The notes below the pieces were generated by a model. That model was given only the letters and a program-made list of their open reading frames with translations, ran no database searches and was not told the DNA's origin. From NCBI GenBank assembly GCA_902781505.1, contig CACZJL010000001.1, forward strand, positions 124,001-188,000: a DNA stretch of 64,000 nucleotides. The letters run 5' to 3'. This DNA is from an uncultured Lachnospiraceae bacterium. Lineage in GTDB: Bacteria; Bacillota; Clostridia; Lachnospirales; Lachnospiraceae. Positions 1 to 64,000 of the stretch are shown here, one piece after another (within the stretch, counting starts at the first letter, position 1; the number at the start of each line of letters is the position of its first letter). A program made the position numbers and the translations under genes.

Positions 1-667
1 TTACTACCTTACCCTGCTTTAAGGACTCTGTCATGCAGGCTGCACCAGCTGGCTCAACACCGATCACCTTAATATTCGGATTTAAGAGCTTGGCAAATGT
101 AGAAACACCTGTAGCTAAGCCGCCTCCGCCGATTGGGACAAGGATGATATCAACTGTAGGAAGTTCCTTCACGATTTCCATAGCAATGGAACCCTGTCCT
201 GTAGCAACCTCTAAATCGTCGAAAGGATGAACAAAAGTCATACCCTTTTCTTCGGATAACTTGATTGCATACTCGCAGGCCTCATCATAAACGTCACCAT
301 GAAGAATAACATCAGCACCAAAGCCCTTTGTACGGTTTACCTTAATTAAAGGAGTTGTTGTTGGCATTACTACTGTAGCCTTAACACCATACTTGGAGGC
401 TGCATAGGCAACGCCCTGCGCATGGTTACCGGCAGAAGCTGTAATAAGACCCTTTGAACGCTCTTCTGCATTCATAGTACTGATTTTATAGTATGCACCA
501 CGTACCTTGTAAGCACCGGTATACTGCATATTTTCAGGCTTTAAATAAACCTTGTTTCCACACTGTGCGCTGAAATACTCACTGTACATGAGAGGTGTAG
601 GACTTGTAACTTCCTTAACTTTTTCAGCTGCTTCTTCAAATTTCTCCAATGATAACTTTTCTAACAT
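1..667 (-). CDS. ilvA: Threonine ammonia-lyase (threonine deaminase), 3' end missing
   Basis: This is a PLP-dependent fold-type II enzyme that deaminates threonine to 2-oxobutanoate, either feeding isoleucine synthesis or degrading threonine. The visible 222 residues begin MLEKLSLEKFEEAAEKV. The PLP-lysine segment GAYKVRGA lies near residue 52 and the glycine-rich phosphate loop GGGGLATG near residue 190. The ATG at 665-667 follows a GGAGAG ribosome site. The gene lies 45 bases after the ftsY stop and is probably the last gene of the rnc-smc-ftsY transcript. The C-terminus lies beyond base 1, so I cannot see whether a regulatory ACT domain is present; biosynthetic and catabolic versions therefore cannot be separated. 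Confidence 0.9.
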   Translation of the reverse strand, partial: MLEKLSLEKFEEAAEKVKEVTSPTPLMYSEYFSAQCGNKVYLKPENMQYTGAYKVRGAYYKISTMNAEERSKGLITASAGNHAQGVAYAASKYGVKATVVMPTTTPLIKVNRTKGFGADVILHGDVYDEACEYAIKLSEEKGMTFVHPFDDLEVATGQGSIAMEIVKELPTVDIILVPIGGGGLATGVSTFAKLLNPNIKVIGVEPAGAACMTESLKQGKVV

Positions 668-719
668 GTTCTCTCTCCACAAATAAAATTAGGTTTATCT
701 TACTTAACAGAGCTAATAA

Positions 720-1682
720 TCATAAGTCATCTGACTCTGATTCTTCCTCTGATTCCTCCATCTCTGGAACCGATACATCAAAAAGCGCGTTGACGAAGTC
801 ATTGGAATTGAACTTCTGGAGATCGTCAATCTGCTCTCCGACACCGATGTATTTTACCGGGATTCCAAACTCGGACTGGATGGCAACTGCAATACCACCT
901 TTCGCACTGCCGTCCATCTTGGTAAGAATAATACCGGTAACCTTCGTTACCTCGTTGAATTCTCTGAGCTGAGAAAGAGCGTTCTGACCTGTTGTAGCAT
1001 CAAGAACGATAAGATTTTCCCTATAAGCATCAGAATACTCTCTTTCAATAACTCTGTCAATCTTACCAAGCTCAGCCATAAGGTTCTTTTTGTTATGGAG
1101 ACGGCCCGCTGTATCGCAAAGAAGTACATCCGCCTTACGAGCCTTTGCCGCAGCAATACTGTCAAAAATTACGGCAGCAGGGTCACTTCCCTCGTGCTGA
1201 GCAATCATGTCAGTACCGGTTTTATCAGCCCAGGATTTGAGCTGTTCGATAGCAGCTGCACGGTAGGTATCGGCTGCTGCTAAAACAACCTTCTTACCCT
1301 TTGCCTTTAAAAGGCCTGCCATCTTACCGCAGCTTGTTGTCTTACCGACACCATTAACTCCGATTACACAGACAACTGACTTTCGGTCTTCAAAGTCATA
1401 TGCATTCTCTCCTAAGTCCATCTTCTCACGGATGGTATCAATCAGGAGCTGTCTGCAGTCCTCCGGCTTCTTAATATGGTTCTCTTCGACCTTTTCTCTT
1501 AACTCTTCGAGGATTTCATCCGTTGCTCGAACACCCATATCGCCACTAATCATAATCTCTTCGAGCTCGTCATAGAAATCATCATCGATGCTTGAAAATG
1601 CTGAGAATACGTTGTTTAATCCTTCGATAATATTTGTTCTGGTCTTTGTCAGACCTTCCTTTAACTTACTAAAAACTCCCAT
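720..1682 (-). CDS. ftsY: Signal recognition particle receptor FtsY
   Basis: This SRP-receptor GTPase docks ribosome-SRP complexes at the membrane for co-translational insertion. The protein has 320 residues: an NG domain with only a short N-terminal extension, as is usual in Firmicutes. GTPase motifs are the P-loop GVNGVGKTT (108-116), DTAGR (190-194), TKMDG (254-258) and the closing GVGEQIDDL segment (281-289). The C-terminal tail is very acidic (EESEEESESDD). Its ATG directly abuts the smc stop codon (TAA then ATG) with only a weak ribosome site, which suggests translational coupling to smc. Confidence 0.97.
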   Translation of the reverse strand: MGVFSKLKEGLTKTRTNIIEGLNNVFSAFSSIDDDFYDELEEIMISGDMGVRATDEILEELREKVEENHIKKPEDCRQLLIDTIREKMDLGENAYDFEDRKSVVCVIGVNGVGKTTSCGKMAGLLKAKGKKVVLAAADTYRAAAIEQLKSWADKTGTDMIAQHEGSDPAAVIFDSIAAAKARKADVLLCDTAGRLHNKKNLMAELGKIDRVIEREYSDAYRENLIVLDATTGQNALSQLREFNEVTKVTGIILTKMDGSAKGGIAVAIQSEFGIPVKYIGVGEQIDDLQKFNSNDFVNALFDVSVPEMEESEEESESDDL

Positions 1683-4600
1683 TTAGCCCTCATTCCTTAG
1701 TTTCTTTTCTGCCTCTGCATTCTCTCTGTCAATATCACTTGCAATCAGATCGACTGATACGAGAGTTGATACACCCTTCTCCTGCATGGTGATACCGTAG
1801 AGACGGTCCGCAGCATTCATCGTACCGCGTCTATGGGTAATTACGATAAACTGCGTATGCTCGGTCAGCTTATGAAGATATTCTGCATATCTTGCAACGT
1901 TACTGTCATCTAATGCCGCCTCGATTTCATCGAGCAGACAGAATGGGGACGGCTTTAAGTTCTGAATTGCGAAAAGAAGCGCAATTGCAGTTAATGCCTT
2001 CTCACCACCGGATAACATCATCATATTCTGAAGCTTCTTGCCAGGTGGCTGAGAGATAATGGAAATGCCCGCCTCTAAGACGTCAGCGCCTTCCTCTAAC
2101 TCAATTTCACCCTTACCGCCACCAAAGAGCTGACCGAATACCTTATTGAATTCCGCCTTGATTTCGGCAAATTTCTCATTAAACTGCTTTCTCATGCCCT
2201 CATCGAGGTCTGTAATAATCTGTGTGAGCTGTTCTGCTGCCTTAATCAGGTCATCATGCTGAGCCTTTAAGAACTGATAGCGCTCATTTACAGCCTTAAA
2301 CTCCTCAATCGCATTGACATTGACATCGCCCAATTCCTTAATATCAGACTTTGCCTTAGCAATATCCTTCTTTAAGGCACTGAGGTTATCCATAGTTGCA
2401 TCACGAAGTTTCTCAGCATAAGAGTAAGTCAGTTCGTATTCCTGCCACATGTAATCCGTGATGGAAGTCAACTGTTCATCGAGCTTCTCTTTTCTGGATT
2501 TCAGACGGAAGATTTCCTTATCGAGGTCTGCAATCTGCTTCTGAAGGGCTTCTCGACGGTCAAAGAACTCCTTATGAGTTGCCTTCTTTTCGTCTCTTCT
2601 CTCCCTTAATGCATCAGCTTCTGCTTTAATCTCGGCGATGCTTGCTTCACAGGCCTCAATTGTCTGCTTCACTTCTTCAATCTGACTCTGCTTTTCTCTA
2701 GTCTCATCCTGCACGGAATCGGCACGACCGGAAAGGCCTTCCTCTTCTATCTTTAAGGCCTCTAATTCTCCATTGATTCGCTCGATATTTTCCTTTAAGA
2801 AACCTTCTTTTTGTAAGGACGAGGAAAATGACACTTTCAGCTCATTTTCCGCAGTCTCAGCTTTGTGCAGTTCCTTTTCCTTTTCTGCAATCTGCTCAGA
2901 CTTACTATCAATTTCTTCGTTTAAAGCAGCATTTTCATCCTGAAGCGCTGTAACGGAACCTGTCTGACTCTTTAACGTACTTTCGATTTCGCGAAGCTGC
3001 TCTTCTAATGATTCAATCTCATCTGAGCTGTCGCCGTATGAAGTAACGATTTCATTCTTCTTGTCAGTTGCCTGCTTTACCTGCAGTTCAGCAGATTTCC
3101 TGTCAATTTTAGCCTGACTGATAACTTCTGCTTCTGCCTGTATCTTCTCTCGAAGTTCGGTCTGAGTCGCACGGATACTTTGCTGTTCTTCTTTCTTAGC
3201 ATTAATCAGCTCAGAGATTTCTTTGATGGACTTCTTTAAGTCTTCAATTTCTCTTCTGCGTCCAAGCAGGTTTCCAGCATTCTTGAATGCACCACCGGTC
3301 ATGGAACCACCAGGATTCAGCTGTTCACCCTCTAACGTAACAATACGAAGGGTATAACGATACTTTCTGGCAATTGCAAGTGCGTTATCGATTGTATCAA
3401 CTACAAGCGTTCTGCCAAGCAGGTAAGACGCCAGCTTCTTGTATTCGAACGACACATGAACCAGCTTTGAAGCAACACCGACAACACCGGGTTCCTTTGT
3501 GCACTCATCCCCATCAAGCGTATTTCTGACTGTTAACGCTTTGAGTGGAAGGAAGGTAGCACGTCCTGCATGGTTCTGCTTTAAGAATTGAATCAGATTC
3601 TTAGCGGTCTTTTCATTATCCGTTACGATATTCTGGATTGTACCGCCGAGAGCTGTCTCTACGGCCGTCTCGTACTTTTTCTCAACCTTTACGATATCTG
3701 CAACGACACCAAGAATCCCGGGATTCTGATTCTTTAAATCCATGATTCGTTTGATGGAATTGCCGTAACCGTCATATCGCTCTGTAATTGCAACTAAAGA
3801 TTCCATTTTGGATTTCTCACGATGGTATCTCTGCTGTTCGCGGTCGATTTCATTCGTCAATTCATGAAGCTTATTTCTGTTTTCTTCATAAGCTGCCTGA
3901 TCAGCCATCTGTGCAGAAACTGCATCATTCAACGCTGTTTCAGCCTTCGCAAGTGCTTCTCTGAAGCCTTCAATCACAGCTAACTGAGCCTGTTCGCGGC
4001 TCTTTCCCTGAATGATTGTAGAATTTAACCGGCTTCTTCTGATCTGAATCTGTTCTTTTAAGGTCTTGGAACTCTGTTCTTCGGATCTTGAATCTGCAAT
4101 TCTTTCGAGATTTCGTAAAACGGTCTGACGATCCTTTTCTGCTTCGTCAGTCAGTACGCAGATTTCTTCACGCAGTTCTTCCTGTTTACGTTCAAAGCCT
4201 TCCTTTTTCTCGTTGTACTCAGATAAGGAGTTATTTAATTCTTCCTGCTGTTTCTGATAATTTTCCTTCTGACTCAGTCGCTTTTCTCTATCTGCAACAA
4301 TCTGAGTCAGACGTTCCTTCACATGCTCTGCATTTGCCTTGATAGTATTAATCTGCTCTTCGTAGAGGTTCACCTGACCCTGCAGTTTACTTAATGTAAC
4401 CTCTGACTCAGAACGATTCTGGTTTTTTTCGTCGATTTCAGAATTTAATTCGTTTAAATCTTCTTCAACCGCTTCATATTCCTGCTTGGTATTCTCATAA
4501 TCGGCATTGGCTGCTTCGTAGTCTTTCGTCGCAATTGTGAGCTTTTCATCTGCATCAGCAGTATCTTCCTCGATTTTATCCATCTGAAGAAGAAATGCAT

Positions 4601-5282
4601 TCGCATCGAGTGTCTTTAAGCGTTCTCTGATATCTAAATACTGCTTCGCCTTGCCGGACTGGATTTCAAGTGGTCCAACCTGCTTTTCAAGCTCTTCTAA
4701 GATATCATTCACTCGAGTCAGATTATCCTGCTCGTGATTTAACTTTCTGACAGCCTCAGCCTTACGTCTCTTATACTTTACGATACCGGCTGCTTCATCA
4801 AACAGCTCTCTTCTTTCTTCCGGCTTACCACTTAAGATTCGCTCAATCTGACCCTGTCCGATGATAGAATAACCTTCCTGGCCGATACCAGTGTCGTAAA
4901 AGAGCTCATTTACGTCCTTTAATCTGCATGTGTGTCCGTTAATCTGATATTCACTCTCGCCGGAACGGAACAGCTTACGGGTAACCGTAACTTCATCGTA
5001 TTCAATTGGCAGAATGTGATCAGAATTATCAAAGGTAATGGATACACTGGAAAATGACACCGGCTTACGAAGCTGAGTGCCTGCGAAAATGACATCGCCC
5101 ATGCTGCTTCCACGTAAAGACTTGGCGGACTGTTCACCGAGTACCCAACGGACAGCATCCGCTACATTACTTTTACCGGAACCATTTGGGCCTACAATGC
5201 CCGTAATTCCCTGTTTGAATTCAAAACGAATCTTATTGGCAAAGGATTTGAATCCCTGAATCTCTATTGTCTTAAGGTACAT
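1683..5282 (-). CDS. smc: Chromosome segregation/condensation ATPase SMC
   Basis: This is the core subunit of the SMC-ScpAB condensin, which extrudes and organises replicated chromosomes. The 1199 residues match the full family length. An N-terminal ATPase half carries Walker A GPNGSGKSN (31-39). It is followed by a long coiled coil, a hinge around residues 510-680 with the glycine pattern GGSMTGG, a second coiled coil, and a C-terminal half with signature LSGGEKAL (from about 1090) and Walker B CLLDEIEAALDD. A GGAGGG ribosome site lies inside the end of rnc, whose stop is 3 bases upstream. The rnc-smc-ftsY order is conserved in Firmicutes. Confidence 0.97.
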   Translation of the reverse strand: MYLKTIEIQGFKSFANKIRFEFKQGITGIVGPNGSGKSNVADAVRWVLGEQSAKSLRGSSMGDVIFAGTQLRKPVSFSSVSITFDNSDHILPIEYDEVTVTRKLFRSGESEYQINGHTCRLKDVNELFYDTGIGQEGYSIIGQGQIERILSGKPEERRELFDEAAGIVKYKRRKAEAVRKLNHEQDNLTRVNDILEELEKQVGPLEIQSGKAKQYLDIRERLKTLDANAFLLQMDKIEEDTADADEKLTIATKDYEAANADYENTKQEYEAVEEDLNELNSEIDEKNQNRSESEVTLSKLQGQVNLYEEQINTIKANAEHVKERLTQIVADREKRLSQKENYQKQQEELNNSLSEYNEKKEGFERKQEELREEICVLTDEAEKDRQTVLRNLERIADSRSEEQSSKTLKEQIQIRRSRLNSTIIQGKSREQAQLAVIEGFREALAKAETALNDAVSAQMADQAAYEENRNKLHELTNEIDREQQRYHREKSKMESLVAITERYDGYGNSIKRIMDLKNQNPGILGVVADIVKVEKKYETAVETALGGTIQNIVTDNEKTAKNLIQFLKQNHAGRATFLPLKALTVRNTLDGDECTKEPGVVGVASKLVHVSFEYKKLASYLLGRTLVVDTIDNALAIARKYRYTLRIVTLEGEQLNPGGSMTGGAFKNAGNLLGRRREIEDLKKSIKEISELINAKKEEQQSIRATQTELREKIQAEAEVISQAKIDRKSAELQVKQATDKKNEIVTSYGDSSDEIESLEEQLREIESTLKSQTGSVTALQDENAALNEEIDSKSEQIAEKEKELHKAETAENELKVSFSSSLQKEGFLKENIERINGELEALKIEEEGLSGRADSVQDETREKQSQIEEVKQTIEACEASIAEIKAEADALRERRDEKKATHKEFFDRREALQKQIADLDKEIFRLKSRKEKLDEQLTSITDYMWQEYELTYSYAEKLRDATMDNLSALKKDIAKAKSDIKELGDVNVNAIEEFKAVNERYQFLKAQHDDLIKAAEQLTQIITDLDEGMRKQFNEKFAEIKAEFNKVFGQLFGGGKGEIELEEGADVLEAGISIISQPPGKKLQNMMMLSGGEKALTAIALLFAIQNLKPSPFCLLDEIEAALDDSNVARYAEYLHKLTEHTQFIVITHRRGTMNAADRLYGITMQEKGVSTLVSVDLIASDIDRENAEAEKKLRNEG

Positions 5283-5285
5283 GCC

Positions 5286-6002
5286 TTACTTTCCCTCCGA
5301 TGGGGTAAATACTCCATCTTTCTTTAGTTTCAGCAGTGCCTGGTATGCAGCCTGCTGTTCAGCAGCTTTCTTTGTATGTCCCGTGCCCTGCATGCAGAAA
5401 AGATCTCCTGCCTTGGCCTGCGCGGTAAATGTCATGTTGTGCTGAGGTCCTTCGGTTGAAACAAGGCTGTACTCTGTCTCAAGACCAAGGCTCTGTACTA
5501 CTTCCTGAAGGGTAGTCTTGCTATCATAAAAGAGTGTTTTATCTTCAATATCTTCAAATACAAACTTTAAGATGTACTCTTTCGCATTAGCAATTCCGCC
5601 ATCCATATAAATCGCACCAATTACAGCTTCAAACGCATCAGAAACAATAGAATCTCTTCCTCTGCCACCTGTCATCTCTTCTCCCTTACCGAGAAGAATA
5701 TGCTGATCCAAGCCAATCTCTCTAGCACAAAGTGCCAGGGTAGGCTCACATACAATACTTGCACGAAGTCTTGTCATCTGACCTTCGCTCATTTCAGGAT
5801 GCTCTTTAAAAATCTTGTCAGAACTTGTCAGCTCTAAAACTGCATCTCCAAGGAATTCCAGTCTCTCATTATCACCATAACGATTAATCTTCAGCTCATT
5901 AGCGAAGGATGTATGTGTCAGTGCGAGCTTAAGAAGAGACTTATTCTTAAATTCATATCCGATAATCTTCTGGAACTCTTCCAGATTCTTTTCAATATCC
6001 AT
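5286..6002 (-). CDS. rnc: Ribonuclease III
   Basis: This is the double-strand-specific endonuclease that matures rRNA and some mRNAs. The 238 residues comprise an N-terminal RNase III domain with the signature NERLEFLGDAVLE (45-57), including the metal-binding Glu49 and Asp53, a later FEAVIGAIYMDGG segment, and a C-terminal dsRNA-binding domain (about 165-232) with the GTGHTKKAAEQQAA helix. I use the ATG at 6000-6002 because AGGGAAA sits just upstream. An in-frame start 60 bases further upstream would add residues that overlap the hairpin between acpP and rnc. Confidence 0.95.
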   Translation of the reverse strand: MDIEKNLEEFQKIIGYEFKNKSLLKLALTHTSFANELKINRYGDNERLEFLGDAVLELTSSDKIFKEHPEMSEGQMTRLRASIVCEPTLALCAREIGLDQHILLGKGEEMTGGRGRDSIVSDAFEAVIGAIYMDGGIANAKEYILKFVFEDIEDKTLFYDSKTTLQEVVQSLGLETEYSLVSTEGPQHNMTFTAQAKAGDLFCMQGTGHTKKAAEQQAAYQALLKLKKDGVFTPSEGK

Positions 6003-6033
6003 ATTTTCCCTTTCAACTTCTTTTCGAAAAGGA

Positions 6034-6065
6034 AGCATGCAATCGGGTATTCCCGATTGCATGCT
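6034..6065 (-). terminator. 14-bp perfect hairpin between acpP and rnc
   Basis: Two 14-base arms (6034-6047 and 6052-6065) are perfectly complementary around a 4-base loop. On the minus strand the stem is followed by a broken pyrimidine tract (CTTCCTTTTC), not a clean T run. It could be a leaky terminator that limits rnc-smc-ftsY relative to the abundant acpP transcript, or an RNase III processing site; both are inference. Confidence 0.6.
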
Positions 6066-6088
6066 CCGAAAAATTTGTCTTTAACAGA

Positions 6089-6319
6089 TTATTTTAAAGC
6101 GGTTGTAATCTGATCAACAGCTTCCTGCACTGTTGTGATGTGCTCTAATGCATCATCCGGGATTGAGATGCTGAATTCATCTTCGATACCGGTTACAATC
6201 TGGAACACATCGAGAGAATCTGCATGAAGATCCTCTGCAAATCTGGACTCTGCCTTGATTTCGTCTTCGTCGATGTTTAATACATCAGCAATGATACTTT
6301 TTAACTTTTCAAATTCCAT
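6089..6319 (-). CDS. acpP: Acyl carrier protein
   Basis: This small acidic carrier holds growing acyl chains on a 4'-phosphopantetheine arm in fatty acid synthesis. The 76 residues contain the attachment site DSLD with Ser35. I choose the ATG at 6317-6319, preceded by GGAG; the longer in-frame reading adds a basic 22-residue stretch that overlaps plsX and does not resemble the family. It lies 46 bases after plsX and upstream of rnc, a common Firmicute arrangement (plsX-acpP-rnc-smc). No fab genes are present in the window. Confidence 0.95.
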   Translation of the reverse strand: MEFEKLKSIIADVLNIDEDEIKAESRFAEDLHADSLDVFQIVTGIEDEFSISIPDDALEHITTVQEAVDQITTALK

Positions 6320-6365
6320 AATTTTTCTCCTTATCTGGTTTGTCTGACACTTAGCATGTGGCTTT

Positions 6366-7385
6366 TTAAGCCTCTTCCGTGCCAAGATGCAGCGCGTCCT
6401 TAATTTTTTCGTTCATGTGCACCTCGTTGAACTTAATGCACTGACCGATTGAATTAACAATTTCTGTTTCTGTGGCATTGCCATGTACCTTGACAACAAG
6501 ACCCTTACATCCGAGTAAAGGGGCACCGCCATAGCTCTTTGCATCGAATTTCTTCAATGCAGTCTTTAAGCTTCCTTTAATGAGGAGTGCTCCAATCTTT
6601 GTCTTAATGGAGCTTAAGAGTACACCCTTAATCTCCTTAAGCAATGTGGAAGCTACGCCTTCATACATCTTTAAAATAACGTTTCCAACGAACGCATCAG
6701 TAACGATGACATCAGCACCACCCTTACTGATTTCACGGGCTTCAATAGAGCCTGTGAAATTGATTCCATCGGCTTCCTTAAGCAGTGGATAGGCATCCTT
6801 TACAAGCTGGTTACCCTTTGATTCTTCAACACCCACGTTGACGATGGCAACTCTCGGATTCTTAATTCCAAGCTGATTCTCCATATATACAGAGCCAATC
6901 TTAGCCCACTGTACAAGCCATTCAGGCTTAGCATCAACATTGGCACCGGAATCGAGTAACAGAACCGGACCCTTAGCAGTTGGAAGAATCGGGGAAAATG
7001 GAGGTCTCTCAATTCCTCTGATTCTGCCAATCACAGTCTGGCCGCCAACAAGCACGGCACCGGAGTTACCTGCAGAAATAAAAGAGGCTGCATTTCCTTC
7101 CTTTACCATCTTCATACCGACAACCATGGAAGAATCCTTCTTCCTTCTGATTGCCATAGCAGGATGATCATCCATCGCTACTACTTCTGTACATTCAACA
7201 AATTCCAGACGTGTTTTGTCATACTCATACTTCTTAAGCTCGGCTTCTACCGGTTCCTTTAAACCAATGAGTTTAACAATAACCTCAGGATATTTTTTAA
7301 TTGCTTCAACTGCACCTTTCACAGTGCTTTCCGGGGCATTATCTCCACCCATTGCATCTAACGCAATGATTGTCTGTTCGGTCAT
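6366..7385 (-). CDS. plsX: Phosphate acyltransferase PlsX
   Basis: PlsX converts acyl-ACP to acyl-phosphate, the donor for PlsY in membrane phospholipid synthesis. The 339 residues show the family features ALDAMGGDNAPE at the N-terminus (about 9-20), SAGNSGA (about 104-110) and LLDSGAN in the middle. The ATG at 7385 is preceded by GGGAGG. A possible promoter for this gene lies between the rpmF terminator and the start, so plsX-acpP-rnc-smc-ftsY-ilvA may be a unit separable from yceD-rpmF. Confidence 0.95.
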   Translation of the reverse strand: MTEQTIIALDAMGGDNAPESTVKGAVEAIKKYPEVIVKLIGLKEPVEAELKKYEYDKTRLEFVECTEVVAMDDHPAMAIRRKKDSSMVVGMKMVKEGNAASFISAGNSGAVLVGGQTVIGRIRGIERPPFSPILPTAKGPVLLLDSGANVDAKPEWLVQWAKIGSVYMENQLGIKNPRVAIVNVGVEESKGNQLVKDAYPLLKEADGINFTGSIEAREISKGGADVIVTDAFVGNVILKMYEGVASTLLKEIKGVLLSSIKTKIGALLIKGSLKTALKKFDAKSYGGAPLLGCKGLVVKVHGNATETEIVNSIGQCIKFNEVHMNEKIKDALHLGTEEA

Positions 7386-7455
7386 TATGGCACCCTCCCG
7401 CTCTAAAATTACTTAAATATTTTACTATAGAACGGGGTAAGCTGTAAACAAGAAA

Positions 7456-7485
7456 AAACCGTGGGTCCAACTGAACCCACGGTTT
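7456..7485 (-). terminator. Rho-independent terminator after rpmF
   Basis: An 11-bp stem (arms 7456-7466 and 7475-7485) with an 8-base loop is followed on the minus strand by a run of T. It closes the yceD-rpmF transcript before plsX. Confidence 0.85.
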
Positions 7486-7506
7486 TAATCATGTACTGAT
7501 TAACAA

Positions 7507-7686
7507 TTAGTCAACAGCAACGATTTCCTTCTTGTTATAAGAGCCGCATGCCTTGCATACTCTGTGAGGCATCATAAGGGCGCCACACTTGCTGCACTTT
7601 ACAAGATTTGGAGCAGACATCTTCCAGTTAGCTCTTCTCTTGTCTCTTCTTGCCTTAGAGGACTTATTCTTTGGACAAATTGACAT
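7507..7686 (-). CDS. rpmF: 50S ribosomal protein L32
   Basis: This small zinc-binding protein of the large ribosomal subunit is 59 residues long. It starts MSICPKNKSSKARRDKRR, has the basic linker RRANWKMSAPNLVKC, and carries two CxxC knuckles (CSKC and CKAC) typical of the zinc-binding L32 form. The ATG follows GGGAGGTG. It sits directly downstream of the YceD/DUF177 gene, the conserved partner of rpmF in bacteria. Confidence 0.97.
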   Translation of the reverse strand: MSICPKNKSSKARRDKRRANWKMSAPNLVKCSKCGALMMPHRVCKACGSYNKKEIVAVD

Positions 7687-7703
7687 GTTTACACCTCCCT
7701 TTT

Positions 7704-8210
7704 TTACTTAATGATAATATCTTTGAAAACAGACATTCGTGGATCAGGAACTTCCCTGTCACAACCACATTCTCCCTCATTGAGATTATGCCCGCAGACC
7801 GGGCAGAGTCCCAAACAATCTTCTCGGCAAAGAACTTTGCCAGGAAGCTTGAGAAGAATCTCATCGTAAACTAGCCTGTCCACGTCAAGGTTGTATCCAT
7901 CAATATAGTCTTGGTCTTCCTGAGTCTCAATATCCGTACATGGGACTAAAGCTGTACGCTCAAATTCATAGGAAAGAGGAACTTCCACATCACACAGGCA
8001 CCTGTCACATGGCATGATTAATACCACATCGCCAAAGCCTTTGACTGCGATTTCATCCTTGCTGCTCTTTCTGATCGAAAAAGTAATATCAGATTTTGAC
8101 TTGAAGCTGTAACAGCCGTAAACGGCACTCACCTGCTCCAGACCAAGGGAAGCTGTCATTTCTAATTTGTCTTTTGGACCGGATAAAAACTCTCTTAAAT
8201 CGATTAGCAT
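7704..8210 (-). CDS. YceD/DUF177 family protein
   Basis: This 168-residue protein belongs to the family almost always encoded just upstream of rpmF; in plants and bacteria the family is linked to 23S rRNA accumulation. Two cysteine groups are visible, CDRCLCD in the first half and CREDCLGLCPVCG near the C-terminus, consistent with metal binding. A near-perfect promoter lies directly upstream and an 18-base gap separates it from rpmF. The family assignment rests on the context and cysteine pattern; the biochemical role is not established here. Confidence 0.88.
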   Translation of the reverse strand: MLIDLREFLSGPKDKLEMTASLGLEQVSAVYGCYSFKSKSDITFSIRKSSKDEIAVKGFGDVVLIMPCDRCLCDVEVPLSYEFERTALVPCTDIETQEDQDYIDGYNLDVDRLVYDEILLKLPGKVLCREDCLGLCPVCGHNLNEGECGCDREVPDPRMSVFKDIIIK

Positions 8211-8257
8211 CCTTGTCTCCAGTTTGCTAAATTGTATGATAAAATCACACGAATGAT

Positions 8258-8286
8258 ATTATATTCATTCGTACGTATTTTGTCAA
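8258..8286 (-). promoter_or_regulatory. Consensus SigA promoter for yceD-rpmF
   Basis: Both hexamers match consensus exactly on the minus strand: TTGACA at 8286-8281 and TATAAT at 8263-8258, with a 17-bp spacer. The -35 box sits 3 bases past the ackA stop codon, so this promoter starts a new strong transcript for ribosomal protein L32. Confidence 0.9.
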
Positions 8287-8289
8287 TAA

Positions 8290-9486
8290 TTATTTTGTAA
8301 GCCTGAGTGTTTCTCTTGCAATTGCGAGTTCCTCGTTTGTAGGAATTACGCAAACCTTAACCTTGGAATCCGGTGTAGAGATAATAGCTGCAGAGCCGAT
8401 AGCGCCCTCGTTAGCAGCCTTGTCAATCTTAACGCCAAGGTATTCGAAGTAGTCAAGGATGAGGCTTCTGATGAATGGATTGTTTTCACCAACACCAGCT
8501 GTAAATGTGATTGCATCTACACCATTTAAGCTTGTTACATAAGAACCGATGTACTTTGCAATACGGTATACGTAAGCTGCAAGAGTATCCTTTGCAATCT
8601 GGTTGCCATTGTTGTACTCAGCGATTACATCTCTCATATCGGAAGAAATACCGGACATACCAAGCAAACCGGACTTCTTGTTTAAGATGTTAAGCATTTC
8701 GCTTACGGAGATGTTCTCATGGTTGCAGATGAACTCAACGATAGCAGGATCGATATCACCGGAACGTGTTCCCATGATAAGACCTTCAAGTGGAGTAAGA
8801 CCCATGGATGTATCTACGCACTTACCGCCAACAGATGCAGAGATAGAAGCACCGTTACCTAAGTGGCATACGATAACCTTACCGTTGTTCTGATCAAGAC
8901 CGGCGAACTTAAGTGTTTCGTTAGATACGAACATATGAGATGTTCCGTGGAATCCATATCTTCTTATGTGGTACTTTTCATAGTACTCACGAGGAATAGC
9001 GTAAAGGTAAGCCTTTGGTTCCATAGAACCACCGAAAGCTGTATCCCAAACTGCTACATTCTTCTTACCGGGCATAGCCTTCTCAACAGCTTCGATACCG
9101 ATGAGGTTAGCAGGGTTGTGAAGAGGACCAAGGTCGAAGCACTCACGTATTACGCTCTTTACATCTTCATCAACGATTACGGAATCCATGTACTTTTCAC
9201 CAGCGTGAAGTACACGATGACCTACTGCATAGATTTCGTCTGTGCTCTTGATTACGCCGTGTTCTGGATCAACTAAAGCCTTAAGAACTAAGTCGATAGC
9301 AACCTTATGATCAGACATAGGCTGTTCTACGACGAACTTGTCCTTGCCTGTTGGCTTATGTGTAAGAATAGAACCTTCGATACCGATTCTCTCTACAAGA
9401 CCCTTTGCGATTACGCTCTCATCATCCATGTTGATCAGCTGATACTTAAGGGATGAAGAACCGCAGTTAATAACTAAGATATTCAT
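8290..9486 (-). CDS. ackA: Acetate kinase
   Basis: This enzyme transfers phosphate from acetyl-phosphate to ADP, giving acetate and ATP, the substrate-level phosphorylation step of mixed-acid and acetogenic fermentation. The 398 residues match the family length. Visible motifs are the N-terminal NCGSSSLKYQL (7-17), GHRVLHAGE, HLGNGASI, MGTRSGDIDP and GVGENN. The ATG follows AGGAG. It lies 23 bases downstream of pta, forming the standard pta-ackA operon. Confidence 0.97.
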   Translation of the reverse strand: MNILVINCGSSSLKYQLINMDDESVIAKGLVERIGIEGSILTHKPTGKDKFVVEQPMSDHKVAIDLVLKALVDPEHGVIKSTDEIYAVGHRVLHAGEKYMDSVIVDEDVKSVIRECFDLGPLHNPANLIGIEAVEKAMPGKKNVAVWDTAFGGSMEPKAYLYAIPREYYEKYHIRRYGFHGTSHMFVSNETLKFAGLDQNNGKVIVCHLGNGASISASVGGKCVDTSMGLTPLEGLIMGTRSGDIDPAIVEFICNHENISVSEMLNILNKKSGLLGMSGISSDMRDVIAEYNNGNQIAKDTLAAYVYRIAKYIGSYVTSLNGVDAITFTAGVGENNPFIRSLILDYFEYLGVKIDKAANEGAIGSAAIISTPDSKVKVCVIPTNEELAIARETLRLTK

Positions 9487-9509
9487 GTGTTTCTCCTAAA
9501 ATTTAAAAA

Positions 9510-10511
9510 TTAGTGCTTTGCATTCTGTGCCTGAACTGCTGTAAGTGCAACAGTACCAACGATATCGTCAGCATAGCAGCCACGGGACAGATCATTTACA
9601 GGATAAGCAAGGCCCTGAAGAACCGGACCATAAGCTTCAGCCTTAGCGAGTCTCTGAACGAGCTTGTAGCCAATGTTACCAGCTTCAAGTGAAGGGAAGA
9701 TTAATGTGTTAGCATGACCGGCTACTTCGCTGTCCGGAGCCTTTAAAGAAGCTACAGATTCAACAAGTGCAGCGTCGAGCTGAAGTTCACCGTCAACCTT
9801 AAGTCCTGGATAGTTTTCCTTAGCGATCTTAACGGCGTCAGCAACCTTTGTTACATCATCATGCTTAGCAGAACCCTTTGAAGAGTAGGAAAGCATTGCA
9901 ACCTTGGCTTCCTTACCAACGAATGTTTCAAAGCTGTCAGCGGAAAGCTTTGCGATTTCTGCAAGCTTAGCAGAATCAAGATCTGTGTTAACTGCGCAGT
10001 CAGCAAATACGAATAAACCGTTCTCGCCTAAATCACAGTTTGGAACTTCCATAAGGAAGAAGCCTGATACAGAGCTGATGCCGGGAGCACACTTTAATAA
10101 CTGAAGTGCTGGTCTGATTGTGTTACCTGTAGAATGGCATGCGCCGGAAACTGCACCGTCAGCATCTCCACACTTAACCATGAGGCATGCATAGTACATG
10201 TAATCCTTCTCCATCTGTTCTTTCGCTGCTTCAGGTGTCATACCCTTCTTAGCTCTTAATTCAACAAACTTGTCAATATACTTCTGCTTATTTGGGTCAT
10301 TGAAAGGATCAACGATTGTAGCACCTGTAAGGTCGAATCCCTCGCCGTTCTTAGCGATTTCTTCCGGAGTACCGATCAGAACGATGTTAGCGATACCTTC
10401 CTTTAAAATCTTTTCTGCAGCTTCGAATGTTCTCTTGTCCATAGACTCTGGAAGAACGATAGTCTTCTTGTCTGCTTTAGCTTTTTCCTTGATCAAGTCA
10501 ATAAATGCCAT
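9510..10511 (-). CDS. pta: Phosphate acetyltransferase
   Basis: Pta converts acetyl-CoA and phosphate to acetyl-phosphate, the substrate of the next gene, ackA. The protein is the short form of 333 residues without the N-terminal DRTGG regulatory domain. It begins MAFIDLIKEKAKADKKTIVLPES and contains GACHSTGNTIRPALQL and the C-terminal GLAYPVNDLSRGC segment. The ATG at 10509-10511 follows AAGGAGGAG, preferable to an in-frame start 10 codons further upstream. Confidence 0.96.
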   Translation of the reverse strand: MAFIDLIKEKAKADKKTIVLPESMDKRTFEAAEKILKEGIANIVLIGTPEEIAKNGEGFDLTGATIVDPFNDPNKQKYIDKFVELRAKKGMTPEAAKEQMEKDYMYYACLMVKCGDADGAVSGACHSTGNTIRPALQLLKCAPGISSVSGFFLMEVPNCDLGENGLFVFADCAVNTDLDSAKLAEIAKLSADSFETFVGKEAKVAMLSYSSKGSAKHDDVTKVADAVKIAKENYPGLKVDGELQLDAALVESVASLKAPDSEVAGHANTLIFPSLEAGNIGYKLVQRLAKAEAYGPVLQGLAYPVNDLSRGCYADDIVGTVALTAVQAQNAKH

Positions 10512-10559
10512 TTCAAATCTCCTCCTTGTAATTGAAGCCATTTTGGCTCAGATAAATAA

Positions 10560-10588
10560 ATTATAGAACAATTTCTTTTTTGAAACAA
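10560..10588 (-). promoter_or_regulatory. Promoter of pta-ackA
   Basis: On the minus strand TTGTTT (10588-10583) and TATAAT (10565-10560) are separated by 17 bp. It lies in the 141-base gap shared with the divergent tmcAL gene. Confidence 0.7.
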
Positions 10589-10652
10589 GTCGCGTGATTG
10601 TTCTAAATTATATCCAATTATGATAAAATATCTGTAATCAAGGGAGGTGCCT

Positions 10653-11945
10653 ATGAAAGCCGTCGGCATAATTGCAGAATATAACCCACTTCACAAGGGT
10701 CACGAATATCATATATCAGAGGCCAGACGCCAGTCTGGAGCCGACTGTACCGTAGCTGTAATCTCCGGCAATTTTGTCCAGCAGGGAAGGCCATCCATTC
10801 TTGGCAAATATTCCAAAGCCTGCCAGGCGCTTCTTGCAGGTGTTGACCTCGTGCTCGAGCTCCCAGTCTTCTACGCTACATCCAGTGCAGAAAAATTTGC
10901 CGAAGGCTCCGTAAAAACACTGAGTGCAATGGGCGTAAAGGAAATCTGTTTCGGTTCTGAAACACCTGATCCAGCAGGATTTTGCTTAGTTTCCGACATC
11001 CTTTTAAAAGAGCCTGAGGAATACAGGCAGGTACTAAAGACTAATCTTGCCGCAGGTATTTCCTTTCCAAAGGCCAGGGAACAAGCACTTGTATCGTATT
11101 TTAAAACACTGAGAAATCATAATGAAACCGTGCTTTCCGATAAGGAGCTGAAGAAAATCCTGACAGGTTCCAATAATAATCTCGGACTCGAATATTATAA
11201 AGCCGCCTCGCGATTCTCCGGTGACATTCAATTTCTGCCGGTAAAACGACTAGGCAGTGGATACAATGAACGCGATATTAAGGCAGAGGGTTACAAGAGT
11301 GCTACTGCCCTCAGGGCCGATGTTGCCCTTTCAGAGGCAACATTCACGGAGCTTTCTTATGATTTCTTAAGCAACGTTCCGGAACAGACCAGATGCCATC
11401 TGCAGAGTACATACAAAAAGCAATGGCCGATTTTCATGGATGATTTCAGCGGGCATTTCCTGTATCTTATGAATGTTTTCCTGCACGCTGCCGAATATAA
11501 CACGAAGGAATGCGCAACAATTCTTTCGTCCTTTTATGATGTCAGTGAAAACCTTGCATTTCGAATTCTGCGCCTGTACAGAGAAAAATTCACGACACTG
11601 ACGGACCTTTGCGACCGTGTTAAAAACAAGCAGATAACCTATTCTCACGTCAGTCGTGCTCTGATTCATATTCTTCTCGGACTGACAGAAGAAAGAAAGT
11701 CTTTTTATGAAGGTCCTTCAGTCCCTTACATCAGGGTTCTTGGCATGAATCAGAAGGGGCAGCAGTACCTGAAAGAAGCTGCTGCGAACTTAGACGGATC
11801 AATTCCAATCATAGTAAGTCCCGGAGGTAAAGAAACACTTCTGCAGGATGATGTCTTTGCTTCAAGTCTTTATAATCAGGTTATGTCCGGGAAATTTCAT
11901 TACGAACTGGCGCCGGAATATCGCCAGAAACCAATCATTATGTAA
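10653..11945 (+). CDS. tmcAL: tRNA(Met) cytidine acetate ligase TmcAL
   Basis: TmcAL makes N4-acetylcytidine at the wobble position of elongator tRNA-Met using ATP and free acetate. The 430-residue protein starts MKAVGIIAEYNPLHKGH, where HKGH is the nucleotidyltransferase HIGH-like motif, followed by SGNFVQQGRPS and CFGSETPD. The ATG follows GGGAGG at good spacing; an in-frame GTG 6 bases upstream overlaps the ribosome site. It is divergent from pta-ackA, the acetate-producing pathway, which fits its unusual acetate substrate, although shared control is only inferred. Confidence 0.92.
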   Translation: MKAVGIIAEYNPLHKGHEYHISEARRQSGADCTVAVISGNFVQQGRPSILGKYSKACQALLAGVDLVLELPVFYATSSAEKFAEGSVKTLSAMGVKEICFGSETPDPAGFCLVSDILLKEPEEYRQVLKTNLAAGISFPKAREQALVSYFKTLRNHNETVLSDKELKKILTGSNNNLGLEYYKAASRFSGDIQFLPVKRLGSGYNERDIKAEGYKSATALRADVALSEATFTELSYDFLSNVPEQTRCHLQSTYKKQWPIFMDDFSGHFLYLMNVFLHAAEYNTKECATILSSFYDVSENLAFRILRLYREKFTTLTDLCDRVKNKQITYSHVSRALIHILLGLTEERKSFYEGPSVPYIRVLGMNQKGQQYLKEAAANLDGSIPIIVSPGGKETLLQDDVFASSLYNQVMSGKFHYELAPEYRQKPIIM

Positions 11946-11950
11946 AAAAC

Positions 11951-11983
11951 ACCCTCCTTACTGGTTTGTCCAGTAAGGAGGGT
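11951..11983. terminator. Terminator between convergent tmcAL and DUF4012 gene
   Basis: A 14-bp perfect stem (11951-11964 and 11970-11983) has a 5-base loop. On the minus strand it is followed by GTTTTTTAC, so it ends the polA-to-DUF4012 operon. It may also slow plus-strand transcription leaving tmcAL. Confidence 0.85.
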
Positions 11984-12020
11984 ACATATCACCTTTATTA
12001 AAAGTACGGGATTTTTATTC

Positions 12021-13820
12021 TTAACGATACTCTGTAAGCGTTGGTGTATGATGAACCTTAAGTGGTGCATCAATTCCAGGTGCAGTTGTCACATTATATG
12101 TCGCAAGGATTTCAGAATCTCTGTAAAGGTTGATATCCAGATTATAACCCATGGAAATATCCATATAATCCGTAACTGCAGTCTGACTGCCGTCACTCAT
12201 CGTAAAATCTGAAATCACTCCGCCAACCGGAGCTGTAACATAAAGCGATCCTTCTGTCAGCTCATATTCACCGGTAACATATTCATTTGTAACATCCTTC
12301 AGTTCCTCATCCGTTGACGTATTCCGAAGCAATACATTAACGGTATAGGTTCTTGACCTATCCTGATTTACAGTCGGTTCACTGACACTTGTCTCAATAT
12401 CAATAAAGTAACCAAGCTTCTGACCATGGTAGAAACCAAGGTATACACCGGATGTTGCATCCGGAATACCATTATTAATGACACCCGAAACTCCCGAAGA
12501 AATCATCACATTCTGCTCAGCTTCATCTCTCATCCAGATGTACATAGACCGGTCTTCCACGCAGCTTGCAAACAGATTGTAGTAGGCCATAATATTCTTT
12601 GCATCAAATCCTGACACAAACATGGTCATCGCTTTCTTAGCCGTCTCTGAGAACAACTGGTCTGCATACTTTGCGTTTCTGGTGCTAAAACTACGATTGT
12701 TGAAATACTTAAAATACAAATCCCGTTCAATAACACGAGCTGCATTCGTTCCATCAACTTCCGTTCCATCACTTAACGTAATAGGACCGGACATTGCAAG
12801 GACCTTCTGAACAATCGTCGGAGTGAAGGAAATCACTCCATCAACTTGCACATCATTATACATCTCATAACCGGAAGCCATAATTTCTGCTGCACGGCCA
12901 AAATCCGGCGTATAATTCGCATCCCAGGTTACATAGAGCTTGTCATTGAAAAGATTTCTCTCCTGCATGGTAATCCCTAAGGAATCCGGCGTATCTTTAT
13001 AGAAGCAGTCATAAACTGTCTTAAAATCGCCGATTGTAAGGACGCCATCTGTAATCTGAATTGTACCAACTGAACCGACAAAGCCTCCAAGCGGACGCAT
13101 TTCTGAAGTATTTGCAGCAGTCAGAACGTAAAGGTGATCTGCCTCATCTCCGCATATTACCTTTAAAACAGGAAGGAGATCCGAAATCTCATCATACTGC
13201 TCGTCAATCTTTGCAAATTTCTCCTGATATTCTTTGAATTTTCCGTCCTTATCAACTAAGGACAGATTCATTTTTGAAACCTGTTTGGCAATCGTTCTTG
13301 CTTCCGGCATTACACCTTCCGCAAACGAAATGTAGGAGCCGACCGCTCGCACATTAAAGCCGGAATCTCCAACCTTAATAGAGCTTAAAGGGTACTCGGC
13401 AAATACATCTGCTGCCGGTGTCAGGATTGTATCTGACGCCTCGTCCACAATAGAAAGGAGCTGTCTTACAGAACGAATCTGCTTTCCGACAACCGGAAGG
13501 AAAGAATGCATCTTCCAAAGCGGAGAATCCAGCTTCTTTTCTAATTTGGCCGTAGTTTCCTTTGTCTTTTCAATCTGCACCTTGGCTTCTTCCGGCTCAC
13601 CGTCCTTAATCAGCTTCACCGACGTCTGCAGACTCGCCTTCATGAACGACGCATCTTTTTTCAATTGCTTTGCATCCATCGCTGTAATAAGCCCAATGAT
13701 TATAATCAGCAGAAAGATTGCGGATGCAATGCCCAATTTAAGACTTTTTTTCTTCTTTTTTTTCTTCTGTAACCACTGGATATAGCTTCCAATGTCTCCA
13801 TCTTTATTTGGATCGTACAT
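12021..13820 (-). CDS. DUF4012 membrane-anchored protein
   Basis: This 599-residue protein has a short cytoplasmic N-terminus with a lysine run (KKKKKKK, about 19-25), one transmembrane segment (about 31-47) and a large predicted extracellular part. The extracellular part has an initial coiled coil and then the DUF4012 region with the recurring hallmark TAANTSEMRPLGGFVGSVG. Such proteins are often found near exopolysaccharide or wall-polymer genes, but no reaction is assigned. It lies 12 bases after the UPF0210 gene and ends the operon. The lysine tract is encoded by runs of 8 and 7 A, a possible slippage site. Confidence 0.8.
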   Translation of the reverse strand: MYDPNKDGDIGSYIQWLQKKKKKKKSLKLGIASAIFLLIIIIGLITAMDAKQLKKDASFMKASLQTSVKLIKDGEPEEAKVQIEKTKETTAKLEKKLDSPLWKMHSFLPVVGKQIRSVRQLLSIVDEASDTILTPAADVFAEYPLSSIKVGDSGFNVRAVGSYISFAEGVMPEARTIAKQVSKMNLSLVDKDGKFKEYQEKFAKIDEQYDEISDLLPVLKVICGDEADHLYVLTAANTSEMRPLGGFVGSVGTIQITDGVLTIGDFKTVYDCFYKDTPDSLGITMQERNLFNDKLYVTWDANYTPDFGRAAEIMASGYEMYNDVQVDGVISFTPTIVQKVLAMSGPITLSDGTEVDGTNAARVIERDLYFKYFNNRSFSTRNAKYADQLFSETAKKAMTMFVSGFDAKNIMAYYNLFASCVEDRSMYIWMRDEAEQNVMISSGVSGVINNGIPDATSGVYLGFYHGQKLGYFIDIETSVSEPTVNQDRSRTYTVNVLLRNTSTDEELKDVTNEYVTGEYELTEGSLYVTAPVGGVISDFTMSDGSQTAVTDYMDISMGYNLDINLYRDSEILATYNVTTAPGIDAPLKVHHTPTLTEYR

Positions 13821-13832
13821 ATTAACTCCCGA

Positions 13833-15197
13833 TCAGTTCTTAAAGCTGTGAACAGGTGCAGGAATTCTGCCCTTACGGTTTACAAAATCAGCGCAGGAGA
13901 ACTTATTAACCGGCATTACAGGAGCATGTCCTAAGAGGCCACCAAATTCAACGTTGTCGCCAACTTTCTTGCCAATGACAGGAATCACACGAACTGCTGT
14001 TGTCTTCTGGTTGATCATGCCGATTGCTGATTCATCTGCGATAATACCGGAAATTGTTGTAGCCGGTGTATCACCCGGAATTGCAATCATATCAAGGCCT
14101 ACGGAACAAACACAAGTCATCGCCTCTAACTTTTCAATTGTCAGACAACCTGCTTCTACTGCATTAATCATTCCTTGATCTTCAGATACAGGAATGAAGG
14201 CACCAGACAGACCACCAACGTAAGAAGAAGCCATTACACCACCCTTCTTAACCTGATCATTGAGCAGTGCAAGCGCTGCAGTTGTACCAGGTGCGCCTGC
14301 GTGTTCAAGACCGATTTCCTCAAGGATATCAGCAACTGAGTCACCAATTGCAGGAGTTGGAGCTAAAGAAAGATCGATAATACCAAATGGCATTCCAAGT
14401 CTCTTACTTGCTTCCTGTGCTACTAACTGACCAACACGGGTAATCTTAAATGCTGTCTTCTTAATTGTTTCACAGAGAACCTCAAAGCTTTCACCACGAA
14501 CGCTCTCTAATGCATACTTAACTACACCAGGACCTGAAACGCCGACATTGATGACAGCATCAGGCTCTGTTACACCAAGGAATGCACCAGCCATGAACGG
14601 ATTGTCATCCGGCGCATTACATAAAACAACCAGCTTCGCACAGCCTAAGGAATCATTTTCCTTTGTATACTCAGCTGTCTCCTTAACAATTTCGCCCATT
14701 AAACGAACGGCGTCCATGTTAATACCAGTCTTTGTAGAACCGACATTAACAGAAGAACAGATGAGTTCTGTGCAGGCCATAGCTTTTGGAATAGAACGGA
14801 TTAAAAGCTCATCAGAAGGAGTCATTCCCTTGCTGACGATTGCAGAATAACCACCGATAAAGTTAACACCAACTTCCTTGGCGGCCTTATCGAGTGTCTT
14901 TGCAATTTCTACGTAATCTTCCGGTGTCTTGCAACAGGAAGCACCAACTAAAGAGATTGGTGTGATAGAAATTCTCTTGTTTACAATAGGAACACCTAAT
15001 TCTTTTGCAATCTCATTACCTGTGCTTACAAGATTCTTTGCATAAGTTGTAATCTTGTTATAGATTCGATTGCAGACATCTGTAAGGTCTGTTCCTGCAC
15101 AGTCAAGAAGGCTGATACCCATCGTAATTGTACGGACATCAAGATTTTCCTTCTCAACCATCTTATTGGTTTCTTCTACTTCATAAATATTAATCAT
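13833..15197 (-). CDS. UPF0210 / PFL family protein
   Basis: The 454-residue cytoplasmic protein belongs to the UPF0210 (DUF711) family, structurally related to the pyruvate formate-lyase fold but without known activity. Recognisable stretches are [27 protein letters not shown] and [20 protein letters not shown]. It is encoded 13 bases downstream of an ACT-domain UPF0237 protein, a pairing conserved in many Firmicutes and archaea. This suggests that the two act together, perhaps with the ACT domain sensing a small ligand. GTAGGAG upstream supports the start. Confidence 0.88.
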
Positions 15198-15210
15198 TCC
15201 CGGCTCCTAC

Positions 15211-15483
15211 TTAGATTCTGTGCATCATATCAAAGATTTCTTCACGCTGACACTTAATTACAACGCCGATTGACTTTCCTAACTCTTCGAGTTCTTCATC
15301 AACTGTTCCAAATTCCTTTGTTGCTGCGGCAAAGTCAACAATCATCATCATGTTAAAATAGCCTGATACAATGGTCTGAGAAATATCAAGGATATTAATC
15401 TGAGTATCTGCAAGATAATTGCAGACCTTTGCAATGATACCTACTGTGTCTTTACCTACTACTGTGATTACGCACTTTTTCAT
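15211..15483 (-). CDS. ACT domain protein, UPF0237 family
   Basis: This 90-residue protein is a single ACT domain (MKKCVITVVGKDTVGIIAKVC...) of the type that binds amino acids or related ligands as a dimer. I choose the ATG at 15481-15483 because GGAGGC is well spaced before it; the upstream in-frame ATG overlaps that site. It is the regulatory-looking partner of the adjacent UPF0210 protein. The ligand is unknown. Confidence 0.9.
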   Translation of the reverse strand: MKKCVITVVGKDTVGIIAKVCNYLADTQINILDISQTIVSGYFNMMMIVDFAAATKEFGTVDEELEELGKSIGVVIKCQREEIFDMMHRI

Positions 15484-15502
15484 AGTTGCCTCCATTTTTT
15501 CG

Positions 15503-16306
15503 TTAAAATGTTATAATTTCAGACTCTTCGCCGCGTGATGCAATTCGAATGTCAAAATCATTGCTCTTATACTTACTGTCGCTCATGTCGATTTCCTGTT
15601 TCACAGTTTCAAACGCAAGACGATCGTAATTATTCTCTTTGCTTAAATGACCCAAGAATACCGTTTTGACACAGTCATTCAATACCCTGTCAACCAGGCG
15701 ACCACCGTTTTCGTTGGAGAGATGCCCCTGTCTTCCTAAGATTCTCTGCTTCAGATAATACGGATACCCACCAACCTGCAACAGATTGACATCATGATTA
15801 GCCTCAATCAGCATGCACCCGCAATTTTTCAGATTCTCAACCGTATAATCATCATAAAAGCCAAGGTCCGTACAGACCGCAGCCTTTGTCTTTCCATCGC
15901 TGACCCAGTACGCACACGGCTCATTCGCGTCATGGCTGACCTTAAAACTGTGAATGGTCAGATCTCCAATCTGAATCTCTGAATCCCTGTTCATTGTATG
16001 CAGCAGTTCCTCAGGGATTTCTCCGAGTGAAGAACTCGAAACAATTCCCTGACAGGTTCCCTTTGTTGAGTAGACCGGAACACCGTCCTTTCTCGTAAGT
16101 ACACCCAGACCTTTAATATGGTCCGAATGTTCATGAGTAACAAACACTCCTGAAAGATCATTTGTACTGATTCCGGCTTTGACAAGTCCATCAACGATAC
16201 GCTTTCTGGAGATACCGGCATCAATCAGAATATGGGTATTATCTGAGCCAATGTATATGCAATTTCCACTGCTGCCACTGGCAATGCTCATCATGCGCAT
16301 ATTCAT
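15503..16306 (-). CDS. MBL-fold metallohydrolase, YycJ/WalJ-like
   Basis: This 267-residue protein has the metallo-beta-lactamase fold. Motifs are the N-terminal SGSSGNCIYIGSDNTHILIDAG, the metal ligands THEHSDH, a CTDLGFYDD segment and the downstream GHLSNENGG and FLGHLSKENN histidines. The family includes WalJ (YycJ), a putative nuclease linked to wall and replication coordination, and is usually next to the walRK operon. Here it instead sits in the polA-coaE operon, so a DNA-related role is plausible but unproven. GGAAGGAAGG precedes the start. Confidence 0.85.
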   Translation of the reverse strand: MNMRMMSIASGSSGNCIYIGSDNTHILIDAGISRKRIVDGLVKAGISTNDLSGVFVTHEHSDHIKGLGVLTRKDGVPVYSTKGTCQGIVSSSSLGEIPEELLHTMNRDSEIQIGDLTIHSFKVSHDANEPCAYWVSDGKTKAAVCTDLGFYDDYTVENLKNCGCMLIEANHDVNLLQVGGYPYYLKQRILGRQGHLSNENGGRLVDRVLNDCVKTVFLGHLSKENNYDRLAFETVKQEIDMSDSKYKSNDFDIRIASRGEESEIITF

Positions 16307-16372
16307 ACCTTCCTTCCAAATCTGTACCGATAATACTTAAAAGCGGCACAAATTTACATTAATATAGCATGC

Positions 16373-16957
16373 TTAAAGGTATTTCACAAGCTGAGCTCTT
16401 GTATTTTCCACAGTACCCGAGCTGTCAATCACAACCTTACAAGCGCGTTTAAACTCGTCTTCCTTCTTCTGAGAAGCAAAAATTCCATCAATTTTCTCAT
16501 CAGAATATCCACGGTCTTCCTTCAGTCGTTTTCTTCTCTCATCTTCAGAAGCGCTGATATACCAGAGTTCATCAACAATCGTTTCATAGTGATCATCTAA
16601 CAGAAGCGCTGATTCAAGAAAGAAGTAATCGTACTTACCTTCAATTCTCTTTTCGTTAATCTGATCAAGACAATACCTTTTCACCAGCGGATGAATAATC
16701 GAATTCAGCACCATTCTTTTATTGGGATTGGCAAATATTATTTCAGCCAGCATGTTTCTGTTAATTTCACCGTGCGCATCCAGAATTCCATCGCCAAAAA
16801 ATTCCAGTGTTTCTTCATAGCCCTTCTGCCCCTTCTGCATCAGAAGGCGGCCAACATCATCCGTCTTCAAAATGCAGGCATTGAAATTCTGTTCAAGATA
16901 ATCTAAAACAGTACTTTTCCCAGCACCAACACCACCGGTAATTCCAATCACTTTCAT
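16373..16957 (-). CDS. coaE: Dephospho-CoA kinase
   Basis: This enzyme carries out the last step of coenzyme A synthesis, phosphorylating the 3'-hydroxyl of the ribose of dephospho-CoA. The 194 residues start MKVIGITGGVGAGKST with the P-loop at 8-15. Then come a KTDDVGRLL acceptor segment, HPLVKRYC and the lid region RRKRLKEDRGYSDEK. It is 13 bases downstream of polA, the same order as in Bacillus (polA ... coaE). Confidence 0.95.
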   Translation of the reverse strand: MKVIGITGGVGAGKSTVLDYLEQNFNACILKTDDVGRLLMQKGQKGYEETLEFFGDGILDAHGEINRNMLAEIIFANPNKRMVLNSIIHPLVKRYCLDQINEKRIEGKYDYFFLESALLLDDHYETIVDELWYISASEDERRKRLKEDRGYSDEKIDGIFASQKKEDEFKRACKVVIDSSGTVENTRAQLVKYL

Positions 16958-16970
16958 AATTTAAATCCTT

Positions 16971-19634
16971 TTAATGTGCTTCAAACCAGCTCTTTCCTGG
17001 TTTCAAATCAATTTCAAGAGGAACTGCTAAGGAAACTGCATTCATCATCGCATCCTCCATAATTGCCTTTACCTGTTCCGCTTCAGACTCAACAGTCTCC
17101 ACAAGAAGTTCATCGTGAATCTGCAGTAAAAGCTTTGACTTCAGTCCTCTTTCCTTTAACATGTGATTCACTCTAATCATCGCAATCTTAATAATATCTG
17201 CTGCCGTTCCCTGAATCGGAGCATTCATTGCAACTCGCTCACCAAAGCTTCTCTGCATAAAGTTAGAAGATTTCAGTTCCGGAATCAAGCGACGACGGTT
17301 AAACATGGTCAGAGAGTAACCATTCTTCTTTGCCTGTTCCACAAGTCCGTCAATATAAGACTTTACCTTAGGGAAGGTCTCAAAATATTTCTCAATATAT
17401 TCAGCCGCTTCCTTTTTTGAGATGGACAAATCCTGAGACAGACCAAATGAACTGATTCCATAAATGATGCCAAAATTAACTGCCTTCGCATTTCTTCTCT
17501 GCTCAGGTGTTACTTCCTCAAACGGAACATGGAATACCTGAGATGCCGTAATTCTATGAATATCCTTAGAAGTTCGATATGCCTCAATCAGTTTTTCATC
17601 ACCAGACATATGCGCCATGATTCTAAGTTCAATCTGGGAATAGTCGGCATCAAGGAAGATACATCCTTCCTTTGGCACAAATACCTTTCGGATTTCACGA
17701 CCAAGTGCAATTCGAACCGGAATGTTCTGCAGATTCGGATCTGTAGAGCTGATTCTTCCTGTTGCTGTTATGGTCTGATTAAAGTGACCGTGAATTCGAC
17801 CGTCATTTGCAATATAATTCTGAAGTCCATCGGCATAGGTAGACTTTAACTTAGTCAGAGTACGATATTCCAGTATTTCTCCTACAATCGGATACTCTCC
17901 TGCAAGCTTTTCCAACACCGCTGCAGCAGTAGAATATCCGCTCTTAGTCTTCTTTCCTCCGGGAAGCTGCATCTTTTCAAACAGAATTACAGCCAGCTGT
18001 TTTGGAGAATTGATATTAAACTCTTCTCCTGCCTGCTCATAAATCTTCTTTTCAAGAGTCTCAATCTGAACAGAAAGCTTATCAGAATATTCTTTGAGCC
18101 TGGAAGCCTGAACCTGAATGCCCTCCCGTTCCATTTCAAACAGAACAAAAGAAAGAGGCATCTCAACGTCATGAAACAAATCATCCATTTCTTCAAGCTT
18201 CAGTTCCTCTGCTGTCTTTAATCCTGCATGCAATGCTGTAAAGCTCTCAATACCGCAGACCATCATGCACTTATCTTCATCTGCCATGGAAAGGTCCACA
18301 TTCTTACCAAGCAGTTCCGTTCTTGATGGAAGTGTCTTATGTAAAAATGCGGTTGCAAGAGAATCCGCCGTATATTCATCCATCGAAGGATTCAAAAGAT
18401 ATGCAGCAAGTGCCGTATCATAAAAGGCCTCCTGATGCAATCCTTCATACTGTTCCTTTGTAAACAGATGAAGCTTGCTCTTAAATCCGATTACATGAAT
18501 TGTGTTGTCTTGCGCTTCACGAGCCAGATCGGCAAATTTTCCCATCAGATACTCCGATGTGATAAAGCCTGTTGCCTCAATGTAGAGATTTTCTTCTCCA
18601 AGACACAGAGAAATGCCATGACAAACGTCATCAGAAAGAATTCCGAAACCAATCTTCTTACCTTCCGAAACAAGCTTTCGGGCCTTTTCGAATGCATTCT
18701 CTGCTTCCGAAAAATCCTGTACACGTGTCATTGCAGAGAGAATATCTTCTTCCTGTCCTTCCGGAACCTCTTCAAAATTCGCAAGCATGGACTTGAAATT
18801 GTACCGCTTGAACAGTTCGTACGAGTTATCATTGAAGAAATTGCCTAGCCTTGCATCCTCAAGATCATACTCAATCGGAACCTCTGTGTTAATCCTTGCA
18901 AGAAACAGTGAGAGCTTCACCTGTTCTACATGTTCCGAGATAGATTTCTGTGCCTTTGGCGGCTTTAACTCATCTAAGTGTGCCAGAATATTCTCAACTG
19001 ATTTGTATTCCTGAATCAGCTTCGAAGCAGTCTTTGGTCCAACTCCGGGTGCACCTGGGATATTATCAGAAGAATCGCCCATCAAAGCCTTCATCTCAAT
19101 AAACTCAAGCGGAGTTACGCCGTAAAGAGCTTCTACATCTGCCGGCAGGTAGTTCTCAACCTCTGTAACTCCCTTCTTAGTCTTTGGGATTCGAATCATC
19201 AGATTCTCTTCCGCAAGCTGCAGAAGATCTCTGTCTCCTGAAATCACACGAACATCAAGCCCCTGATGTGCATACCGCTTTGCAATCGTTCCAAGCAGAT
19301 CATCCGCTTCATAGCCTGCAAGTTCCACAGTCTTAATATTCATAGCATGCAGAAGCTCTTTCATAAGAGGAACCTGCTCTTTAAGTTCTACAGGCATAGC
19401 GCTTCTCGTCCCCTTATATTCCTTATACACTTCATGTCTGAACGTCGGTGCGGAAAGGTCAAATGCAACAGTCAGATAATCCGGCTTTTCTTCATTCAGA
19501 AATTTCGACAGGATATTAATAAATCCATACATCGCATTCGTATGTGTTCCCTGTGCATTAGTAAGATCCGGTACGCCGTAAAAGGCACGGTTTAAGATAC
19601 TGTGGCCATCCACCAGCATTAATTTTTCAGCCAT
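16971..19634 (-). CDS. polA: DNA polymerase I
   Basis: This polymerase fills gaps and removes primers during replication and repair. The 887 residues have an N-terminal 5'-nuclease domain (1-290; GDRDLLQL, GDSSDNIPG, helix-hairpin-helix GVGPKTASKL), a middle region, and a C-terminal polymerase domain with DADYSQIELRIMAHMSGD, RRNAKAVNFGIIYG and QIHDELLVE. The middle 3'-5' exonuclease-like region (about 310-480) shows GFGILSDD where a DxE metal motif would be expected, so proofreading is probably lost, as in other Firmicute Pol I. It is the first gene of the polA-coaE operon. Confidence 0.96.
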   Translation of the reverse strand: MAEKLMLVDGHSILNRAFYGVPDLTNAQGTHTNAMYGFINILSKFLNEEKPDYLTVAFDLSAPTFRHEVYKEYKGTRSAMPVELKEQVPLMKELLHAMNIKTVELAGYEADDLLGTIAKRYAHQGLDVRVISGDRDLLQLAEENLMIRIPKTKKGVTEVENYLPADVEALYGVTPLEFIEMKALMGDSSDNIPGAPGVGPKTASKLIQEYKSVENILAHLDELKPPKAQKSISEHVEQVKLSLFLARINTEVPIEYDLEDARLGNFFNDNSYELFKRYNFKSMLANFEEVPEGQEEDILSAMTRVQDFSEAENAFEKARKLVSEGKKIGFGILSDDVCHGISLCLGEENLYIEATGFITSEYLMGKFADLAREAQDNTIHVIGFKSKLHLFTKEQYEGLHQEAFYDTALAAYLLNPSMDEYTADSLATAFLHKTLPSRTELLGKNVDLSMADEDKCMMVCGIESFTALHAGLKTAEELKLEEMDDLFHDVEMPLSFVLFEMEREGIQVQASRLKEYSDKLSVQIETLEKKIYEQAGEEFNINSPKQLAVILFEKMQLPGGKKTKSGYSTAAAVLEKLAGEYPIVGEILEYRTLTKLKSTYADGLQNYIANDGRIHGHFNQTITATGRISSTDPNLQNIPVRIALGREIRKVFVPKEGCIFLDADYSQIELRIMAHMSGDEKLIEAYRTSKDIHRITASQVFHVPFEEVTPEQRRNAKAVNFGIIYGISSFGLSQDLSISKKEAAEYIEKYFETFPKVKSYIDGLVEQAKKNGYSLTMFNRRRLIPELKSSNFMQRSFGERVAMNAPIQGTAADIIKIAMIRVNHMLKERGLKSKLLLQIHDELLVETVESEAEQVKAIMEDAMMNAVSLAVPLEIDLKPGKSWFEAH

Positions 19635-19647
19635 AATTTACTCCTGA

Positions 19648-20052
19648 TTATACATATTCAAAAACAAGCATTGCAAAGAACGTGAGCAGACAGACAAAAA
19701 GCCCGACAAGATACACAAGATACGAAACCTTCGTCTCAAACGCGTCCGTTTCAAGTTCATTCGCCCTTTTCACCAGAACATGTTCCACCATTCTGTGAAA
19801 ATTATAATCCTTCAGATATTTCACCTCATATTCATCGGCATCCTCCGGAAGAGGAGCATCCGTCAGACCATACTTTACAATATAATATGTCTGAAGCTCA
19901 TCTCGGCAATCCGGGCAGCCACTCACATGCGATATAAACAGGGCAGTTTCTTCCCGTCCCAGACTATTCTCGGCAAATGCTTCGATATTTGCCTGCATTT
20001 CCTTGCACCGATCATGCGTGCGCACCTTGTTTCTTCTCTGTTTGCTTCTCAT
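19648..20052 (-). CDS. Small zinc-finger (zf-HC2-like) membrane protein
   Basis: The 134-residue protein has Cys16 followed by His42, Cys46 and Cys49 (SHVSGCPDCRDEL), the layout of the anti-sigma zinc-finger zf-HC2. A single C-terminal transmembrane helix lies around 108-128. This architecture is typical of anti-sigma factors, but no sigma factor gene is nearby. The ATG at 20050-20052 follows GAGGGAAA; longer in-frame readings run into the tRNA gene. It lies just upstream of polA, with no partner visible, so an orphan regulator or structural role is possible. Confidence 0.72.
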   Translation of the reverse strand: MRSKQRRNKVRTHDRCKEMQANIEAFAENSLGREETALFISHVSGCPDCRDELQTYYIVKYGLTDAPLPEDADEYEVKYLKDYNFHRMVEHVLVKRANELETDAFETKVSYLVYLVGLFVCLLTFFAMLVFEYV

Positions 20053-20084
20053 TATTTCCCTCGCAGGACAATCCCTGTAAAAAA

Positions 20085-20110
20085 AGGCCTGGAATAAATA
20101 TTCCAGGCCT
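20085..20110 (-). terminator. Terminator after tRNA-Leu
   Basis: An 11-bp stem (20085-20095 with 20100-20110) has a 4-base loop and a following T run on the minus strand. It ends the single-gene tRNA transcript. Confidence 0.88.
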
Positions 20111-20125
20111 GAGATTTTGAATTTA

Positions 20126-20208
20126 TGCGGATGGTGGGACTTGAACCCACAAGACATTACTGCCGGCAGATTTTGAGTCTGCTGCGTCTGCCATTCCGCC
20201 ACATCCGC
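20126..20208 (-). tRNA. tRNA-Leu, anticodon CAA
   Basis: The minus strand folds into a class II cloverleaf of 83 bases. The acceptor arms GCGGATG and CATCCGC pair. The anticodon stem GCAGA/TCTGC carries loop CTCAAAA with anticodon CAA, reading UUG. There is a long variable arm, and the T arm contains GGTTCAAGTCC. The CCA end is not encoded. It has its own promoter and terminator. Confidence 0.96.
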
Positions 20209-20220
20209 ACGAACTATTAA

Positions 20221-20249
20221 AGATTAGCATAAATGCCGTGCGAATGCAA
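20221..20249 (-). promoter_or_regulatory. Promoter of tRNA-Leu
   Basis: On the minus strand TTGCAT (20249-20244) and TAATCT (20226-20221) are separated by 17 bp. The expected start is only a few bases before the mature tRNA 5' end. Confidence 0.7.
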
Positions 20250-20297
20250 GCTTTCCATCACTTTTTCACGCAGTTCATCCTCATCACCTGTACCTTC

Positions 20298-21743
20298 TTA
20301 CTCTGAAAGTAAAGAATCATACAATTTCTCATATTCTCTTGCAGAATTCTCCCAGGAATAATCTGTCTTCATTCCACGGTCAACAATCTTGTTCCATTCA
20401 CGCTTGTGATTGTAATACACACTCTTTGCATAGTTAATAATACCAAGCATCTCATGTGCATTGTAATTTGCGAACGAGAATCCGGTACCCTTGCTTTCAT
20501 ACTCATTATAAGGTTCTACCGTATCCTTTAAGCCGCCTGTTTCACGAACAATCGGAACTGTTCCGTATCTTAAAGCCATTAACTGACTCAGACCGCAAGG
20601 CTCAAACAGTGAAGGCATCAGGAATGCATCACAGCTCGCATAGATTCGTCTTGCAAGCTCATCAGAGTAATAAATATTAGCTGAAACTCTGTCGTTATAC
20701 TTCCAGTCATAATGACGGAACATATTCTCGTACTTTTCCTCACCGGTTCCAAGAACTACAAGCTGTACATCTTCGGCGCAGATCTGGTCCATCACGCAGG
20801 CAATCAGATCGAAGCCCTTCTGATCCGTCAGTCTTGAAACGATTCCAATCATAAACTTATGCTTATCTACAGTCAGACCAAGGTCTTTCTGGAGTGCAAT
20901 CTTATTCTTGTACTTTTCTTTACGATACGTAATCTGGTTATAATTCTGAACCAGCTTCTTATCTGTTTCCGGATTATACTCCTCGTAATCGATACCGTTA
21001 ACAATTCCGGAGAGCTGATTACTTCTTGCGTTCATCAGACCATCCAGATGTTCACCATAGAAAGGTGTCTTAATCTCCTCTGCATAGGAAGGAGAAACCG
21101 TAGTGACACGGTCAGCATAGACAATACCACCCTTCAGATAGTTGGCATCCTCATATGCCTCAAGCTTATCAGAAGTAAAGTAGTAATCAGAAAGGCCGGT
21201 AATATCCTTCACCTTCTTTAAATCCCAGATTCCCTGGAACTTCAGATTGTGAATTGTCATGATGGACTTGATTCCCTGATAGAACTCGCCCTCAGCAAAA
21301 CGCTCGTGCAGATAAACCGGAATCAAACCAGTCTGCCAGTCATTACAATGGATGATATCAGGTCTGAAGCCAAGTACCGGAAGTGCACTTAATACAGCCT
21401 TATCGAAGAACGCAAACTTTTCAATATCTTCATGAATCCAGCTATATGGCTTTGGTCCGCCGAAATAGAACTCATTATCTACAAAATAGTAGGTTACCTT
21501 ACCAACCTTCATCTCAAAGATTCCTACATACTGTGTGCGCCATGCAAGATCAATGTAGAAATGTGTTATATACGTCATCTGCTGACGAAGTTCCCATGGG
21601 ATGCAGGTATACTTTGGAATCATCACACGAAGATCATATTCATCCGTGTTGCAATACTTCGGAAGTGCACCTACTACATCGGCCAGTCCACCCGTTTTGA
21701 TAAAAGGAACCGCCTCACTTGCCACAAGAAGTACGTTTTTCAT
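20298..21743 (-). CDS. glgA: Glycogen synthase (ADP-glucose type)
   Basis: This GT5 glycosyltransferase elongates alpha-1,4-glucan from ADP-glucose for glycogen storage. The 481 residues start MKNVLLVASEAVPFIKTGGLADVVGALPK, including the nucleotide-sugar motif KTGGLAD (15-21). The C-terminal half carries GIVSRLTDQKGFDLI and FLMPSLFEPCGLSQLMALRYGT. The ATG at 21741-21743 is preceded by GGAGGGAG. It stands alone here, with no other glg genes in the window. Confidence 0.96.
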   Translation of the reverse strand: MKNVLLVASEAVPFIKTGGLADVVGALPKYCNTDEYDLRVMIPKYTCIPWELRQQMTYITHFYIDLAWRTQYVGIFEMKVGKVTYYFVDNEFYFGGPKPYSWIHEDIEKFAFFDKAVLSALPVLGFRPDIIHCNDWQTGLIPVYLHERFAEGEFYQGIKSIMTIHNLKFQGIWDLKKVKDITGLSDYYFTSDKLEAYEDANYLKGGIVYADRVTTVSPSYAEEIKTPFYGEHLDGLMNARSNQLSGIVNGIDYEEYNPETDKKLVQNYNQITYRKEKYKNKIALQKDLGLTVDKHKFMIGIVSRLTDQKGFDLIACVMDQICAEDVQLVVLGTGEEKYENMFRHYDWKYNDRVSANIYYSDELARRIYASCDAFLMPSLFEPCGLSQLMALRYGTVPIVRETGGLKDTVEPYNEYESKGTGFSFANYNAHEMLGIINYAKSVYYNHKREWNKIVDRGMKTDYSWENSAREYEKLYDSLLSE

Positions 21744-21864
21744 TGGTCTCCCTCCTGTTCCGAACATAATTCATTACCGTAATTATACCATAAATCAATT
21801 CATTTTACCCGTATTTTAGACAAAATCACACAATCGAAGTATTTATGAAAAATTTGCATCAAAA

Positions 21865-21919
21865 AAGACCTTCCCGCTCAGGTCATGCTTTTCACATGAC
21901 CGGGAAACGAAAAGGTCTT
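21865..21919 (-). terminator. Terminator after the NlpC/P60 gene
   Basis: The outer arms AAGACCTT (21865-21872) and AAGGTCTT (21912-21919) enclose nested complementary segments (CCCG/CGGG and GGTCATG/CATGAC). On the minus strand the stem is followed by a T run. Confidence 0.8.
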
Positions 21920-21923
21920 CATA

Positions 21924-23006
21924 TTAACCTACTAAATGATGGATTGTATATCCGGCCGGGAAGGATGCACTTAAAGATGCATATCTTACCGTATCGCCCG
22001 GCATTGTTGCAGCAAATACCGTATTGGGATCAACGTAAATAGCTACATGTCCAGGTCCGGTTACAAGGTCACCCGGCTGAGCACCGGATGTAGAGTTAAC
22101 AGCAACGACATTGCCGACTGCACCCTGTGCACCGGATGAACGTGGAAGTGATACGCCGAATGCAGCATATACATACTGTGTCAGACCGGAACAGTCAAAG
22201 CCATTCAGTGAAGAACCACCCCATACATATGGGATACCGGCAAAGTTTGTAGCATACGCTAAAACAGAAGAAGTATCACCGGATACTGGTGTTACATCAG
22301 CCGCATACGCTGCAGAACCATTTGAGGCAGCAGTCGTTCCGCCATTAGAATTTGCTGCAACGGTAGCAATCTGATTTGCTACAATCTGGCTGTTTCTTGC
22401 AAGGGCTCTCTCAGTTGCAGCTGCAAGCTGGTCTTCAAGATCATCAATTTCGCCCTGCTTCTCATCAATCATGGCAAAAAGCTTATTCTGTTGCTCAGTT
22501 AATTCATTAGAAGCAACTTCAAGCTCATCCTTCTCAGAATTTAAATCCGCAAGAATTGTTGAAATCTGTGTTTTTGTATCAGCCAGTGCCTGAAGCTGAT
22601 TTCTGTCATAATCATACATGCTCTGAATATATGAAGTCTGATTAAGAAGATCGGCCATAGAGCCAGAGGTCATAAATGCATTGATAATATCTGCATTAAT
22701 TCCTCTTTCATAAGAAAGCTGAATTCTCTGATACATAGCCTGTGTCTGCTCTTCCTCACGGCGTTCAGCATCTTCAAGCTCTGTTTCCTTTGTTTCAATC
22801 TGCGATGTAAGGTCTGCTGCCTTAATTTCCATTTCGTTCAGGCTCTGTAATACATCTGTGAGCTGATCCTGGAAATCCTGAAGCTCTGCTTCAGAAGCAG
22901 TCTTCTGATTTGTGATGTCATCCACTTCGTCAGCGAATACAGATGTACCTGCAAGGCAAGTAGCTAACGTAACTACACATATCGTTCTCTTAAACTTTTT
23001 AAACAT
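21924..23006 (-). CDS. Secreted NlpC/P60 peptidoglycan hydrolase with coiled coil
   Basis: This predicted cell-wall DL-endopeptidase cuts peptide stems of peptidoglycan. Of 360 residues, 1-25 form a Sec signal peptide ending VFA. A long coiled coil (about 30-205) resembles the CwlO/PcsB N-terminus, which in those proteins is controlled by FtsEX. A Ser/Ala/Gly-rich linker leads to the NlpC/P60 domain (about 245-360) with catalytic Cys272 in FDCSGLTQY and His320 in GPGHVAIYVD. The third polar catalytic position is unclear in this sequence. A good promoter and AGAGGG precede it. Confidence 0.9.
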   Translation of the reverse strand: MFKKFKRTICVVTLATCLAGTSVFADEVDDITNQKTASEAELQDFQDQLTDVLQSLNEMEIKAADLTSQIETKETELEDAERREEEQTQAMYQRIQLSYERGINADIINAFMTSGSMADLLNQTSYIQSMYDYDRNQLQALADTKTQISTILADLNSEKDELEVASNELTEQQNKLFAMIDEKQGEIDDLEDQLAAATERALARNSQIVANQIATVAANSNGGTTAASNGSAAYAADVTPVSGDTSSVLAYATNFAGIPYVWGGSSLNGFDCSGLTQYVYAAFGVSLPRSSGAQGAVGNVVAVNSTSGAQPGDLVTGPGHVAIYVDPNTVFAATMPGDTVRYASLSASFPAGYTIHHLVG

Positions 23007-23074
23007 GTTTACCCTCTATACTTATCTATCTATTTATTACAAAATTGTTAATTACTGTTACAACTTTCTAACCT

Positions 23075-23103
23075 AGTATACCGTATCGATTAGCATAATG
23101 CAA
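23075..23103 (-). promoter_or_regulatory. Promoter of the NlpC/P60 gene
   Basis: On the minus strand TTGCAT (23103-23098) and TATACT (23080-23075) have a 17-bp spacer, giving an untranslated leader of roughly 60 bases. The rest of the 212-base gap up to recN is AT-rich without a convincing gene. Confidence 0.7.
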
Positions 23104-23218
23104 CATAATCACATTTTTTTCACAACTTATTTGTAATCTTTGTAGAGAAACTTCTTACATCCCTTACATTTCAGAAAACATACCCCGATATAAACGCAGA
23201 TTCCTTTAGAGGAACCAT

Positions 23219-24916
23219 TTATTTTCTCTTCTTTGTTTTCTTTTTGTATTCCTCCGCCTGAACAAGAACTTCATCTGCATTATCTAATACCGCCTGAGTG
23301 ATCTTAACACCACCAAGCATACGAGCCAGCTCTTTCACACGGTCTTCTCTCTTAAGCATTGCAATTCGTGTTTCCGTAGAATCCTCTGATGCTCTTTTTT
23401 CAATCAGAAAATGCTCATCAGCCATTGCTGCAATCTGTGGAAGATGTGTGATTACTATAATCTGATGATACTTACTTAATGCCTGCATTTTTTCAGCAAC
23501 TTTCTGAGCCGTATGGCCGGAAATACCGGCATCAATCTCATCAAAAATCAGAGACTCAGTGCGATCCCTGTCTGCAAGTACCGTTTTTACAGCGAGCATG
23601 ATTCGGGATAATTCACCGCCGGAAGCAACGGACTTAAGTGGTTTTAAATCCTCGCCCGGATTGGTGCTGATCATAAGCGTAACTGCATCGTTACCATTTT
23701 CCGAGAAATGTTCTTTCTTCTCAAAATGCGCTTCAAACTTTACACTCAGAAAATTGAGTTCCTTAAGAGCTTCCGTAATATCTTTGGTAAGCTTCATTGC
23801 AGTTTTCTTTCGAATTTTTGTAAGTTCATCGCAAAGTGACAGGATGTGTACACGACACTTTTCTTCCTGAACAGTCAGTTCTTCAATTTTTCGGTCCGCA
23901 TGACGAAGATCATCAAGACGAGCCTGCTTTGTCTCAAGGCTTGTTAAAATACCCGGAATATCTGACTTATACTTTGTCTTAAGCTGATTTAAGAGGTTTA
24001 ATCGACCACTTATCACGCTCATTTCTTCTTCATCATATTCATGGGAATCAGCGTAGCCTTCAAGTTCTCTCGAAACGTCTGAGGTCAGACTTTCAAGCTC
24101 ATTTAAGGTATCAACCACAGACTGAAGAGTATCATCATATTCAACTGCCTTAATTACCTGAGAAAGCGCAGAATCAATCATATCACCGACTGAAGTTCCA
24201 TCTGCGTTTAATGCCTGAATCGCTCCGTTGATTTTTTCAAAAATCTTCTGCGCATTCGCATAAAACGTATACTTCTTCTCAAGCTCTTCATCTTCCCCTG
24301 ATTTTAAATCTGCTTCTTCGATTTCGCTGACTTCAAATTCGAGGAAATCAATTTCCCGTTTTCTTGCCTGATCATCTACTAACAGAGAGGCTTTCTGCTC
24401 TTCAATCTCCCTGAAATTTGCAACTTCTGCAACAAGTTTTTCTTTGACCTTTGCAGTTTCTGCAACACAGAAGGAATCAATCATCTTCAGATGATTTCCC
24501 TCAGAAAGAAGCAGTCCATTGTCCTGCTGACCATGAATATCAATGAGAAGAGGTGCTAGTGCACGCACTTCGGAAATCGTCACCGATTCTCCATTGACCT
24601 TAATTTTACTTCTTCCGTTTTCTGAGATTTTTCTGGAAATTAAAACCTCTCCGTCTTCGAGTTCGATTCCAAGCTCTTCAATCTGTTTTCTTTTAAACGG
24701 TTCTTCAATCATGAAGGTAAGCTCCGTAAGGCAACTGCTTTCGCCGTGACGAATCACGTCTCCAGTAGCTTTTCCGCCAAGAGCAATATTTACAGAACCA
24801 AGAATAATAGATTTACCGGCACCTGTTTCACCGGTCAGGATATTTAATCCCTGCTGAAAATCAATATCCGCCTCTTTAATCAGAGCCAGATTTTTAACAT
24901 GAAGATTCGTTAACAT
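23219..24916 (-). CDS. recN: DNA repair protein RecN
   Basis: This SMC-like ATPase acts early in double-strand break repair, organising DNA ends. The 565 residues begin MLTNLHVKNLALIKEADIDF with Walker A GETGAGKS (29-36). A central coiled coil follows (about 150-390), then the C-terminal signature VASGGELSRIMLA and Walker B SLIFDEIDAGISG. It follows argR by 23 bases as the last gene of the asp23 operon, the conserved argR-recN order in Firmicutes. Confidence 0.96.
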   Translation of the reverse strand: MLTNLHVKNLALIKEADIDFQQGLNILTGETGAGKSIILGSVNIALGGKATGDVIRHGESSCLTELTFMIEEPFKRKQIEELGIELEDGEVLISRKISENGRSKIKVNGESVTISEVRALAPLLIDIHGQQDNGLLLSEGNHLKMIDSFCVAETAKVKEKLVAEVANFREIEEQKASLLVDDQARKREIDFLEFEVSEIEEADLKSGEDEELEKKYTFYANAQKIFEKINGAIQALNADGTSVGDMIDSALSQVIKAVEYDDTLQSVVDTLNELESLTSDVSRELEGYADSHEYDEEEMSVISGRLNLLNQLKTKYKSDIPGILTSLETKQARLDDLRHADRKIEELTVQEEKCRVHILSLCDELTKIRKKTAMKLTKDITEALKELNFLSVKFEAHFEKKEHFSENGNDAVTLMISTNPGEDLKPLKSVASGGELSRIMLAVKTVLADRDRTESLIFDEIDAGISGHTAQKVAEKMQALSKYHQIIVITHLPQIAAMADEHFLIEKRASEDSTETRIAMLKREDRVKELARMLGGVKITQAVLDNADEVLVQAEEYKKKTKKRK

Positions 24917-24939
24917 AGCTTACCTCGAAGAACACCTGG

Positions 24940-25392
24940 TTAATTCTTATGAATAACGGCTTTCAGCTTATCCATAAGGCGAATAGTATCATCCGCAGTT
25001 CTGACAGCACACAAAATTGTATCATCTCCTGCAACAGAACCAACTACTTCCTTTAACATCAGAGCATCCAGTGCAGCACATACAGCACCGGCCATTCCGC
25101 TTACTGTACGGATTACAAGAATATTCTGAGCTCTGTCCATAGAAAGATAACCTTCCTTCAGAACACGAACATACTTTTCATTCATTTCCGGTTCCTGTGC
25201 AAGAAACTCTACATATTTTGTACGACCTGCAACTGTTGTTTTCGTAAGATTCAGTTCTCTGATATCTCTTGAAACTGTTGCCTGTGTCACATTGAATCCA
25301 TCTTTAATCAGAGCATTACAAAGCTCCTCCTGAGTAGAAATGTCATTCTTCTTAATTAATTCTAAGATTTTTACCTGTCTTTGAGATTTCAT
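24940..25392 (-). CDS. argR: Arginine repressor ArgR/AhrC
   Basis: This hexameric arginine-responsive regulator represses arginine synthesis and activates catabolism. The 150 residues comprise an N-terminal winged helix (QVKILELIKKNDISTQEELCNAL, TQATVSRDIRELNL) and a C-terminal oligomerisation and arginine-binding domain with VGSVAGDDTILCAVRT. AGAGGAT precedes the ATG. Its place between nadK and recN is conserved; no ARG-box target is obvious in this window. Confidence 0.95.
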   Translation of the reverse strand: MKSQRQVKILELIKKNDISTQEELCNALIKDGFNVTQATVSRDIRELNLTKTTVAGRTKYVEFLAQEPEMNEKYVRVLKEGYLSMDRAQNILVIRTVSGMAGAVCAALDALMLKEVVGSVAGDDTILCAVRTADDTIRLMDKLKAVIHKN

Positions 25393-25404
25393 AAATTTAT
25401 CCTC

Positions 25405-26223
25405 TTACATTTTCTGACGAAGTCTCTGAACAAATCCACACCGATCTGTTCTGACCAGAACCGCCATTTCTTCGGACGCACGAACTTTGATTTCATCATC
25501 CGCGGTCAGATTAATACCAAAATCGCCATCACACCATATTCCTCTGCCGCCTCGGTCTGTACCATTCCGGTCTACAAGGCGAAACGTGATTTCGGCGCTT
25601 TCATCAAATATAATACTGCGCCCAGTGAGCGAATGCGCACAGATTGGCGTAATCATAAGCATTCTCGCATTAGGCTGAATAATAGGACCTCCGGCTGAAA
25701 GACTGTAGGCTGTAGATCCGGTTGCTGTACAGCAGATTACACCATCCGCCGTATATGACGTAAGAAAGTCATTGTCAATCAGAACATCAAACTGCATGAC
25801 GGACAGATTCATATGACGATTCAAAACAACGTCATTTAATGCATTACTTTCGTAAATAACTTCACCATTCCTGATTACCCGCGTTTCGAGCATCATTCGA
25901 CGATCGAGTTCATAATCGCCGGAAAGATATTTATTCAGCGAATCCTTAAATCCTGAAAGATCAGAATCAGCAAGATATCCAAGCGTTCCAATATTGATTC
26001 CCATAATCGGGATATGAAACGAAAGCGCTTCTCGTGCGGCTCGAATCAGTGTTCCATCGCCTCCAAGCACAAGAATCAGATCCGTATTTTCTCCCGGAGC
26101 TCCTTCCTGCGCAAGTTTAACCGCACAGCCCTTTGACATCAGATACTCCTCTACGCAAAGAGTTGCCTTCATATCAGGATCTTTATCTCTGTTTGTAATG
26201 ATGTAAAATTCTTTAACTCCCAT
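25405..26223 (-). CDS. nadK: NAD kinase
   Basis: NadK phosphorylates NAD to NADP. The 272 residues contain the kinase motif GGDGTLIRA (54-62), the NE/D-type segment NALNDVVLNR and the conserved TGSTAYSLSAGGPII glycine-rich loop, followed by ITPICAHSLTGRSII. It sits between tlyA and argR in the operon. Confidence 0.96.
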   Translation of the reverse strand: MGVKEFYIITNRDKDPDMKATLCVEEYLMSKGCAVKLAQEGAPGENTDLILVLGGDGTLIRAAREALSFHIPIMGINIGTLGYLADSDLSGFKDSLNKYLSGDYELDRRMMLETRVIRNGEVIYESNALNDVVLNRHMNLSVMQFDVLIDNDFLTSYTADGVICCTATGSTAYSLSAGGPIIQPNARMLMITPICAHSLTGRSIIFDESAEITFRLVDRNGTDRGGRGIWCDGDFGINLTADDEIKVRASEEMAVLVRTDRCGFVQRLRQKM

Positions 26224-26287
26224 GAGTCTAAAAGTCCTTTTATCTAAAAGTCATTAGTTGCCGGAATCCTCACAAGAAATGTGAAGA

Positions 26288-27106
26288 TCATTTATCAAGA
26301 AGGTCGTGTGCTGCTGTAACAACACTTTCCGGAGTCGGAACTTCACGCTGTGTAAACTCCTCGCCTTCGACATGATTCTGAAGATGCAGCAGATATTCGA
26401 TATTTCCTTCCGGACCTTTAACCGGCGAGAAATCAAGGTTCAGCAGCTCAAAGCCTATAGAAGATGCATACTCCTCCACCATCTGAATCACTTCAAGATG
26501 AGTATTTGGATCTCTGACTACACCGTGCTTTCCTACCTTTTCTCTTCCGGCTTCAAACTGAGGCTTAATCAGACAGACAATCTGACCATCATCTGTTAAA
26601 AGTCTCTTCACAGGAGCCAGTACCTTGGTCAGAGAAATAAAGGATACATCGATACTTGCAAATGCCGGTCTTTCCTGAATATCATCCGGAGTGACATAAC
26701 GAATATTCGTACGTTCCATTACAACAACACGTTCATCATTACGAAGTTTCCAGTCTAACTGACCATGACCTACATCGACAGAATAAACCTTGATAGCACC
26801 GTTCTGCAGCATACAATCTGTAAAACCGCCTGTTGAAGAACCAACATCCATACAGACCTTACTTTCAAGTACGACGTCAAAATTAGCCATCGCCTTTTCA
26901 AGCTTCAGACCACCACGGCTGACATACTTCAGAGGATTCTTCTCTCTGACTTCAATGTCACAGTCATCAGGGAAATTCGTACCTGCCTTATCTTCCTTCT
27001 GGCCGTTAACATAGACACAGCCCGACATAATAATTGCTTTTGCTTTTTCTCTGGATGCGATAAGCCCTCTCTTTACAAGAAGCACATCAAGTCTTTCTTT
27101 ACTCAT
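26288..27106 (-). CDS. tlyA: TlyA family rRNA 2'-O-methyltransferase
   Basis: This S4-domain plus FtsJ-fold methyltransferase is related to TlyA (16S and 23S rRNA 2'-O-methylation, also called hemolysin A). Of 272 residues, the S4 domain covers about 4-62 (RLDVLLVKRGLIASREKAK) and the SAM-binding motif is VCMDVGSSTGGFTDCML (about 89-105). Its ATG overlaps the dxs stop codon as ATGA, indicating translational coupling. Which rRNA sites it modifies cannot be read from sequence. Confidence 0.92.
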   Translation of the reverse strand: MSKERLDVLLVKRGLIASREKAKAIIMSGCVYVNGQKEDKAGTNFPDDCDIEVREKNPLKYVSRGGLKLEKAMANFDVVLESKVCMDVGSSTGGFTDCMLQNGAIKVYSVDVGHGQLDWKLRNDERVVVMERTNIRYVTPDDIQERPAFASIDVSFISLTKVLAPVKRLLTDDGQIVCLIKPQFEAGREKVGKHGVVRDPNTHLEVIQMVEEYASSIGFELLNLDFSPVKGPEGNIEYLLHLQNHVEGEEFTQREVPTPESVVTAAHDLLDK

Positions 27107-29001
27107 GGATTTCCCATTCCTTTTGTTTCTATTCCTAAATTTCCTGCGATTGTAACAATTCGTTCTGTAACGGTATCTGCATCAATTCCGCACTCATGAC
27201 GAAGGATATCAACATTTCCATGCTCAACGTAATCATCCGGAAGTGCAATCGTCAGAACTCTTGTATTTAGCTCTGCACGCTCAACAAACTGTGATACCGC
27301 CTGACCAAATCCGCCATTCTTCACATTTTCCTCCATTGTAACAAAGAGGGAATGATCTTTCGAAAGCTCATGCAACAGAATCTCATCAAACGGCTTTACA
27401 AAGCGCATGTTGACAACAGTGACATGAAAGCCTGCCTCTTTCAGCCGGGCGCTGACCTCTTTTGCGGTATCATTCATAATTCCGACAGCAAGAAGCGCAA
27501 TATCCTTTTCCCTTCTGATCACCTCAGCTCTTGGAGCGACGATTTTCTCCTGAACATCGTCCCACACATCAGAAGCCGCACCTCTCGGATAGCGGATTGC
27601 GATTGGTGCAGAAAACTCCTGCGTAGCAAATTCAAGCATTGCCTCGAGTTCTCTGCCGTTCTTCGGTGCCATAATGGTCATATTCGGAATAGTCGAAAGA
27701 AATGATAAATCAAAGATTCCCTGGTGTGTTTCACCATCGCTTCCTACAAGACCTGCACGGTCGAGACAAAACGTCACATGAAGGTTCTGAATACAGACAT
27801 CGTGGAGAATCTGATCAAATCCTCTCTGGAGGAACGATGAGTAAACGGCAAATACCGGCTTCAGGCCTCCCGCAGCCATGCCCGCACAATAGGTCACGGC
27901 ATGCGCTTCCGCAATGCCGACATCCATAAAACGATTCGGGAAATACTTTGAAAACTTCTTAAGCCCTGTTCCATCAGGCATCGCTGCCGTCACGGCAACG
28001 ATTTTCTCATCCTTCTTCGCAAGTTCGCATATCTTCTCTGAAAACACCTTTGAATAGGTCGGAACATCCGATTTTGCCGATTCATAGCCCGTCTTTACAT
28101 CAAAAGGTCCAATACCATGGAATCGACTTGGATTCTGTTCTGCAGGAATGTATCCTTTACCTTTCTTTGTAATAACATGAACCAGAACTGCATGATCGAT
28201 TCGTTTCGCAGTCTGAAACGTTCTGATCAGCTGCCCCATATCATGACCGTCAATAGGACCAAGATAAGTAATTCCCATCGATTCAAAGAACGGATTTGAA
28301 ATTTTCGTCTGCTGCCTGATACTTCTTTTGGTACGACGAAGTGTCTCTACGATTTTCTCACCCTTTGGAATCTTCTCAAGTGTATCCTGCACATTTTCCT
28401 TAAAATCATAATAGGAACTTGATGTACGGAAAGTATTCAGCATTTTAGTGACACCGCCGACATTTGGCGCAATTGACATCTTATTATCATTTAAAACAAT
28501 AATAAAATTAGACTTGCATCGACCTGCGTTATTTAAAGCTTCATAGGCCATACCGCCAGTTAGGGCGCCGTCTCCGATTACAGATACAACAGAGTATTTT
28601 TCATGCTGAACATCTCTTGCCGTTACATAGCCAAGACCTGCAGAAATAGAAGTCGAACTGTGTCCTGTATCAAACGCGTCATAGTCACTTTCCTTTCTCT
28701 TTGGGAAGCCGCTCATTCCACCGAATTTTCTGAGCTGATCAAAGCCTAACTTTCTTCCGGTCAGGATTTTATGCGTATAGGACTGATGTCCCACATCAAA
28801 AATCAGCTTATCTTCCGGCAGATTAAGTGTCAGATGAAGAGCCATTGTAAGCTCCACCACACCTAAATTAGATGCAAGATGACCTCCGGTTTTGCTGATT
28901 TTTGTAATCAGAAATTCTCTGATTTCTTCGGCAAGCTGCGGATACAGATTCGGACTGATTTTCTTGATATCATTTGGATTGTTAATCTGTTCTAAAACCA
29001 T
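27103..29001 (-). CDS. dxs: 1-deoxy-D-xylulose-5-phosphate synthase
   Basis: This thiamine-diphosphate enzyme condenses pyruvate and glyceraldehyde-3-phosphate, the first step of the MEP isoprenoid pathway. The 632 residues show DVGHQSYTHKILTGR, the ThDP motif GDGALTGGMAYEALNNAG, the GPIDGHD segment, and the transketolase-like EAHAVTYCAGMAAGG and DRAGLVGSDGETHQG segments. It is one base downstream of ispA, so precursor supply and prenyl chain synthesis are transcribed together. Confidence 0.97.
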   Translation of the reverse strand: MVLEQINNPNDIKKISPNLYPQLAEEIREFLITKISKTGGHLASNLGVVELTMALHLTLNLPEDKLIFDVGHQSYTHKILTGRKLGFDQLRKFGGMSGFPKRKESDYDAFDTGHSSTSISAGLGYVTARDVQHEKYSVVSVIGDGALTGGMAYEALNNAGRCKSNFIIVLNDNKMSIAPNVGGVTKMLNTFRTSSSYYDFKENVQDTLEKIPKGEKIVETLRRTKRSIRQQTKISNPFFESMGITYLGPIDGHDMGQLIRTFQTAKRIDHAVLVHVITKKGKGYIPAEQNPSRFHGIGPFDVKTGYESAKSDVPTYSKVFSEKICELAKKDEKIVAVTAAMPDGTGLKKFSKYFPNRFMDVGIAEAHAVTYCAGMAAGGLKPVFAVYSSFLQRGFDQILHDVCIQNLHVTFCLDRAGLVGSDGETHQGIFDLSFLSTIPNMTIMAPKNGRELEAMLEFATQEFSAPIAIRYPRGAASDVWDDVQEKIVAPRAEVIRREKDIALLAVGIMNDTAKEVSARLKEAGFHVTVVNMRFVKPFDEILLHELSKDHSLFVTMEENVKNGGFGQAVSQFVERAELNTRVLTIALPDDYVEHGNVDILRHECGIDADTVTERIVTIAGNLGIETKGMGNP

Positions 29002-29002
29002 A

Positions 29003-29896
29003 TTATTTAACCCGATTAATCAGAGAATCTGTAAGCTGAATCAGGAATTCATTATCTCCCGCATTACGAATCAGATTTTCTGCTTTCTTTGAGTACTGAA
29101 GAACGTCGTCTTCTGCTTTCTCCATTCCGTAGAGGCTGACATATGTCATCTTTTCATTTCTCTCATCGGAATGAATCGGCTTACCTAACACTTCCTGCGT
29201 GCTTGTAATGTCTAAAATATCATCACGAATCTGGAATGCAATGCCAACTGCCAGACCTGCTTCTTCAAGCTCACTCACTGTCTTTTCATCAGCTCCGGCA
29301 AGAATTGCACCGGCCATAAATGCAGCCTCAATAAGTGCTCCGGTTTTTAAACGAAAGATAAAATCAAGCTGCTCTGCATTCATCTTTTTGCCGGTCAGAT
29401 ATACATCAAGCGTCTGACCACCGACCATTCCATATACACCGGCTTTTTGGGCAATTACGGAAGCTGCCTTACCTGCACGCAGTGCAGCTGACGGCTCTCT
29501 TTTAGTAATTGCATTTAACATAAGCTCATAGGCGAAATTCAAAAGAGCGTCTCCTGCAAGAATGCCGATATCCTCTCCATACTTTGCATGAGTCGTAAGA
29601 TTGCCTCTGCGATACATATCATTATCCATTGCCGGAAGATCATCATGAACCAGAGAGTATGAATGAATGCATTCAAGAGCTGCGCAAAAGTCGTAACATT
29701 CCTCCGGATTCTTACCGCCACACAGCTTGTATGTTTCAAGCAGAATCATTGGTCTTAAACGCTTGCCGCCGACATTGACACTGTAAGCTGCTGCTTCAAG
29801 AATCAGTTTCTGTAATCCCTCCTGCTTTGGCAGACGTTCATGGATGATTCTGTTAATCTCTTCCGTTCTTTTTGTTAATTCAACCTTAAAATCCAT
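29003..29896 (-). CDS. ispA: Polyprenyl (farnesyl/geranylgeranyl) diphosphate synthase
   Basis: This all-alpha prenyltransferase builds C15 or C20 diphosphates from IPP and DMAPP for undecaprenol and quinone precursors. The 297 residues contain GGKRLRPMI, the first aspartate-rich motif DDLPAMDND and the second DDILD, with YGMVGGQTLD in between. Two bulky residues before the first motif (SLVHDD) fit a short-chain product. It lies between xseB and dxs, the standard order. Confidence 0.95.
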   Translation of the reverse strand: MDFKVELTKRTEEINRIIHERLPKQEGLQKLILEAAAYSVNVGGKRLRPMILLETYKLCGGKNPEECYDFCAALECIHSYSLVHDDLPAMDNDMYRRGNLTTHAKYGEDIGILAGDALLNFAYELMLNAITKREPSAALRAGKAASVIAQKAGVYGMVGGQTLDVYLTGKKMNAEQLDFIFRLKTGALIEAAFMAGAILAGADEKTVSELEEAGLAVGIAFQIRDDILDITSTQEVLGKPIHSDERNEKMTYVSLYGMEKAEDDVLQYSKKAENLIRNAGDNEFLIQLTDSLINRVK

Positions 29897-29905
29897 ATTA
29901 TTTCC

Positions 29906-30115
29906 TTATGCTTCATCCGTATTTGTTTCATCATTGATAAGTCGAACCTGCTGCTCTACTTTATCAATACTATCCTTGCTGGCCTTCACAAGATTCATTC
30001 CAGCCTTATAAAGCTTAAAAGATTCTTCTAACGAAAGCTTTTCATCAGAAAGCCGGCTGATAATCTCATCCATCCTCTGAAAATTCTCTTCAAGATTCAT
30101 TTTCTTAGCTGCCAT
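29906..30115 (-). CDS. xseB: Exodeoxyribonuclease VII small subunit
   Basis: This 69-residue helical protein carries the family pattern NFQRMDEIISRLSDEKLSLEESFKLYKAGM. It binds the large subunit XseA to form the single-strand DNA exonuclease. The gene is 7 bases downstream of xseA. Confidence 0.95.
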   Translation of the reverse strand: MAAKKMNLEENFQRMDEIISRLSDEKLSLEESFKLYKAGMNLVKASKDSIDKVEQQVRLINDETNTDEA

Positions 30116-30122
30116 ATGTTCC

Positions 30123-31406
30123 TCACTTTTTCAGATCAAAATCTTTATCTGTAACTGTTTTAATCTGCGCTGTAGCAGTTCCGTCCTTAAAATACATCTT
30201 AACCGTCTGTTCCGGAAGAAGCTGCGACGCACTGCGAATATTTGAACCGTTTTCATCTTCCACATAAGCATATCCGCTTGTCAGAATCTTCAACGGATTC
30301 GCGGAAGTTAACTTCGCCGCAGTTACCGACAGTTTTGTTTTTGAAGCAGAAAGCTTAGCATCCATCAAAGTCTGCATGGTAGCGGAATAACTGTTCAGCG
30401 AAACATTTGCTTCACTAAGCTTCCTGTAAAGTAGATGAGACAGTTCCGATGAAATTCCTTTGAGCCTTTGCTTCTGGTTGCTCAACTTCCCTTCCGGAGA
30501 GAACTTTTCGAGCTGAAGACTCCTCTTCTCAAGAAGACTAATCCTCTCTCTGATACGATCCTGCATCAATCTGACAAAAGTTTCCTGCCTGTAGCTGAAA
30601 CTCTGCTCAAATACTGACCACTCCGTAACAGCAAGCTCCGCCGCAGCAGAAGGCGTTGATGCACGTCTGTCTGCTACAAAATCACAGAGCGTAAAATCCG
30701 TTTCATGACCTACCGCTGAAATAATCGGTGTCTGTGCATTGAACACAGCTTCCACAACCATCTCTTCATTAAAAGCCCAGAGGTCCTCTATCGATCCGCC
30801 GCCTCTTCCTACGATAATGCAGTCAAGTCCAAGCGTATCCAGCTTTTCGATTCCTGCGGTAATACTGTATTTCGCATTTTCACCCTGAACCAGAGCCGGA
30901 TACAGATATAAAGATACATACGGATTTCTGCGTTTTGAGATATTAATAATATCCTGAACCGCAGCTCCGGAATCTGCCGTCACAATTCCAATTTTCATGG
31001 CAAATGGCGGGATAGCCTGCTTGTATTGTTCAGCAAAATACCCCATATCGGCAAAGTATTGTTTTAACTTCTCATATCGTTCACGTAACTCGCCGATTCC
31101 CTCCTGGCGAATCTGATCTGCATAAATCTGATACTGGCTGGTCTGTGTATAGACAGAAATCCTTCCATCCACAATTACCTTCATACCGTCATCAAGTCTG
31201 AACGTAAGATTGTCCGTCTGACTTCTGAACATAATACCTTTCAGCGTAGAATCGGCATCTTTCAACGTAAAATAAATATGTCCCGAAGGATGGTACTTGC
31301 AATTGCTGACCTCGCCTTTAATAGATACGCGGTTCAGGACAAAATCCTGTCGGAACATATTTGTAATATAATTATTTATTTCTGTAACAGTGTAAACACC
31401 TGCCAT
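30123..31406 (-). CDS. xseA: Exodeoxyribonuclease VII large subunit
   Basis: This is the catalytic subunit of the nuclease that degrades single-stranded DNA into short acid-insoluble pieces. The 427 residues have an N-terminal OB fold (YTVTEINNYITNMF ... VKGEVSNCKYHPSGHIYFTLKD) and a catalytic region with VTADSGAAVQDIINISKRRNP, GRGGGSIEDLWAFNEE and SAVGHETDFTLCDFVADRRASTPSAAAE. A coiled-coil C-terminus for XseB binding follows. Confidence 0.96.
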   Translation of the reverse strand: MAGVYTVTEINNYITNMFRQDFVLNRVSIKGEVSNCKYHPSGHIYFTLKDADSTLKGIMFRSQTDNLTFRLDDGMKVIVDGRISVYTQTSQYQIYADQIRQEGIGELRERYEKLKQYFADMGYFAEQYKQAIPPFAMKIGIVTADSGAAVQDIINISKRRNPYVSLYLYPALVQGENAKYSITAGIEKLDTLGLDCIIVGRGGGSIEDLWAFNEEMVVEAVFNAQTPIISAVGHETDFTLCDFVADRRASTPSAAAELAVTEWSVFEQSFSYRQETFVRLMQDRIRERISLLEKRSLQLEKFSPEGKLSNQKQRLKGISSELSHLLYRKLSEANVSLNSYSATMQTLMDAKLSASKTKLSVTAAKLTSANPLKILTSGYAYVEDENGSNIRSASQLLPEQTVKMYFKDGTATAQIKTVTDKDFDLKK

Positions 31407-31412
31407 TAAGAA

Positions 31413-31829
31413 TTACTCCTCAGGCTTAATCTTACCTAAAACACCATTTACAAGAGAAGGTGCTGACTCGTCACCATACTTCTTAGCAAGCTCAATTGCT
31501 TCATTAATCGCAACACTTGCCGGAATATCCTCATCAAACATCATCTCGTAAATACCAAGACGCATGATTGTAAGCTCTGCCTTACCAAGGCGGTTAACCG
31601 GCCAGCCCTTAGAATTTTCATTAATCTTCTCATCAATCACTGCAATCTGATCTACAATCTTACTTGTTTTGTAACTGATGTAGCTGACATCAAGATCAGA
31701 AAAATCTTCCTCAGCATTCTCAAAATATAACTTAATCTGCTCATTAAGTTTCTCATGATCATAGAACTCTGCCTGAAACAGGATTCGGAAAATGTTTTCT
31801 CTTAATTCGCTTCTTGATTTCTTCGCCAT
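31413..31829 (-). CDS. nusB: Transcription antitermination factor NusB
   Basis: NusB with NusE (S10) binds boxA RNA in rRNA operons and promotes antitermination. The 138-residue helical protein shows [17 protein letters not shown] at the N-terminus and [31 protein letters not shown] at the C-terminus, both diagnostic. A 72-base gap separates it from asp23 and contains a GC-rich imperfect inverted repeat that I do not call as a terminator. Confidence 0.95.
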
Positions 31830-31901
31830 ATAAACTCCATCTTCATAGGAAGAGGGCGGGCAAGACCTCTTAAGTCAAGCACGCCCCACCTTAAATTTTC
31901 A

Positions 31902-32291
31902 TTACTTTTCTTCTGCATCGACGCCGGCAATACGAACGTTTACGCTTGTCACCTTTAAACCTGTCATAGTCTCAACGGAAGTCTTAACACGTTCCTGAAC
32001 CTTCTCAGAAACAGCAGGAATCTGGTAACCGTACTTAATGTTCAAAGCTAAATCAACAGCAACTTCGCCATCATTTACATCTACCTTAACGCCCTTGGAA
32101 AGATTCTTCATTCCAAGTCTGCTTACTACTTCGTTAGTAATATTGCCTGCCATGGACTTAACGCCATCTGTCTCAGTAGCTGCAAGTCCTGCTACAATCG
32201 CAACAACCTCATCAGAAATAATCACTTCTCCGAGATCTACATTCTCATGGATTGAATAATTTGCGCCTCTGTTTTCAAATTCTTTCGTCAT
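31902..32291 (-). CDS. Asp23/Gls24 family envelope stress protein
   Basis: This 129-residue protein belongs to the Asp23/Gls24 family of abundant cytoplasmic or membrane-associated proteins linked to alkaline and envelope stress. Diagnostic stretches are GEVIISDEVVAIVAGLAATETDGVKSM and the C-terminal VKTSVETMTGLKVTSVNVRIAGV. It is the first gene of the long nusB-to-recN operon and is preceded by AGGAGG and a strong promoter. Confidence 0.93.
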   Translation of the reverse strand: MTKEFENRGANYSIHENVDLGEVIISDEVVAIVAGLAATETDGVKSMAGNITNEVVSRLGMKNLSKGVKVDVNDGEVAVDLALNIKYGYQIPAVSEKVQERVKTSVETMTGLKVTSVNVRIAGVDAEEK

Positions 32292-32353
32292 TACGAAATC
32301 CTCCTTAAATAAATCCGACCCTCAGGTCCGCGATTCTTTAATAAGCTTAATTT

Positions 32354-32382
32354 ATTATAACGGTTAGAGCGATTTTATGCAA
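32354..32382 (-). promoter_or_regulatory. Promoter of the asp23-nusB...recN operon
   Basis: On the minus strand TTGCAT (32382-32377) and TATAAT (32359-32354) have a 17-bp spacer. No other convincing promoter is seen before recN, so this probably drives ten genes. Confidence 0.8.
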
Positions 32383-32406
32383 ATATTTATTCATTCAGAC
32401 TCCCTC

Positions 32407-32435
32407 TATACAACGAAAAATGCAGGTATTATAAT
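32407..32435 (+). promoter_or_regulatory. Promoter of the polysaccharide deacetylase gene
   Basis: TATACA (32407-32412) and a consensus TATAAT (32430-32435) with a 17-bp spacer lie 35 bases before the start codon, back to back with the asp23 promoter. Confidence 0.6.
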
Positions 32436-32469
32436 ACAAATAAGATTTACTTCAGAGAGGTGACTTAAA

Positions 32470-33342
32470 ATGAATAAAATATACAAGACCTGGCCAGGCG
32501 GACGATTCAAGGTTCTGACACTCAGCTACGATGATGGCAAGGTCCAGGACAGACGTCTGGTGAAAATATTAAACGATCACGGAATTCGTGCGACCTTTAA
32601 TCTTAACTCCGGTCTCACAAACGATACATCCATTCGAATTCCGAAAGAAGAATGGAAAGAGCTTTATCAGGGCCACGAAGTGGCTGTTCACACAGTTTCT
32701 CACCCAACACTCTACCGTTCTCCCGATCTTGAGATTGTAAAAGAAATTTTAAACGACAGGGAAGAAATTGAACGCGTCATGCATCGTCCGATTCGTGGAA
32801 TGGCGTATCCTAACGGAGCCTGCGACGACCGTATCATTGGAATCGCAAAGACTCTCGGCATCCGATATGCCAGACAGGTTAACGACACCTACGCTCAGGT
32901 CTGCTCTGCAAGACAATTTGCCAAAGAAGCAGAAGGAAACATGCGGCTTGGGGATAAGACCGGATTCGAACTTCCTGAAGATTACTACCGCTGGACTCCT
33001 ACCTGTCATCACAATCATCATCTGATGCAGTACGCAAAGGAATTTGCAGCACTTTATAAGAAACAGTACCTGTACATGTTTTACGTCTGGGGACACTCGT
33101 TTGAATTTGATGATGATGACAACTGGAACATCATCGAAGACTTTGCCGAATTTATCGGAGGCAGAGACGATATCTGGTACGCAACCAATATCGAAATTGT
33201 CGACTACAACGAAGCATTTGCCAATCTGCAATTTTCGGCTGACAATTCATTCGTTTATAATCCGACTGCAACAGATGTCTGGTTAAGTGTAAATGATGGT
33301 CCTGCCATCTGTGTTCCTGCAGGAAACCAGATGGATCTTTAA
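32470..33342 (+). CDS. Polysaccharide deacetylase (NodB homology) family protein
   Basis: This 290-residue carbohydrate esterase 4-type protein has motif 1 LTLSYDDGKVQD (about 17-28, with the catalytic and metal Asp pair) and motif 2 HTVSHPTLY (about 75-83), followed by MAYPNGACDD and HSFEFDDDDNW. No signal peptide or membrane segment is visible, so it is probably cytoplasmic and may act on a small amino sugar or imported oligosaccharide, not wall polymer. It is a monocistronic gene divergent from asp23. GAGAGGTGA precedes the ATG. Confidence 0.85.
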   Translation: MNKIYKTWPGGRFKVLTLSYDDGKVQDRRLVKILNDHGIRATFNLNSGLTNDTSIRIPKEEWKELYQGHEVAVHTVSHPTLYRSPDLEIVKEILNDREEIERVMHRPIRGMAYPNGACDDRIIGIAKTLGIRYARQVNDTYAQVCSARQFAKEAEGNMRLGDKTGFELPEDYYRWTPTCHHNHHLMQYAKEFAALYKKQYLYMFYVWGHSFEFDDDDNWNIIEDFAEFIGGRDDIWYATNIEIVDYNEAFANLQFSADNSFVYNPTATDVWLSVNDGPAICVPAGNQMDL

Positions 33343-33381
33343 GATTGCTGCTTTTACTGCCAATCAAAAACAAGAAAAAAG

Positions 33382-33416
33382 AACCTCCGCATGAATTCTG
33401 CATTCATGCGGAGGTT
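33382..33416. terminator. Bidirectional terminator between deacetylase and kduD
   Basis: A perfect 15-bp stem (33382-33396 with 33402-33416) has a 5-base loop. A T run follows on the plus strand and an A-rich flank gives T on the minus strand. Confidence 0.92.
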
Positions 33417-33447
33417 TTTCACACCCTTACGGTTTTATTCATAAAAA

Positions 33448-34317
33448 TTACTTATCAAGTACGTTTACAAATTCATCTTCTTCGATTGCAGCGAACTTGC
33501 TCTCATCGAGGTTAGAAGGATCCTGACCGATGTAAGCAGAGATACCGCCATCGATGTAAACAACCTGACCGTTGATGAAGTCAGAAGCTGGAGATGCAAG
33601 GAATACTGCAAGTCCCTGAAGGTCTTCTGTCTTACCCCATCTCTGAGCTGGAGTCTTAGAACGGATGAAACGATCGAATGGAGCCATCTTACCATCCTCG
33701 CCTCTTGCTCTTAAAGGAGCTGTCTGAGGTGTAGCGATGTAGCCAGGTCCAATAGCGTTACACTGAATGTTGTACTGACCATACTCGGAGCAAATGTTTC
33801 TTGTGAGCATCTTTAAGCCACCCTTAGCTGCTGCGTATGCAGATACAGTCTCACGACCGAACTCAGACATCATAGAACATGCATTGATGATCTTACCAGA
33901 CTTCTTTTCAATCATATCTGGAATAACTGCCTTTGAACAAATGAAAGGACCTGTTAAGTCAACGTTGATAACCTGATCCCACTGAGCCTTAGACATCTCA
34001 TGCATAGGGATTCTCTTAATGATACCAGCATTGTTAACAAGAATATCGATAGTGCCGATCTTAGCCTTAACATCAGCTACGAAAGCGTTAACAGCCTCTT
34101 CGTTTGTTACGTCACAAACAGCACCATAAGCTTCGATTCCAAGCTTAGCGTACTCATTGCGTCCCTTTTCAACGAGCTCCTCATTGATATCGTTGAAAAC
34201 AACCTTTGCACCTGCTTCAGCGAAAGCCTTAGCGTATGCAAGTCCAAGTCCGTAAGAAGCACCGGTAACCCATGCTACCTTACCGTCAAGTCTGAACTTA
34301 TCTAAAATACCTGACAT
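33448..34317 (-). CDS. kduD: Short-chain dehydrogenase, KduD / gluconate 5-dehydrogenase type
   Basis: This NAD(P)-dependent SDR most likely reduces 2,5-diketo-3-deoxygluconate to KDG in pectin uronate catabolism. Of 289 residues, the cofactor motif TGASYGLG is at 18-25, then NNAG, and the catalytic Ser and YxxxK (SAYAAAKGG). It is about 35 residues longer than typical KduD at the C-terminus. I chose the ATG at 34315-34317 after AGGAGG. The upstream kduI gene supports the uronate role; gluconate 5-dehydrogenase is the main alternative. Confidence 0.85.
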   Translation of the reverse strand: MSGILDKFRLDGKVAWVTGASYGLGLAYAKAFAEAGAKVVFNDINEELVEKGRNEYAKLGIEAYGAVCDVTNEEAVNAFVADVKAKIGTIDILVNNAGIIKRIPMHEMSKAQWDQVINVDLTGPFICSKAVIPDMIEKKSGKIINACSMMSEFGRETVSAYAAAKGGLKMLTRNICSEYGQYNIQCNAIGPGYIATPQTAPLRARGEDGKMAPFDRFIRSKTPAQRWGKTEDLQGLAVFLASPASDFINGQVVYIDGGISAYIGQDPSNLDESKFAAIEEDEFVNVLDK

Positions 34318-34318
34318 T

Positions 34319-34363
34319 TTAAAATCCTCCTGAAATTTTTGTTTTTTCATAGTTTATATTCAT
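34319..34363 (-). CDS. Possible 14-aa leader ORF before kduD
   Basis: ATG at 34361-34363 opens a 14-codon frame (MNIN...SGGF) preceded by AAGGAG at good spacing. Its stop TAA ends one base before the kduD ATG. The kduD ribosome site lies inside this frame, so translating it would couple to kduD. It may also be chance; there is no composition evidence at this length. Confidence 0.3.
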   Translation of the reverse strand: MNINYEKTKISGGF

Positions 34364-34438
34364 TGCAGAACTCCTTCTATCAATTATTCTGCAAACACTA
34401 TGCCTTTTGGCTGGTCTCGGCCGCAGACGGAGACCCTG

Positions 34439-35281
34439 TTAGCGAAGATCGCTCATTGCAACGTCATCCATGTCATCAAAATCCTGGTTCTCACCAACCA
34501 TGCCCCAGATGAATGTGTAAGCATGAGTAGCGGATGCGCAGTGGATAGACCAGCTTGGAGAAATAACAGCTTCTTCATTTCTCATAACGATGTGACGAGT
34601 TTCGTTTGGTTCGCCCATGTAGTGCATAACAACTGCATCTTCCGGAACTTCGAAGTAAAGGTAAACTTCCATTCTTCTGTCATGTGTATGACATGGCATT
34701 GTGTTCCATACAGAACCTGGCTCAAGGCATGTCATGCCCATCTCAAGCTGGCAGGATTCCACCTGGCCCGGAAGGATGTACTTGTTGATTACTCTATGGT
34801 TGCAGTTTTCAAGATCACCAAGTTCCTTCTTGTTCTCTGGAAGGATATCCTTAGCAGGGTCAATGAAAACAGTTGGATATGTCTTGTGTGCCGGAGCGGA
34901 GTTGAAGTAGAACTTCGCTGGCTGATCAGCATTATCGGATGAGAATGTGATATCCTTAGCACCCATTCCGATGTACATGCCGTCCTTATATCTGAAATGA
35001 TATGGCTTGCCGTCAACAGTTACTGTACCTTCACCGCCGATGTTGATGATGCCCATTTCTCTTCTCTCAAGGAAATACTGTGCTCTTAATTCCTCACCTG
35101 CTTCAAGCTTTAATTCCTTCCCTGCAGGCATAGCAGAACCGATGATGATACGATCGATCTGGCTGTAAATTGTCTTGATCTCATCCTTTACGAAAAGATC
35201 CTGAATCAGAAAATCATGTCTTAATCTTTCGGTGTCATATGTCTTGACATCGACAGGATTTGCACCCGGTCTCACTTCCAT
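34439..35281 (-). CDS. kduI: 5-dehydro-4-deoxy-D-glucuronate isomerase
   Basis: KduI isomerises 5-keto-4-deoxyuronate from unsaturated galacturonides into 2,5-diketo-3-deoxygluconate, the substrate of KduD. The 280-residue cupin-type protein begins MEVRPGANPVDVKTYDTERLR and shows the metal-site pattern PCHTHDRRMEVYLYFEV (two His and a Glu) and the later His in WSIHCASATHAYTFIWG. GAAGGAGAG precedes the ATG. It is cotranscribed with kduD. Confidence 0.96.
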   Translation of the reverse strand: MEVRPGANPVDVKTYDTERLRHDFLIQDLFVKDEIKTIYSQIDRIIIGSAMPAGKELKLEAGEELRAQYFLERREMGIINIGGEGTVTVDGKPYHFRYKDGMYIGMGAKDITFSSDNADQPAKFYFNSAPAHKTYPTVFIDPAKDILPENKKELGDLENCNHRVINKYILPGQVESCQLEMGMTCLEPGSVWNTMPCHTHDRRMEVYLYFEVPEDAVVMHYMGEPNETRHIVMRNEEAVISPSWSIHCASATHAYTFIWGMVGENQDFDDMDDVAMSDLR

Positions 35282-35358
35282 TTTTACACTCTCCTTCTCA
35301 TGCAGAACTGTACTTAACTACTTAAACGATTAAAACTGCATGCTTATTTATACTAACA

Positions 35359-35374
35359 CAAAAAGCGCTTACAT
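35359..35374 (-). promoter_or_regulatory. CcpA cre-like site upstream of kduI
   Basis: On the minus strand the 16 bases read ATGTAAGCGCTTTTTG, matching the cre consensus WTGNAANCGNWNNCWW except that C is T at one position and the last W is G. It lies just upstream of a TATAAA box before kduI, a sensible place for glucose repression of uronate catabolism. Confidence 0.5.
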
Positions 35375-35390
35375 TCAACAGGGAGGCGGC

Positions 35391-36683
35391 TCACAAAATT
35401 TTATAAATCAGCTTTTTCCTTTCCGGAATCGTTTTCGAAATCTGAACTGCATTTTGGAAAATGCTCTCAGCTTGCGCAACATCGCTCTTTTCTGAAACAT
35501 AGAAACGTGCAAGGATATCACCTGCCTTAACATAGTCGCCCTGTTTTTTATTTAATACAATCCCGACTGTCTGATCAATCGTATCTTCCTTGTTTGTTCT
35601 GCCACTGCCAAGCAAAGAACAGGCTCTGCCGATTTCATCTGTCCTAAACGAAGATACATAGCCGCTTTCACGTGCCTCAACTTCGACAATCATGTCTGAA
35701 ATCTGAAGAGATTCTATGGCATTTTCCTTCGCTCCCTGCGCCTTCAGAACTCTCTTAAACAGACGAAGTGCGCTTCCATTTGCCAAGCTTTGTGACAATT
35801 GTCTTCTGCATTCCTCTTCAGATAATGATTCATTCGACAGATGAAGCATCTGAACAGCCAGCTCCATACATACTTCTTTTAAATCCGCAGGGCCTCTGCC
35901 GGAAAGCACCTCAACCGCTTCTTTTACTTCAAGAGCATTACCAATTGCCATACCTAAAGGGTTATCCATATCCGTAATAACTGCACGAACCTTTCTTCCT
36001 GCATTCTTGCCGATTGCCACCATTTCCTCTGCCAGTTTCACAGAATCGTCGAAATTATGTATCAGTGCGCCACTTCCGGTTTTCACATCCAGCACGATTG
36101 CATCCGCTCCACTTGCAAGTTTTTTACTCATAATACTGCTTGCAATCAGCGGGATACTTTCAACCGTTCCGGTCACATCACGTAATGCATAAAGTTTCTT
36201 GTCAGCCGGTGCAAGATTTGCCGTCTGAGAACTGATGACCATTCCGATTTCATTCAGCTGTCTGATAAACTGCTCATACGGAATCGAAGTTTTCACCCCC
36301 TGAATACTTTCTAACTTATCAATCGTACCACCGGTGAAGCCAAGTCCCCTGCCGCTCATCTTCGCAATTTTAACTCCACAGGCCGCACACATCGGGCCGA
36401 CAATCAGCGTTGTTTTATCACCAACACCTCCGGTAGAATGCTTATCAACACAGATGCCATCTACACCTGACAGATTAAACTGATCACCGGAATTCGCCAT
36501 TTCAAGCGTAAGATCAGTAATTTCCCTGTCATTCATCCCCTGAAAATACACGGCCATCAAAAATGCAGACGTCTGATAATCCGGTATTTTCTCATGTACA
36601 ACTCCATCGATAATAAAGTGAATTTCTTCACGCGACAATTCCTGCCCGTTTCTTTTTTTCACAATCAGATCCGCCATTCTCAT
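35391..36683 (-). CDS. pdp: Pyrimidine-nucleoside phosphorylase
   Basis: This enzyme cleaves uridine and thymidine with phosphate to base and (deoxy)ribose-1-phosphate for nucleoside salvage. The 430 residues start MRMADLIVKKRNGQELSREEI and contain DKHSTGGVGDKTTLI, the family phosphate and substrate site, and KTGSGAL. I use the ATG at 36681-36683 because GGAGGTGAT precedes it at ideal spacing; the longer frame adds 13 unrelated residues. It could also be named deoA; the dual-specificity Pdp form is usual in Firmicutes. Confidence 0.94.
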   Translation of the reverse strand: MRMADLIVKKRNGQELSREEIHFIIDGVVHEKIPDYQTSAFLMAVYFQGMNDREITDLTLEMANSGDQFNLSGVDGICVDKHSTGGVGDKTTLIVGPMCAACGVKIAKMSGRGLGFTGGTIDKLESIQGVKTSIPYEQFIRQLNEIGMVISSQTANLAPADKKLYALRDVTGTVESIPLIASSIMSKKLASGADAIVLDVKTGSGALIHNFDDSVKLAEEMVAIGKNAGRKVRAVITDMDNPLGMAIGNALEVKEAVEVLSGRGPADLKEVCMELAVQMLHLSNESLSEEECRRQLSQSLANGSALRLFKRVLKAQGAKENAIESLQISDMIVEVEARESGYVSSFRTDEIGRACSLLGSGRTNKEDTIDQTVGIVLNKKQGDYVKAGDILARFYVSEKSDVAQAESIFQNAVQISKTIPERKKLIYKIL

Positions 36684-36721
36684 AACATCACCTCCATATC
36701 CTGATTTTATCACATTTGCCA

Positions 36722-36750
36722 TTTACAAAGTAATGCAATCCGTATATAAT
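36722..36750 (+). promoter_or_regulatory. Promoter of the DAHP synthase gene
   Basis: TTTACA (36722-36727) and TATAAT (36745-36750) are spaced by 17 bp, leaving a leader of about 65 bases that contains a small AACTTTG/CAAAGCGTT dyad. Confidence 0.7.
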
Positions 36751-36821
36751 AAGACTCAACTTTGTTACTTTAAACCGGCAAAGCGTTATAAATTTATCAT
36801 TAAAGAAAGTGAGGAATAGCA

Positions 36822-37850
36822 ATGAGTTTTCAGTTTTTGAAGAAACTTCCTGATCCGGAAGTCGTCAAGGAAATGCTCCCAGTTTCAAAAGAAGCAGCAG
36901 AAAAGAAAGTGTTAAGAGATAAGGAAATTGCCGACGTCTTTACTGGCGAGTCAGACAAATTTCTCCTGATTATCGGTCCTTGTTCTGCTGACAACGAAGA
37001 GGCTGTCCTTGATTATACAAACAGACTCATGAAGGTACAGGAAAAGGTTGCAGATAAGATTATCATAATCCCTAGAGTCTACACAAATAAGCCACGTACA
37101 ACAGGTATTGGTTACAAGGGCATGCTTCATCAGCCGGACCCTGAGAAAAAGCCTGACCTCTTACACGGCCTTCTTGCAATCCGCCAGATGCATCTGAATG
37201 TCATGGAGAAGACTGGTATGATGCCGGCTGACGAAATGCTTTATCCTGAAAATTACTGGTACTTAAATGATGTACTCTCCTACGTTGCAGTTGGTGCAAG
37301 ATCTGTAGAAAACCAGCAGCATCGCCTTGTAGCCTCCGGTATTGAAATCCCTGTTGGTATGAAGAATCCAACTTCCGGTGATTTCTCTGTCATGCTCAAT
37401 TCCATCGTTGCAGCCCAGGCCAAGCAGGAATTCATCTACCGTACAGAGGAAGTCTTAACAGATGGTAATCCATTAACTCACGCAATTCTTCGTGGTGCCG
37501 TTAACAAGCACGGTCAGTGCATTCCAAACTACCACTACGAAGACATCAAGCGTCTTGCTTACATGTATGACAAGATGGAGCTCGCTAATCCGGCTGTGAT
37601 TATCGATGCCAACCACTCCAATTCTGCCAAGCATTACGAAGAGCAGATTCGAATCAGTAAGGAAGTGCTTCACAGTGCAAAGTACTCCGATGATATCAAG
37701 AAGCTTTTAAAGGGTCTCATGATTGAAAGTTACATCGAGCCAGGTAACCAGAAGGTTGGCGAAGGTGTTTACGGAAAATCCATTACCGATGCATGTCTTG
37801 GATGGGATCAGACAGAGCGCCTGATTTACGAAATCGCTGACGAACTTTAA
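36822..37850 (+). CDS. aroF: 3-deoxy-7-phosphoheptulonate (DAHP) synthase, class I
   Basis: This enzyme condenses PEP and erythrose-4-phosphate, the entry step to aromatic amino acids. The 342 residues show the AroF/G/H-type sequence LLIIGPCSADNEEAVLDYTNRL, IIPRVYTNKPRTTGIGYKGM, VGARSVENQQHR, GMKNPTSGD and IIDANHSNSAKHYEEQ. Which aromatic amino acid inhibits it cannot be told from sequence. It is a single-gene unit with its own promoter and terminator. Confidence 0.95.
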   Translation: MSFQFLKKLPDPEVVKEMLPVSKEAAEKKVLRDKEIADVFTGESDKFLLIIGPCSADNEEAVLDYTNRLMKVQEKVADKIIIIPRVYTNKPRTTGIGYKGMLHQPDPEKKPDLLHGLLAIRQMHLNVMEKTGMMPADEMLYPENYWYLNDVLSYVAVGARSVENQQHRLVASGIEIPVGMKNPTSGDFSVMLNSIVAAQAKQEFIYRTEEVLTDGNPLTHAILRGAVNKHGQCIPNYHYEDIKRLAYMYDKMELANPAVIIDANHSNSAKHYEEQIRISKEVLHSAKYSDDIKKLLKGLMIESYIEPGNQKVGEGVYGKSITDACLGWDQTERLIYEIADEL

Positions 37851-37864
37851 TCGCAAAACAAAAT

Positions 37865-37894
37865 GCTGGAAGGAATTATTCGATTCCTTCCAGC
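37865..37894. terminator. Terminator after DAHP synthase (bidirectional)
   Basis: A 12-bp perfect stem (37865-37876 and 37883-37894) is followed by CTCTATTTTTTT on the plus strand. It serves the converging DAHP synthase and Nudix genes. Confidence 0.88.
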
Positions 37895-37922
37895 TCTATT
37901 TTTTTAAACATATCAACGTCCA

Positions 37923-38453
37923 TTAACGGCAGCGAAGCGCGTAACTTGAAATAGCCGACACCGTCTTTGAATCCTGAATTTTCCCATCTTCTATCATTTT
38001 CAGCAGCTCGTCCAATGCAAATGCCTCAACTCCGATGTACTCATCCGGATCGAGGTTCTGGGCAGTCTTTTGAAGTCCCTTACAGATATAGATATCAATT
38101 ATCTCATTGCAGAACGCAACCGCGGTAATCACAGAAAGAAATTTCTCACAGCTTGAAGGGCGGTATCCCGTCTCTTCTTCGCATTCACGAATTGCAGCGT
38201 TTTTGTGGTCTTCGCCTGGCTCAATTCCGCCTGCAGGAATCTCAATCGTCTCACGGTCAACCGAATTTCTGTACTGTCGCACCATCAGAATTCTTCCGTC
38301 ATCAAGAACCGGAATCACGGCAGCTGCACCACTGTGTTCAATATAATCCCAATACGAGATACGACCATCCGGATTCTCCATCGTATCTTTGCAGATTGTC
38401 AGAATAGAACCCTGATAGACTTCTTCTCTTCCTATTCTCTTAATACGATCCAT
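37923..38453 (-). CDS. Nudix hydrolase, ADP-ribose pyrophosphatase type
   Basis: This 176-residue protein has the full Nudix box GGIEPGEDHKNAAIRECEEETGY (about 75-97; pattern GX5EX7REUXEEXGU). The surrounding features (YWDYIEHSGAAAVIPVLDDGRILMVRQYR) are those of NudF-like ADP-ribose pyrophosphatases. The ATG overlaps the proC stop by one base (TGATG) with GGAG upstream, indicating coupling. The natural substrate is inferred from the family. Confidence 0.88.
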   Translation of the reverse strand: MDRIKRIGREEVYQGSILTICKDTMENPDGRISYWDYIEHSGAAAVIPVLDDGRILMVRQYRNSVDRETIEIPAGGIEPGEDHKNAAIRECEEETGYRPSSCEKFLSVITAVAFCNEIIDIYICKGLQKTAQNLDPDEYIGVEAFALDELLKMIEDGKIQDSKTVSAISSYALRCR

Positions 38454-39247
38454 CACTTAATCTCCGTACACTTCTTATAGCATGCATCTGTTGCCTTGAT
38501 TACGGCATTTCTGAATCCATACTCTTCTAACGCTGAAACTCCCTGAATTGTTGTGCCACCTGGAGAGCAAACAGCATCCTTTAATTCAGCCGGAGTTTTG
38601 CCTGTTTCAAGCACCATCTTCGCAGAACCAAGAAGTGTCTGAGCGGCAAGCTTATAGGCATCGCCTCTCTTAATTCCGTACTTAACGACACTGTCAGCAA
38701 GCGCTTCAATAAAGATATATGCATAGGCCGGTGAGCTTCCGGATGCACAGGTAATAGCATCCATCAGATTTTCGGAAACGCTGACAAAACCACCGAAGGA
38801 ATTAAAGAATCTGGTAATTACATTCTTTTCCTCAGCTGTAAATAAAGCCTCATCATAGCAGATTCCCGTCATACCTTCTCCTACACTTGCAGGAGTGTTG
38901 GGCATTGCACGAACCACCTTTACACCGCCAAGTTTCTCACTGACACTTTCTGTTGTAATACCAGGCGCAATGGAAATGACAAACTGCGAGCCGGTAAGCT
39001 TACCGGAAAGTTCCTCCAATACCACCGGATAGACCTGTGGCTTTACTGCAAGCACAACAACATCTGCACTTGCTGCAGCCTCTGTATTTTCTGCCTTATA
39101 GCAGGCGCCGGTCTCTTCCTGGATTTTCTTTCCAACTTCACTTCTTGGGCAGGAAAAGAACACATGATCTGCACCAAACTCAGACACGGCGCCCTTAAGC
39201 ATTGCCTGTCCCATATTACCCATTCCGATAAACGCTACATTTGCCAT
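38453..39247 (-). CDS. proC: Pyrroline-5-carboxylate reductase
   Basis: This is the last step of proline synthesis, NAD(P)H-dependent reduction of pyrroline-5-carboxylate. The 264 residues begin MANVAFIGMGNMGQAMLKG with the Rossmann motif, and contain VLAVKPQ, RAMPNTPASVGEG and the C-terminal signature CSPGGTTIQGVSALEEYGFR. I use the ATG at 39245-39247 after AGGGGAT; a TTG two codons upstream is the longer option. It overlaps the Nudix gene by one base. Confidence 0.95.
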   Translation of the reverse strand: MANVAFIGMGNMGQAMLKGAVSEFGADHVFFSCPRSEVGKKIQEETGACYKAENTEAAASADVVVLAVKPQVYPVVLEELSGKLTGSQFVISIAPGITTESVSEKLGGVKVVRAMPNTPASVGEGMTGICYDEALFTAEEKNVITRFFNSFGGFVSVSENLMDAITCASGSSPAYAYIFIEALADSVVKYGIKRGDAYKLAAQTLLGSAKMVLETGKTPAELKDAVCSPGGTTIQGVSALEEYGFRNAVIKATDACYKKCTEIK

Positions 39248-39341
39248 AATCAAATCCCCTTTATAAAAAATACTGTAAATTAATAATACATAGCATTCCG
39301 GCTCTATTCAACGCCAAAATGCTATGTATCAGAATGTACTA

Positions 39342-40628
39342 TTACTTTGCTGCGAGAAGCTTATCTACGCTAACTAACTTTACGCAAAGAGTGAAAAGCT
39401 TGGCAGCCTGTTCAATTTCTTCAACTGATGGATATGTTGGTGCGATACGGATGTTAGAATCCTTTGGATCCTTTCCGTATGGGTAAGTTGCACCTGCACC
39501 TGTAAGAGTAACACCTGCTTCCTTACACTTTGCCACGATTTCCTTCGCACATCCGTCTAATGAATCGAAGGAGATGAAATAACCACCGTTTGGATTTGTC
39601 CAGGAACCGATTCCGAGACCGGATAATTCCTCGTCAAATATGCGAAGAACCGCATCAAACTTAGGTCTGATGTACTCAGCGTGCTTCTCCATATGCTTTC
39701 TAAAGCCTTCTGCATCCTTAAAGAATCTTACATGACGCAGCTGGTTAATCTTATCATGGCCAATTGTCTGGCAATTCAGGGACTTTCTTACATCATCAAG
39801 GTTAGCAACGGAAGCAGCCATAACAGCTACACCGGAACCCGGGAAAGAAATCTTAGATGTAGAAGCAAACTCAAATACCATATCCGGATTTCCGGCCTTC
39901 TCACATACAGAGAGAATATCTGGTACTTCATCAATCTTGCGGTCACCGAAAAGGTGATGCTCGCAATATGCGTTATCCCAGAAGATTCTGAAATCCTTAG
40001 CAGCTGGCTTAAGGTTAGCAAGTCTCTTTACTGTTTCTTCAGAATAGGAAACGCCGCTTGGATTAGAGTACTTAGGAACACACCAGATACCCTTAACTTC
40101 AGGATCATTATTTACGTACTGCTCCACAACGTCCATATCAGGGCCATTTTCTGTCATTGGAACTGTAATCAGTTCAAACCCAAAGTGCTCTGTTACACGG
40201 AAGTGTCTGTCATAGCCAGGAGCCGGGCAGAGCCACTTAACCTTATCTAACTTACACCATGGTGTTTCACCAAGATAACCAAACGCATATCCTCTTGCAA
40301 TCTGGTCATACATAATATTTAATGAGGAATTACCATGAACGAGAACGTTCTCAGCATTTGTTCCAAGTACATCAGCGAAAAGCTGTCTGCACTCCATAAT
40401 ACCGTTCACGTTACCATAGTTTGTGCAATCCGTTCCATCTAATGCTGTAAGATCAGATTTGCTGTTTACAACATCTAAAAGACCTCTTGAAATATCAAGC
40501 TGGTCCGGGGCTGGCTTACCTCTGGCCATATTCAGAGACAGGTGAAGACCTTTCGCCTTCTCATATTCCTTCTCAAGGGATGCCTTTGTTTCGAGTAAAT
40601 CCTCTTTGCTCATATCAACGTACTGCAT
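39342..40628 (-). CDS. PLP-dependent aminotransferase (AspAT-like, Aminotran_MocR type)
   Basis: This 428-residue class I/II fold aminotransferase begins MQYVDMSKEDLLETKASLEKEYEKAKG. It has the N-terminal LNMARGKPAPDQLDIS pattern, the cofactor-binding WDNAYCEHH segment, the PLP lysine in ASTSKISFPGSGVAV and the C-terminal NIRIAPTYPS arginine. Members of this clostridial group are usually annotated as aspartate or alanine-type aminotransferases; the exact amino donor is not determined by sequence. It has its own promoter upstream, so it is separate from rny. Confidence 0.85.
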   Translation of the reverse strand: MQYVDMSKEDLLETKASLEKEYEKAKGLHLSLNMARGKPAPDQLDISRGLLDVVNSKSDLTALDGTDCTNYGNVNGIMECRQLFADVLGTNAENVLVHGNSSLNIMYDQIARGYAFGYLGETPWCKLDKVKWLCPAPGYDRHFRVTEHFGFELITVPMTENGPDMDVVEQYVNNDPEVKGIWCVPKYSNPSGVSYSEETVKRLANLKPAAKDFRIFWDNAYCEHHLFGDRKIDEVPDILSVCEKAGNPDMVFEFASTSKISFPGSGVAVMAASVANLDDVRKSLNCQTIGHDKINQLRHVRFFKDAEGFRKHMEKHAEYIRPKFDAVLRIFDEELSGLGIGSWTNPNGGYFISFDSLDGCAKEIVAKCKEAGVTLTGAGATYPYGKDPKDSNIRIAPTYPSVEEIEQAAKLFTLCVKLVSVDKLLAAK

Positions 40629-40663
40629 AAAAATCCTCCATTCCTTTCATGTGTCGCTTCAAT

Positions 40664-40692
40664 AGAATACACTTTACCTGACGAAAGCGCAA
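40664..40692 (-). promoter_or_regulatory. Promoter of the aminotransferase gene
   Basis: On the minus strand TTGCGC (40692-40687) and TATTCT (40669-40664) are spaced by 17 bp, with an mRNA leader of about 30 bases. Confidence 0.6.
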
Positions 40693-40771
40693 GAGGAAAA
40701 TTAACATTTTTAATAAAATTAGGTTTTTGATTAAGAATATTAAGTTCATATTTGTGATTCACAAAAAAAAT

Positions 40772-40804
40772 TCCACCTGAGGTCTGAAATCAGACCCAGG
40801 TGGA
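40772..40804 (-). terminator. Terminator after rny
   Basis: Nearly perfect complementary arms (TCCACCTG.. and ..CAGGTGGA) form a long stem followed on the minus strand by a run of eight T. Confidence 0.9.
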
Positions 40805-40833
40805 TTGATAATTCTTATTTTCCGTTTGATAGC

Positions 40834-42393
40834 TTATTTTGCGTAATCAACCGCACGAGATTCGCGCACTACGCTGACCTTAATCTGTCCGGGATATTCC
40901 ATCTGATCTTCAATGTTCTTAGAAATATCATGTGCTAACAGAATCATATCAGCATCGTTAACGACTTCAGGAATTACCATTACTCGAACTTCTCTACCTG
41001 CCTGAATGGCAAATGACTTTTCAACTCCCTTAAAGGAATTGGTAATGTCTTCAAGCTGCTTTAATCTGCTCGTATAAGCTTCGAGCGTCTCTCTTCTTGC
41101 ACCAGGTCTTGCTGCAGAAATTGTATCTGCGGCCTGAACGATACAAGCGATGAGACTTTCTGGTTCGCAATCACCATGATGGGATGCGACAGCATTTGTT
41201 ACGATAGCATTCTCTTTGTACTTCTTACAAATATCAACACCAATCTGAACGTGTGTACCTTCGATATCACGGTCTACAGACTTACCGATATCATGTAACA
41301 GGCCTGCTCTCTTAGCAAGCTTTACATCTTCACCGATTTCACCTGCAATAAGTCCGGATAATTCAGCTACTTCAATAGAATGCTTTAAGGCATTCTGTCC
41401 ATAGCTTGTACGGTACTTCATGCGTCCTAATAGTTTCACAATTTCTGGATTTAATCCGTGAACACCAACCTCAAGAGTTGCGTCCTCACCAGACTGCTTC
41501 ATAATACTGTCAACTTCTTTGCGAGCTTTCTCGACCATCTCTTCAATTCTTGCAGGATGGATACGGCCATCGACGATCAGCTTCTCAAGGGCGACTCTCG
41601 CCACTTCACGTCTGATTGGATCAAAGCTCGACAGGACAACAGCCTCCGGAGTATCGTCAATAATCAGTTCAACACCTGTAAGTGTCTCAAGCGTTCTGAT
41701 ATTACGACCTTCACGTCCGATGATTCTGCCCTTCATCTCATCACTAGGAAGCTGCACAACAGAAATTGTTGCTTCTGCCACATGATCTGCAGCACAACGC
41801 TGAATCGCTGTAACAACGATATCTTTTGCTTTCTTGTCGGCTTCTTCCTTGGCTCTGCTTACTTCATTCTTAATAAGAATTGCAGAGTCATGCTTTACGT
41901 CTTCTTCTACAGACTTCAGCAAATATTCCTTTGCCTGTTCGGAGGTCAGACCTGAAATTCTTTCAAGTTCTTCCTGTCTCTTGCGTGAAAGTTCTTCTGT
42001 TTTCTGCTTCGCTTTATTCAACTCATCTTCTTTGCGTGCCAGGTTAGCACTTCGCTTTTCAAGGGATTCCGCCTTACGTTCAACGGCTTCCTCTTTAGAA
42101 AGGACACGGGATTCATACTTCTGCAATTCCGCACGTCTTTCACGTGTTTCCTTCTCAAGCTCATTCTTAGTCTTTAAAGACTCTTCCTTCGCTTCAAGTG
42201 CCGCTTCCTTCTTAGTCGTTTCCGCTGTTTTTAAGGCTTCGTCGATAATATCCCTTGCCTTAGCTTTTGCATCACCAATTTTAGACTCACTGTCCTTGGT
42301 AAGCTTCTGAGTTGTAATCTGCGAAGACACGAATGCAGCTACCACAACAGCAACTACTGCAATAACAATAGTCACAATCATTGCGATATTCAC
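40834..42393 (-). CDS. rny: Ribonuclease Y
   Basis: This membrane-anchored endoribonuclease initiates mRNA decay in Firmicutes. Of 519 residues, an N-terminal transmembrane helix (about 4-22) is followed by a long charged coiled coil (about 25-200), a KH domain ([15 protein letters not shown]), an HD domain ([10 protein letters not shown]) and a C-terminal region. The start codon is GTG at 42391-42393, preceded by AGGAGG; an in-frame ATG four codons later has no such site. Its leader starts with a notable hairpin. It is downstream of recX and recA. Confidence 0.96.
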
Positions 42394-42414
42394 AAGAGCG
42401 CCTCCTAATATTTT

Positions 42415-42438
42415 TTGCTATAATTACACTTATAGCAA
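42415..42438 (-). promoter_or_regulatory. Hairpin at the predicted 5' end of the rny mRNA
   Basis: A perfect 9-bp inverted repeat, TTGCTATAA and TTATAGCAA, with a 6-base loop lies between the rny promoter and its ribosome site. On the minus strand it is followed by A, not T, so it is not a terminator. Counting 6-7 bases from the -10 box places the transcript start at the first base of the stem. Confidence 0.65.
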
Positions 42439-42444
42439 GAACAT

Positions 42445-42472
42445 TTTATATTAAAACCAGTCTGTTTGTCAA
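42445..42472 (-). promoter_or_regulatory. Promoter of rny
   Basis: Consensus TTGACA (42472-42467) and TATAAA (42450-42445) have a 16-bp spacer on the minus strand. Confidence 0.75.
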
Positions 42473-42512
42473 GTTAAACACAATCTTTGAATCACTTGAC
42501 AAATGCGATATT

Positions 42513-43148
42513 TCAGCCATTTTCTTCCTTTTCGAGGCGTTCAATTGCTCTGTCAATCACAGAAAACTCAAATTCCTTACGATACAGAAAAGATTTTAAT
42601 TTCATTTTTGTTTCATAATCAGAAAGATTCATTGCCGGTTTAACCTTCTTTTTCAGCTGAGAAAAGGCAAGCTCCACCTCAGAATCAGGATTATCTTCAG
42701 CATATTCTTCAAGTGCTGCATCAATCAAATCTTCAGGAATTCCCTTTCTGTAGAGGAATTGTTCAATCTGCTTTCTGTTCTTCTGCTCCGCATGAAACAT
42801 CACGTAATTCTCTGCAAATCTCTTGTCATCGAGAAACTTTTCACTTTTAAGGCGTTCAATTACTTCATCAATAATTGCCATTGGATATACCGATTTTTTA
42901 AACTTGCTGACAAGTTCGCCGACAGCATAGTCTTTATCCTTTAACAGAGTAAGCGCACGTGTAAGAAGCCTTTTATAAAGCATCTTTCTGATTTCTTCCC
43001 ACTCTTCGACACTAATTGCACTGCCAATTGTAATATGGTATTTCTTGAGTTCCGAATTGTACAGGCTGAATGCAATATCATCTTCTAATACGACTTTTAC
43101 CTTTTTTTGCGTCAGCTTCACAATATCCGTTACAAATGCTTCTTCCAT
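42513..43148 (-). CDS. recX: RecA regulatory protein RecX
   Basis: This 211-residue helical repeat protein modulates RecA filaments. Diagnostic stretches are RALTLLKDKDYAVGELVSKFKK, YPMAIIDEVIERLKSEKFLDDKRFAENYV and the repeated three-helix pattern with YRKGIPEDLIDAALEE. It lies 113 bases downstream of recA, separated by a terminator-like hairpin, so it is probably made from read-through. Confidence 0.92.
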   Translation of the reverse strand: MEEAFVTDIVKLTQKKVKVVLEDDIAFSLYNSELKKYHITIGSAISVEEWEEIRKMLYKRLLTRALTLLKDKDYAVGELVSKFKKSVYPMAIIDEVIERLKSEKFLDDKRFAENYVMFHAEQKNRKQIEQFLYRKGIPEDLIDAALEEYAEDNPDSEVELAFSQLKKKVKPAMNLSDYETKMKLKSFLYRKEFEFSVIDRAIERLEKEENG

Positions 43149-43201
43149 AAGCCCTCCTTAGTATGCTTCATCATTTCTGCTATTCATGTTCACAATCAAA
43201 A

Positions 43202-43245
43202 AGGCAGAAAAATTCCTGCAGTTACCCACAAAAATCCTTCTGCCT
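43202..43245 (-). terminator. Terminator-like hairpin between recA and recX
   Basis: Eight-base arms AGGCAGAA (43202-43209) and TTCTGCCT (43238-43245) enclose a long loop, and TTTTTGATT follows on the minus strand. The long loop makes it a weak or leaky terminator. Confidence 0.5.
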
Positions 43246-43261
43246 CATTTATTGACAAATC

Positions 43262-44377
43262 TTACTTATCTGCCTTCGCAGACCTCTTTGCCGTCTTCTT
43301 TGAATCATCGGAAAGTGAATCTGAATCAACTTCCGCATCCTCTGCAAGTACATCCATCTCGGAATACTTACCAACCTTATAGTATTGAAGAACCTTATCT
43401 TCAACCTCTTCCATAATCTGTGGATTCTGCTCAAGATAATTCTTCGCGTTCTCACGGCCCTGACCGATTTTTTCGTCATTGTAAGCAAACCATGCACCGC
43501 TCTTCTGAATAATACCGATATTCGCAGCGAGGTCTAAAATATCACCGGACTGGGAGATTCCCTTACCGAACATAATATCAAACTCAGCCTGCTTAAACGG
43601 AGGCGCAACCTTATTCTTAACCACCTTAACACGGGTACGGTTACCAATCACATCACCGTTCTGCTTTAAGGTTTCCACTCTTCTTACATCTAATCTGACA
43701 GAAGCATAGAACTTAAGAGCACGACCACCTGTTGTTGTCTCCGGATTACCAAACATGATACCAACCTTTTCACGAAGCTGGTTGATGAATACAACAACGG
43801 TATTATTCTTACTTACAACAGGTGTCAGCTTTCTTAAAGCCTGTGACATAAGTCTTGCCTGAAGACCTACATGCGAGTCACCCATATCACCATCAATTTC
43901 TGCCTTCGGAACGAGAGCTGCAACTGAGTCAACAATAATAATATCTACAGCGCCGGAACGAACCATTGTTTCAGCGATTTCAAGAGCTTGCTCACCGGAA
44001 TCCGGCTGAGAAATATAAAGGTTATCAATATCAACACCGATGTTCTTAGCATAAGTTGGATCTAATGCATGCTCTGCATCAATGAAACCTGCGATACCGC
44101 CACGTTTCTGAACTTCTGCAACCATATGGAGCGCAACCGTTGTCTTACCGGAAGACTCCGGACCAAAGATTTCTACAACTCTGCCCTTTGGAACACCACC
44201 GATTCCAAGTGCAATATCAAGACTTAAAGAACCGGTAGGAATTGCTTCAATATTCTTGTTTACACTGGATTCTCCGAGTTTCATAACGGAGCCCTTACCA
44301 AACTGCTTCTCAATATTAGCAATAGCCGCATCCAGGGCTTTAATTTTTTCATCATGAATCTTATTTTCGTCAGCCAT
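43262..44377 (-). CDS. recA: Recombinase RecA
   Basis: RecA forms filaments on single-stranded DNA for homologous recombination and triggers LexA self-cleavage. The 371 residues contain Walker A GPESSGKT (72-79), [16 protein letters not shown] (Walker B), the loop 1 and loop 2 regions ([46 protein letters not shown]) and an acidic/basic C-terminal tail. AAGGAG precedes the ATG. Transcription is from a strong promoter bracketed by two LexA boxes, so it is SOS-inducible. Confidence 0.98.
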
Positions 44378-44393
44378 AATTCATTCTCCTTTA

Positions 44394-44407
44394 AGAACAT
44401 CTGTTCG
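44394..44407 (-). promoter_or_regulatory. LexA (SOS) box downstream of the recA promoter
   Basis: The minus strand reads CGAACAGATGTTCT, matching the Gram-positive DinR box CGAACRNRYGTTCG at all but the last base. It lies 14 bases past the -10 box, where bound LexA would block initiation or escape. Confidence 0.85.
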
Positions 44408-44421
44408 TATCTTATGTAACA

Positions 44422-44450
44422 ATAATACACAGGGGAGTACCTGTTGTCAA
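44422..44450 (-). promoter_or_regulatory. Promoter of recA
   Basis: On the minus strand TTGACA (44450-44445) and TATTAT (44427-44422) are separated by 17 bp, with one LexA-type dyad on each side. Confidence 0.85.
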
Positions 44451-44458
44451 GAAAAAGT

Positions 44459-44472
44459 CGAACACTTGTTCA
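44459..44472 (-). promoter_or_regulatory. Second LexA-type box upstream of the recA promoter
   Basis: The dyad GAAC-N4-GTTC is intact (minus strand TGAACAAGTGTTCG), departing from consensus at the first and spacer positions. It lies 8 bases upstream of the -35 box. Confidence 0.7.
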
Positions 44473-44534
44473 TATTTAGTTTTTCCCGAAATCAGTGCTT
44501 ATCAATTGTATCATATTCATACATGATTTAAAAG

Positions 44535-45017
44535 TTAATAAACACATTCAAGAAGCAGATTTAAGGCAGCACATACTGTCTGTTCTCTGATTTCACGTCT
44601 TGTTCCTTCAAAGTGATATTCTCTGACCGTAACGCTGTCTTTAGAGGCACATCCGATAAATACGGTTCCCACATCCTGTCCATCTTCCGTGTCAGGTCCC
44701 GCAACCCCTGTTGCAGAAAGGCCATAGCTTGAACAGCCAAGCATGCGGACATGATCTGCCATCTCCCTTGCAGTATAATCTGACACTGCTAAATTCTCTT
44801 TGATTTCCGCGAGTGAAATTCTTAAGATTTGTGCCTTAGCCTCATCACAATAGGTAATATAACTTTGCTTAATTACATTTGATGCGCCCGGAACGTCGAT
44901 TATGGTAGCTGCAATCAGCCCACCTGTCAGAGACTCTGCACAGGTGACAGTCTGATCATTTGCCCTTAAAATCTGTACAACGCGGTATGCGAGTGTATCT
45001 GATTCCCCCAGTGACAT
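44535..45017 (-). CDS. pncC: CinA C-terminal domain / nicotinamide-nucleotide amidase
   Basis: This 160-residue protein is a free-standing CinA C-terminal domain, the family that deamidates NMN to nicotinate mononucleotide for pyridine nucleotide recycling. Motifs are TCAESLTGGLIAATI, YITYCDEAKAQIL and ATGVAGPDTEDGQDVGTVFIG. The N-terminal CinA domain is absent, as in E. coli PncC. It lies one base past pgsA and upstream of recA, the frequent pgsA-cinA-recA neighbourhood of Firmicutes. Confidence 0.9.
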   Translation of the reverse strand: MSLGESDTLAYRVVQILRANDQTVTCAESLTGGLIAATIIDVPGASNVIKQSYITYCDEAKAQILRISLAEIKENLAVSDYTAREMADHVRMLGCSSYGLSATGVAGPDTEDGQDVGTVFIGCASKDSVTVREYHFEGTRREIREQTVCAALNLLLECVY

Positions 45018-45018
45018 A

Positions 45019-45546
45019 TTAGATATCCCCTTTCATTACATCCCAGTTCTGAGTCATGTATGTAATCAGAGAGATGATGGTCAAAATCAGTGCAATGTAA
45101 GTAACAGCCTTCGTTACAAATACAACTGCAGGAATCTGAATATTCGCAATCAGCAGGATCACCATAATCATCTGGAATGTGGTCTTAAACTTGCCCCAGT
45201 AATTCGCAGCGATGACTACGTTATTATCAGAAGCTACAAGACGAAATCCACTGATGATGAATTCTCTTGCAATAATAACGATGACAATCCATCCGGCGAG
45301 GCGTCCCAAATCTGATAATGCTATCATAGCAGAACAGGTGAGCAGTTTATCGGCCAGCGGATCTGCAAATTTACCAAAATTGGTTACAAGGTTTTTAGCT
45401 CTTGCAATCTTACCGTCTAAAAGATCGGTAAGACTTGCAACAACAAATACTACTAAAGCCGGGATATCAAATCCCAAATATAAAAGCACTAAAAATACCG
45501 GAATTAAAATCACGCGAAATAAAGTAAGTTTATTCGGTAAATTCAT
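45019..45546 (-). CDS. pgsA: CDP-diacylglycerol-glycerol-3-phosphate 3-phosphatidyltransferase
   Basis: This integral membrane enzyme makes phosphatidylglycerol-phosphate, the first committed step to PG and cardiolipin. The 175 residues have several membrane helices and the CDP-alcohol phosphotransferase motif D-x2-D-G-x2-A-R-x8-G-x3-D-x3-D, with Asp41, Asp44, Arg49, Gly58, Asp62 and Asp66. The start lies inside the end of rimO (17-base overlap) with GGAGGAAG just upstream. Confidence 0.94.
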   Translation of the reverse strand: MNLPNKLTLFRVILIPVFLVLLYLGFDIPALVVFVVASLTDLLDGKIARAKNLVTNFGKFADPLADKLLTCSAMIALSDLGRLAGWIVIVIIAREFIISGFRLVASDNNVVIAANYWGKFKTTFQMIMVILLIANIQIPAVVFVTKAVTYIALILTIISLITYMTQNWDVMKGDI

Positions 45547-46882
45547 CTTCTTCCTCCTCTAATTCCCCTGTCAGATCATATTCATTCGAGCCGGTGATTC
45601 GAACCGGTACAATACTGCCTGACATCAATTCTCTGTCTGCCTTAACGAAAACAGAGCCATCAACTCCCGGAGCATCCTTATAGGTACGTCCCACATAGAT
45701 ATCTTCCTCTGGCATATACCCCTCTATCAAAACGTCAAACAGCTTTCCGACACATTCTGCAGACTTCTCAAATGAGATTTCCTGCTGAAGTTCCATAATT
45801 TCAGACCTTCTGAAATTCTTAACCTCTTCGTCAAGCTGTCCTTCAAAAGAAGCCGCCGGAGTTCCCTCTTCCTGAGAATACGTAAAGACGCCAAGTCGAT
45901 CAAATTCCATCTCGTTGACAAAGCGATACGTTTCTTCAAAATCCTCCTGCGTTTCTCCCGGGAAGCCTGTAATCAGCGTTGTTCTTAACGCAATATCAGG
46001 AACCTTTGTTCTGAGTCGTTCCACAATTGCACGAAGCTCTGCCTGATTTGTACGCCTTGCCATACGCTTTAACACCGGATCAGCTGCACTCTGCATTGGC
46101 ATATCAAGGTAGTGGACCACCTTTTCATTTGCCGCGATTTCATCAATTAACTCATCCGTAATTTCCTCCGGATAACAGTAAAGAATACGAATCCATTCAA
46201 TTCCATCAACAGCTGAGAGCTTTCTCAACAGCTCAGGAAGAGACTTCTTACCATACAGATCAAGGCCGTAAAGCGTTGTCTCCTGCGCAACGAGAATCAG
46301 TTCCTTTGTACCGGCTCCTGCAAGATACTTTGCCTGATTAAGCAGATGCTCCATCGGAACAGAGCGATAATGCCCACGCATACCCGGAATTGCACAGTAG
46401 GTACAGTTCTTATCGCAACCTTCCGCAATTTTTAAATACTCATAGTATCCGCCTGTTGTGATGACTCTCTTTGTTTTCCCGGCAAATTCCGGTGTTCTCG
46501 ATGCGTCTGTGACTGCTTCAGCGTGCCCGTTCTTTAAAACCTGCTCTACAACATCGAAAATCTTATCTGTGGAAGAAGTTCCAAGAACCGCATCCGCTTC
46601 CGGAATATCACGGACGATATCATCCCTATAACGCTGAGCCATACAGCCGGAAACAATCAGCGCCTTGCACCTGCCAGTTTCCTTGTACTGAGCCATTTCA
46701 AGAATCATATCGATGCTTTCTTTTTTCGCATCCTCAATAAAGCAACATGTATTGACAATAATCACATCCGCTTCACGTTCATCATTAATAATGGAAAATC
46801 CTCTGTTAGAAAGGACTCCAAGCATTTCTTCGGAATCGACAAGGTTCTTGTCACATCCTAAAGAAACCATACATACATTCAT
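45530..46882 (-). CDS. rimO: Ribosomal protein S12 methylthiotransferase RimO
   Basis: This radical-SAM enzyme with two iron-sulfur clusters methylthiolates an aspartate of ribosomal protein S12. Of 450 residues, the N-terminal UPF0004 domain has conserved cysteines (VSLGCDKN, NTCCFIEDA, VSGCMAQRY), the radical SAM core has AEGCDKNCTYCAIP, and a TRAM domain ends the protein with an acidic tail. The N-terminal sequence fits RimO better than MiaB. It overlaps pgsA by 17 bases. Confidence 0.94.
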   Translation of the reverse strand: MNVCMVSLGCDKNLVDSEEMLGVLSNRGFSIINDEREADVIIVNTCCFIEDAKKESIDMILEMAQYKETGRCKALIVSGCMAQRYRDDIVRDIPEADAVLGTSSTDKIFDVVEQVLKNGHAEAVTDASRTPEFAGKTKRVITTGGYYEYLKIAEGCDKNCTYCAIPGMRGHYRSVPMEHLLNQAKYLAGAGTKELILVAQETTLYGLDLYGKKSLPELLRKLSAVDGIEWIRILYCYPEEITDELIDEIAANEKVVHYLDMPMQSAADPVLKRMARRTNQAELRAIVERLRTKVPDIALRTTLITGFPGETQEDFEETYRFVNEMEFDRLGVFTYSQEEGTPAASFEGQLDEEVKNFRRSEIMELQQEISFEKSAECVGKLFDVLIEGYMPEEDIYVGRTYKDAPGVDGSVFVKADRELMSGSIVPVRITGSNEYDLTGELEEEEDEFTE

Positions 46883-46939
46883 ATAGTTCTCCTAATTCTT
46901 TTCTTTACATACAGAATTTATCTTACCATTAAAAAAAAA

Positions 46940-46973
46940 TCCATGCAAGAAACCTTCACGTTTCTTACATGGA
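46940..46973 (-). terminator. Terminator after rpoZ
   Basis: Arms 46940-46953 and 46960-46973 pair with one mismatch around a 6-base loop, followed on the minus strand by nine T. Confidence 0.9.
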
Positions 46974-46991
46974 CAATTAATTCCTTGATTA

Positions 46992-47330
46992 TCAGTCTTC
47001 GTCAGTATCCTTGTTTCCAACAATCTTGACTACACCTGCGTAGAGTTCATCTACAGCAATAGATAATGGCTTTCTGTTGCCATCATCAACAAGTGGAGTA
47101 CCAACCTTTAACTTCTTCAGGTCCTCACGGCTGATGGAAAGATAGCCCGGCTTCTCCTTGTCGGCGTTCTTATCGAGCTGTTCCTGAATGTGTCTTGCAT
47201 CAATAATCTGCTTTGCACGAGCTGCAGTAGCCTTTACGATAGAGTAACGGCTCTGTACAAGTGGCTGTTCGCCCTCTTCTACTTCGCTATTGATCTTCTC
47301 CATTAATTCTGTGTAAGATGGATGTAACAT
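46992..47330 (-). CDS. rpoZ: RNA polymerase omega subunit
   Basis: Omega assists folding and assembly of the beta' subunit. The 112-residue protein has the family core SRYSIVKATAARAKQIID and the C-terminal KPLSIAVDELYAGVVKIV. A longer middle insert (residues 47-80) distinguishes it from short Bacillus omega. It follows gmk by 32 bases; the yicC-gmk-rpoZ order is standard. Confidence 0.92.
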   Translation of the reverse strand: MLHPSYTELMEKINSEVEEGEQPLVQSRYSIVKATAARAKQIIDARHIQEQLDKNADKEKPGYLSISREDLKKLKVGTPLVDDGNRKPLSIAVDELYAGVVKIVGNKDTDED

Positions 47331-47362
47331 AAAAATCTCCTTTCAACTAAAGACGGTTCGTT

Positions 47363-47992
47363 TTAAAGTTTGTAGCTCTCAAGCTGCTTCTGAATTTCAG
47401 CGATTCTTTCATGCTGTCTCTTTACGGAAAGCTTCTCCGCATTGGCAATTGAGTGAATGCGGTTTGCACAGTGACTCACTTCATCATTGATTACGAGATA
47501 ATCGTAGTTTTCAATTCCCAAAGCTTCCTCATGTGCACGGCTAAGTCTTTTCGCAATGGTAGCGTCATCTTCCGTACCACGTCCTCTGAGTCTGTTTTCA
47601 AGTTCCTCAGCACTTGGTGGCATTAAGAATATTAAAACTGCATTAGGATTTAACTTTCGGATGTTTAATGCACCCTGAATCTCGATTTCTAAGATGACAT
47701 TCTTACCTGCATTCAACTGTTCTTCTACGTATGACTTTGGAGTTCCATAGTAATTATCGACATACTTTGCATATTCGATAAATTCGGAATTCTCAATCAT
47801 CGTCTCAAACTCTTCTTTCTTTAAAAAAAAGTACTCTCTTCCGTGTACTTCACCCGGACGAGGATTTCTGGTTGTTGCTGATACAGAAAGTGCATAGTTT
47901 TCAGGAAATGTTTTTAAGATTTCCTTTACGACCGTACCCTTACCGGAACCGGCAAATCCTGAAATAACGATCAATAATCCTTTTTCTGCCAA
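47363..47992 (-). CDS. gmk: Guanylate kinase
   Basis: This kinase phosphorylates GMP to GDP. The 209 residues contain a P-loop SGFAGSGKGTV (11-21), TTRNPRPGEVHGREYFFLKKEEFE, the GMP-binding region YGTPKSYV and the lid LRGRGTEDDATIAKRL. The P-loop ends GKG where the family usually has GKS/T, a minor departure. It sits between yicC and rpoZ. Confidence 0.94.
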   Translation of the reverse strand: MAEKGLLIVISGFAGSGKGTVVKEILKTFPENYALSVSATTRNPRPGEVHGREYFFLKKEEFETMIENSEFIEYAKYVDNYYGTPKSYVEEQLNAGKNVILEIEIQGALNIRKLNPNAVLIFLMPPSAEELENRLRGRGTEDDATIAKRLSRAHEEALGIENYDYLVINDEVSHCANRIHSIANAEKLSVKRQHERIAEIQKQLESYKL

Positions 47993-48070
47993 AATAGCTT
48001 ATCTCCTTCATTCTCGATTGATTAAGCACGAGTGATTATACACTTGAATATAAATTATTCGCAAGTTTTA

Positions 48071-48949
48071 TTACTCAATATTCTGAATTTGTTCCCTTAC
48101 TTTTTCAATATCGGTCTTTAACTCGATTCCAACCGAGGAAATTTCCACATCATCAATCTTAGAAAGAATGGTATTGGCCTCACGATTCATCTCCTGCGCA
48201 ATGAAGTCTAACTTTCTTCCGACACTTTCCGCACTCTTTAAGCAGGCGATTGCCTGGTCCATATGGCTCTTTAAACGAACAGTCTCCTCATCGACACAGA
48301 TTTTATCTGCATAGATGACAACTTCCTGCGCAATTCTTCCCTCATCAATCTGCGTGTCACCGAGTAATTCAGCGATCTTGCCTTCAATACGCTCTCTGTA
48401 AGCCTTCATAATTTCAGGAGAACGTTCTTCAATTCGATCAACAAGCTCCTTCATATGTTCAAGCTTGGATATCAAATCTGTCTTTAAGTGCTCGCCTTCC
48501 TTAACACGGGTATCAACGAATTCCTCTAACGCCGCACGCAGTGCCTTTTCTACAACTGCCCAGATTTCATCGTCATCCGCCTTAACTTCTTCCGTTGTAA
48601 TAACTTCTGGATATTTTGAAAGCTGAGCTACTGTCATATCCTGACTGATATTAAAATCATCCGCCATCTGTGCAAAAATCTGCATATAGGCCTGTGCCGC
48701 TTCCTTATTGTATTTTAACTGCACCTTTGCATCGGAATAATCTTCGTATCCTACGAACAGATCCACTTTGCCACGGGTTGCATACTCTTTCACAACAGCC
48801 TTCATCTTAGATTCAAAGGAGGAAAGTCCCTTTGGAAGACGAATACCGGTCTCTAAAAATCTATGATTTACAGACTTTACTTCGATTGTGACCTTACGGT
48901 CGTTTTCTTCAACCTCGGCGCGGCCAAAGCCCGTCATACTCTTAATCAT
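48071..48949 (-). CDS. yicC: YicC family endoribonuclease
   Basis: This 292-residue protein begins MIKSMTGFGRAEVEENDRKV and ends in the DUF1732 domain (CLKSAESVGRKLDFIAQEMNREANTILSKI). YicC-like proteins (YloC in Bacillus) are single-strand-specific endoribonucleases. It lies 78 bases upstream of gmk; the remA (DUF370) gene that often sits between them in Firmicutes is absent here. Confidence 0.9.
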   Translation of the reverse strand: MIKSMTGFGRAEVEENDRKVTIEVKSVNHRFLETGIRLPKGLSSFESKMKAVVKEYATRGKVDLFVGYEDYSDAKVQLKYNKEAAQAYMQIFAQMADDFNISQDMTVAQLSKYPEVITTEEVKADDDEIWAVVEKALRAALEEFVDTRVKEGEHLKTDLISKLEHMKELVDRIEERSPEIMKAYRERIEGKIAELLGDTQIDEGRIAQEVVIYADKICVDEETVRLKSHMDQAIACLKSAESVGRKLDFIAQEMNREANTILSKIDDVEISSVGIELKTDIEKVREQIQNIE

Positions 48950-49079
48950 TAATGTACCTTCTTTCTCGAAATTCGGACAAATTTTTTATTATTATAACGT
49001 CTATTTTCCATGTTTAAAAGGCTTTTTACAAGACTGCAAGCATATGTTAAGATTAATCACAAACGAAAGGACAAGAATT

Positions 49080-50822
49080 ATGGCATTTGATGGATTTTGT
49101 CTTTCCGCAATCAGGAAAGAATGCAGCGATAAATTAACAGGCGGACGACTCTACAAAATCGCCCAGCCGGAACCGGATGAACTTCTCATTACATTCAAGA
49201 CGCCAAACGGACAGTTCCGTTTACAACTTTCTGTAAATGCATCTCTCCCTTTGGTTTATCTAACAGACGAAAACAAGCCAAGCCCGAAGCAAGCACCGAA
49301 CTTCTGCATGCTGTTACGAAAGCATTTGCAGAACGGTCGGCTGATTTCTGTGACACAGCCGGGTTTTGAGAGAGTTCTCGACTTTGAAGTGGAACACCTT
49401 GATGAAATGGGGGATTTATGTCACAAGCACTTGATTGCCGAGTTCATGGGTAAGTACTCAAACATCATTTTCATCGATGAGAATAAAACCATCATTGATG
49501 CAATTAAGCGTATTCCGGCATCTGTCAGCTCCGTGCGTGAAGTATTACCCGGAAAGACCTATTTCATCCCGGATTCCAATGAAAAGCTCAATCCGCTTGA
49601 AGTATCGGAAAATGCATTCACTTCCCGCATTTTTGCAACAGCAACGCCAATGTTCCGATCTCTTTACTCTAACCTCACCGGTCTCTCTCCTGCCATCGCG
49701 CAGGAAATCTGCTACCGCGCAGGAGTAGATTCCGGTATTCCTGCCAATGTCTGCACAAAGGATCAGATCAGAGCACTCTTCAAGGCATTCGATGCGGTGC
49801 GAAATTACTGTATTGACGAAGACTTTGCCCCGGCCATCTATTTTCAGGACGGAATCCCGGACTCCTACAGCGCCATCCCGATGGCAATCTGTACCGGTCA
49901 GGAACGTAGAGACTACGAAACGGTTTCATCACTTCTGATTGATTACTACAGAGACCGTGAAAAAATCGGTCATATCAGACAGAAGTCTTCTGATTTACGT
50001 CAGGTCGTTAACACGGCATTAGAACGAACCTATAAGAAGCTCGACATCCAGGAGAAGCAGCTGAAGTCCACAGAAAAGCGTGAAAAATACCGCATTTACG
50101 GAGAACTGCTTCAGGCCTTTGGTTACAACGTTGAGGAAGGCGCCGAAAATATCACCGTTCAGAACTACTACGACGACAACAAAGAAGTGACAATTCCACT
50201 GGATCCTTTAAAATCCGCGCAGGAAAATGCAACGCGCTACTTTGACCGTTACAACAAGCTGAAGCGTACGTACGAGGCTGACATCCATCTGGTAACAGAA
50301 TCCCGGGCAGAAGCAGATCACCTCGAATCCATCCTGACTTCTCTTGACCTCGCTCAGGGCGAGGACGATCTTGCACAGATTCGTGAAGAGCTCGCTGCGA
50401 CCGGATATCTGAAGCATCATCCTCAGGGTAAAAATGCAAAGAAAGCGAAATCTGCACCGCTGCATTTCGTTTCAAGTGATGGCTTTGATATCTATGTCGG
50501 CAAGAACAACACACAGAACGACGAACTGACATTCAAACTGGCAAATGGCGGTGACTGGTGGTTCCACGCAAAGCAGATGCCCGGTTCACACGTTGTCTTA
50601 AGAACAGAAGGTCGCGAAGTTCCAGACCGCGCCTTTGAGGAGGCAGCATCTTTGGCTGCACATTTCTCCAAAGCCGGAAATCAGGAGAAAGTCGAAGTAG
50701 ATTATGTGCAGCGCAAGGAAGTAAAAAAGCCTGCCAGTGCCAAGCCGGGCTACGTTGTTTACTATACCAACTACTCTCTCATCGCATTTACCGACATCTC
50801 TAAATTAAAAGAAATTAAATAA
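49080..50822 (+). CDS. rqcH: Rqc2/RqcH homolog (NFACT protein) of ribosome quality control
   Basis: RqcH binds obstructed 50S subunits with peptidyl-tRNA and adds C-terminal alanine tails that mark stalled chains for decay. The 580 residues start MAFDGFCLSAIRKECSDKLTGGRLYKI (NFACT-N). A helix-hairpin-helix and coiled-coil region spans about 280-460, and a C-terminal NFACT-R domain has GGDWWFHAKQMPGSHVVLRTEG. The ATG at 49080 follows AAAGGAC; the frame is open further upstream but overlaps yicC. It was long annotated as a fibronectin-binding protein. Confidence 0.94.
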   Translation: MAFDGFCLSAIRKECSDKLTGGRLYKIAQPEPDELLITFKTPNGQFRLQLSVNASLPLVYLTDENKPSPKQAPNFCMLLRKHLQNGRLISVTQPGFERVLDFEVEHLDEMGDLCHKHLIAEFMGKYSNIIFIDENKTIIDAIKRIPASVSSVREVLPGKTYFIPDSNEKLNPLEVSENAFTSRIFATATPMFRSLYSNLTGLSPAIAQEICYRAGVDSGIPANVCTKDQIRALFKAFDAVRNYCIDEDFAPAIYFQDGIPDSYSAIPMAICTGQERRDYETVSSLLIDYYRDREKIGHIRQKSSDLRQVVNTALERTYKKLDIQEKQLKSTEKREKYRIYGELLQAFGYNVEEGAENITVQNYYDDNKEVTIPLDPLKSAQENATRYFDRYNKLKRTYEADIHLVTESRAEADHLESILTSLDLAQGEDDLAQIREELAATGYLKHHPQGKNAKKAKSAPLHFVSSDGFDIYVGKNNTQNDELTFKLANGGDWWFHAKQMPGSHVVLRTEGREVPDRAFEEAASLAAHFSKAGNQEKVEVDYVQRKEVKKPASAKPGYVVYYTNYSLIAFTDISKLKEIK

Positions 50823-50832
50823 ATTAAAAATA

Positions 50833-50907
50833 AGCGGGTTCTTTTGTACCGACCCCCCAAAAGTTAGACCCAAAATCTAACATTTGGAGGTCGGTACAGA
50901 ACCCGCT
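50833..50907. terminator. Long hairpin between convergent rqcH and tyrS
   Basis: The outer 10-bp stem (50833-50842 with 50898-50907) continues into a second near-perfect palindrome. T-rich DNA follows on the minus strand (TTATTTTTAA). It can terminate both genes. Its inner part resembles IS3-family ends (next entry). Confidence 0.75.
50845..50898. repeat. 54-bp palindrome resembling paired IS3-family inverted repeats
   Basis: The element begins TGTACCGACC and ends GGTCGGTACA. Its two 23-24 base halves agree at nearly every position, each continuing into a CCAAAAGTTAGA-like segment (CCAAATGTTAGA on the other side). This matches the typical terminal sequence of IS150-group IS3 elements as I remember it. 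Only about 6 bases separate the halves and there is no transposase, so it would be a minimal MITE-like remnant or solo ends. Confidence 0.5.
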
Positions 50908-50918
50908 CATATTATTTA

Positions 50919-52139
50919 TCAGCCGATTGTAACCTTCTTAAAGTTCTTCTTGCCCTTCTGGACTACTAAACCTTCAGCAAATTCAGCCTTAGCGAAAGTC
51001 TGTGCGATATCTTCGACCTTGCTATCATTGACCTTCATACCACCCTGCTGGATTGTACGACGTGCTTCACCACGGGAAGCAGCAAGACCTGCAGCTACTA
51101 AAAGTGTGATTGCGTCTACAGCATCATCCTTAAATTTATCAGCAGAGATTGTGGCAGCAGGCATATTTTCAGCATTTCCGCCAGTGAAGATTGCCTTAGC
51201 TGTCTCTTGTGCCTTCTTTGCTTCTTCTTCACCGTGAACCATGGATGTTAATTCAAATGCAAGAATTTCCTTAGCCTTATTAAGCTGAGCACCTTCCCAC
51301 TTATCCATCTCATCAACCTGATCAAGAGGAATAAATGTCATCATACGGATAAACTTAAGAACATCGGCATCATCGACATTTCTCCAGTACTGGTAGAAAT
51401 CATATGGAGATGTCTTTTCTGGATCAAGCCATACTGCGCCACCTGCAGTCTTACCCATCTTTGTTCCATCATGCTTAAGAAGAAGGTTGATTGTCATGGC
51501 AGATGCATCCTTACCAAGCTTCTTTCTGATCAGCTCAGTACCGGCAAGCATGTTGGACCACTGATCATCGCCACCGAACTCAAGGTTGCAGCCATAATCC
51601 TTATAGAGCTTGTAGAAATCATATCCCTGCATCAGCATGTAAGAAAACTCTAAGAAGGAAAGTCCGCTTTCCATTCTGTTTACATAGCATCTTGCACGAA
51701 GCATATCGTTAACAGAGAAGCATGGTCCGATTTCACGCATGAAATCAAGGAAGTTTAAGTTTCTTAACCAGTCAGCGTTATTAACGATTAAAGCCTTACC
51801 ATCAGAGAAATCGATGAAACGGCTCATCTGCTTCTTAAAGCATTCTACGTTGTGATCAATCATCTCTGTTGTCATCATCTTTCTCATATCAGAACGACCG
51901 GATGGATCACCAATCATGGCTGTACCGCCACCAATCAGAGCGATTGGCTTATTACCTGCAAGTTGAAGTCTCTTCATAAGAAGAAGAGCCATAAAGTGAC
52001 CAACATGCAGAGAATCTGCAGTTGGGTCAAAGCCGATATAGAATGTAGCCTTACCATTATTGATTAAATCTCTGATTGTCGATTCATCTGTAACCTGAGC
52101 AATCAGGCCTCTTGCAACTAATTCATCATAAAGTTCCAT
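50919..52139 (-). CDS. tyrS: Tyrosyl-tRNA synthetase
   Basis: This class I synthetase charges tRNA-Tyr. Of 406 residues, the HIGH-type motif is HVGH (45-48), the tyrosine pocket includes YMLMQGYDF and GGDDQWSNM, the KMSKS-type loop is KMGKT, and an S4 RNA-binding domain (about 340-400) ends the protein. AGGAGG precedes the ATG. Expression is controlled by the Tyr T-box immediately upstream. Confidence 0.97.
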   Translation of the reverse strand: MELYDELVARGLIAQVTDESTIRDLINNGKATFYIGFDPTADSLHVGHFMALLLMKRLQLAGNKPIALIGGGTAMIGDPSGRSDMRKMMTTEMIDHNVECFKKQMSRFIDFSDGKALIVNNADWLRNLNFLDFMREIGPCFSVNDMLRARCYVNRMESGLSFLEFSYMLMQGYDFYKLYKDYGCNLEFGGDDQWSNMLAGTELIRKKLGKDASAMTINLLLKHDGTKMGKTAGGAVWLDPEKTSPYDFYQYWRNVDDADVLKFIRMMTFIPLDQVDEMDKWEGAQLNKAKEILAFELTSMVHGEEEAKKAQETAKAIFTGGNAENMPAATISADKFKDDAVDAITLLVAAGLAASRGEARRTIQQGGMKVNDSKVEDIAQTFAKAEFAEGLVVQKGKKNFKKVTIG

Positions 52140-52200
52140 TTTTAAATCCTCCTAGTATTATTCGCATTGCGCACAGCGACTCTGTTGCACACACCAAAAA

Positions 52201-52468
52201 AGCAGGTGCTTTGTCCTAAAAAGGACGAAAGCACCTGCTTCGTGATACCACCTTTATTCATGAAAGGCTCACACCTTTCACCTCAGCGAGTCTCAGGACT
52301 CTGACATGTTAACGACTGTCGCCGTGAATCCCTACACAAGAAACTCTTCAGGATTCCTGCTCCAAGATGTATTTCGCAGCTTCCTGACCTTAGCCTCTCA
52401 GCAACCGGCTACTCTCTGTAAGCGGAATTTCTGTTACTTCTTCTTATCATTGCATTTGTATATGAAAT
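52201..52468 (-). promoter_or_regulatory. T-box riboswitch, tyrosine-specific, before tyrS
   Basis: The minus-strand leader has the T-box core AGGTGGTATCACG (52253-52241), a stem I region with AGAGAGTA and GCTGAGAGGC, and a specifier-loop context GAAATACATC in which TAC (52371-52369) is the tyrosine codon. A strong terminator stem (52201-52240) with a T run follows the T-box sequence. Uncharged tRNA-Tyr would pair at both sites and favour the antiterminator. The leader fills the 351-base gap between tyrS and pyk. Confidence 0.93.
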
Positions 52469-52475
52469 TAAAGAT

Positions 52476-52504
52476 ATTATAACAGACAAATTAGAGATTA
52501 ACAA
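52476..52504 (-). promoter_or_regulatory. Promoter of the tyrS T-box transcript
   Basis: On the minus strand TTGTTA (52504-52499) and TATAAT (52481-52476) have a 17-bp spacer. The -35 box lies inside the last codons of pyk. Confidence 0.75.
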
Positions 52505-53912
52505 CTCTCATCATGTTTGTCATACCCTTCTTTGTACCGCCGGCAACACCAGCTGTTACGATAACAGTATCGCCTTCTTCAACGTAGCCCTTGTTTGTAA
52601 CAACCTGTACTGCATGGTCGATAATCTTATCTGTAGATGTTTCCTGAGCAGAACGAACCGGACGAACGCCCCAGTACAGACTCATCTTTCTGCAAACATC
52701 ATCGTATGGAGAGCATCCGATGATTTCTGTATCCGGCTTTAACTTAGAAATAAGTCTTGCTGTGTAACCAGACATTGTTGGGCAGATGATTGCCTTAGCT
52801 TCAAGATTCTCAGCTGTAGAAACTACTGCGTTAGAAACTGCAGAAGAAACGCTCTTCTTAGAATGAAGTGCAACAAGATCTCTGGATCTTCCGGCGATAT
52901 CCTGCTCTGTTCTCTCACAGATTCTTGCCATTGTAGATAAAGCTTCAAGTGGGTACTTACCGTTAGCAGTCTCACCAGAAAGCATTACACAGTCAGTTCC
53001 ATCGTAGATTGCGTTAGCAACGTCAGTAACTTCCGCACGAGTTGGACGTGGGTTACGGATCATGGAATCAAGCATCTGTGTAGCTGTAATAACCGGCTTG
53101 TAAGCCATGTTACACTTCTTAATGATAAGCTTCTGAACATGAGGAACATCTTCAGATGGAATTTCAACACCCATGTCACCACGAGCAACCATGATACCAT
53201 CAGCTGTACGAATGATTTCGTCAATGTTCTTGATACCTTCAGAGTTTTCAATCTTAGCAATTACAGGGATATCAGCGTCATGTGCCCAGAGGAGCTCCTT
53301 GATTTCCTGAATACAAGCAGCATTTCTTACGAAAGATGCAGCGATGTAATCAAAGCCCTGCTCAATACCGAAGAGGATATCATCCTTATCCTTCTCAGTG
53401 ATATTTGGAAGACGGATGCTTACGTTAGGAACATTAACCCCCTTCTTAGAACCAAGTAAACCACCGTTAACTACGCGGCATACGATTTCTGTGTTATTTT
53501 CAACAGATTCAACTTCAAGTTCAATCAGACCGTCATCGATCAGGATTGTGTTACCCTTAGAAACATCCTGAGCAAGACCCTTGTATGTGATACCGGTAAT
53601 TTCGTTTGTTGTAACTGTATCTACATTTGTAGTAAGAACAAACTTCTGTCCGGTTACAAGAGTAACCTTTTCATCTCCCGGAACAGCTGTTGTACGGATT
53701 TCTGGTCCCTTTGTATCAAGCACAGTAGCAATTGGCATACCAAGTTCTTCACGAACGCTCTTTACGAGTGCCATACGGCCAGCCTGCTCTTCATGATCAC
53801 CATGAGAAAAATTAAATCTTGCAAGATTCATACCGTTTAACGCAAGATTCTTAATCAGCTCGCGGTCATTCGTATTTGGTCCCATTGTACAGATAATTTT
53901 AGTCTTCTTCAT
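52491..53912 (-). CDS. pyk: Pyruvate kinase
   Basis: Pyruvate kinase converts PEP and ADP to pyruvate and ATP, ending glycolysis. The 473 residues start MKKTKIICTMGPNTND, with the nucleotide and metal site RFNFSHGDHEE, DTKGPEIRT, the active-site IAKIENSEGIKNIDEII and MVARGDMGVEIP, and a C-terminal regulatory domain. It lacks the extra PEP-utiliser domain found in Bacillus. I use the ATG at 53910-53912 behind GGAGG; a TTG six codons upstream lies within the ribosome site. Confidence 0.97.
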   Translation of the reverse strand: MKKTKIICTMGPNTNDRELIKNLALNGMNLARFNFSHGDHEEQAGRMALVKSVREELGMPIATVLDTKGPEIRTTAVPGDEKVTLVTGQKFVLTTNVDTVTTNEITGITYKGLAQDVSKGNTILIDDGLIELEVESVENNTEIVCRVVNGGLLGSKKGVNVPNVSIRLPNITEKDKDDILFGIEQGFDYIAASFVRNAACIQEIKELLWAHDADIPVIAKIENSEGIKNIDEIIRTADGIMVARGDMGVEIPSEDVPHVQKLIIKKCNMAYKPVITATQMLDSMIRNPRPTRAEVTDVANAIYDGTDCVMLSGETANGKYPLEALSTMARICERTEQDIAGRSRDLVALHSKKSVSSAVSNAVVSTAENLEAKAIICPTMSGYTARLISKLKPDTEIIGCSPYDDVCRKMSLYWGVRPVRSAQETSTDKIIDHAVQVVTNKGYVEEGDTVIVTAGVAGGTKKGMTNMMRVVNL

Positions 53913-53963
53913 CTTCTTCTTTTCCTCCAAACTGCCTGTAAATTTGTTTCTGACAGTTCAATA

Positions 53964-53992
53964 AAAATATTAAGTTTTACTCACAAGTGCAA
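53964..53992 (-). promoter_or_regulatory. Promoter of pyk
   Basis: On the minus strand TTGCAC (53992-53987) and TATTTT (53969-53964) have a 17-bp spacer. The rest of the 304-base gap to the rhomboid-like gene (about 53993-54216) is AT-rich, and I see no gene or clear terminator in it. Confidence 0.55.
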
Positions 53993-54216
53993 ATTATCTC
54001 ACACCCGTGCACTAAAAACAATGCAATTTTGTTTGATATTTTTTTAACTTAATATAGTTTATACTTTTTGTATTTCGACTTAATTAAATTAAATCGCTGT
54101 CAAAATCGCATTAATAATTCACGGGTAAACCTAAGAATTTCATTTCTTTTATTAAGCTCTTCCCTGGCAAATATCATGCTTACAAAAAACAGCTAAGTTG
54201 CATCGTGCAGGCACCA

Positions 54217-55116
54217 TCAGGCTTGCTTCTGACGGTTCTCTTCGGACACATGAACATGAGTATAAATATGATCCTGGCAGTACTCAAGACCACCGGTACA
54301 CTTACTGCAGAATCTGAATTCGAGTTCCGGATTTGTCTCGCTTGTTCTTCCGCATACTGCACAGACATGACCTCGTCTTGCCTGTCTGTTTTCCTGTTTT
54401 GCCATATTCTGCTGTTTCCTGAAATTCTTCTGAACCGAACTCATTCTCGCTGGCTTTCTCTTATAAAAGAAGAAATAAATCAGGAAATTGCCCATCGCAA
54501 TCAGAGCTACTGCAGCGGTTTCCGGAGTGGCTGTGATCCCGAGCTGATAGAGTGTATAAATTGTTCTTGCTGAAATCAGCGGAGACAAACTCAGGAAGCC
54601 AAACACAATGGTAAGAGCAAAAATTGCTGCATCGATATATGCAAACCACTTCATCTTCACAGGAATAATGAAGAACAGAAGCATCTCTGCATTCGGAACC
54701 TCTGCTGCCATCGCCATAAACAAAGACAGATTCAGGTAGCTTGTAGTAATGTTTAAACTTGCTCCGAATACAAAGTAAACAACAACAGCAGCAATCAGCT
54801 GTAATAAAACACCTGTGACAAAGTAAAAATTAAAACGGAAGCTTCCCCACAGCGATTCTAAGGTCTCGCCAATCATGTAATAAAAGTAGCAGATAATGGC
54901 AAAGAAAATCAGTGAGCCTGATGGCGGTATCAGAAGCCATGTGAGCAATCTCCAAACCTGTCCCTGAAGAATTGCATCCATCTTTAACGGCATGTATGGT
55001 CCGTATCCTGCAATCAGTAACACCTCCCCAATTACATAGCCAATAATCACAATTCTCATCAAATGTGGAATTGCAAATCGTCCGAGCTTTTTTTCTAATG
55101 TATCAATCAATTTCAT
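54217..55116 (-). CDS. Derlin/rhomboid-like membrane protein with C-terminal zinc ribbon
   Basis: The 299-residue protein has about six membrane helices in residues 20-218. The loop pattern WRLLTWLLIPP (55-65) and GETLESLWGSFRFNFYFVTG (83-102) resembles derlins and rhomboid-like proteins. No GxSG catalytic serine motif is seen, so it may be an inactive rhomboid. A basic linker (219-248) leads to a cysteine-rich tail with Cys252, Cys255, Cys270, Cys273 and Cys280 plus several His, probably a zinc ribbon. It is monocistronic. Partner and substrate are unknown. Confidence 0.72.
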   Translation of the reverse strand: MKLIDTLEKKLGRFAIPHLMRIVIIGYVIGEVLLIAGYGPYMPLKMDAILQGQVWRLLTWLLIPPSGSLIFFAIICYFYYMIGETLESLWGSFRFNFYFVTGVLLQLIAAVVVYFVFGASLNITTSYLNLSLFMAMAAEVPNAEMLLFFIIPVKMKWFAYIDAAIFALTIVFGFLSLSPLISARTIYTLYQLGITATPETAAVALIAMGNFLIYFFFYKRKPARMSSVQKNFRKQQNMAKQENRQARRGHVCAVCGRTSETNPELEFRFCSKCTGGLEYCQDHIYTHVHVSEENRQKQA

Positions 55117-55217
55117 AAAAATCTCCTTTATTCACTTGATTTGATTATATGAAACCTGTCGCGACGTGTCAAAGGGAGCCTCCGCTGGTCCATACACAAA
55201 CCGGAAAAAGGGTCACC

Positions 55218-55247
55218 TTGTAATCTTATTTTTTCCTATGTTATAAT
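55218..55247 (+). promoter_or_regulatory. Promoter of the activase-type gene
   Basis: TTGTAA (55218-55223) and TATAAT (55242-55247) with an 18-bp spacer lie 50 bases upstream of the ATG. Confidence 0.6.
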
Positions 55248-55297
55248 GAACGACTGTACGAGAATATATTAGTATATAAGAAATAAGAGGTTATAAA

Positions 55298-58200
55298 ATG
55301 AACGCTTATAAGTTGGGAATTGATATTGGTTCAACTACCGTAAAAATCGCAGTTCTTGACATGGATAACAAAATGCTCTTTGCAGATTATCAGAGACATT
55401 TTGCCAACATTCAGGAAACATTACAGGAACTGCTCGAAAAGGCAGTAAAAGAACTTGGGCCATTTGATATCTACCCTGTTATTACAGGTTCCGGCGGTCT
55501 TGCACTTTCCAAGAACTTAAATGTACCATTCTTCCAGGAAGTTGTAGCCGTTGCTACATCTCTCCAGGACTACGCTCCTCAGGTTGACGTAGCCATCGAA
55601 CTTGGTGGTGAGGATGCGAAAATCATTTACTTTACAAATGGTATCGACCAGCGAATGAACGGTATCTGTGCCGGTGGTACAGGTTCCTTTATCGATCAGA
55701 TGGCTTCTCTGCTTCAGACAGACGCGTCCGGTCTTAATGAGTACGCCAAAAACTACAAGTCTATCTATCCGATTGCTGCACGTTGCGGCGTATTTGCCAA
55801 ATCCGACATTCAGCCATTAATTAACGAAGGTGCAACAAAAGAAGACCTTGCCGCATCTATTTTCCAGGCAGTTGTAAATCAGACTATTTCCGGACTTGCC
55901 TGTGGTAAGCCAATCCGCGGCAACGTTGCATTCCTTGGTGGACCACTCCACTTCCTCTCTGAGCTTCGCCAATCCTTTATCAGAACTCTGGGCCTGAAGC
56001 CTGAGGAAATCATCGCTCCAGACCACTCACATCTTTTTGCAGCCATCGGTTCTGCCATGAACTACAAAGAAAACGTGAAGATGGAAGTTTCTGACCTGAT
56101 TGAAAAGTTAAAGAATAAGATTCAGTTAGAATTTGAAGTAGAACGTTTACAGCCATTATTTAAGGATGAAAAGGAATATGACACGTTCCACGAGCGCCAT
56201 GCAAAGGCACAGGTTGAAAAGGGTGACCTCTCTACTTACCATGGCAAATGCTACTTAGGTATCGATGCAGGTTCTACTACAACGAAGCTTGCCGTTGCTT
56301 CAGAAGACGGAAAGCTCCTGTATTCATTCTATTCAAATAACAACGGAAGCCCGATTGCTACTGCAATCCGTTCCTTAAAGGAAATTTATTCCATTAAGCC
56401 GACGGATGCTATAATCGTTGGCTCCTGCTCAACAGGTTACGGTGAAGCTCTTTTAAAGTCTGCTCTGATGCTTGATGAAGGTGAAGTAGAAACCGTTGCG
56501 CATTACTATGCAGCTGAATTCTTTGAACCAAGCGTAGACTGTATCATCGACATCGGTGGTCAGGATATGAAGTGTATCAAGATTAAGGATCATGCGGTTG
56601 ACTCCGTACAGCTGAACGAGGCCTGCTCTTCAGGATGTGGATCCTTCATCGAGACATTTGCCAAGTCCTTAGACTACTCTGTCATTGACTTCGCTAAGAT
56701 TGCTCTCTTTGCTGAACACCCGGTTGACCTTGGTACACGTTGTACCGTATTTATGAATTCCAAGGTTAAGCAGGCTCAGAAGGAAGGCGCTGAGGTTGGT
56801 GATATTTCCTCCGGACTTGCATATTCGGTAATCAAGAATGCCTTATATAAGGTTATCAAGATTTCTGACCCTAAGGAACTTGGTTCCCATATCGTTGTTC
56901 AGGGTGGAACATTCTATAATGATGCTGTTCTTCGTTCCTTTGAAAAAATTACCGGAGTTGACGTAATCCGTCCTGATATCGCAGGAATCATGGGCGCTTT
57001 CGGTGCTGCACTTATTGCAAGAGAACGTTGCGCCAATCAGGATAAGTCAACAATGCTCGATATTGCAGAAATCAACAGCCTTGAGTACTCCACAACACTT
57101 ACACGTTGTAAGGGATGTACAAATGCATGTCACCTCACAATCAACAACTTCTCCGGCGGTCGCCGTTTCATTACCGGTAACCGTTGCGAACGTGGACTTG
57201 GTATCGCTAAGAAGAAGGATCATCTTCCGAACCTCTTTGACTACAAGTTCCACAGACTCTTTGATTATGAGCCTCTGACCGAAGATCAGGCACCTCGCGG
57301 AACGGTTGGTATTCCAAGAGCATTAAACATGTATGAGAACTATCCTTACTGGTTCACCTTCTTTACGAACTTAGGTTACCGCGTTGTGCTTTCACCAAAG
57401 TCCAACCGTAAGGTTTATGAACTTGGTATCGAGTCCATTCCATCTGAGTCTGAGTGTTATCCTGCCAAGATTACTCATGGACATATCACTTGGCTCATCC
57501 GTAATGGCGTCAAGTTCATCTTCTATCCTTGTATTCCTTATGAGCACAAGGAAGTAGAGAACTCCAACAACCATTACAACTGTCCGATTGTTACTTCCTA
57601 CGCTGAGAATATCAAGAACAACGTAGAAGAATTAGTTACAGAAAACATCGACTTCCGCAATCCATTCCTTTCCTTCGAAAATGAAGAAATCATGGAAAAG
57701 CGTCTTGTTGAAGAATTTAAAGATATTCCTGCTTCCGAAGTGCGCAAAGCCGCGAAAGCCGCATGGAAAGAACAGATGCAGGCTAAGCGTGACGTTGAGA
57801 AGAAGGGTGAAGAAACATTAAAGCTTCTTCACGAAACAGGCAAGCACGGCATCGTTCTTGCAGGTCGTCCATACCATGTAGACCCTGAAATCAATCATGG
57901 TATTCCTGAGCTTATCAATTCCTATGACGTAGCTGTATTGACTGAGGACTCCATCTCCCACTTAGGTAAGGTAGACCGTCCTTTAATTGCGATGGACCAG
58001 TGGATGTACCATTCCAGACTTTACGCTGCTGCCAGCTATGTTCGTACTGATGACAGCCTCGACCTGATTCAGCTGAATTCCTTCGGCTGCGGTCTGGATG
58101 CCGTAACAACAGACACAGTATCAGATATCTTAAGAAACTCCGGTAAGATTTACACAGTTCTTAAGATTGATGAAGTAAACAACTTAGGTGCCGCAAGAAT

Positions 58201-59554
58201 TCGTATCCGTTCCTTACTTGCTGCTCTTCGCGTTCGTGAAGAAAAGAATGTAGAAACAGAAGTGAAGTCCGCAGCATTCAAGCGTGTTGAATTTACAAAG
58301 GAGATGAGGGAAGCAGGCTATACTCTCTTGTGCCCTCAGATGTCTCCAATGCACTTTGAGCTCTTACAGCCAGCTTTAAACAGCTGTGGCTATAACATCG
58401 AGATTCTCAATAACGATAACAAGTCGGCCGTTGATACCGGTGTTCGCTTCGTTAATAACGACGCCTGCTATCCATCCATGATGGTAGTCGGTCAGATTAT
58501 GAGTGCCGTTCTCTCCGGAAAGTACGATACACACAAGATTGCCATTCTGATTTCTCAGACAGGTGGTGGCTGCCGTGCATCTAACTACATCGGCTTCATC
58601 CGTCGTGCTCTGAAAAAGTGCGGACTTGAATACATTCCTGTAGTTTCTGTCAGCGTTCAGGGACTTGAGATCAACTCCGGCTGGACTTATTCCGTTCAGA
58701 TGGCTAAGAAGGCGCTCATGGCAATTGTCTACGGTGATGTCTTCTTAAACTGTGTATATCGCATGCGTCCATACGAAGTAACACCCGGAAGTGTCAACGC
58801 TCTCCATCAGAAGTGGGTAAAAATCCTTTCCGCACAGCTTTCTGCTAAGAAAGTTCATATGCGTGATTTCAAGGCAAATGTCCGCAAGATGATTGCTGAG
58901 TTCGATGCCATTCCGGTCACAAATGAAGTTAAGCCAAGAGTTGGTATCGTAGGAGAAATTCTTGTTAAGTTCCTTCCATCCGCTAACAACTACATTGTAG
59001 ATCTGTTAGAACGCGAAGGTGCCGAAGCAGTCGTTCCGGACTTAATCGGATTTGCCCTCTACTCTGCAAAGAATGCGGATTTCAAACGTGATAATCTTGG
59101 TGCAAGCAAAAAGACAGCATTCTTATCTGATGCGTTCATCAAATACATTGAATACTTCAGAAAGGCTGCTAACAAAGCCTTTGAAGAAAGTAAGCACTTC
59201 GACCGCTGGTCTACTGTTGAAGAAACCGCTGAAAATGCAAAAGGCCTCGTTTCTCTTGGTAACCAGACCGGTGAGGGCTGGCTCCTTACAGGTGAAATGG
59301 TTGAATTAATCAATCATGGTGCCGGCAACATCGTATGCTGTCAGCCATTCGGCTGTCTTCCAAACCACATCGTAGGTAAGGGGGTCATCAAGGAACTGAA
59401 GGCTAAGTATCCGGGAAGCAACATCATTGCAATCGACTATGATCCGGGCGCTTCTGAAGTTAACCAGCTCAACCGTATCAAGCTCATGCTGACACAGGCT
59501 AACAAGAACCTGAATCTTACAGAAACAGATTCGGTTAAAGTTGAACAGGCTTAA
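55298..59554 (+). CDS. Giant 2-hydroxyacyl-CoA dehydratase activase-type protein
   Basis: This 1418-residue cytoplasmic protein joins two BadF/HgdC-type ATPase domains: 4-260 with [19 protein letters not shown], Cys124 and Cys163; and 318-580 with [19 protein letters not shown], Cys443, Cys447 and Cys482. Next is a four-cysteine cluster (Cys604, 607, 611, 630). After it come a DUF2229 region and a C-terminal HgdB-like dehydratase half. In HgdC a [4Fe-4S] cluster bridging the dimer injects a high-energy electron into the dehydratase. Here activator and acceptor are one chain. The substrate is unknown; the protein is common in Clostridia. Confidence 0.88.
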
Positions 59555-59600
59555 AACCTGAACGATCGACAGATTTTTTGTCACAAATCTGCAAAGTAAA

Positions 59601-59635
59601 AACAGCAGCTCTCTTAAATCAAGAGAACTGCTGTT
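59601..59635. terminator. Bidirectional terminator after the activase-type gene
   Basis: Fifteen-base arms (59601-59615 and 59621-59635) pair with one mismatch around a 5-base loop, with TTTTTT on the plus side and an A run before it that gives T on the minus strand. It also ends the S26-like peptidase gene. Confidence 0.92.
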
Positions 59636-59689
59636 TTTTAGTCTGTCATTTCATTTAGTTTGTTATTTATATTACCAGAATTTCCTGTA

Positions 59690-60112
59690 CTATTTCTTAG
59701 ATTTCAGAGCTTTAATCAATCTATGTGTAACCTTCCGATATCTTAACGTAAAGAACTTGTACCTTGCATAAACTGCTGCTTTTCTACCGGTCAGAGACTT
59801 TAATTTTCCTGATCTGCCAACAGCCGTCACCAGCCCTATCAGATTACCAAAAAGGATTCCCTCTTCAATCATCGTCTGATTATCTCCAACAGCGGAAAAT
59901 TCCCCATCTCCCACCTCATAGATTCTATGCACTGCGAGCCGGTTCTGATGATCACGAAACAATACGATATTCCCAGGCTTTACATCCTGTATGCCGGCTG
60001 GCTCAATCGTAATCTGATCCTGCGGCTTAAAAAGCGGATACATACTGTATCCCGCAACCGGCACAATCACAGATTGTCCACTTCTTAAAAGCTGTTCAAC
60101 ATTTTGCTTCAT
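59690..60112 (-). CDS. S24/S26 (SipW-like) peptidase without membrane anchor
   Basis: The 140-residue protein has the signal-peptidase serine motif GYSMYPLF (Ser23) and, after the conserved DxVLFRD-like strand (PGNIVLFRD), LAVHRI with His62. The Ser-His pairing fits the SipW/archaeal-type dyad; bacterial LepB-type enzymes use Lys. GDNQT follows. No transmembrane helix is visible and the C-terminus is very basic, so it is probably cytoplasmic or peripheral. GAGG precedes the ATG. It is divergent from the PqqD/HPr-kinase fusion and exporter, suggesting that it trims a peptide or small protein for them. Confidence 0.82.
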   Translation of the reverse strand: MKQNVEQLLRSGQSVIVPVAGYSMYPLFKPQDQITIEPAGIQDVKPGNIVLFRDHQNRLAVHRIYEVGDGEFSAVGDNQTMIEEGILFGNLIGLVTAVGRSGKLKSLTGRKAAVYARYKFFTLRYRKVTHRLIKALKSKK

Positions 60113-60137
60113 CGTTCCTCATTTCACCTATATTACT

Positions 60138-60153
60138 GATGCATTCATGCATC
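60138..60153. repeat. Short palindrome in the divergent gap
   Basis: GATGCAT-TC-ATGCATC is a 7-bp inverted repeat in the 124-base gap between the peptidase and the PqqD/kinase gene. It may be an operator for both; there is no independent support. Confidence 0.3.
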
Positions 60154-60204
60154 TGATTTCTGGTTCGTATTTATCTATATTGTAGCATTTTTTCGCAAAA
60201 CTGA

Positions 60205-60210
60205 TATAAT
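60205..60210 (+). promoter_or_regulatory. Likely -10 box of the PqqD/kinase-exporter operon
   Basis: A consensus TATAAT lies 27 bases before the ATG, but no good -35 hexamer is visible, so activation by a regulator is possible. The ribosome site GGGGAGG follows. Confidence 0.5.
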
Positions 60211-60236
60211 TAATTAAAAAAGGGGAGGTTAATCTT

Positions 60237-61457
60237 ATGAAACAATCCGCATATTTTAAACTTGTTACCCTTAACGGTGAGTCATATCTGTTTCCTTTTG
60301 GACAGGCATTAATGTCCTCCCCTGTAAGTGTAAAGCTTGATGAGGGTGGCGTGTTTTTATGGGATGCACTATCTAAAGATATTACCTTGTCTGACCTGCA
60401 GTCCCGATTTTTCTCCTTCGTTCATGCTGATGAAGAAGAACGTGACCAGGTCAACAGTGATGTAGAAACCTTCATCAACAATCTTCGTATGCGTTCCATG
60501 ATTGTTGATTATCCGAATGACCTAAGCATATTAAAAGCTAGTTTTCTCACTGTTCCTGAGATTCATGGACATGAGCTCTTCCCGATGCTGATTGCCGCAA
60601 CCGGAATTGAAATCAGGAAAGACGATTCCATCAGTGAGAAGCTGCTTAATCTGATTCCAAAAGAATTTCTCACATTCAAGAGTATACGTCATCACTTCGA
60701 TTATCATATTCAGATACTTCCAAAGAATCCGAATATTAACTTAAGCGATGGCAGTACTGTTTTTGAAGACTGGGAACTTCGCATTGTTCGTTTTACAAAC
60801 GGATTCAGGATTTTCTATAAAGAATACAATCACTTTAAGATTGTAGAAGCCACGGATTCTGTCCTTACCATTTATCAGGAGCCGGTTCCTGTGAATGGAG
60901 ATTACGCTAAAATCCAACAGGAATTATCCCGCATCTGTCGCGCGGGTGTGTATCTAAAGCTTGAAAAAAAACAGATTTATTCCCTGCACGCTGCTTCCGT
61001 TGACATCGATGGAACCAGTGCCGGGACAGGTGCTATCCTCTTTACTGCCAAGAGTGGCACGGGCAAGTCAACGCAGGCAGGAATCATGAATCAGACCTTT
61101 GGGTCTACCATGATTAACGGCGACTGCAATCTTATCAGCCTTAAAAACAATAAGGCCATTGTCATGGGACAACCATGGTGCGGAACCTCAGAAATTTACG
61201 ATCTCAAAGAGCATAAATTAACGGCTGTTGTAAAGCTCGTACGAACTAAAGAGAAAGAAATACCTTCTGTTCAGAAGCTGAACAAGTCAGAGGCTGCTGT
61301 CACAATCCTGCAGCGTATTATCAGCCCTCTCTGGACAAAGGAACAATTGCAGGATGCAGCACGCTGGGCTGAAGAATTCAGTAAAACAACCACTGTCTTT
61401 CGCATGAAGTGCGATCTCACCGACCGCGGAATCAGACAACTCATGGAGCACTTATGA
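60237..61457 (+). CDS. PqqD-like domain fused to an HPr-kinase-like P-loop domain
   Basis: Of 406 residues, the N-terminal 20-95 match the PqqD/RRE pattern (SVKLDEGGVFLWDALSKDITLSDL ... DVETFINNLRMRSMI), a winged-helix fold that binds leader peptides of ribosomally made products. Residues about 245-400 form an HprK-type P-loop domain with His251, Walker A TAKSGTGKST (270-279), INGDCNLI (Asp296) and GQPWCGTSEI. Similar kinases phosphorylate some lasso peptides. The middle (100-240) is unassigned. Its stop overlaps the exporter start (ATGA). Phosphorylating or merely binding a substrate are both possible. Confidence 0.8.
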   Translation: MKQSAYFKLVTLNGESYLFPFGQALMSSPVSVKLDEGGVFLWDALSKDITLSDLQSRFFSFVHADEEERDQVNSDVETFINNLRMRSMIVDYPNDLSILKASFLTVPEIHGHELFPMLIAATGIEIRKDDSISEKLLNLIPKEFLTFKSIRHHFDYHIQILPKNPNINLSDGSTVFEDWELRIVRFTNGFRIFYKEYNHFKIVEATDSVLTIYQEPVPVNGDYAKIQQELSRICRAGVYLKLEKKQIYSLHAASVDIDGTSAGTGAILFTAKSGTGKSTQAGIMNQTFGSTMINGDCNLISLKNNKAIVMGQPWCGTSEIYDLKEHKLTAVVKLVRTKEKEIPSVQKLNKSEAAVTILQRIISPLWTKEQLQDAARWAEEFSKTTTVFRMKCDLTDRGIRQLMEHL

Positions 61458-63214
61458 AAAATAAATTCAAATTTTATCTGAAACGAATCCGTGAAGGCCG
61501 TTTAAAAGAAATGGCCAGAGAAACCATCTTCGTCTACAGTTATGCAAGACATTACTGGAAGGCAATGATTGTATATACCCTGCTCGGTCTGACTGGCACC
61601 GTTGTATCTCTTCTCTCCGGTTTTGTTTCAAGAGACCTCGTCGATATCATCACCGGACATCAGACCGGCGTATTACTTGAGACATTCTGTATGATGATTG
61701 CTGTTGCCATCAGTTCACAGCTGATTACCATGCTTTCGAGTTACTTTACAACCTGGGTCTATAATCATGTAAACAATGAGGTTCGAGCTGACATCTTTAA
61801 AAAACTGATTGATACTGATTGGGAAGCCTTATCGCAATATCACACCGGTGACCTGATGACCAGGTGGAATTCCGATTCCTCAACCATCAGTAACGGCATC
61901 CTCTCCTGGCTTCCAAACGTCGTCATTAACTTCTTCAAGTTCGTATCCGCACTCGGAGTCGTACTTGCTAACGACGCCTCCTTTGCTGTCTTTGCTCTGC
62001 TTGGAATCCCGGTATCACTCGTGATGTCGAAGAGACTCCTGACCCGAATGCAGAACAATAATAAAAGAAGCATGGCCATGTCCTCAAAAATGAGTGGCTT
62101 CAATCAGGAAGCATTCTCCAATATTCAGACATTAAAGGCCTTCGATCTTCTCAGGCTTTACGTAGATCGCCTAAAACAGCTTCAAAAGGAGCAGCTCGAC
62201 ATGCAGCTTGAATTCTCACGCATGTCCATGGCGACGAGCTTCCTGATGTCTCTTGTCGGACTCGGCGTCTCCTACGCCTGCTACGGTTGGGGAATCTACC
62301 GCGTGTGGCAGGGAGCCATTACATACGGCACTATGACGATGTTTCTGACCCTTGCCAGTACCTTGACAGGTTCCGTAAATTCCCTGGCAAATGCGGTGCC
62401 TCAGGCGATTACAATTACGACGAGCGCGGGCCGATTAATGGAAATCCTTGATATGCCTCAGGAAGATTACTCAAAGCTCGAGGAAGCAAGGGAATTCGGT
62501 AACCGCTATGGCTATAACGGAATGGGACTGAAATTAACAGATATCTCCTATCACTATCACAACGGTGATAACGTATTCAGTCACGCAAACCTTCAGGCGA
62601 ATCCGCATGAAATTATTGCTCTCATCGGTCCATCCGGTGAAGGTAAGACGACTATGATGCGCCTGCTCCTGTCTCTTATTAAACCTCAAAGCGGAGAAGC
62701 CGTTCTCACGGCAGATGATCAGACTTATGAACTGAGTCCTTCCGTCAGACAGTTCTTCTCCTATGTACCACAGGGAAACACAATGTTTTCCGGTACGATT
62801 GCATATAATATGCGACAAGTAAAACCTGATATCAGTAATAAAGAGATTATTGAGAATCTGAAGATGGCAGAAGCCTGGGACTTTGTTAAGGAACTTCCCG
62901 GAGGTATCGACTATAATCTTCAGGAACGCGGAGGCGGTATCTCAGAAGGACAGGCACAGCGCCTTTCCATTGCAAGAGCACTGATACGAAAGTCTCCTGT
63001 TCTGCTTCTTGATGAAGCAACTTCCGCACTCGACCCTGAGACAGAACGCCGTGTATTGAAAAATATCTTGAAAGACGACTATCCTCGTACCTGCATTGTA
63101 ACCACACATCGCATGACCGTATTAAACCAATGCACTCGAGTGTATGAATTAAAGAATAAGCAATGTGTTGAACTGAGCAAGGAAGAAATTTCAGCAAAGC
63201 TAAATTTGAACTGA
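61454..63214 (+). CDS. ABC exporter (fused membrane and ATPase domains)
   Basis: This 586-residue type IV ABC exporter half has six membrane helices in residues about 35-325 and an ATPase domain (about 358-575). The ATPase motifs are Walker A GPSGEGKTT (392-400), Q-loop Gln440, signature ISEGQ (496-500, where LSGGQ is usual), Walker B VLLLDEA (516-522) and His552. There is no N-terminal C39 peptidase, so leader removal would need another protease, such as the adjacent S26-like one. The ATG at 61454 overlaps the previous stop, with GGAG upstream; it works as a homodimer by family precedent. Confidence 0.9.
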   Translation: MKNKFKFYLKRIREGRLKEMARETIFVYSYARHYWKAMIVYTLLGLTGTVVSLLSGFVSRDLVDIITGHQTGVLLETFCMMIAVAISSQLITMLSSYFTTWVYNHVNNEVRADIFKKLIDTDWEALSQYHTGDLMTRWNSDSSTISNGILSWLPNVVINFFKFVSALGVVLANDASFAVFALLGIPVSLVMSKRLLTRMQNNNKRSMAMSSKMSGFNQEAFSNIQTLKAFDLLRLYVDRLKQLQKEQLDMQLEFSRMSMATSFLMSLVGLGVSYACYGWGIYRVWQGAITYGTMTMFLTLASTLTGSVNSLANAVPQAITITTSAGRLMEILDMPQEDYSKLEEAREFGNRYGYNGMGLKLTDISYHYHNGDNVFSHANLQANPHEIIALIGPSGEGKTTMMRLLLSLIKPQSGEAVLTADDQTYELSPSVRQFFSYVPQGNTMFSGTIAYNMRQVKPDISNKEIIENLKMAEAWDFVKELPGGIDYNLQERGGGISEGQAQRLSIARALIRKSPVLLLDEATSALDPETERRVLKNILKDDYPRTCIVTTHRMTVLNQCTRVYELKNKQCVELSKEEISAKLNLN

Positions 63215-63230
63215 CAAAAGATCCAAAAAA

Positions 63231-63260
63231 GGCGGAAGAACCAAGATTGATTCTTCCGCC
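63231..63260. terminator. Bidirectional terminator between exporter and small-protein gene
   Basis: A perfect 10-bp stem GGCGGAAGAA/TTCTTCCGCC (63231-63240 and 63251-63260) is followed by TCTTTTATTT, with an A run on the other side. Confidence 0.9.
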
Positions 63261-63276
63261 TCTTTTATTTCTGTCT

Positions 63277-63678
63277 TTAATTCCACGCATTTCTGCACTG
63301 CATATCAGCATTCACAAGCTGTAATCCTTCCGGACCATTCACTGTAAGTTCATAGCTGAATTCCTTTCCCGGATCATTGCCTGACCATGTGTCAGAAATA
63401 AGGGTAGCGCCCGATACGGATGTATTTGCTCTTCCATACCCTGATATTATTGGCTCACTGAACGTAAATGTTGCACGAACTATACCAAAATGTCCCTGAA
63501 CCGTTGCATGCTTTCCTGAAACTACAAGAGTATATTGATTCTTATTACCCTCAACTGGATTAAGAGACGCTGTTATCTGCCAATCACTATTCGTATTCAT
63601 AATCGTATTTGAACCGGAAGCCGCATAAACGCCTTCGCTCAAATCTTCATTTACTAAAATAACCGGTCTTAAATACAT
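63277..63678 (-). CDS. Small beta-rich protein with leader-like N-terminus and C-terminal MQCR motif
   Basis: I do not recognise a characterised family. The 133 residues begin MYLRPVILVNEDLSEGVYAASG, an acidic leader-like segment ending in a small-residue motif. They continue as alternating hydrophobic and polar strands (YTLVVSG, VRATFTFSEP, FSYELTVNG) and finish LQLVNADMQCRNAWN with a single cysteine, Cys128. No Sec signal peptide is seen. GGAGATGAGG precedes the ATG. It shares the C-terminal pattern with the next gene. Given the neighbouring exporter, peptidase and PqqD domain, it is a plausible export substrate. Confidence 0.7.
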   Translation of the reverse strand: MYLRPVILVNEDLSEGVYAASGSNTIMNTNSDWQITASLNPVEGNKNQYTLVVSGKHATVQGHFGIVRATFTFSEPIISGYGRANTSVSGATLISDTWSGNDPGKEFSYELTVNGPEGLQLVNADMQCRNAWN

Positions 63679-63759
63679 TACCTCATCTCCTTTTCACTTA
63701 AGTTCCCCGAATTCAATGTCATTAGTTTGTTATACATTTTTTCTCCCTACAAAAACCAC

Positions 63760-64000
63760 TTACATTACGTCGCGGCACTGCATGGAAACATCTAACAACT
63801 GAAGGTTCTCATCATTAGATTCAATTCTGAACTCATGATGAAGAACACGACCTGGCGTACCAAATCCATGGTCTCCTCTTGCTTCACACATTGCATTACT
63901 AGGCTTATTAGCAGAAATAGACATTTCACCTGAAATAGTCATAGCCTGTCTTACGGTATTTGAAAACGTAAAATAGAAGAACGCCTTATCCTGATGCTGT
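63760..64000 (-). CDS. Paralog of the small beta-rich protein, N-terminus beyond the window
   Basis: The minus-strand frame is open to the right edge; the first in-window Met (63942) is internal because coding continues upstream (...FFYFTFSNTVRQ). The visible 79 residues include FTFS and end LQLLDVSMQCRDVM, the same signature as the neighbouring 133-residue protein (LQL-x4-MQCR-N/D), with another cysteine in SNAMCEARGD. It lies 81 bases upstream of that gene, probably in the same transcript. Confidence 0.68.
   Translation of the reverse strand, partial: QHQDKAFFYFTFSNTVRQAMTISGEMSISANKPSNAMCEARGDHGFGTPGRVLHHEFRIESNDENLQLLDVSMQCRDVM

Follow-up and report, generated by a model that had tools for sequence, protein, structure and literature searches.

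Genes and features of the locus

The stretch of DNA that we analysed (the window; 64,000 nucleotides, G000:C1:124001-188000) belongs to a home genome of 1.89 Mb in 33 contigs. At its right end, a prediction made from the letters alone had placed a soluble SipW-like peptidase, a fusion of a PqqD-like with an HprK-like domain, an ABC exporter and two small paralogous proteins, and all of these genes are present where it put them.

The peptidase gene lies on the minus strand (59690..60112) and encodes 140 residues with no visible N-terminal hydrophobic segment. The protein matches Pfam Peptidase_S24 above the cut-off (E 5.8e-6) and falls just under the cut-off of TIGR02228, the archaeal/SipW-type signal peptidase model (E 2.4e-12; 47.0 bits against 51.85). 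When the family profile was compared with the PDB, it matched SEC11A and SEC11C alone, and these weakly (E 0.011-0.013). Ser23 and His62, the pair named in the original prediction, are unchanged across ten peptidase homologues, a pattern in keeping with the Ser-His S26B branch. By this Ser-His pair, the protein can be classed from its sequence as an S26B signal peptidase (SipW/SEC11 type), and we predict that it serves as the leader peptidase. A WLFLRPVRP stretch that is conserved near the C-terminus of the homologues could provide membrane association.

The gene at 60237..61457 on the plus strand fuses a PqqD domain, a putative leader-binding RRE, to an HprK-like P-loop domain. Pfam detects the PqqD half below its cut-off in the window protein alone (E 0.0015) and clearly in a homologue (E 9e-10). 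Among PDB entries, the fusion profile matched the lasso RRE TbiB1 best (E 0.002), followed by two PqqD chaperones of lasso systems (E 0.014-0.018), and lasso_PqqD models match 5 of 13 fusion homologues. These data suggest that the PqqD half is closest to the leader-binding proteins of lasso peptides (B1-type RREs). The HprK half matches TIGR04352 (HprK_rel_A) weakly in all 13 homologues, with a best E of 6.6e-6, a score of 10.9 bits for the window protein and none of the 13 reaching the curated cut-off of 200 bits. The P-loop SGxGK, His251 and Asp296, putative HprK-type residues, are invariant in the same 13 proteins. The fusion as originally proposed can be retained, with one half clear in a homologue and the other weak but present throughout.

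An ABCB-type exporter follows on the plus strand (61454..63214). Its start is likely ATG 61454 (the mechanical call was GTG 61409), which gives a 4-base overlap with the fusion gene. Pfam finds ABC_membrane and ABC_tran, in agreement with the prediction of an exporter without a C39 peptidase domain, and the protein is 55-63% identical to the exporters of other loci. A terminator-like convergent hairpin at 63231..63260, GGCGGAAGAA...TTCTTCCGCC, has a perfect stem (-20.1 kcal/mol) and parts the rightward fusion-exporter unit from a leftward unit of putative cargo genes.

The first cargo gene, SP1 (63277..63678, minus strand), is an open reading frame for 133 amino acids, of which residues 1-22 form a leader and residues 24-130 a beta-sandwich in an AlphaFold model. 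SP2 lies on the same strand, with its C-terminal part at 63760..64000 and the gene running 179 bases past the window edge. The prediction of two small paralogues was correct in that both are real and the second is complete beyond the edge, but there are actually three: SP3 is at 64226-64630 in continued window numbering (G000:C1:188226-188630), also on the minus strand. The three genes stand in tandem with gaps of 46 and 81 bases, and each is preceded by a Shine-Dalgarno-like sequence (AAAGGAG for SP1). Just past the window, on the strand of the cargo genes, are a PF14907 nucleotidyltransferase (64768-65934; Pfam E 1.7e-28) and a Pel cluster with pelG and pelF (68347-71312, assigned by Pfam).

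A fixed-length leader on unrelated cores

SP1 begins with the leader MYLRPVILVNEDLSEGVYAASG (63613..63678, minus strand). We found an ungapped 22-residue leader of the pattern YxxP...EGVYAASG in 41 proteins, whose sources are 21 leader genomes and genome G096 and also include one further contig and three phages. Counted from the last residue, Tyr is at -21 in 39/41 and Pro at -18 in 40/41; Glu at -8 is found in all 41 and Gly at -7 in 40. Val or Ile occupies -6 and Tyr or Phe -5, and the leader ends in a small residue (Ala, Gly or Ser) at -3, Ser at -2 and Gly at -1 without exception. The G096 protein has a divergent leader without YxxP. EGVYAASG, the common feature originally noted, is therefore present, but as the end of a fixed-length leader that starts with YxxP. 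A C-terminal LQL...MQCR, offered as a second general mark, turned out to be confined to two of the home genome's own paralogues.

Signal peptidases follow a -3/-1 rule. The small P3, Ser P2 and Gly P1 found in all 41 leaders fit this rule, and from these ungapped statistics we predict cleavage of SP1 after Gly22. Cleavage after V/I-Y-A, taken as a classical -3/-1 site, was considered and rejected, as that P1 is Met, Leu or Thr in 8/41 leaders and A/G/S-S-G fits 41/41.

The cores that follow the leader are 53-138 residues long and fall into eight groups without mutual BLAST similarity (single linkage, BLAST E 1e-3), which rules out one homologous cargo family. The largest groups are a beta-sandwich (n=23), a four-cysteine core (n=9) and a short Cys-rich core (n=3); the rest are one pair and four singletons. 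The pair looks ubiquitin-like to the eye. We found no residue shared by the cores directly after the leader, no short modifiable core motif, no Sec-like hydrophobic stretch in the cargo and no invariant phospho-acceptor outside the leader, and the C-terminal core residue is not a conserved Ser, unlike in paeninodin. A conserved tag on unrelated domains looks like an address label.

In the AlphaFold model of SP1, residues 1-22 have pLDDT <50 and strands begin at residue 24; a phage homologue of the cargo is modelled alike, with residues 1-20 disordered before the fold. These models rest on alignments of 3 and 5 rows. Compared with solved structures, the SP1 model comes nearest to a cellulose-binding domain of type CBM2 (Z 9.3; 94 residues aligned at 2.2 A). 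For the phage cargo model, integrin, macroglobulin and mu-homology domains are matches just as good and CBM2 does not stand out, so the likeness is a hint only. A CBM2-like fold would suit a polysaccharide partner and is weak evidence for sugar binding; Pfam gave no CBM match. Searches of Pfam, NCBIfam and the PDB with the window's small proteins returned nothing above noise, whether toxins or known folds.

Co-occurrence, linkage to Pel genes and phage-borne cargo

We used 397 genomes from the family of the home genome to investigate how often the leader and the full-length fusion co-occur. With a leader threshold of E <1e-5, 22 genomes have the leader and 23 the fusion: 20 have both, 2 the leader only, 3 the fusion only and 372 neither. 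This association is far beyond chance (Fisher p 1.7e-28), although the genomes, mostly of different genera, are related, so this and the other p-values overstate independence. In the leader-only pair, one genome has a completeness of 68%, and in the other the fusion match is split in two pieces. Among the three fusion-only genomes, a leader-like protein (EGIYAGSG) is encoded in one, and in another the P-loop is degenerate. The small proteins are not common without the fusion and exporter; with near-perfect co-occurrence across 397 genomes, the core idea of the original prediction withstands the refutation set for it.

In the 22 genomes with fetched loci (including G096), the exporter always adjoins the fusion or the cargo genes. 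An S26B-type peptidase is in the locus in 18/22 and a nucleotidyltransferase homologue in 15/22, with none in the examined stretch of the other seven; several of the absences among these loci fall at contig ends. We conclude that the PF14907 nucleotidyltransferase, missing from the original prediction, belongs to the gene set. In an order-wide sample, just two genomes had the full-length fusion, the home genome and another of its family, and in a phylum-wide sample the home genome alone.

Upstream on the cargo strand lie genes for PelG, PelF, DUF2304, DUF2194 and DUF4832/DUF4874 proteins and an epimerase-headed PelD-like protein. In the home locus, PelG matches PF16933 with E 2.4e-140 and the PelF-type protein matches DUF3492 with E 1e-75 (Pfam). 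PelG was detected in 22/22 genomes with the leader and in 15/101 lacking it (p 8e-15, or 3e-7 when one sample is considered by itself); as these counts show, it also occurs where the leader does not. In 18 genomes, 8-19 kb separate pelG from the fusion. The Gram-positive Pel cluster has been described as pelDEADAFG with DUF4832 (PMC7112168). The linked genes here share PelF, PelG, DUF4832 and the epimerase-headed PelD-like protein with that cluster, whereas the paper mentions no PqqD protein, and the cargo genes and export set are additional here.

A viral scan with the leader gave three credible contigs. In all three, the tagged gene comes directly after a gene of exonuclease type (checked against phrog_284 for two contigs; the third assigned by look-alike sequence and position), and terminase genes lie downstream in two contigs and a portal gene in one. 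In two contigs the cargo is a beta-sandwich whose homology to SP1 (E 2e-10) extends along its length; the identical slot of the third contig is occupied by a four-cysteine cargo. No homologues of the fusion, exporter, peptidase or nucleotidyltransferase were found in the phage stretches covered, which for the larger contigs are a part of the sequence. The simplest reading is that the phages use the machinery of the host. A viral search with the fusion gave no match, and no relatives of the phage cargo were found in annotated phage genomes. The L046 viral match lacks YxxP and was judged spurious. Judged by sequence, the system appears in some gut bacteria of one family, and its cargo in phages as well.

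A candidate leader-guided export system

A leader, its likely binding protein and an exporter resembling lasso machinery, all beside Pel genes, suggest unrecognised protein export. We propose, with a probability of roughly two in three, a leader-guided export system built of lasso-type parts, through which folded proteins would be modified, cleaved and delivered to the surface of the cell or to the Pel matrix. The PqqD domain would bind the 22-residue leader through YxxP, which is the recognition motif of lasso RREs (PMC12710340). Lasso leaders have YxxPxL spanning -17 to -12 and Thr at -2 (PMC10368454), compared with Y -21, P -18 and Ser -2 here. The HprK-like domain and the PF14907 nucleotidyltransferase would then modify the cargo, adding phosphate and perhaps a sugar-phosphate. 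Because a lasso B1 protein makes its HprK-like kinase faster and also helps the peptidase (PMC10368454), a covalent RRE-kinase fusion is sensible, and in pseudomycoidin a nucleotidyltransferase adds a hexose onto the kinase's phosphate, giving a phosphoglycosylated lasso peptide (PMC8498205). The soluble S26B peptidase would cut after the conserved A-S-G. The ABC exporter, whose presence is what points to export, would carry the cargo out. The cargo itself would be a small and folded protein of beta-sandwich, Cys-rich or another type, and would end up on the cell surface or in the matrix of Pel exopolysaccharide.

This proposal keeps the leader-bearing substrates, PqqD-HprK fusion, separate peptidase and C39-less exporter of the original prediction. 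It departs from it in that the cargo is several unrelated cores rather than one family, and it adds the nucleotidyltransferase (15/22), the closeness to lasso machinery (TbiB1) and the Pel link (PelG 22/22).

The Firmicutes lasso clusters with a kinase and a nucleotidyltransferase (paeninodin, pseudomycoidin) likewise have a PqqD-type binder, YxxP, an HprK-like kinase, a nucleotidyltransferase, a separate leader peptidase and an ABC exporter without C39. They differ in that here an S26B peptidase replaces the transglutaminase-like (C96) B2, the RRE and kinase are one protein, and the cores are domains of 53-138 residues instead of lasso peptides. In the loci read, no ORF was recognised as an asparagine-synthetase-like macrolactam cyclase (C) (the home-locus large ORFs beside the cargo were identified by Pfam), nor was a homologue of a C96 B2 peptidase recognised beside the locus peptidase. 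The cores fold where modelled and are not short lasso cores with Gly1 and an Asp/Glu for ring closure. With cyclase, B2 peptidase and lasso core absent, the system is RiPP-like in its proposed leader processing and export, but it is not a lasso cluster. The HPr-rel-A system (TIGR04352 HprK-related kinase A, TIGR04353 PqqD_rel_X) also pairs an HprK-like kinase with a PqqD-family protein, but scores here are far below the curated cut-offs, and the two are fused and accompanied by an exporter, an S26B peptidase and leader-tagged proteins.

Two secretion systems show partial likeness. SipW is an S26B Ser-His peptidase that acts in the secretion of TasA-type beta-sandwich matrix proteins linked to exopolysaccharide, and peptidase type, fold and exopolysaccharide link all recur here; in contrast, the peptidase here has no visible transmembrane segment, the cargo has no Sec signal and ABC export is predicted. 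Double-glycine leader systems (PCAT) place a short conserved leader on diverse small proteins for a C39-ABC exporter. They share with this locus such a leader, an ABC exporter and small residues before the cut, whereas here there is neither C39 nor a GG motif and a separate peptidase and RRE-kinase fusion are present. We did not find the leader sequences or the gene combination in the open-access library searched, and as far as that library goes the system can still be called undescribed.

The same genes could be read as exporting toxins or bacteriocin-like effectors, a diversified tagged cargo aimed at competitors, and phages would have versions of their own. Many lasso peptides are antibacterial, and the RRE and exporter resemble theirs; the cargo is highly diversified, often multi-copy and includes Cys-rich classes, and cargo types are swapped within one phage slot. 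We nevertheless regard toxin export as unlikely, given the constant co-occurrence with Pel matrix genes, a commonest core that is modelled as a beta-sandwich with some CBM2 likeness and showed no similarity to toxins, and no conserved immunity-like gene beside the cargo in loci inspected by eye. Still less likely, in our view, is a strict RiPP pathway, in which a product heavily modified by the kinase and nucleotidyltransferase, not a folded protein, is the point. All of the machinery (RRE, kinase, nucleotidyltransferase, peptidase, exporter) is of RiPP tailoring types, and at a sister locus there are in addition a radical SAM enzyme and a precursor of the form YVRP...YVAACG. The cores argue against it, being 53-138 residues long with domain folds in models and no short modifiable motif in common, as does the failure to recognise any cyclase, radical SAM enzyme or cyclodehydratase in the system's own loci; that the first two were not visible had been noted in the original prediction.

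Cytoplasmic proteins that act on Pel synthesis might instead use the leader as a regulatory or chaperone-binding tail, with the exporter handling something else. The Pel linkage would suit a regulator, and the link between exporter and cargo is purely one of genomic association. We consider such a tail very improbable, because the exporter adjoins fusion or cargo in all 22 loci, a signal-peptidase-type peptidase is in 18, the leader end obeys signal-peptidase rules in every protein and phage cargo is tagged as well.

If the leader-guided export of folded proteins is correct, RRE-guided machinery, known for small modified peptides, would appear to handle whole folded domains by the same logic, with the leader serving unrelated cores, phage-borne ones included, as a transferable address tag. 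It would define a new secretion tag that can be searched for in genomes, give the Clostridia Pel matrix candidate protein components and provide a testable case of a phage using host export machinery. It would also bring a protease of the signal-peptidase type into leader processing, a type that does not appear in the main text of a review on RiPP leader proteases (PMC10885120). More tentatively, and probably going too far, one could envisage a separate secretion route in which the RRE-kinase fusion picks folded proteins by their lasso-type leader, a sugar-phosphate put on by the kinase and nucleotidyltransferase anchors them to the Pel matrix after export, and phages supply the host exporter with tagged cargo that alters the host surface or matrix.

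The sister locus with the radical SAM enzyme has all four machine types in common with the loci described here, which suggests a wider clan.

A sister system with a radical SAM enzyme

A sister system lies at 5384-12107 of locus L041 (G032:C6:47000-65000). It comprises a PF14907 nucleotidyltransferase, a YVRP...YVAACG precursor, a radical SAM enzyme, an HprK-like kinase, an exporter and an S26-like peptidase. Its kinase lacks PqqD. Precursor homologues were found in 5 of 150 Lachnospiraceae genomes, two of which also encode the leader system.

Phage-borne cargo and variant leaders

Three IMG/VR phage contigs (L043, L044 and L045) each carry one leader-tagged cargo gene. The slot is fixed, 3' of an exonuclease-type gene (phrog_284), and its content varies, with unrelated cargo types exchanged. 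Two leader-tagged proteins with an EGVFMASG variant are encoded at L034:9474-9956 and L035:9763-10176, distant from any fusion or exporter (genome 68% complete). By eye, their cores look ubiquitin-like (beta-grasp).

Further PqqD-domain proteins

Stand-alone PqqD-domain proteins are encoded at L030:7692-8051 (Pfam), L040:8025-8288 and L027:13260-13532 (both by eye). The first two genes directly adjoin an epimerase-headed PelD-like gene; the third follows the nucleotidyltransferase gene. A PqqD-HprK-like protein with a degenerate P-loop (L039, G023:C24, 9245-10351) has no exporter or cargo nearby and is possibly in decay.

Other features of the window

A T-box leader (52218-52459, minus strand; Rfam RF00230, E = 3.3e-27) lies immediately upstream of the gene at 50919-52139. 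By eye, the 1418-residue protein encoded at 55298-59554 (plus strand) resembles a 2-hydroxyacyl-CoA dehydratase activator/ATPase fusion.
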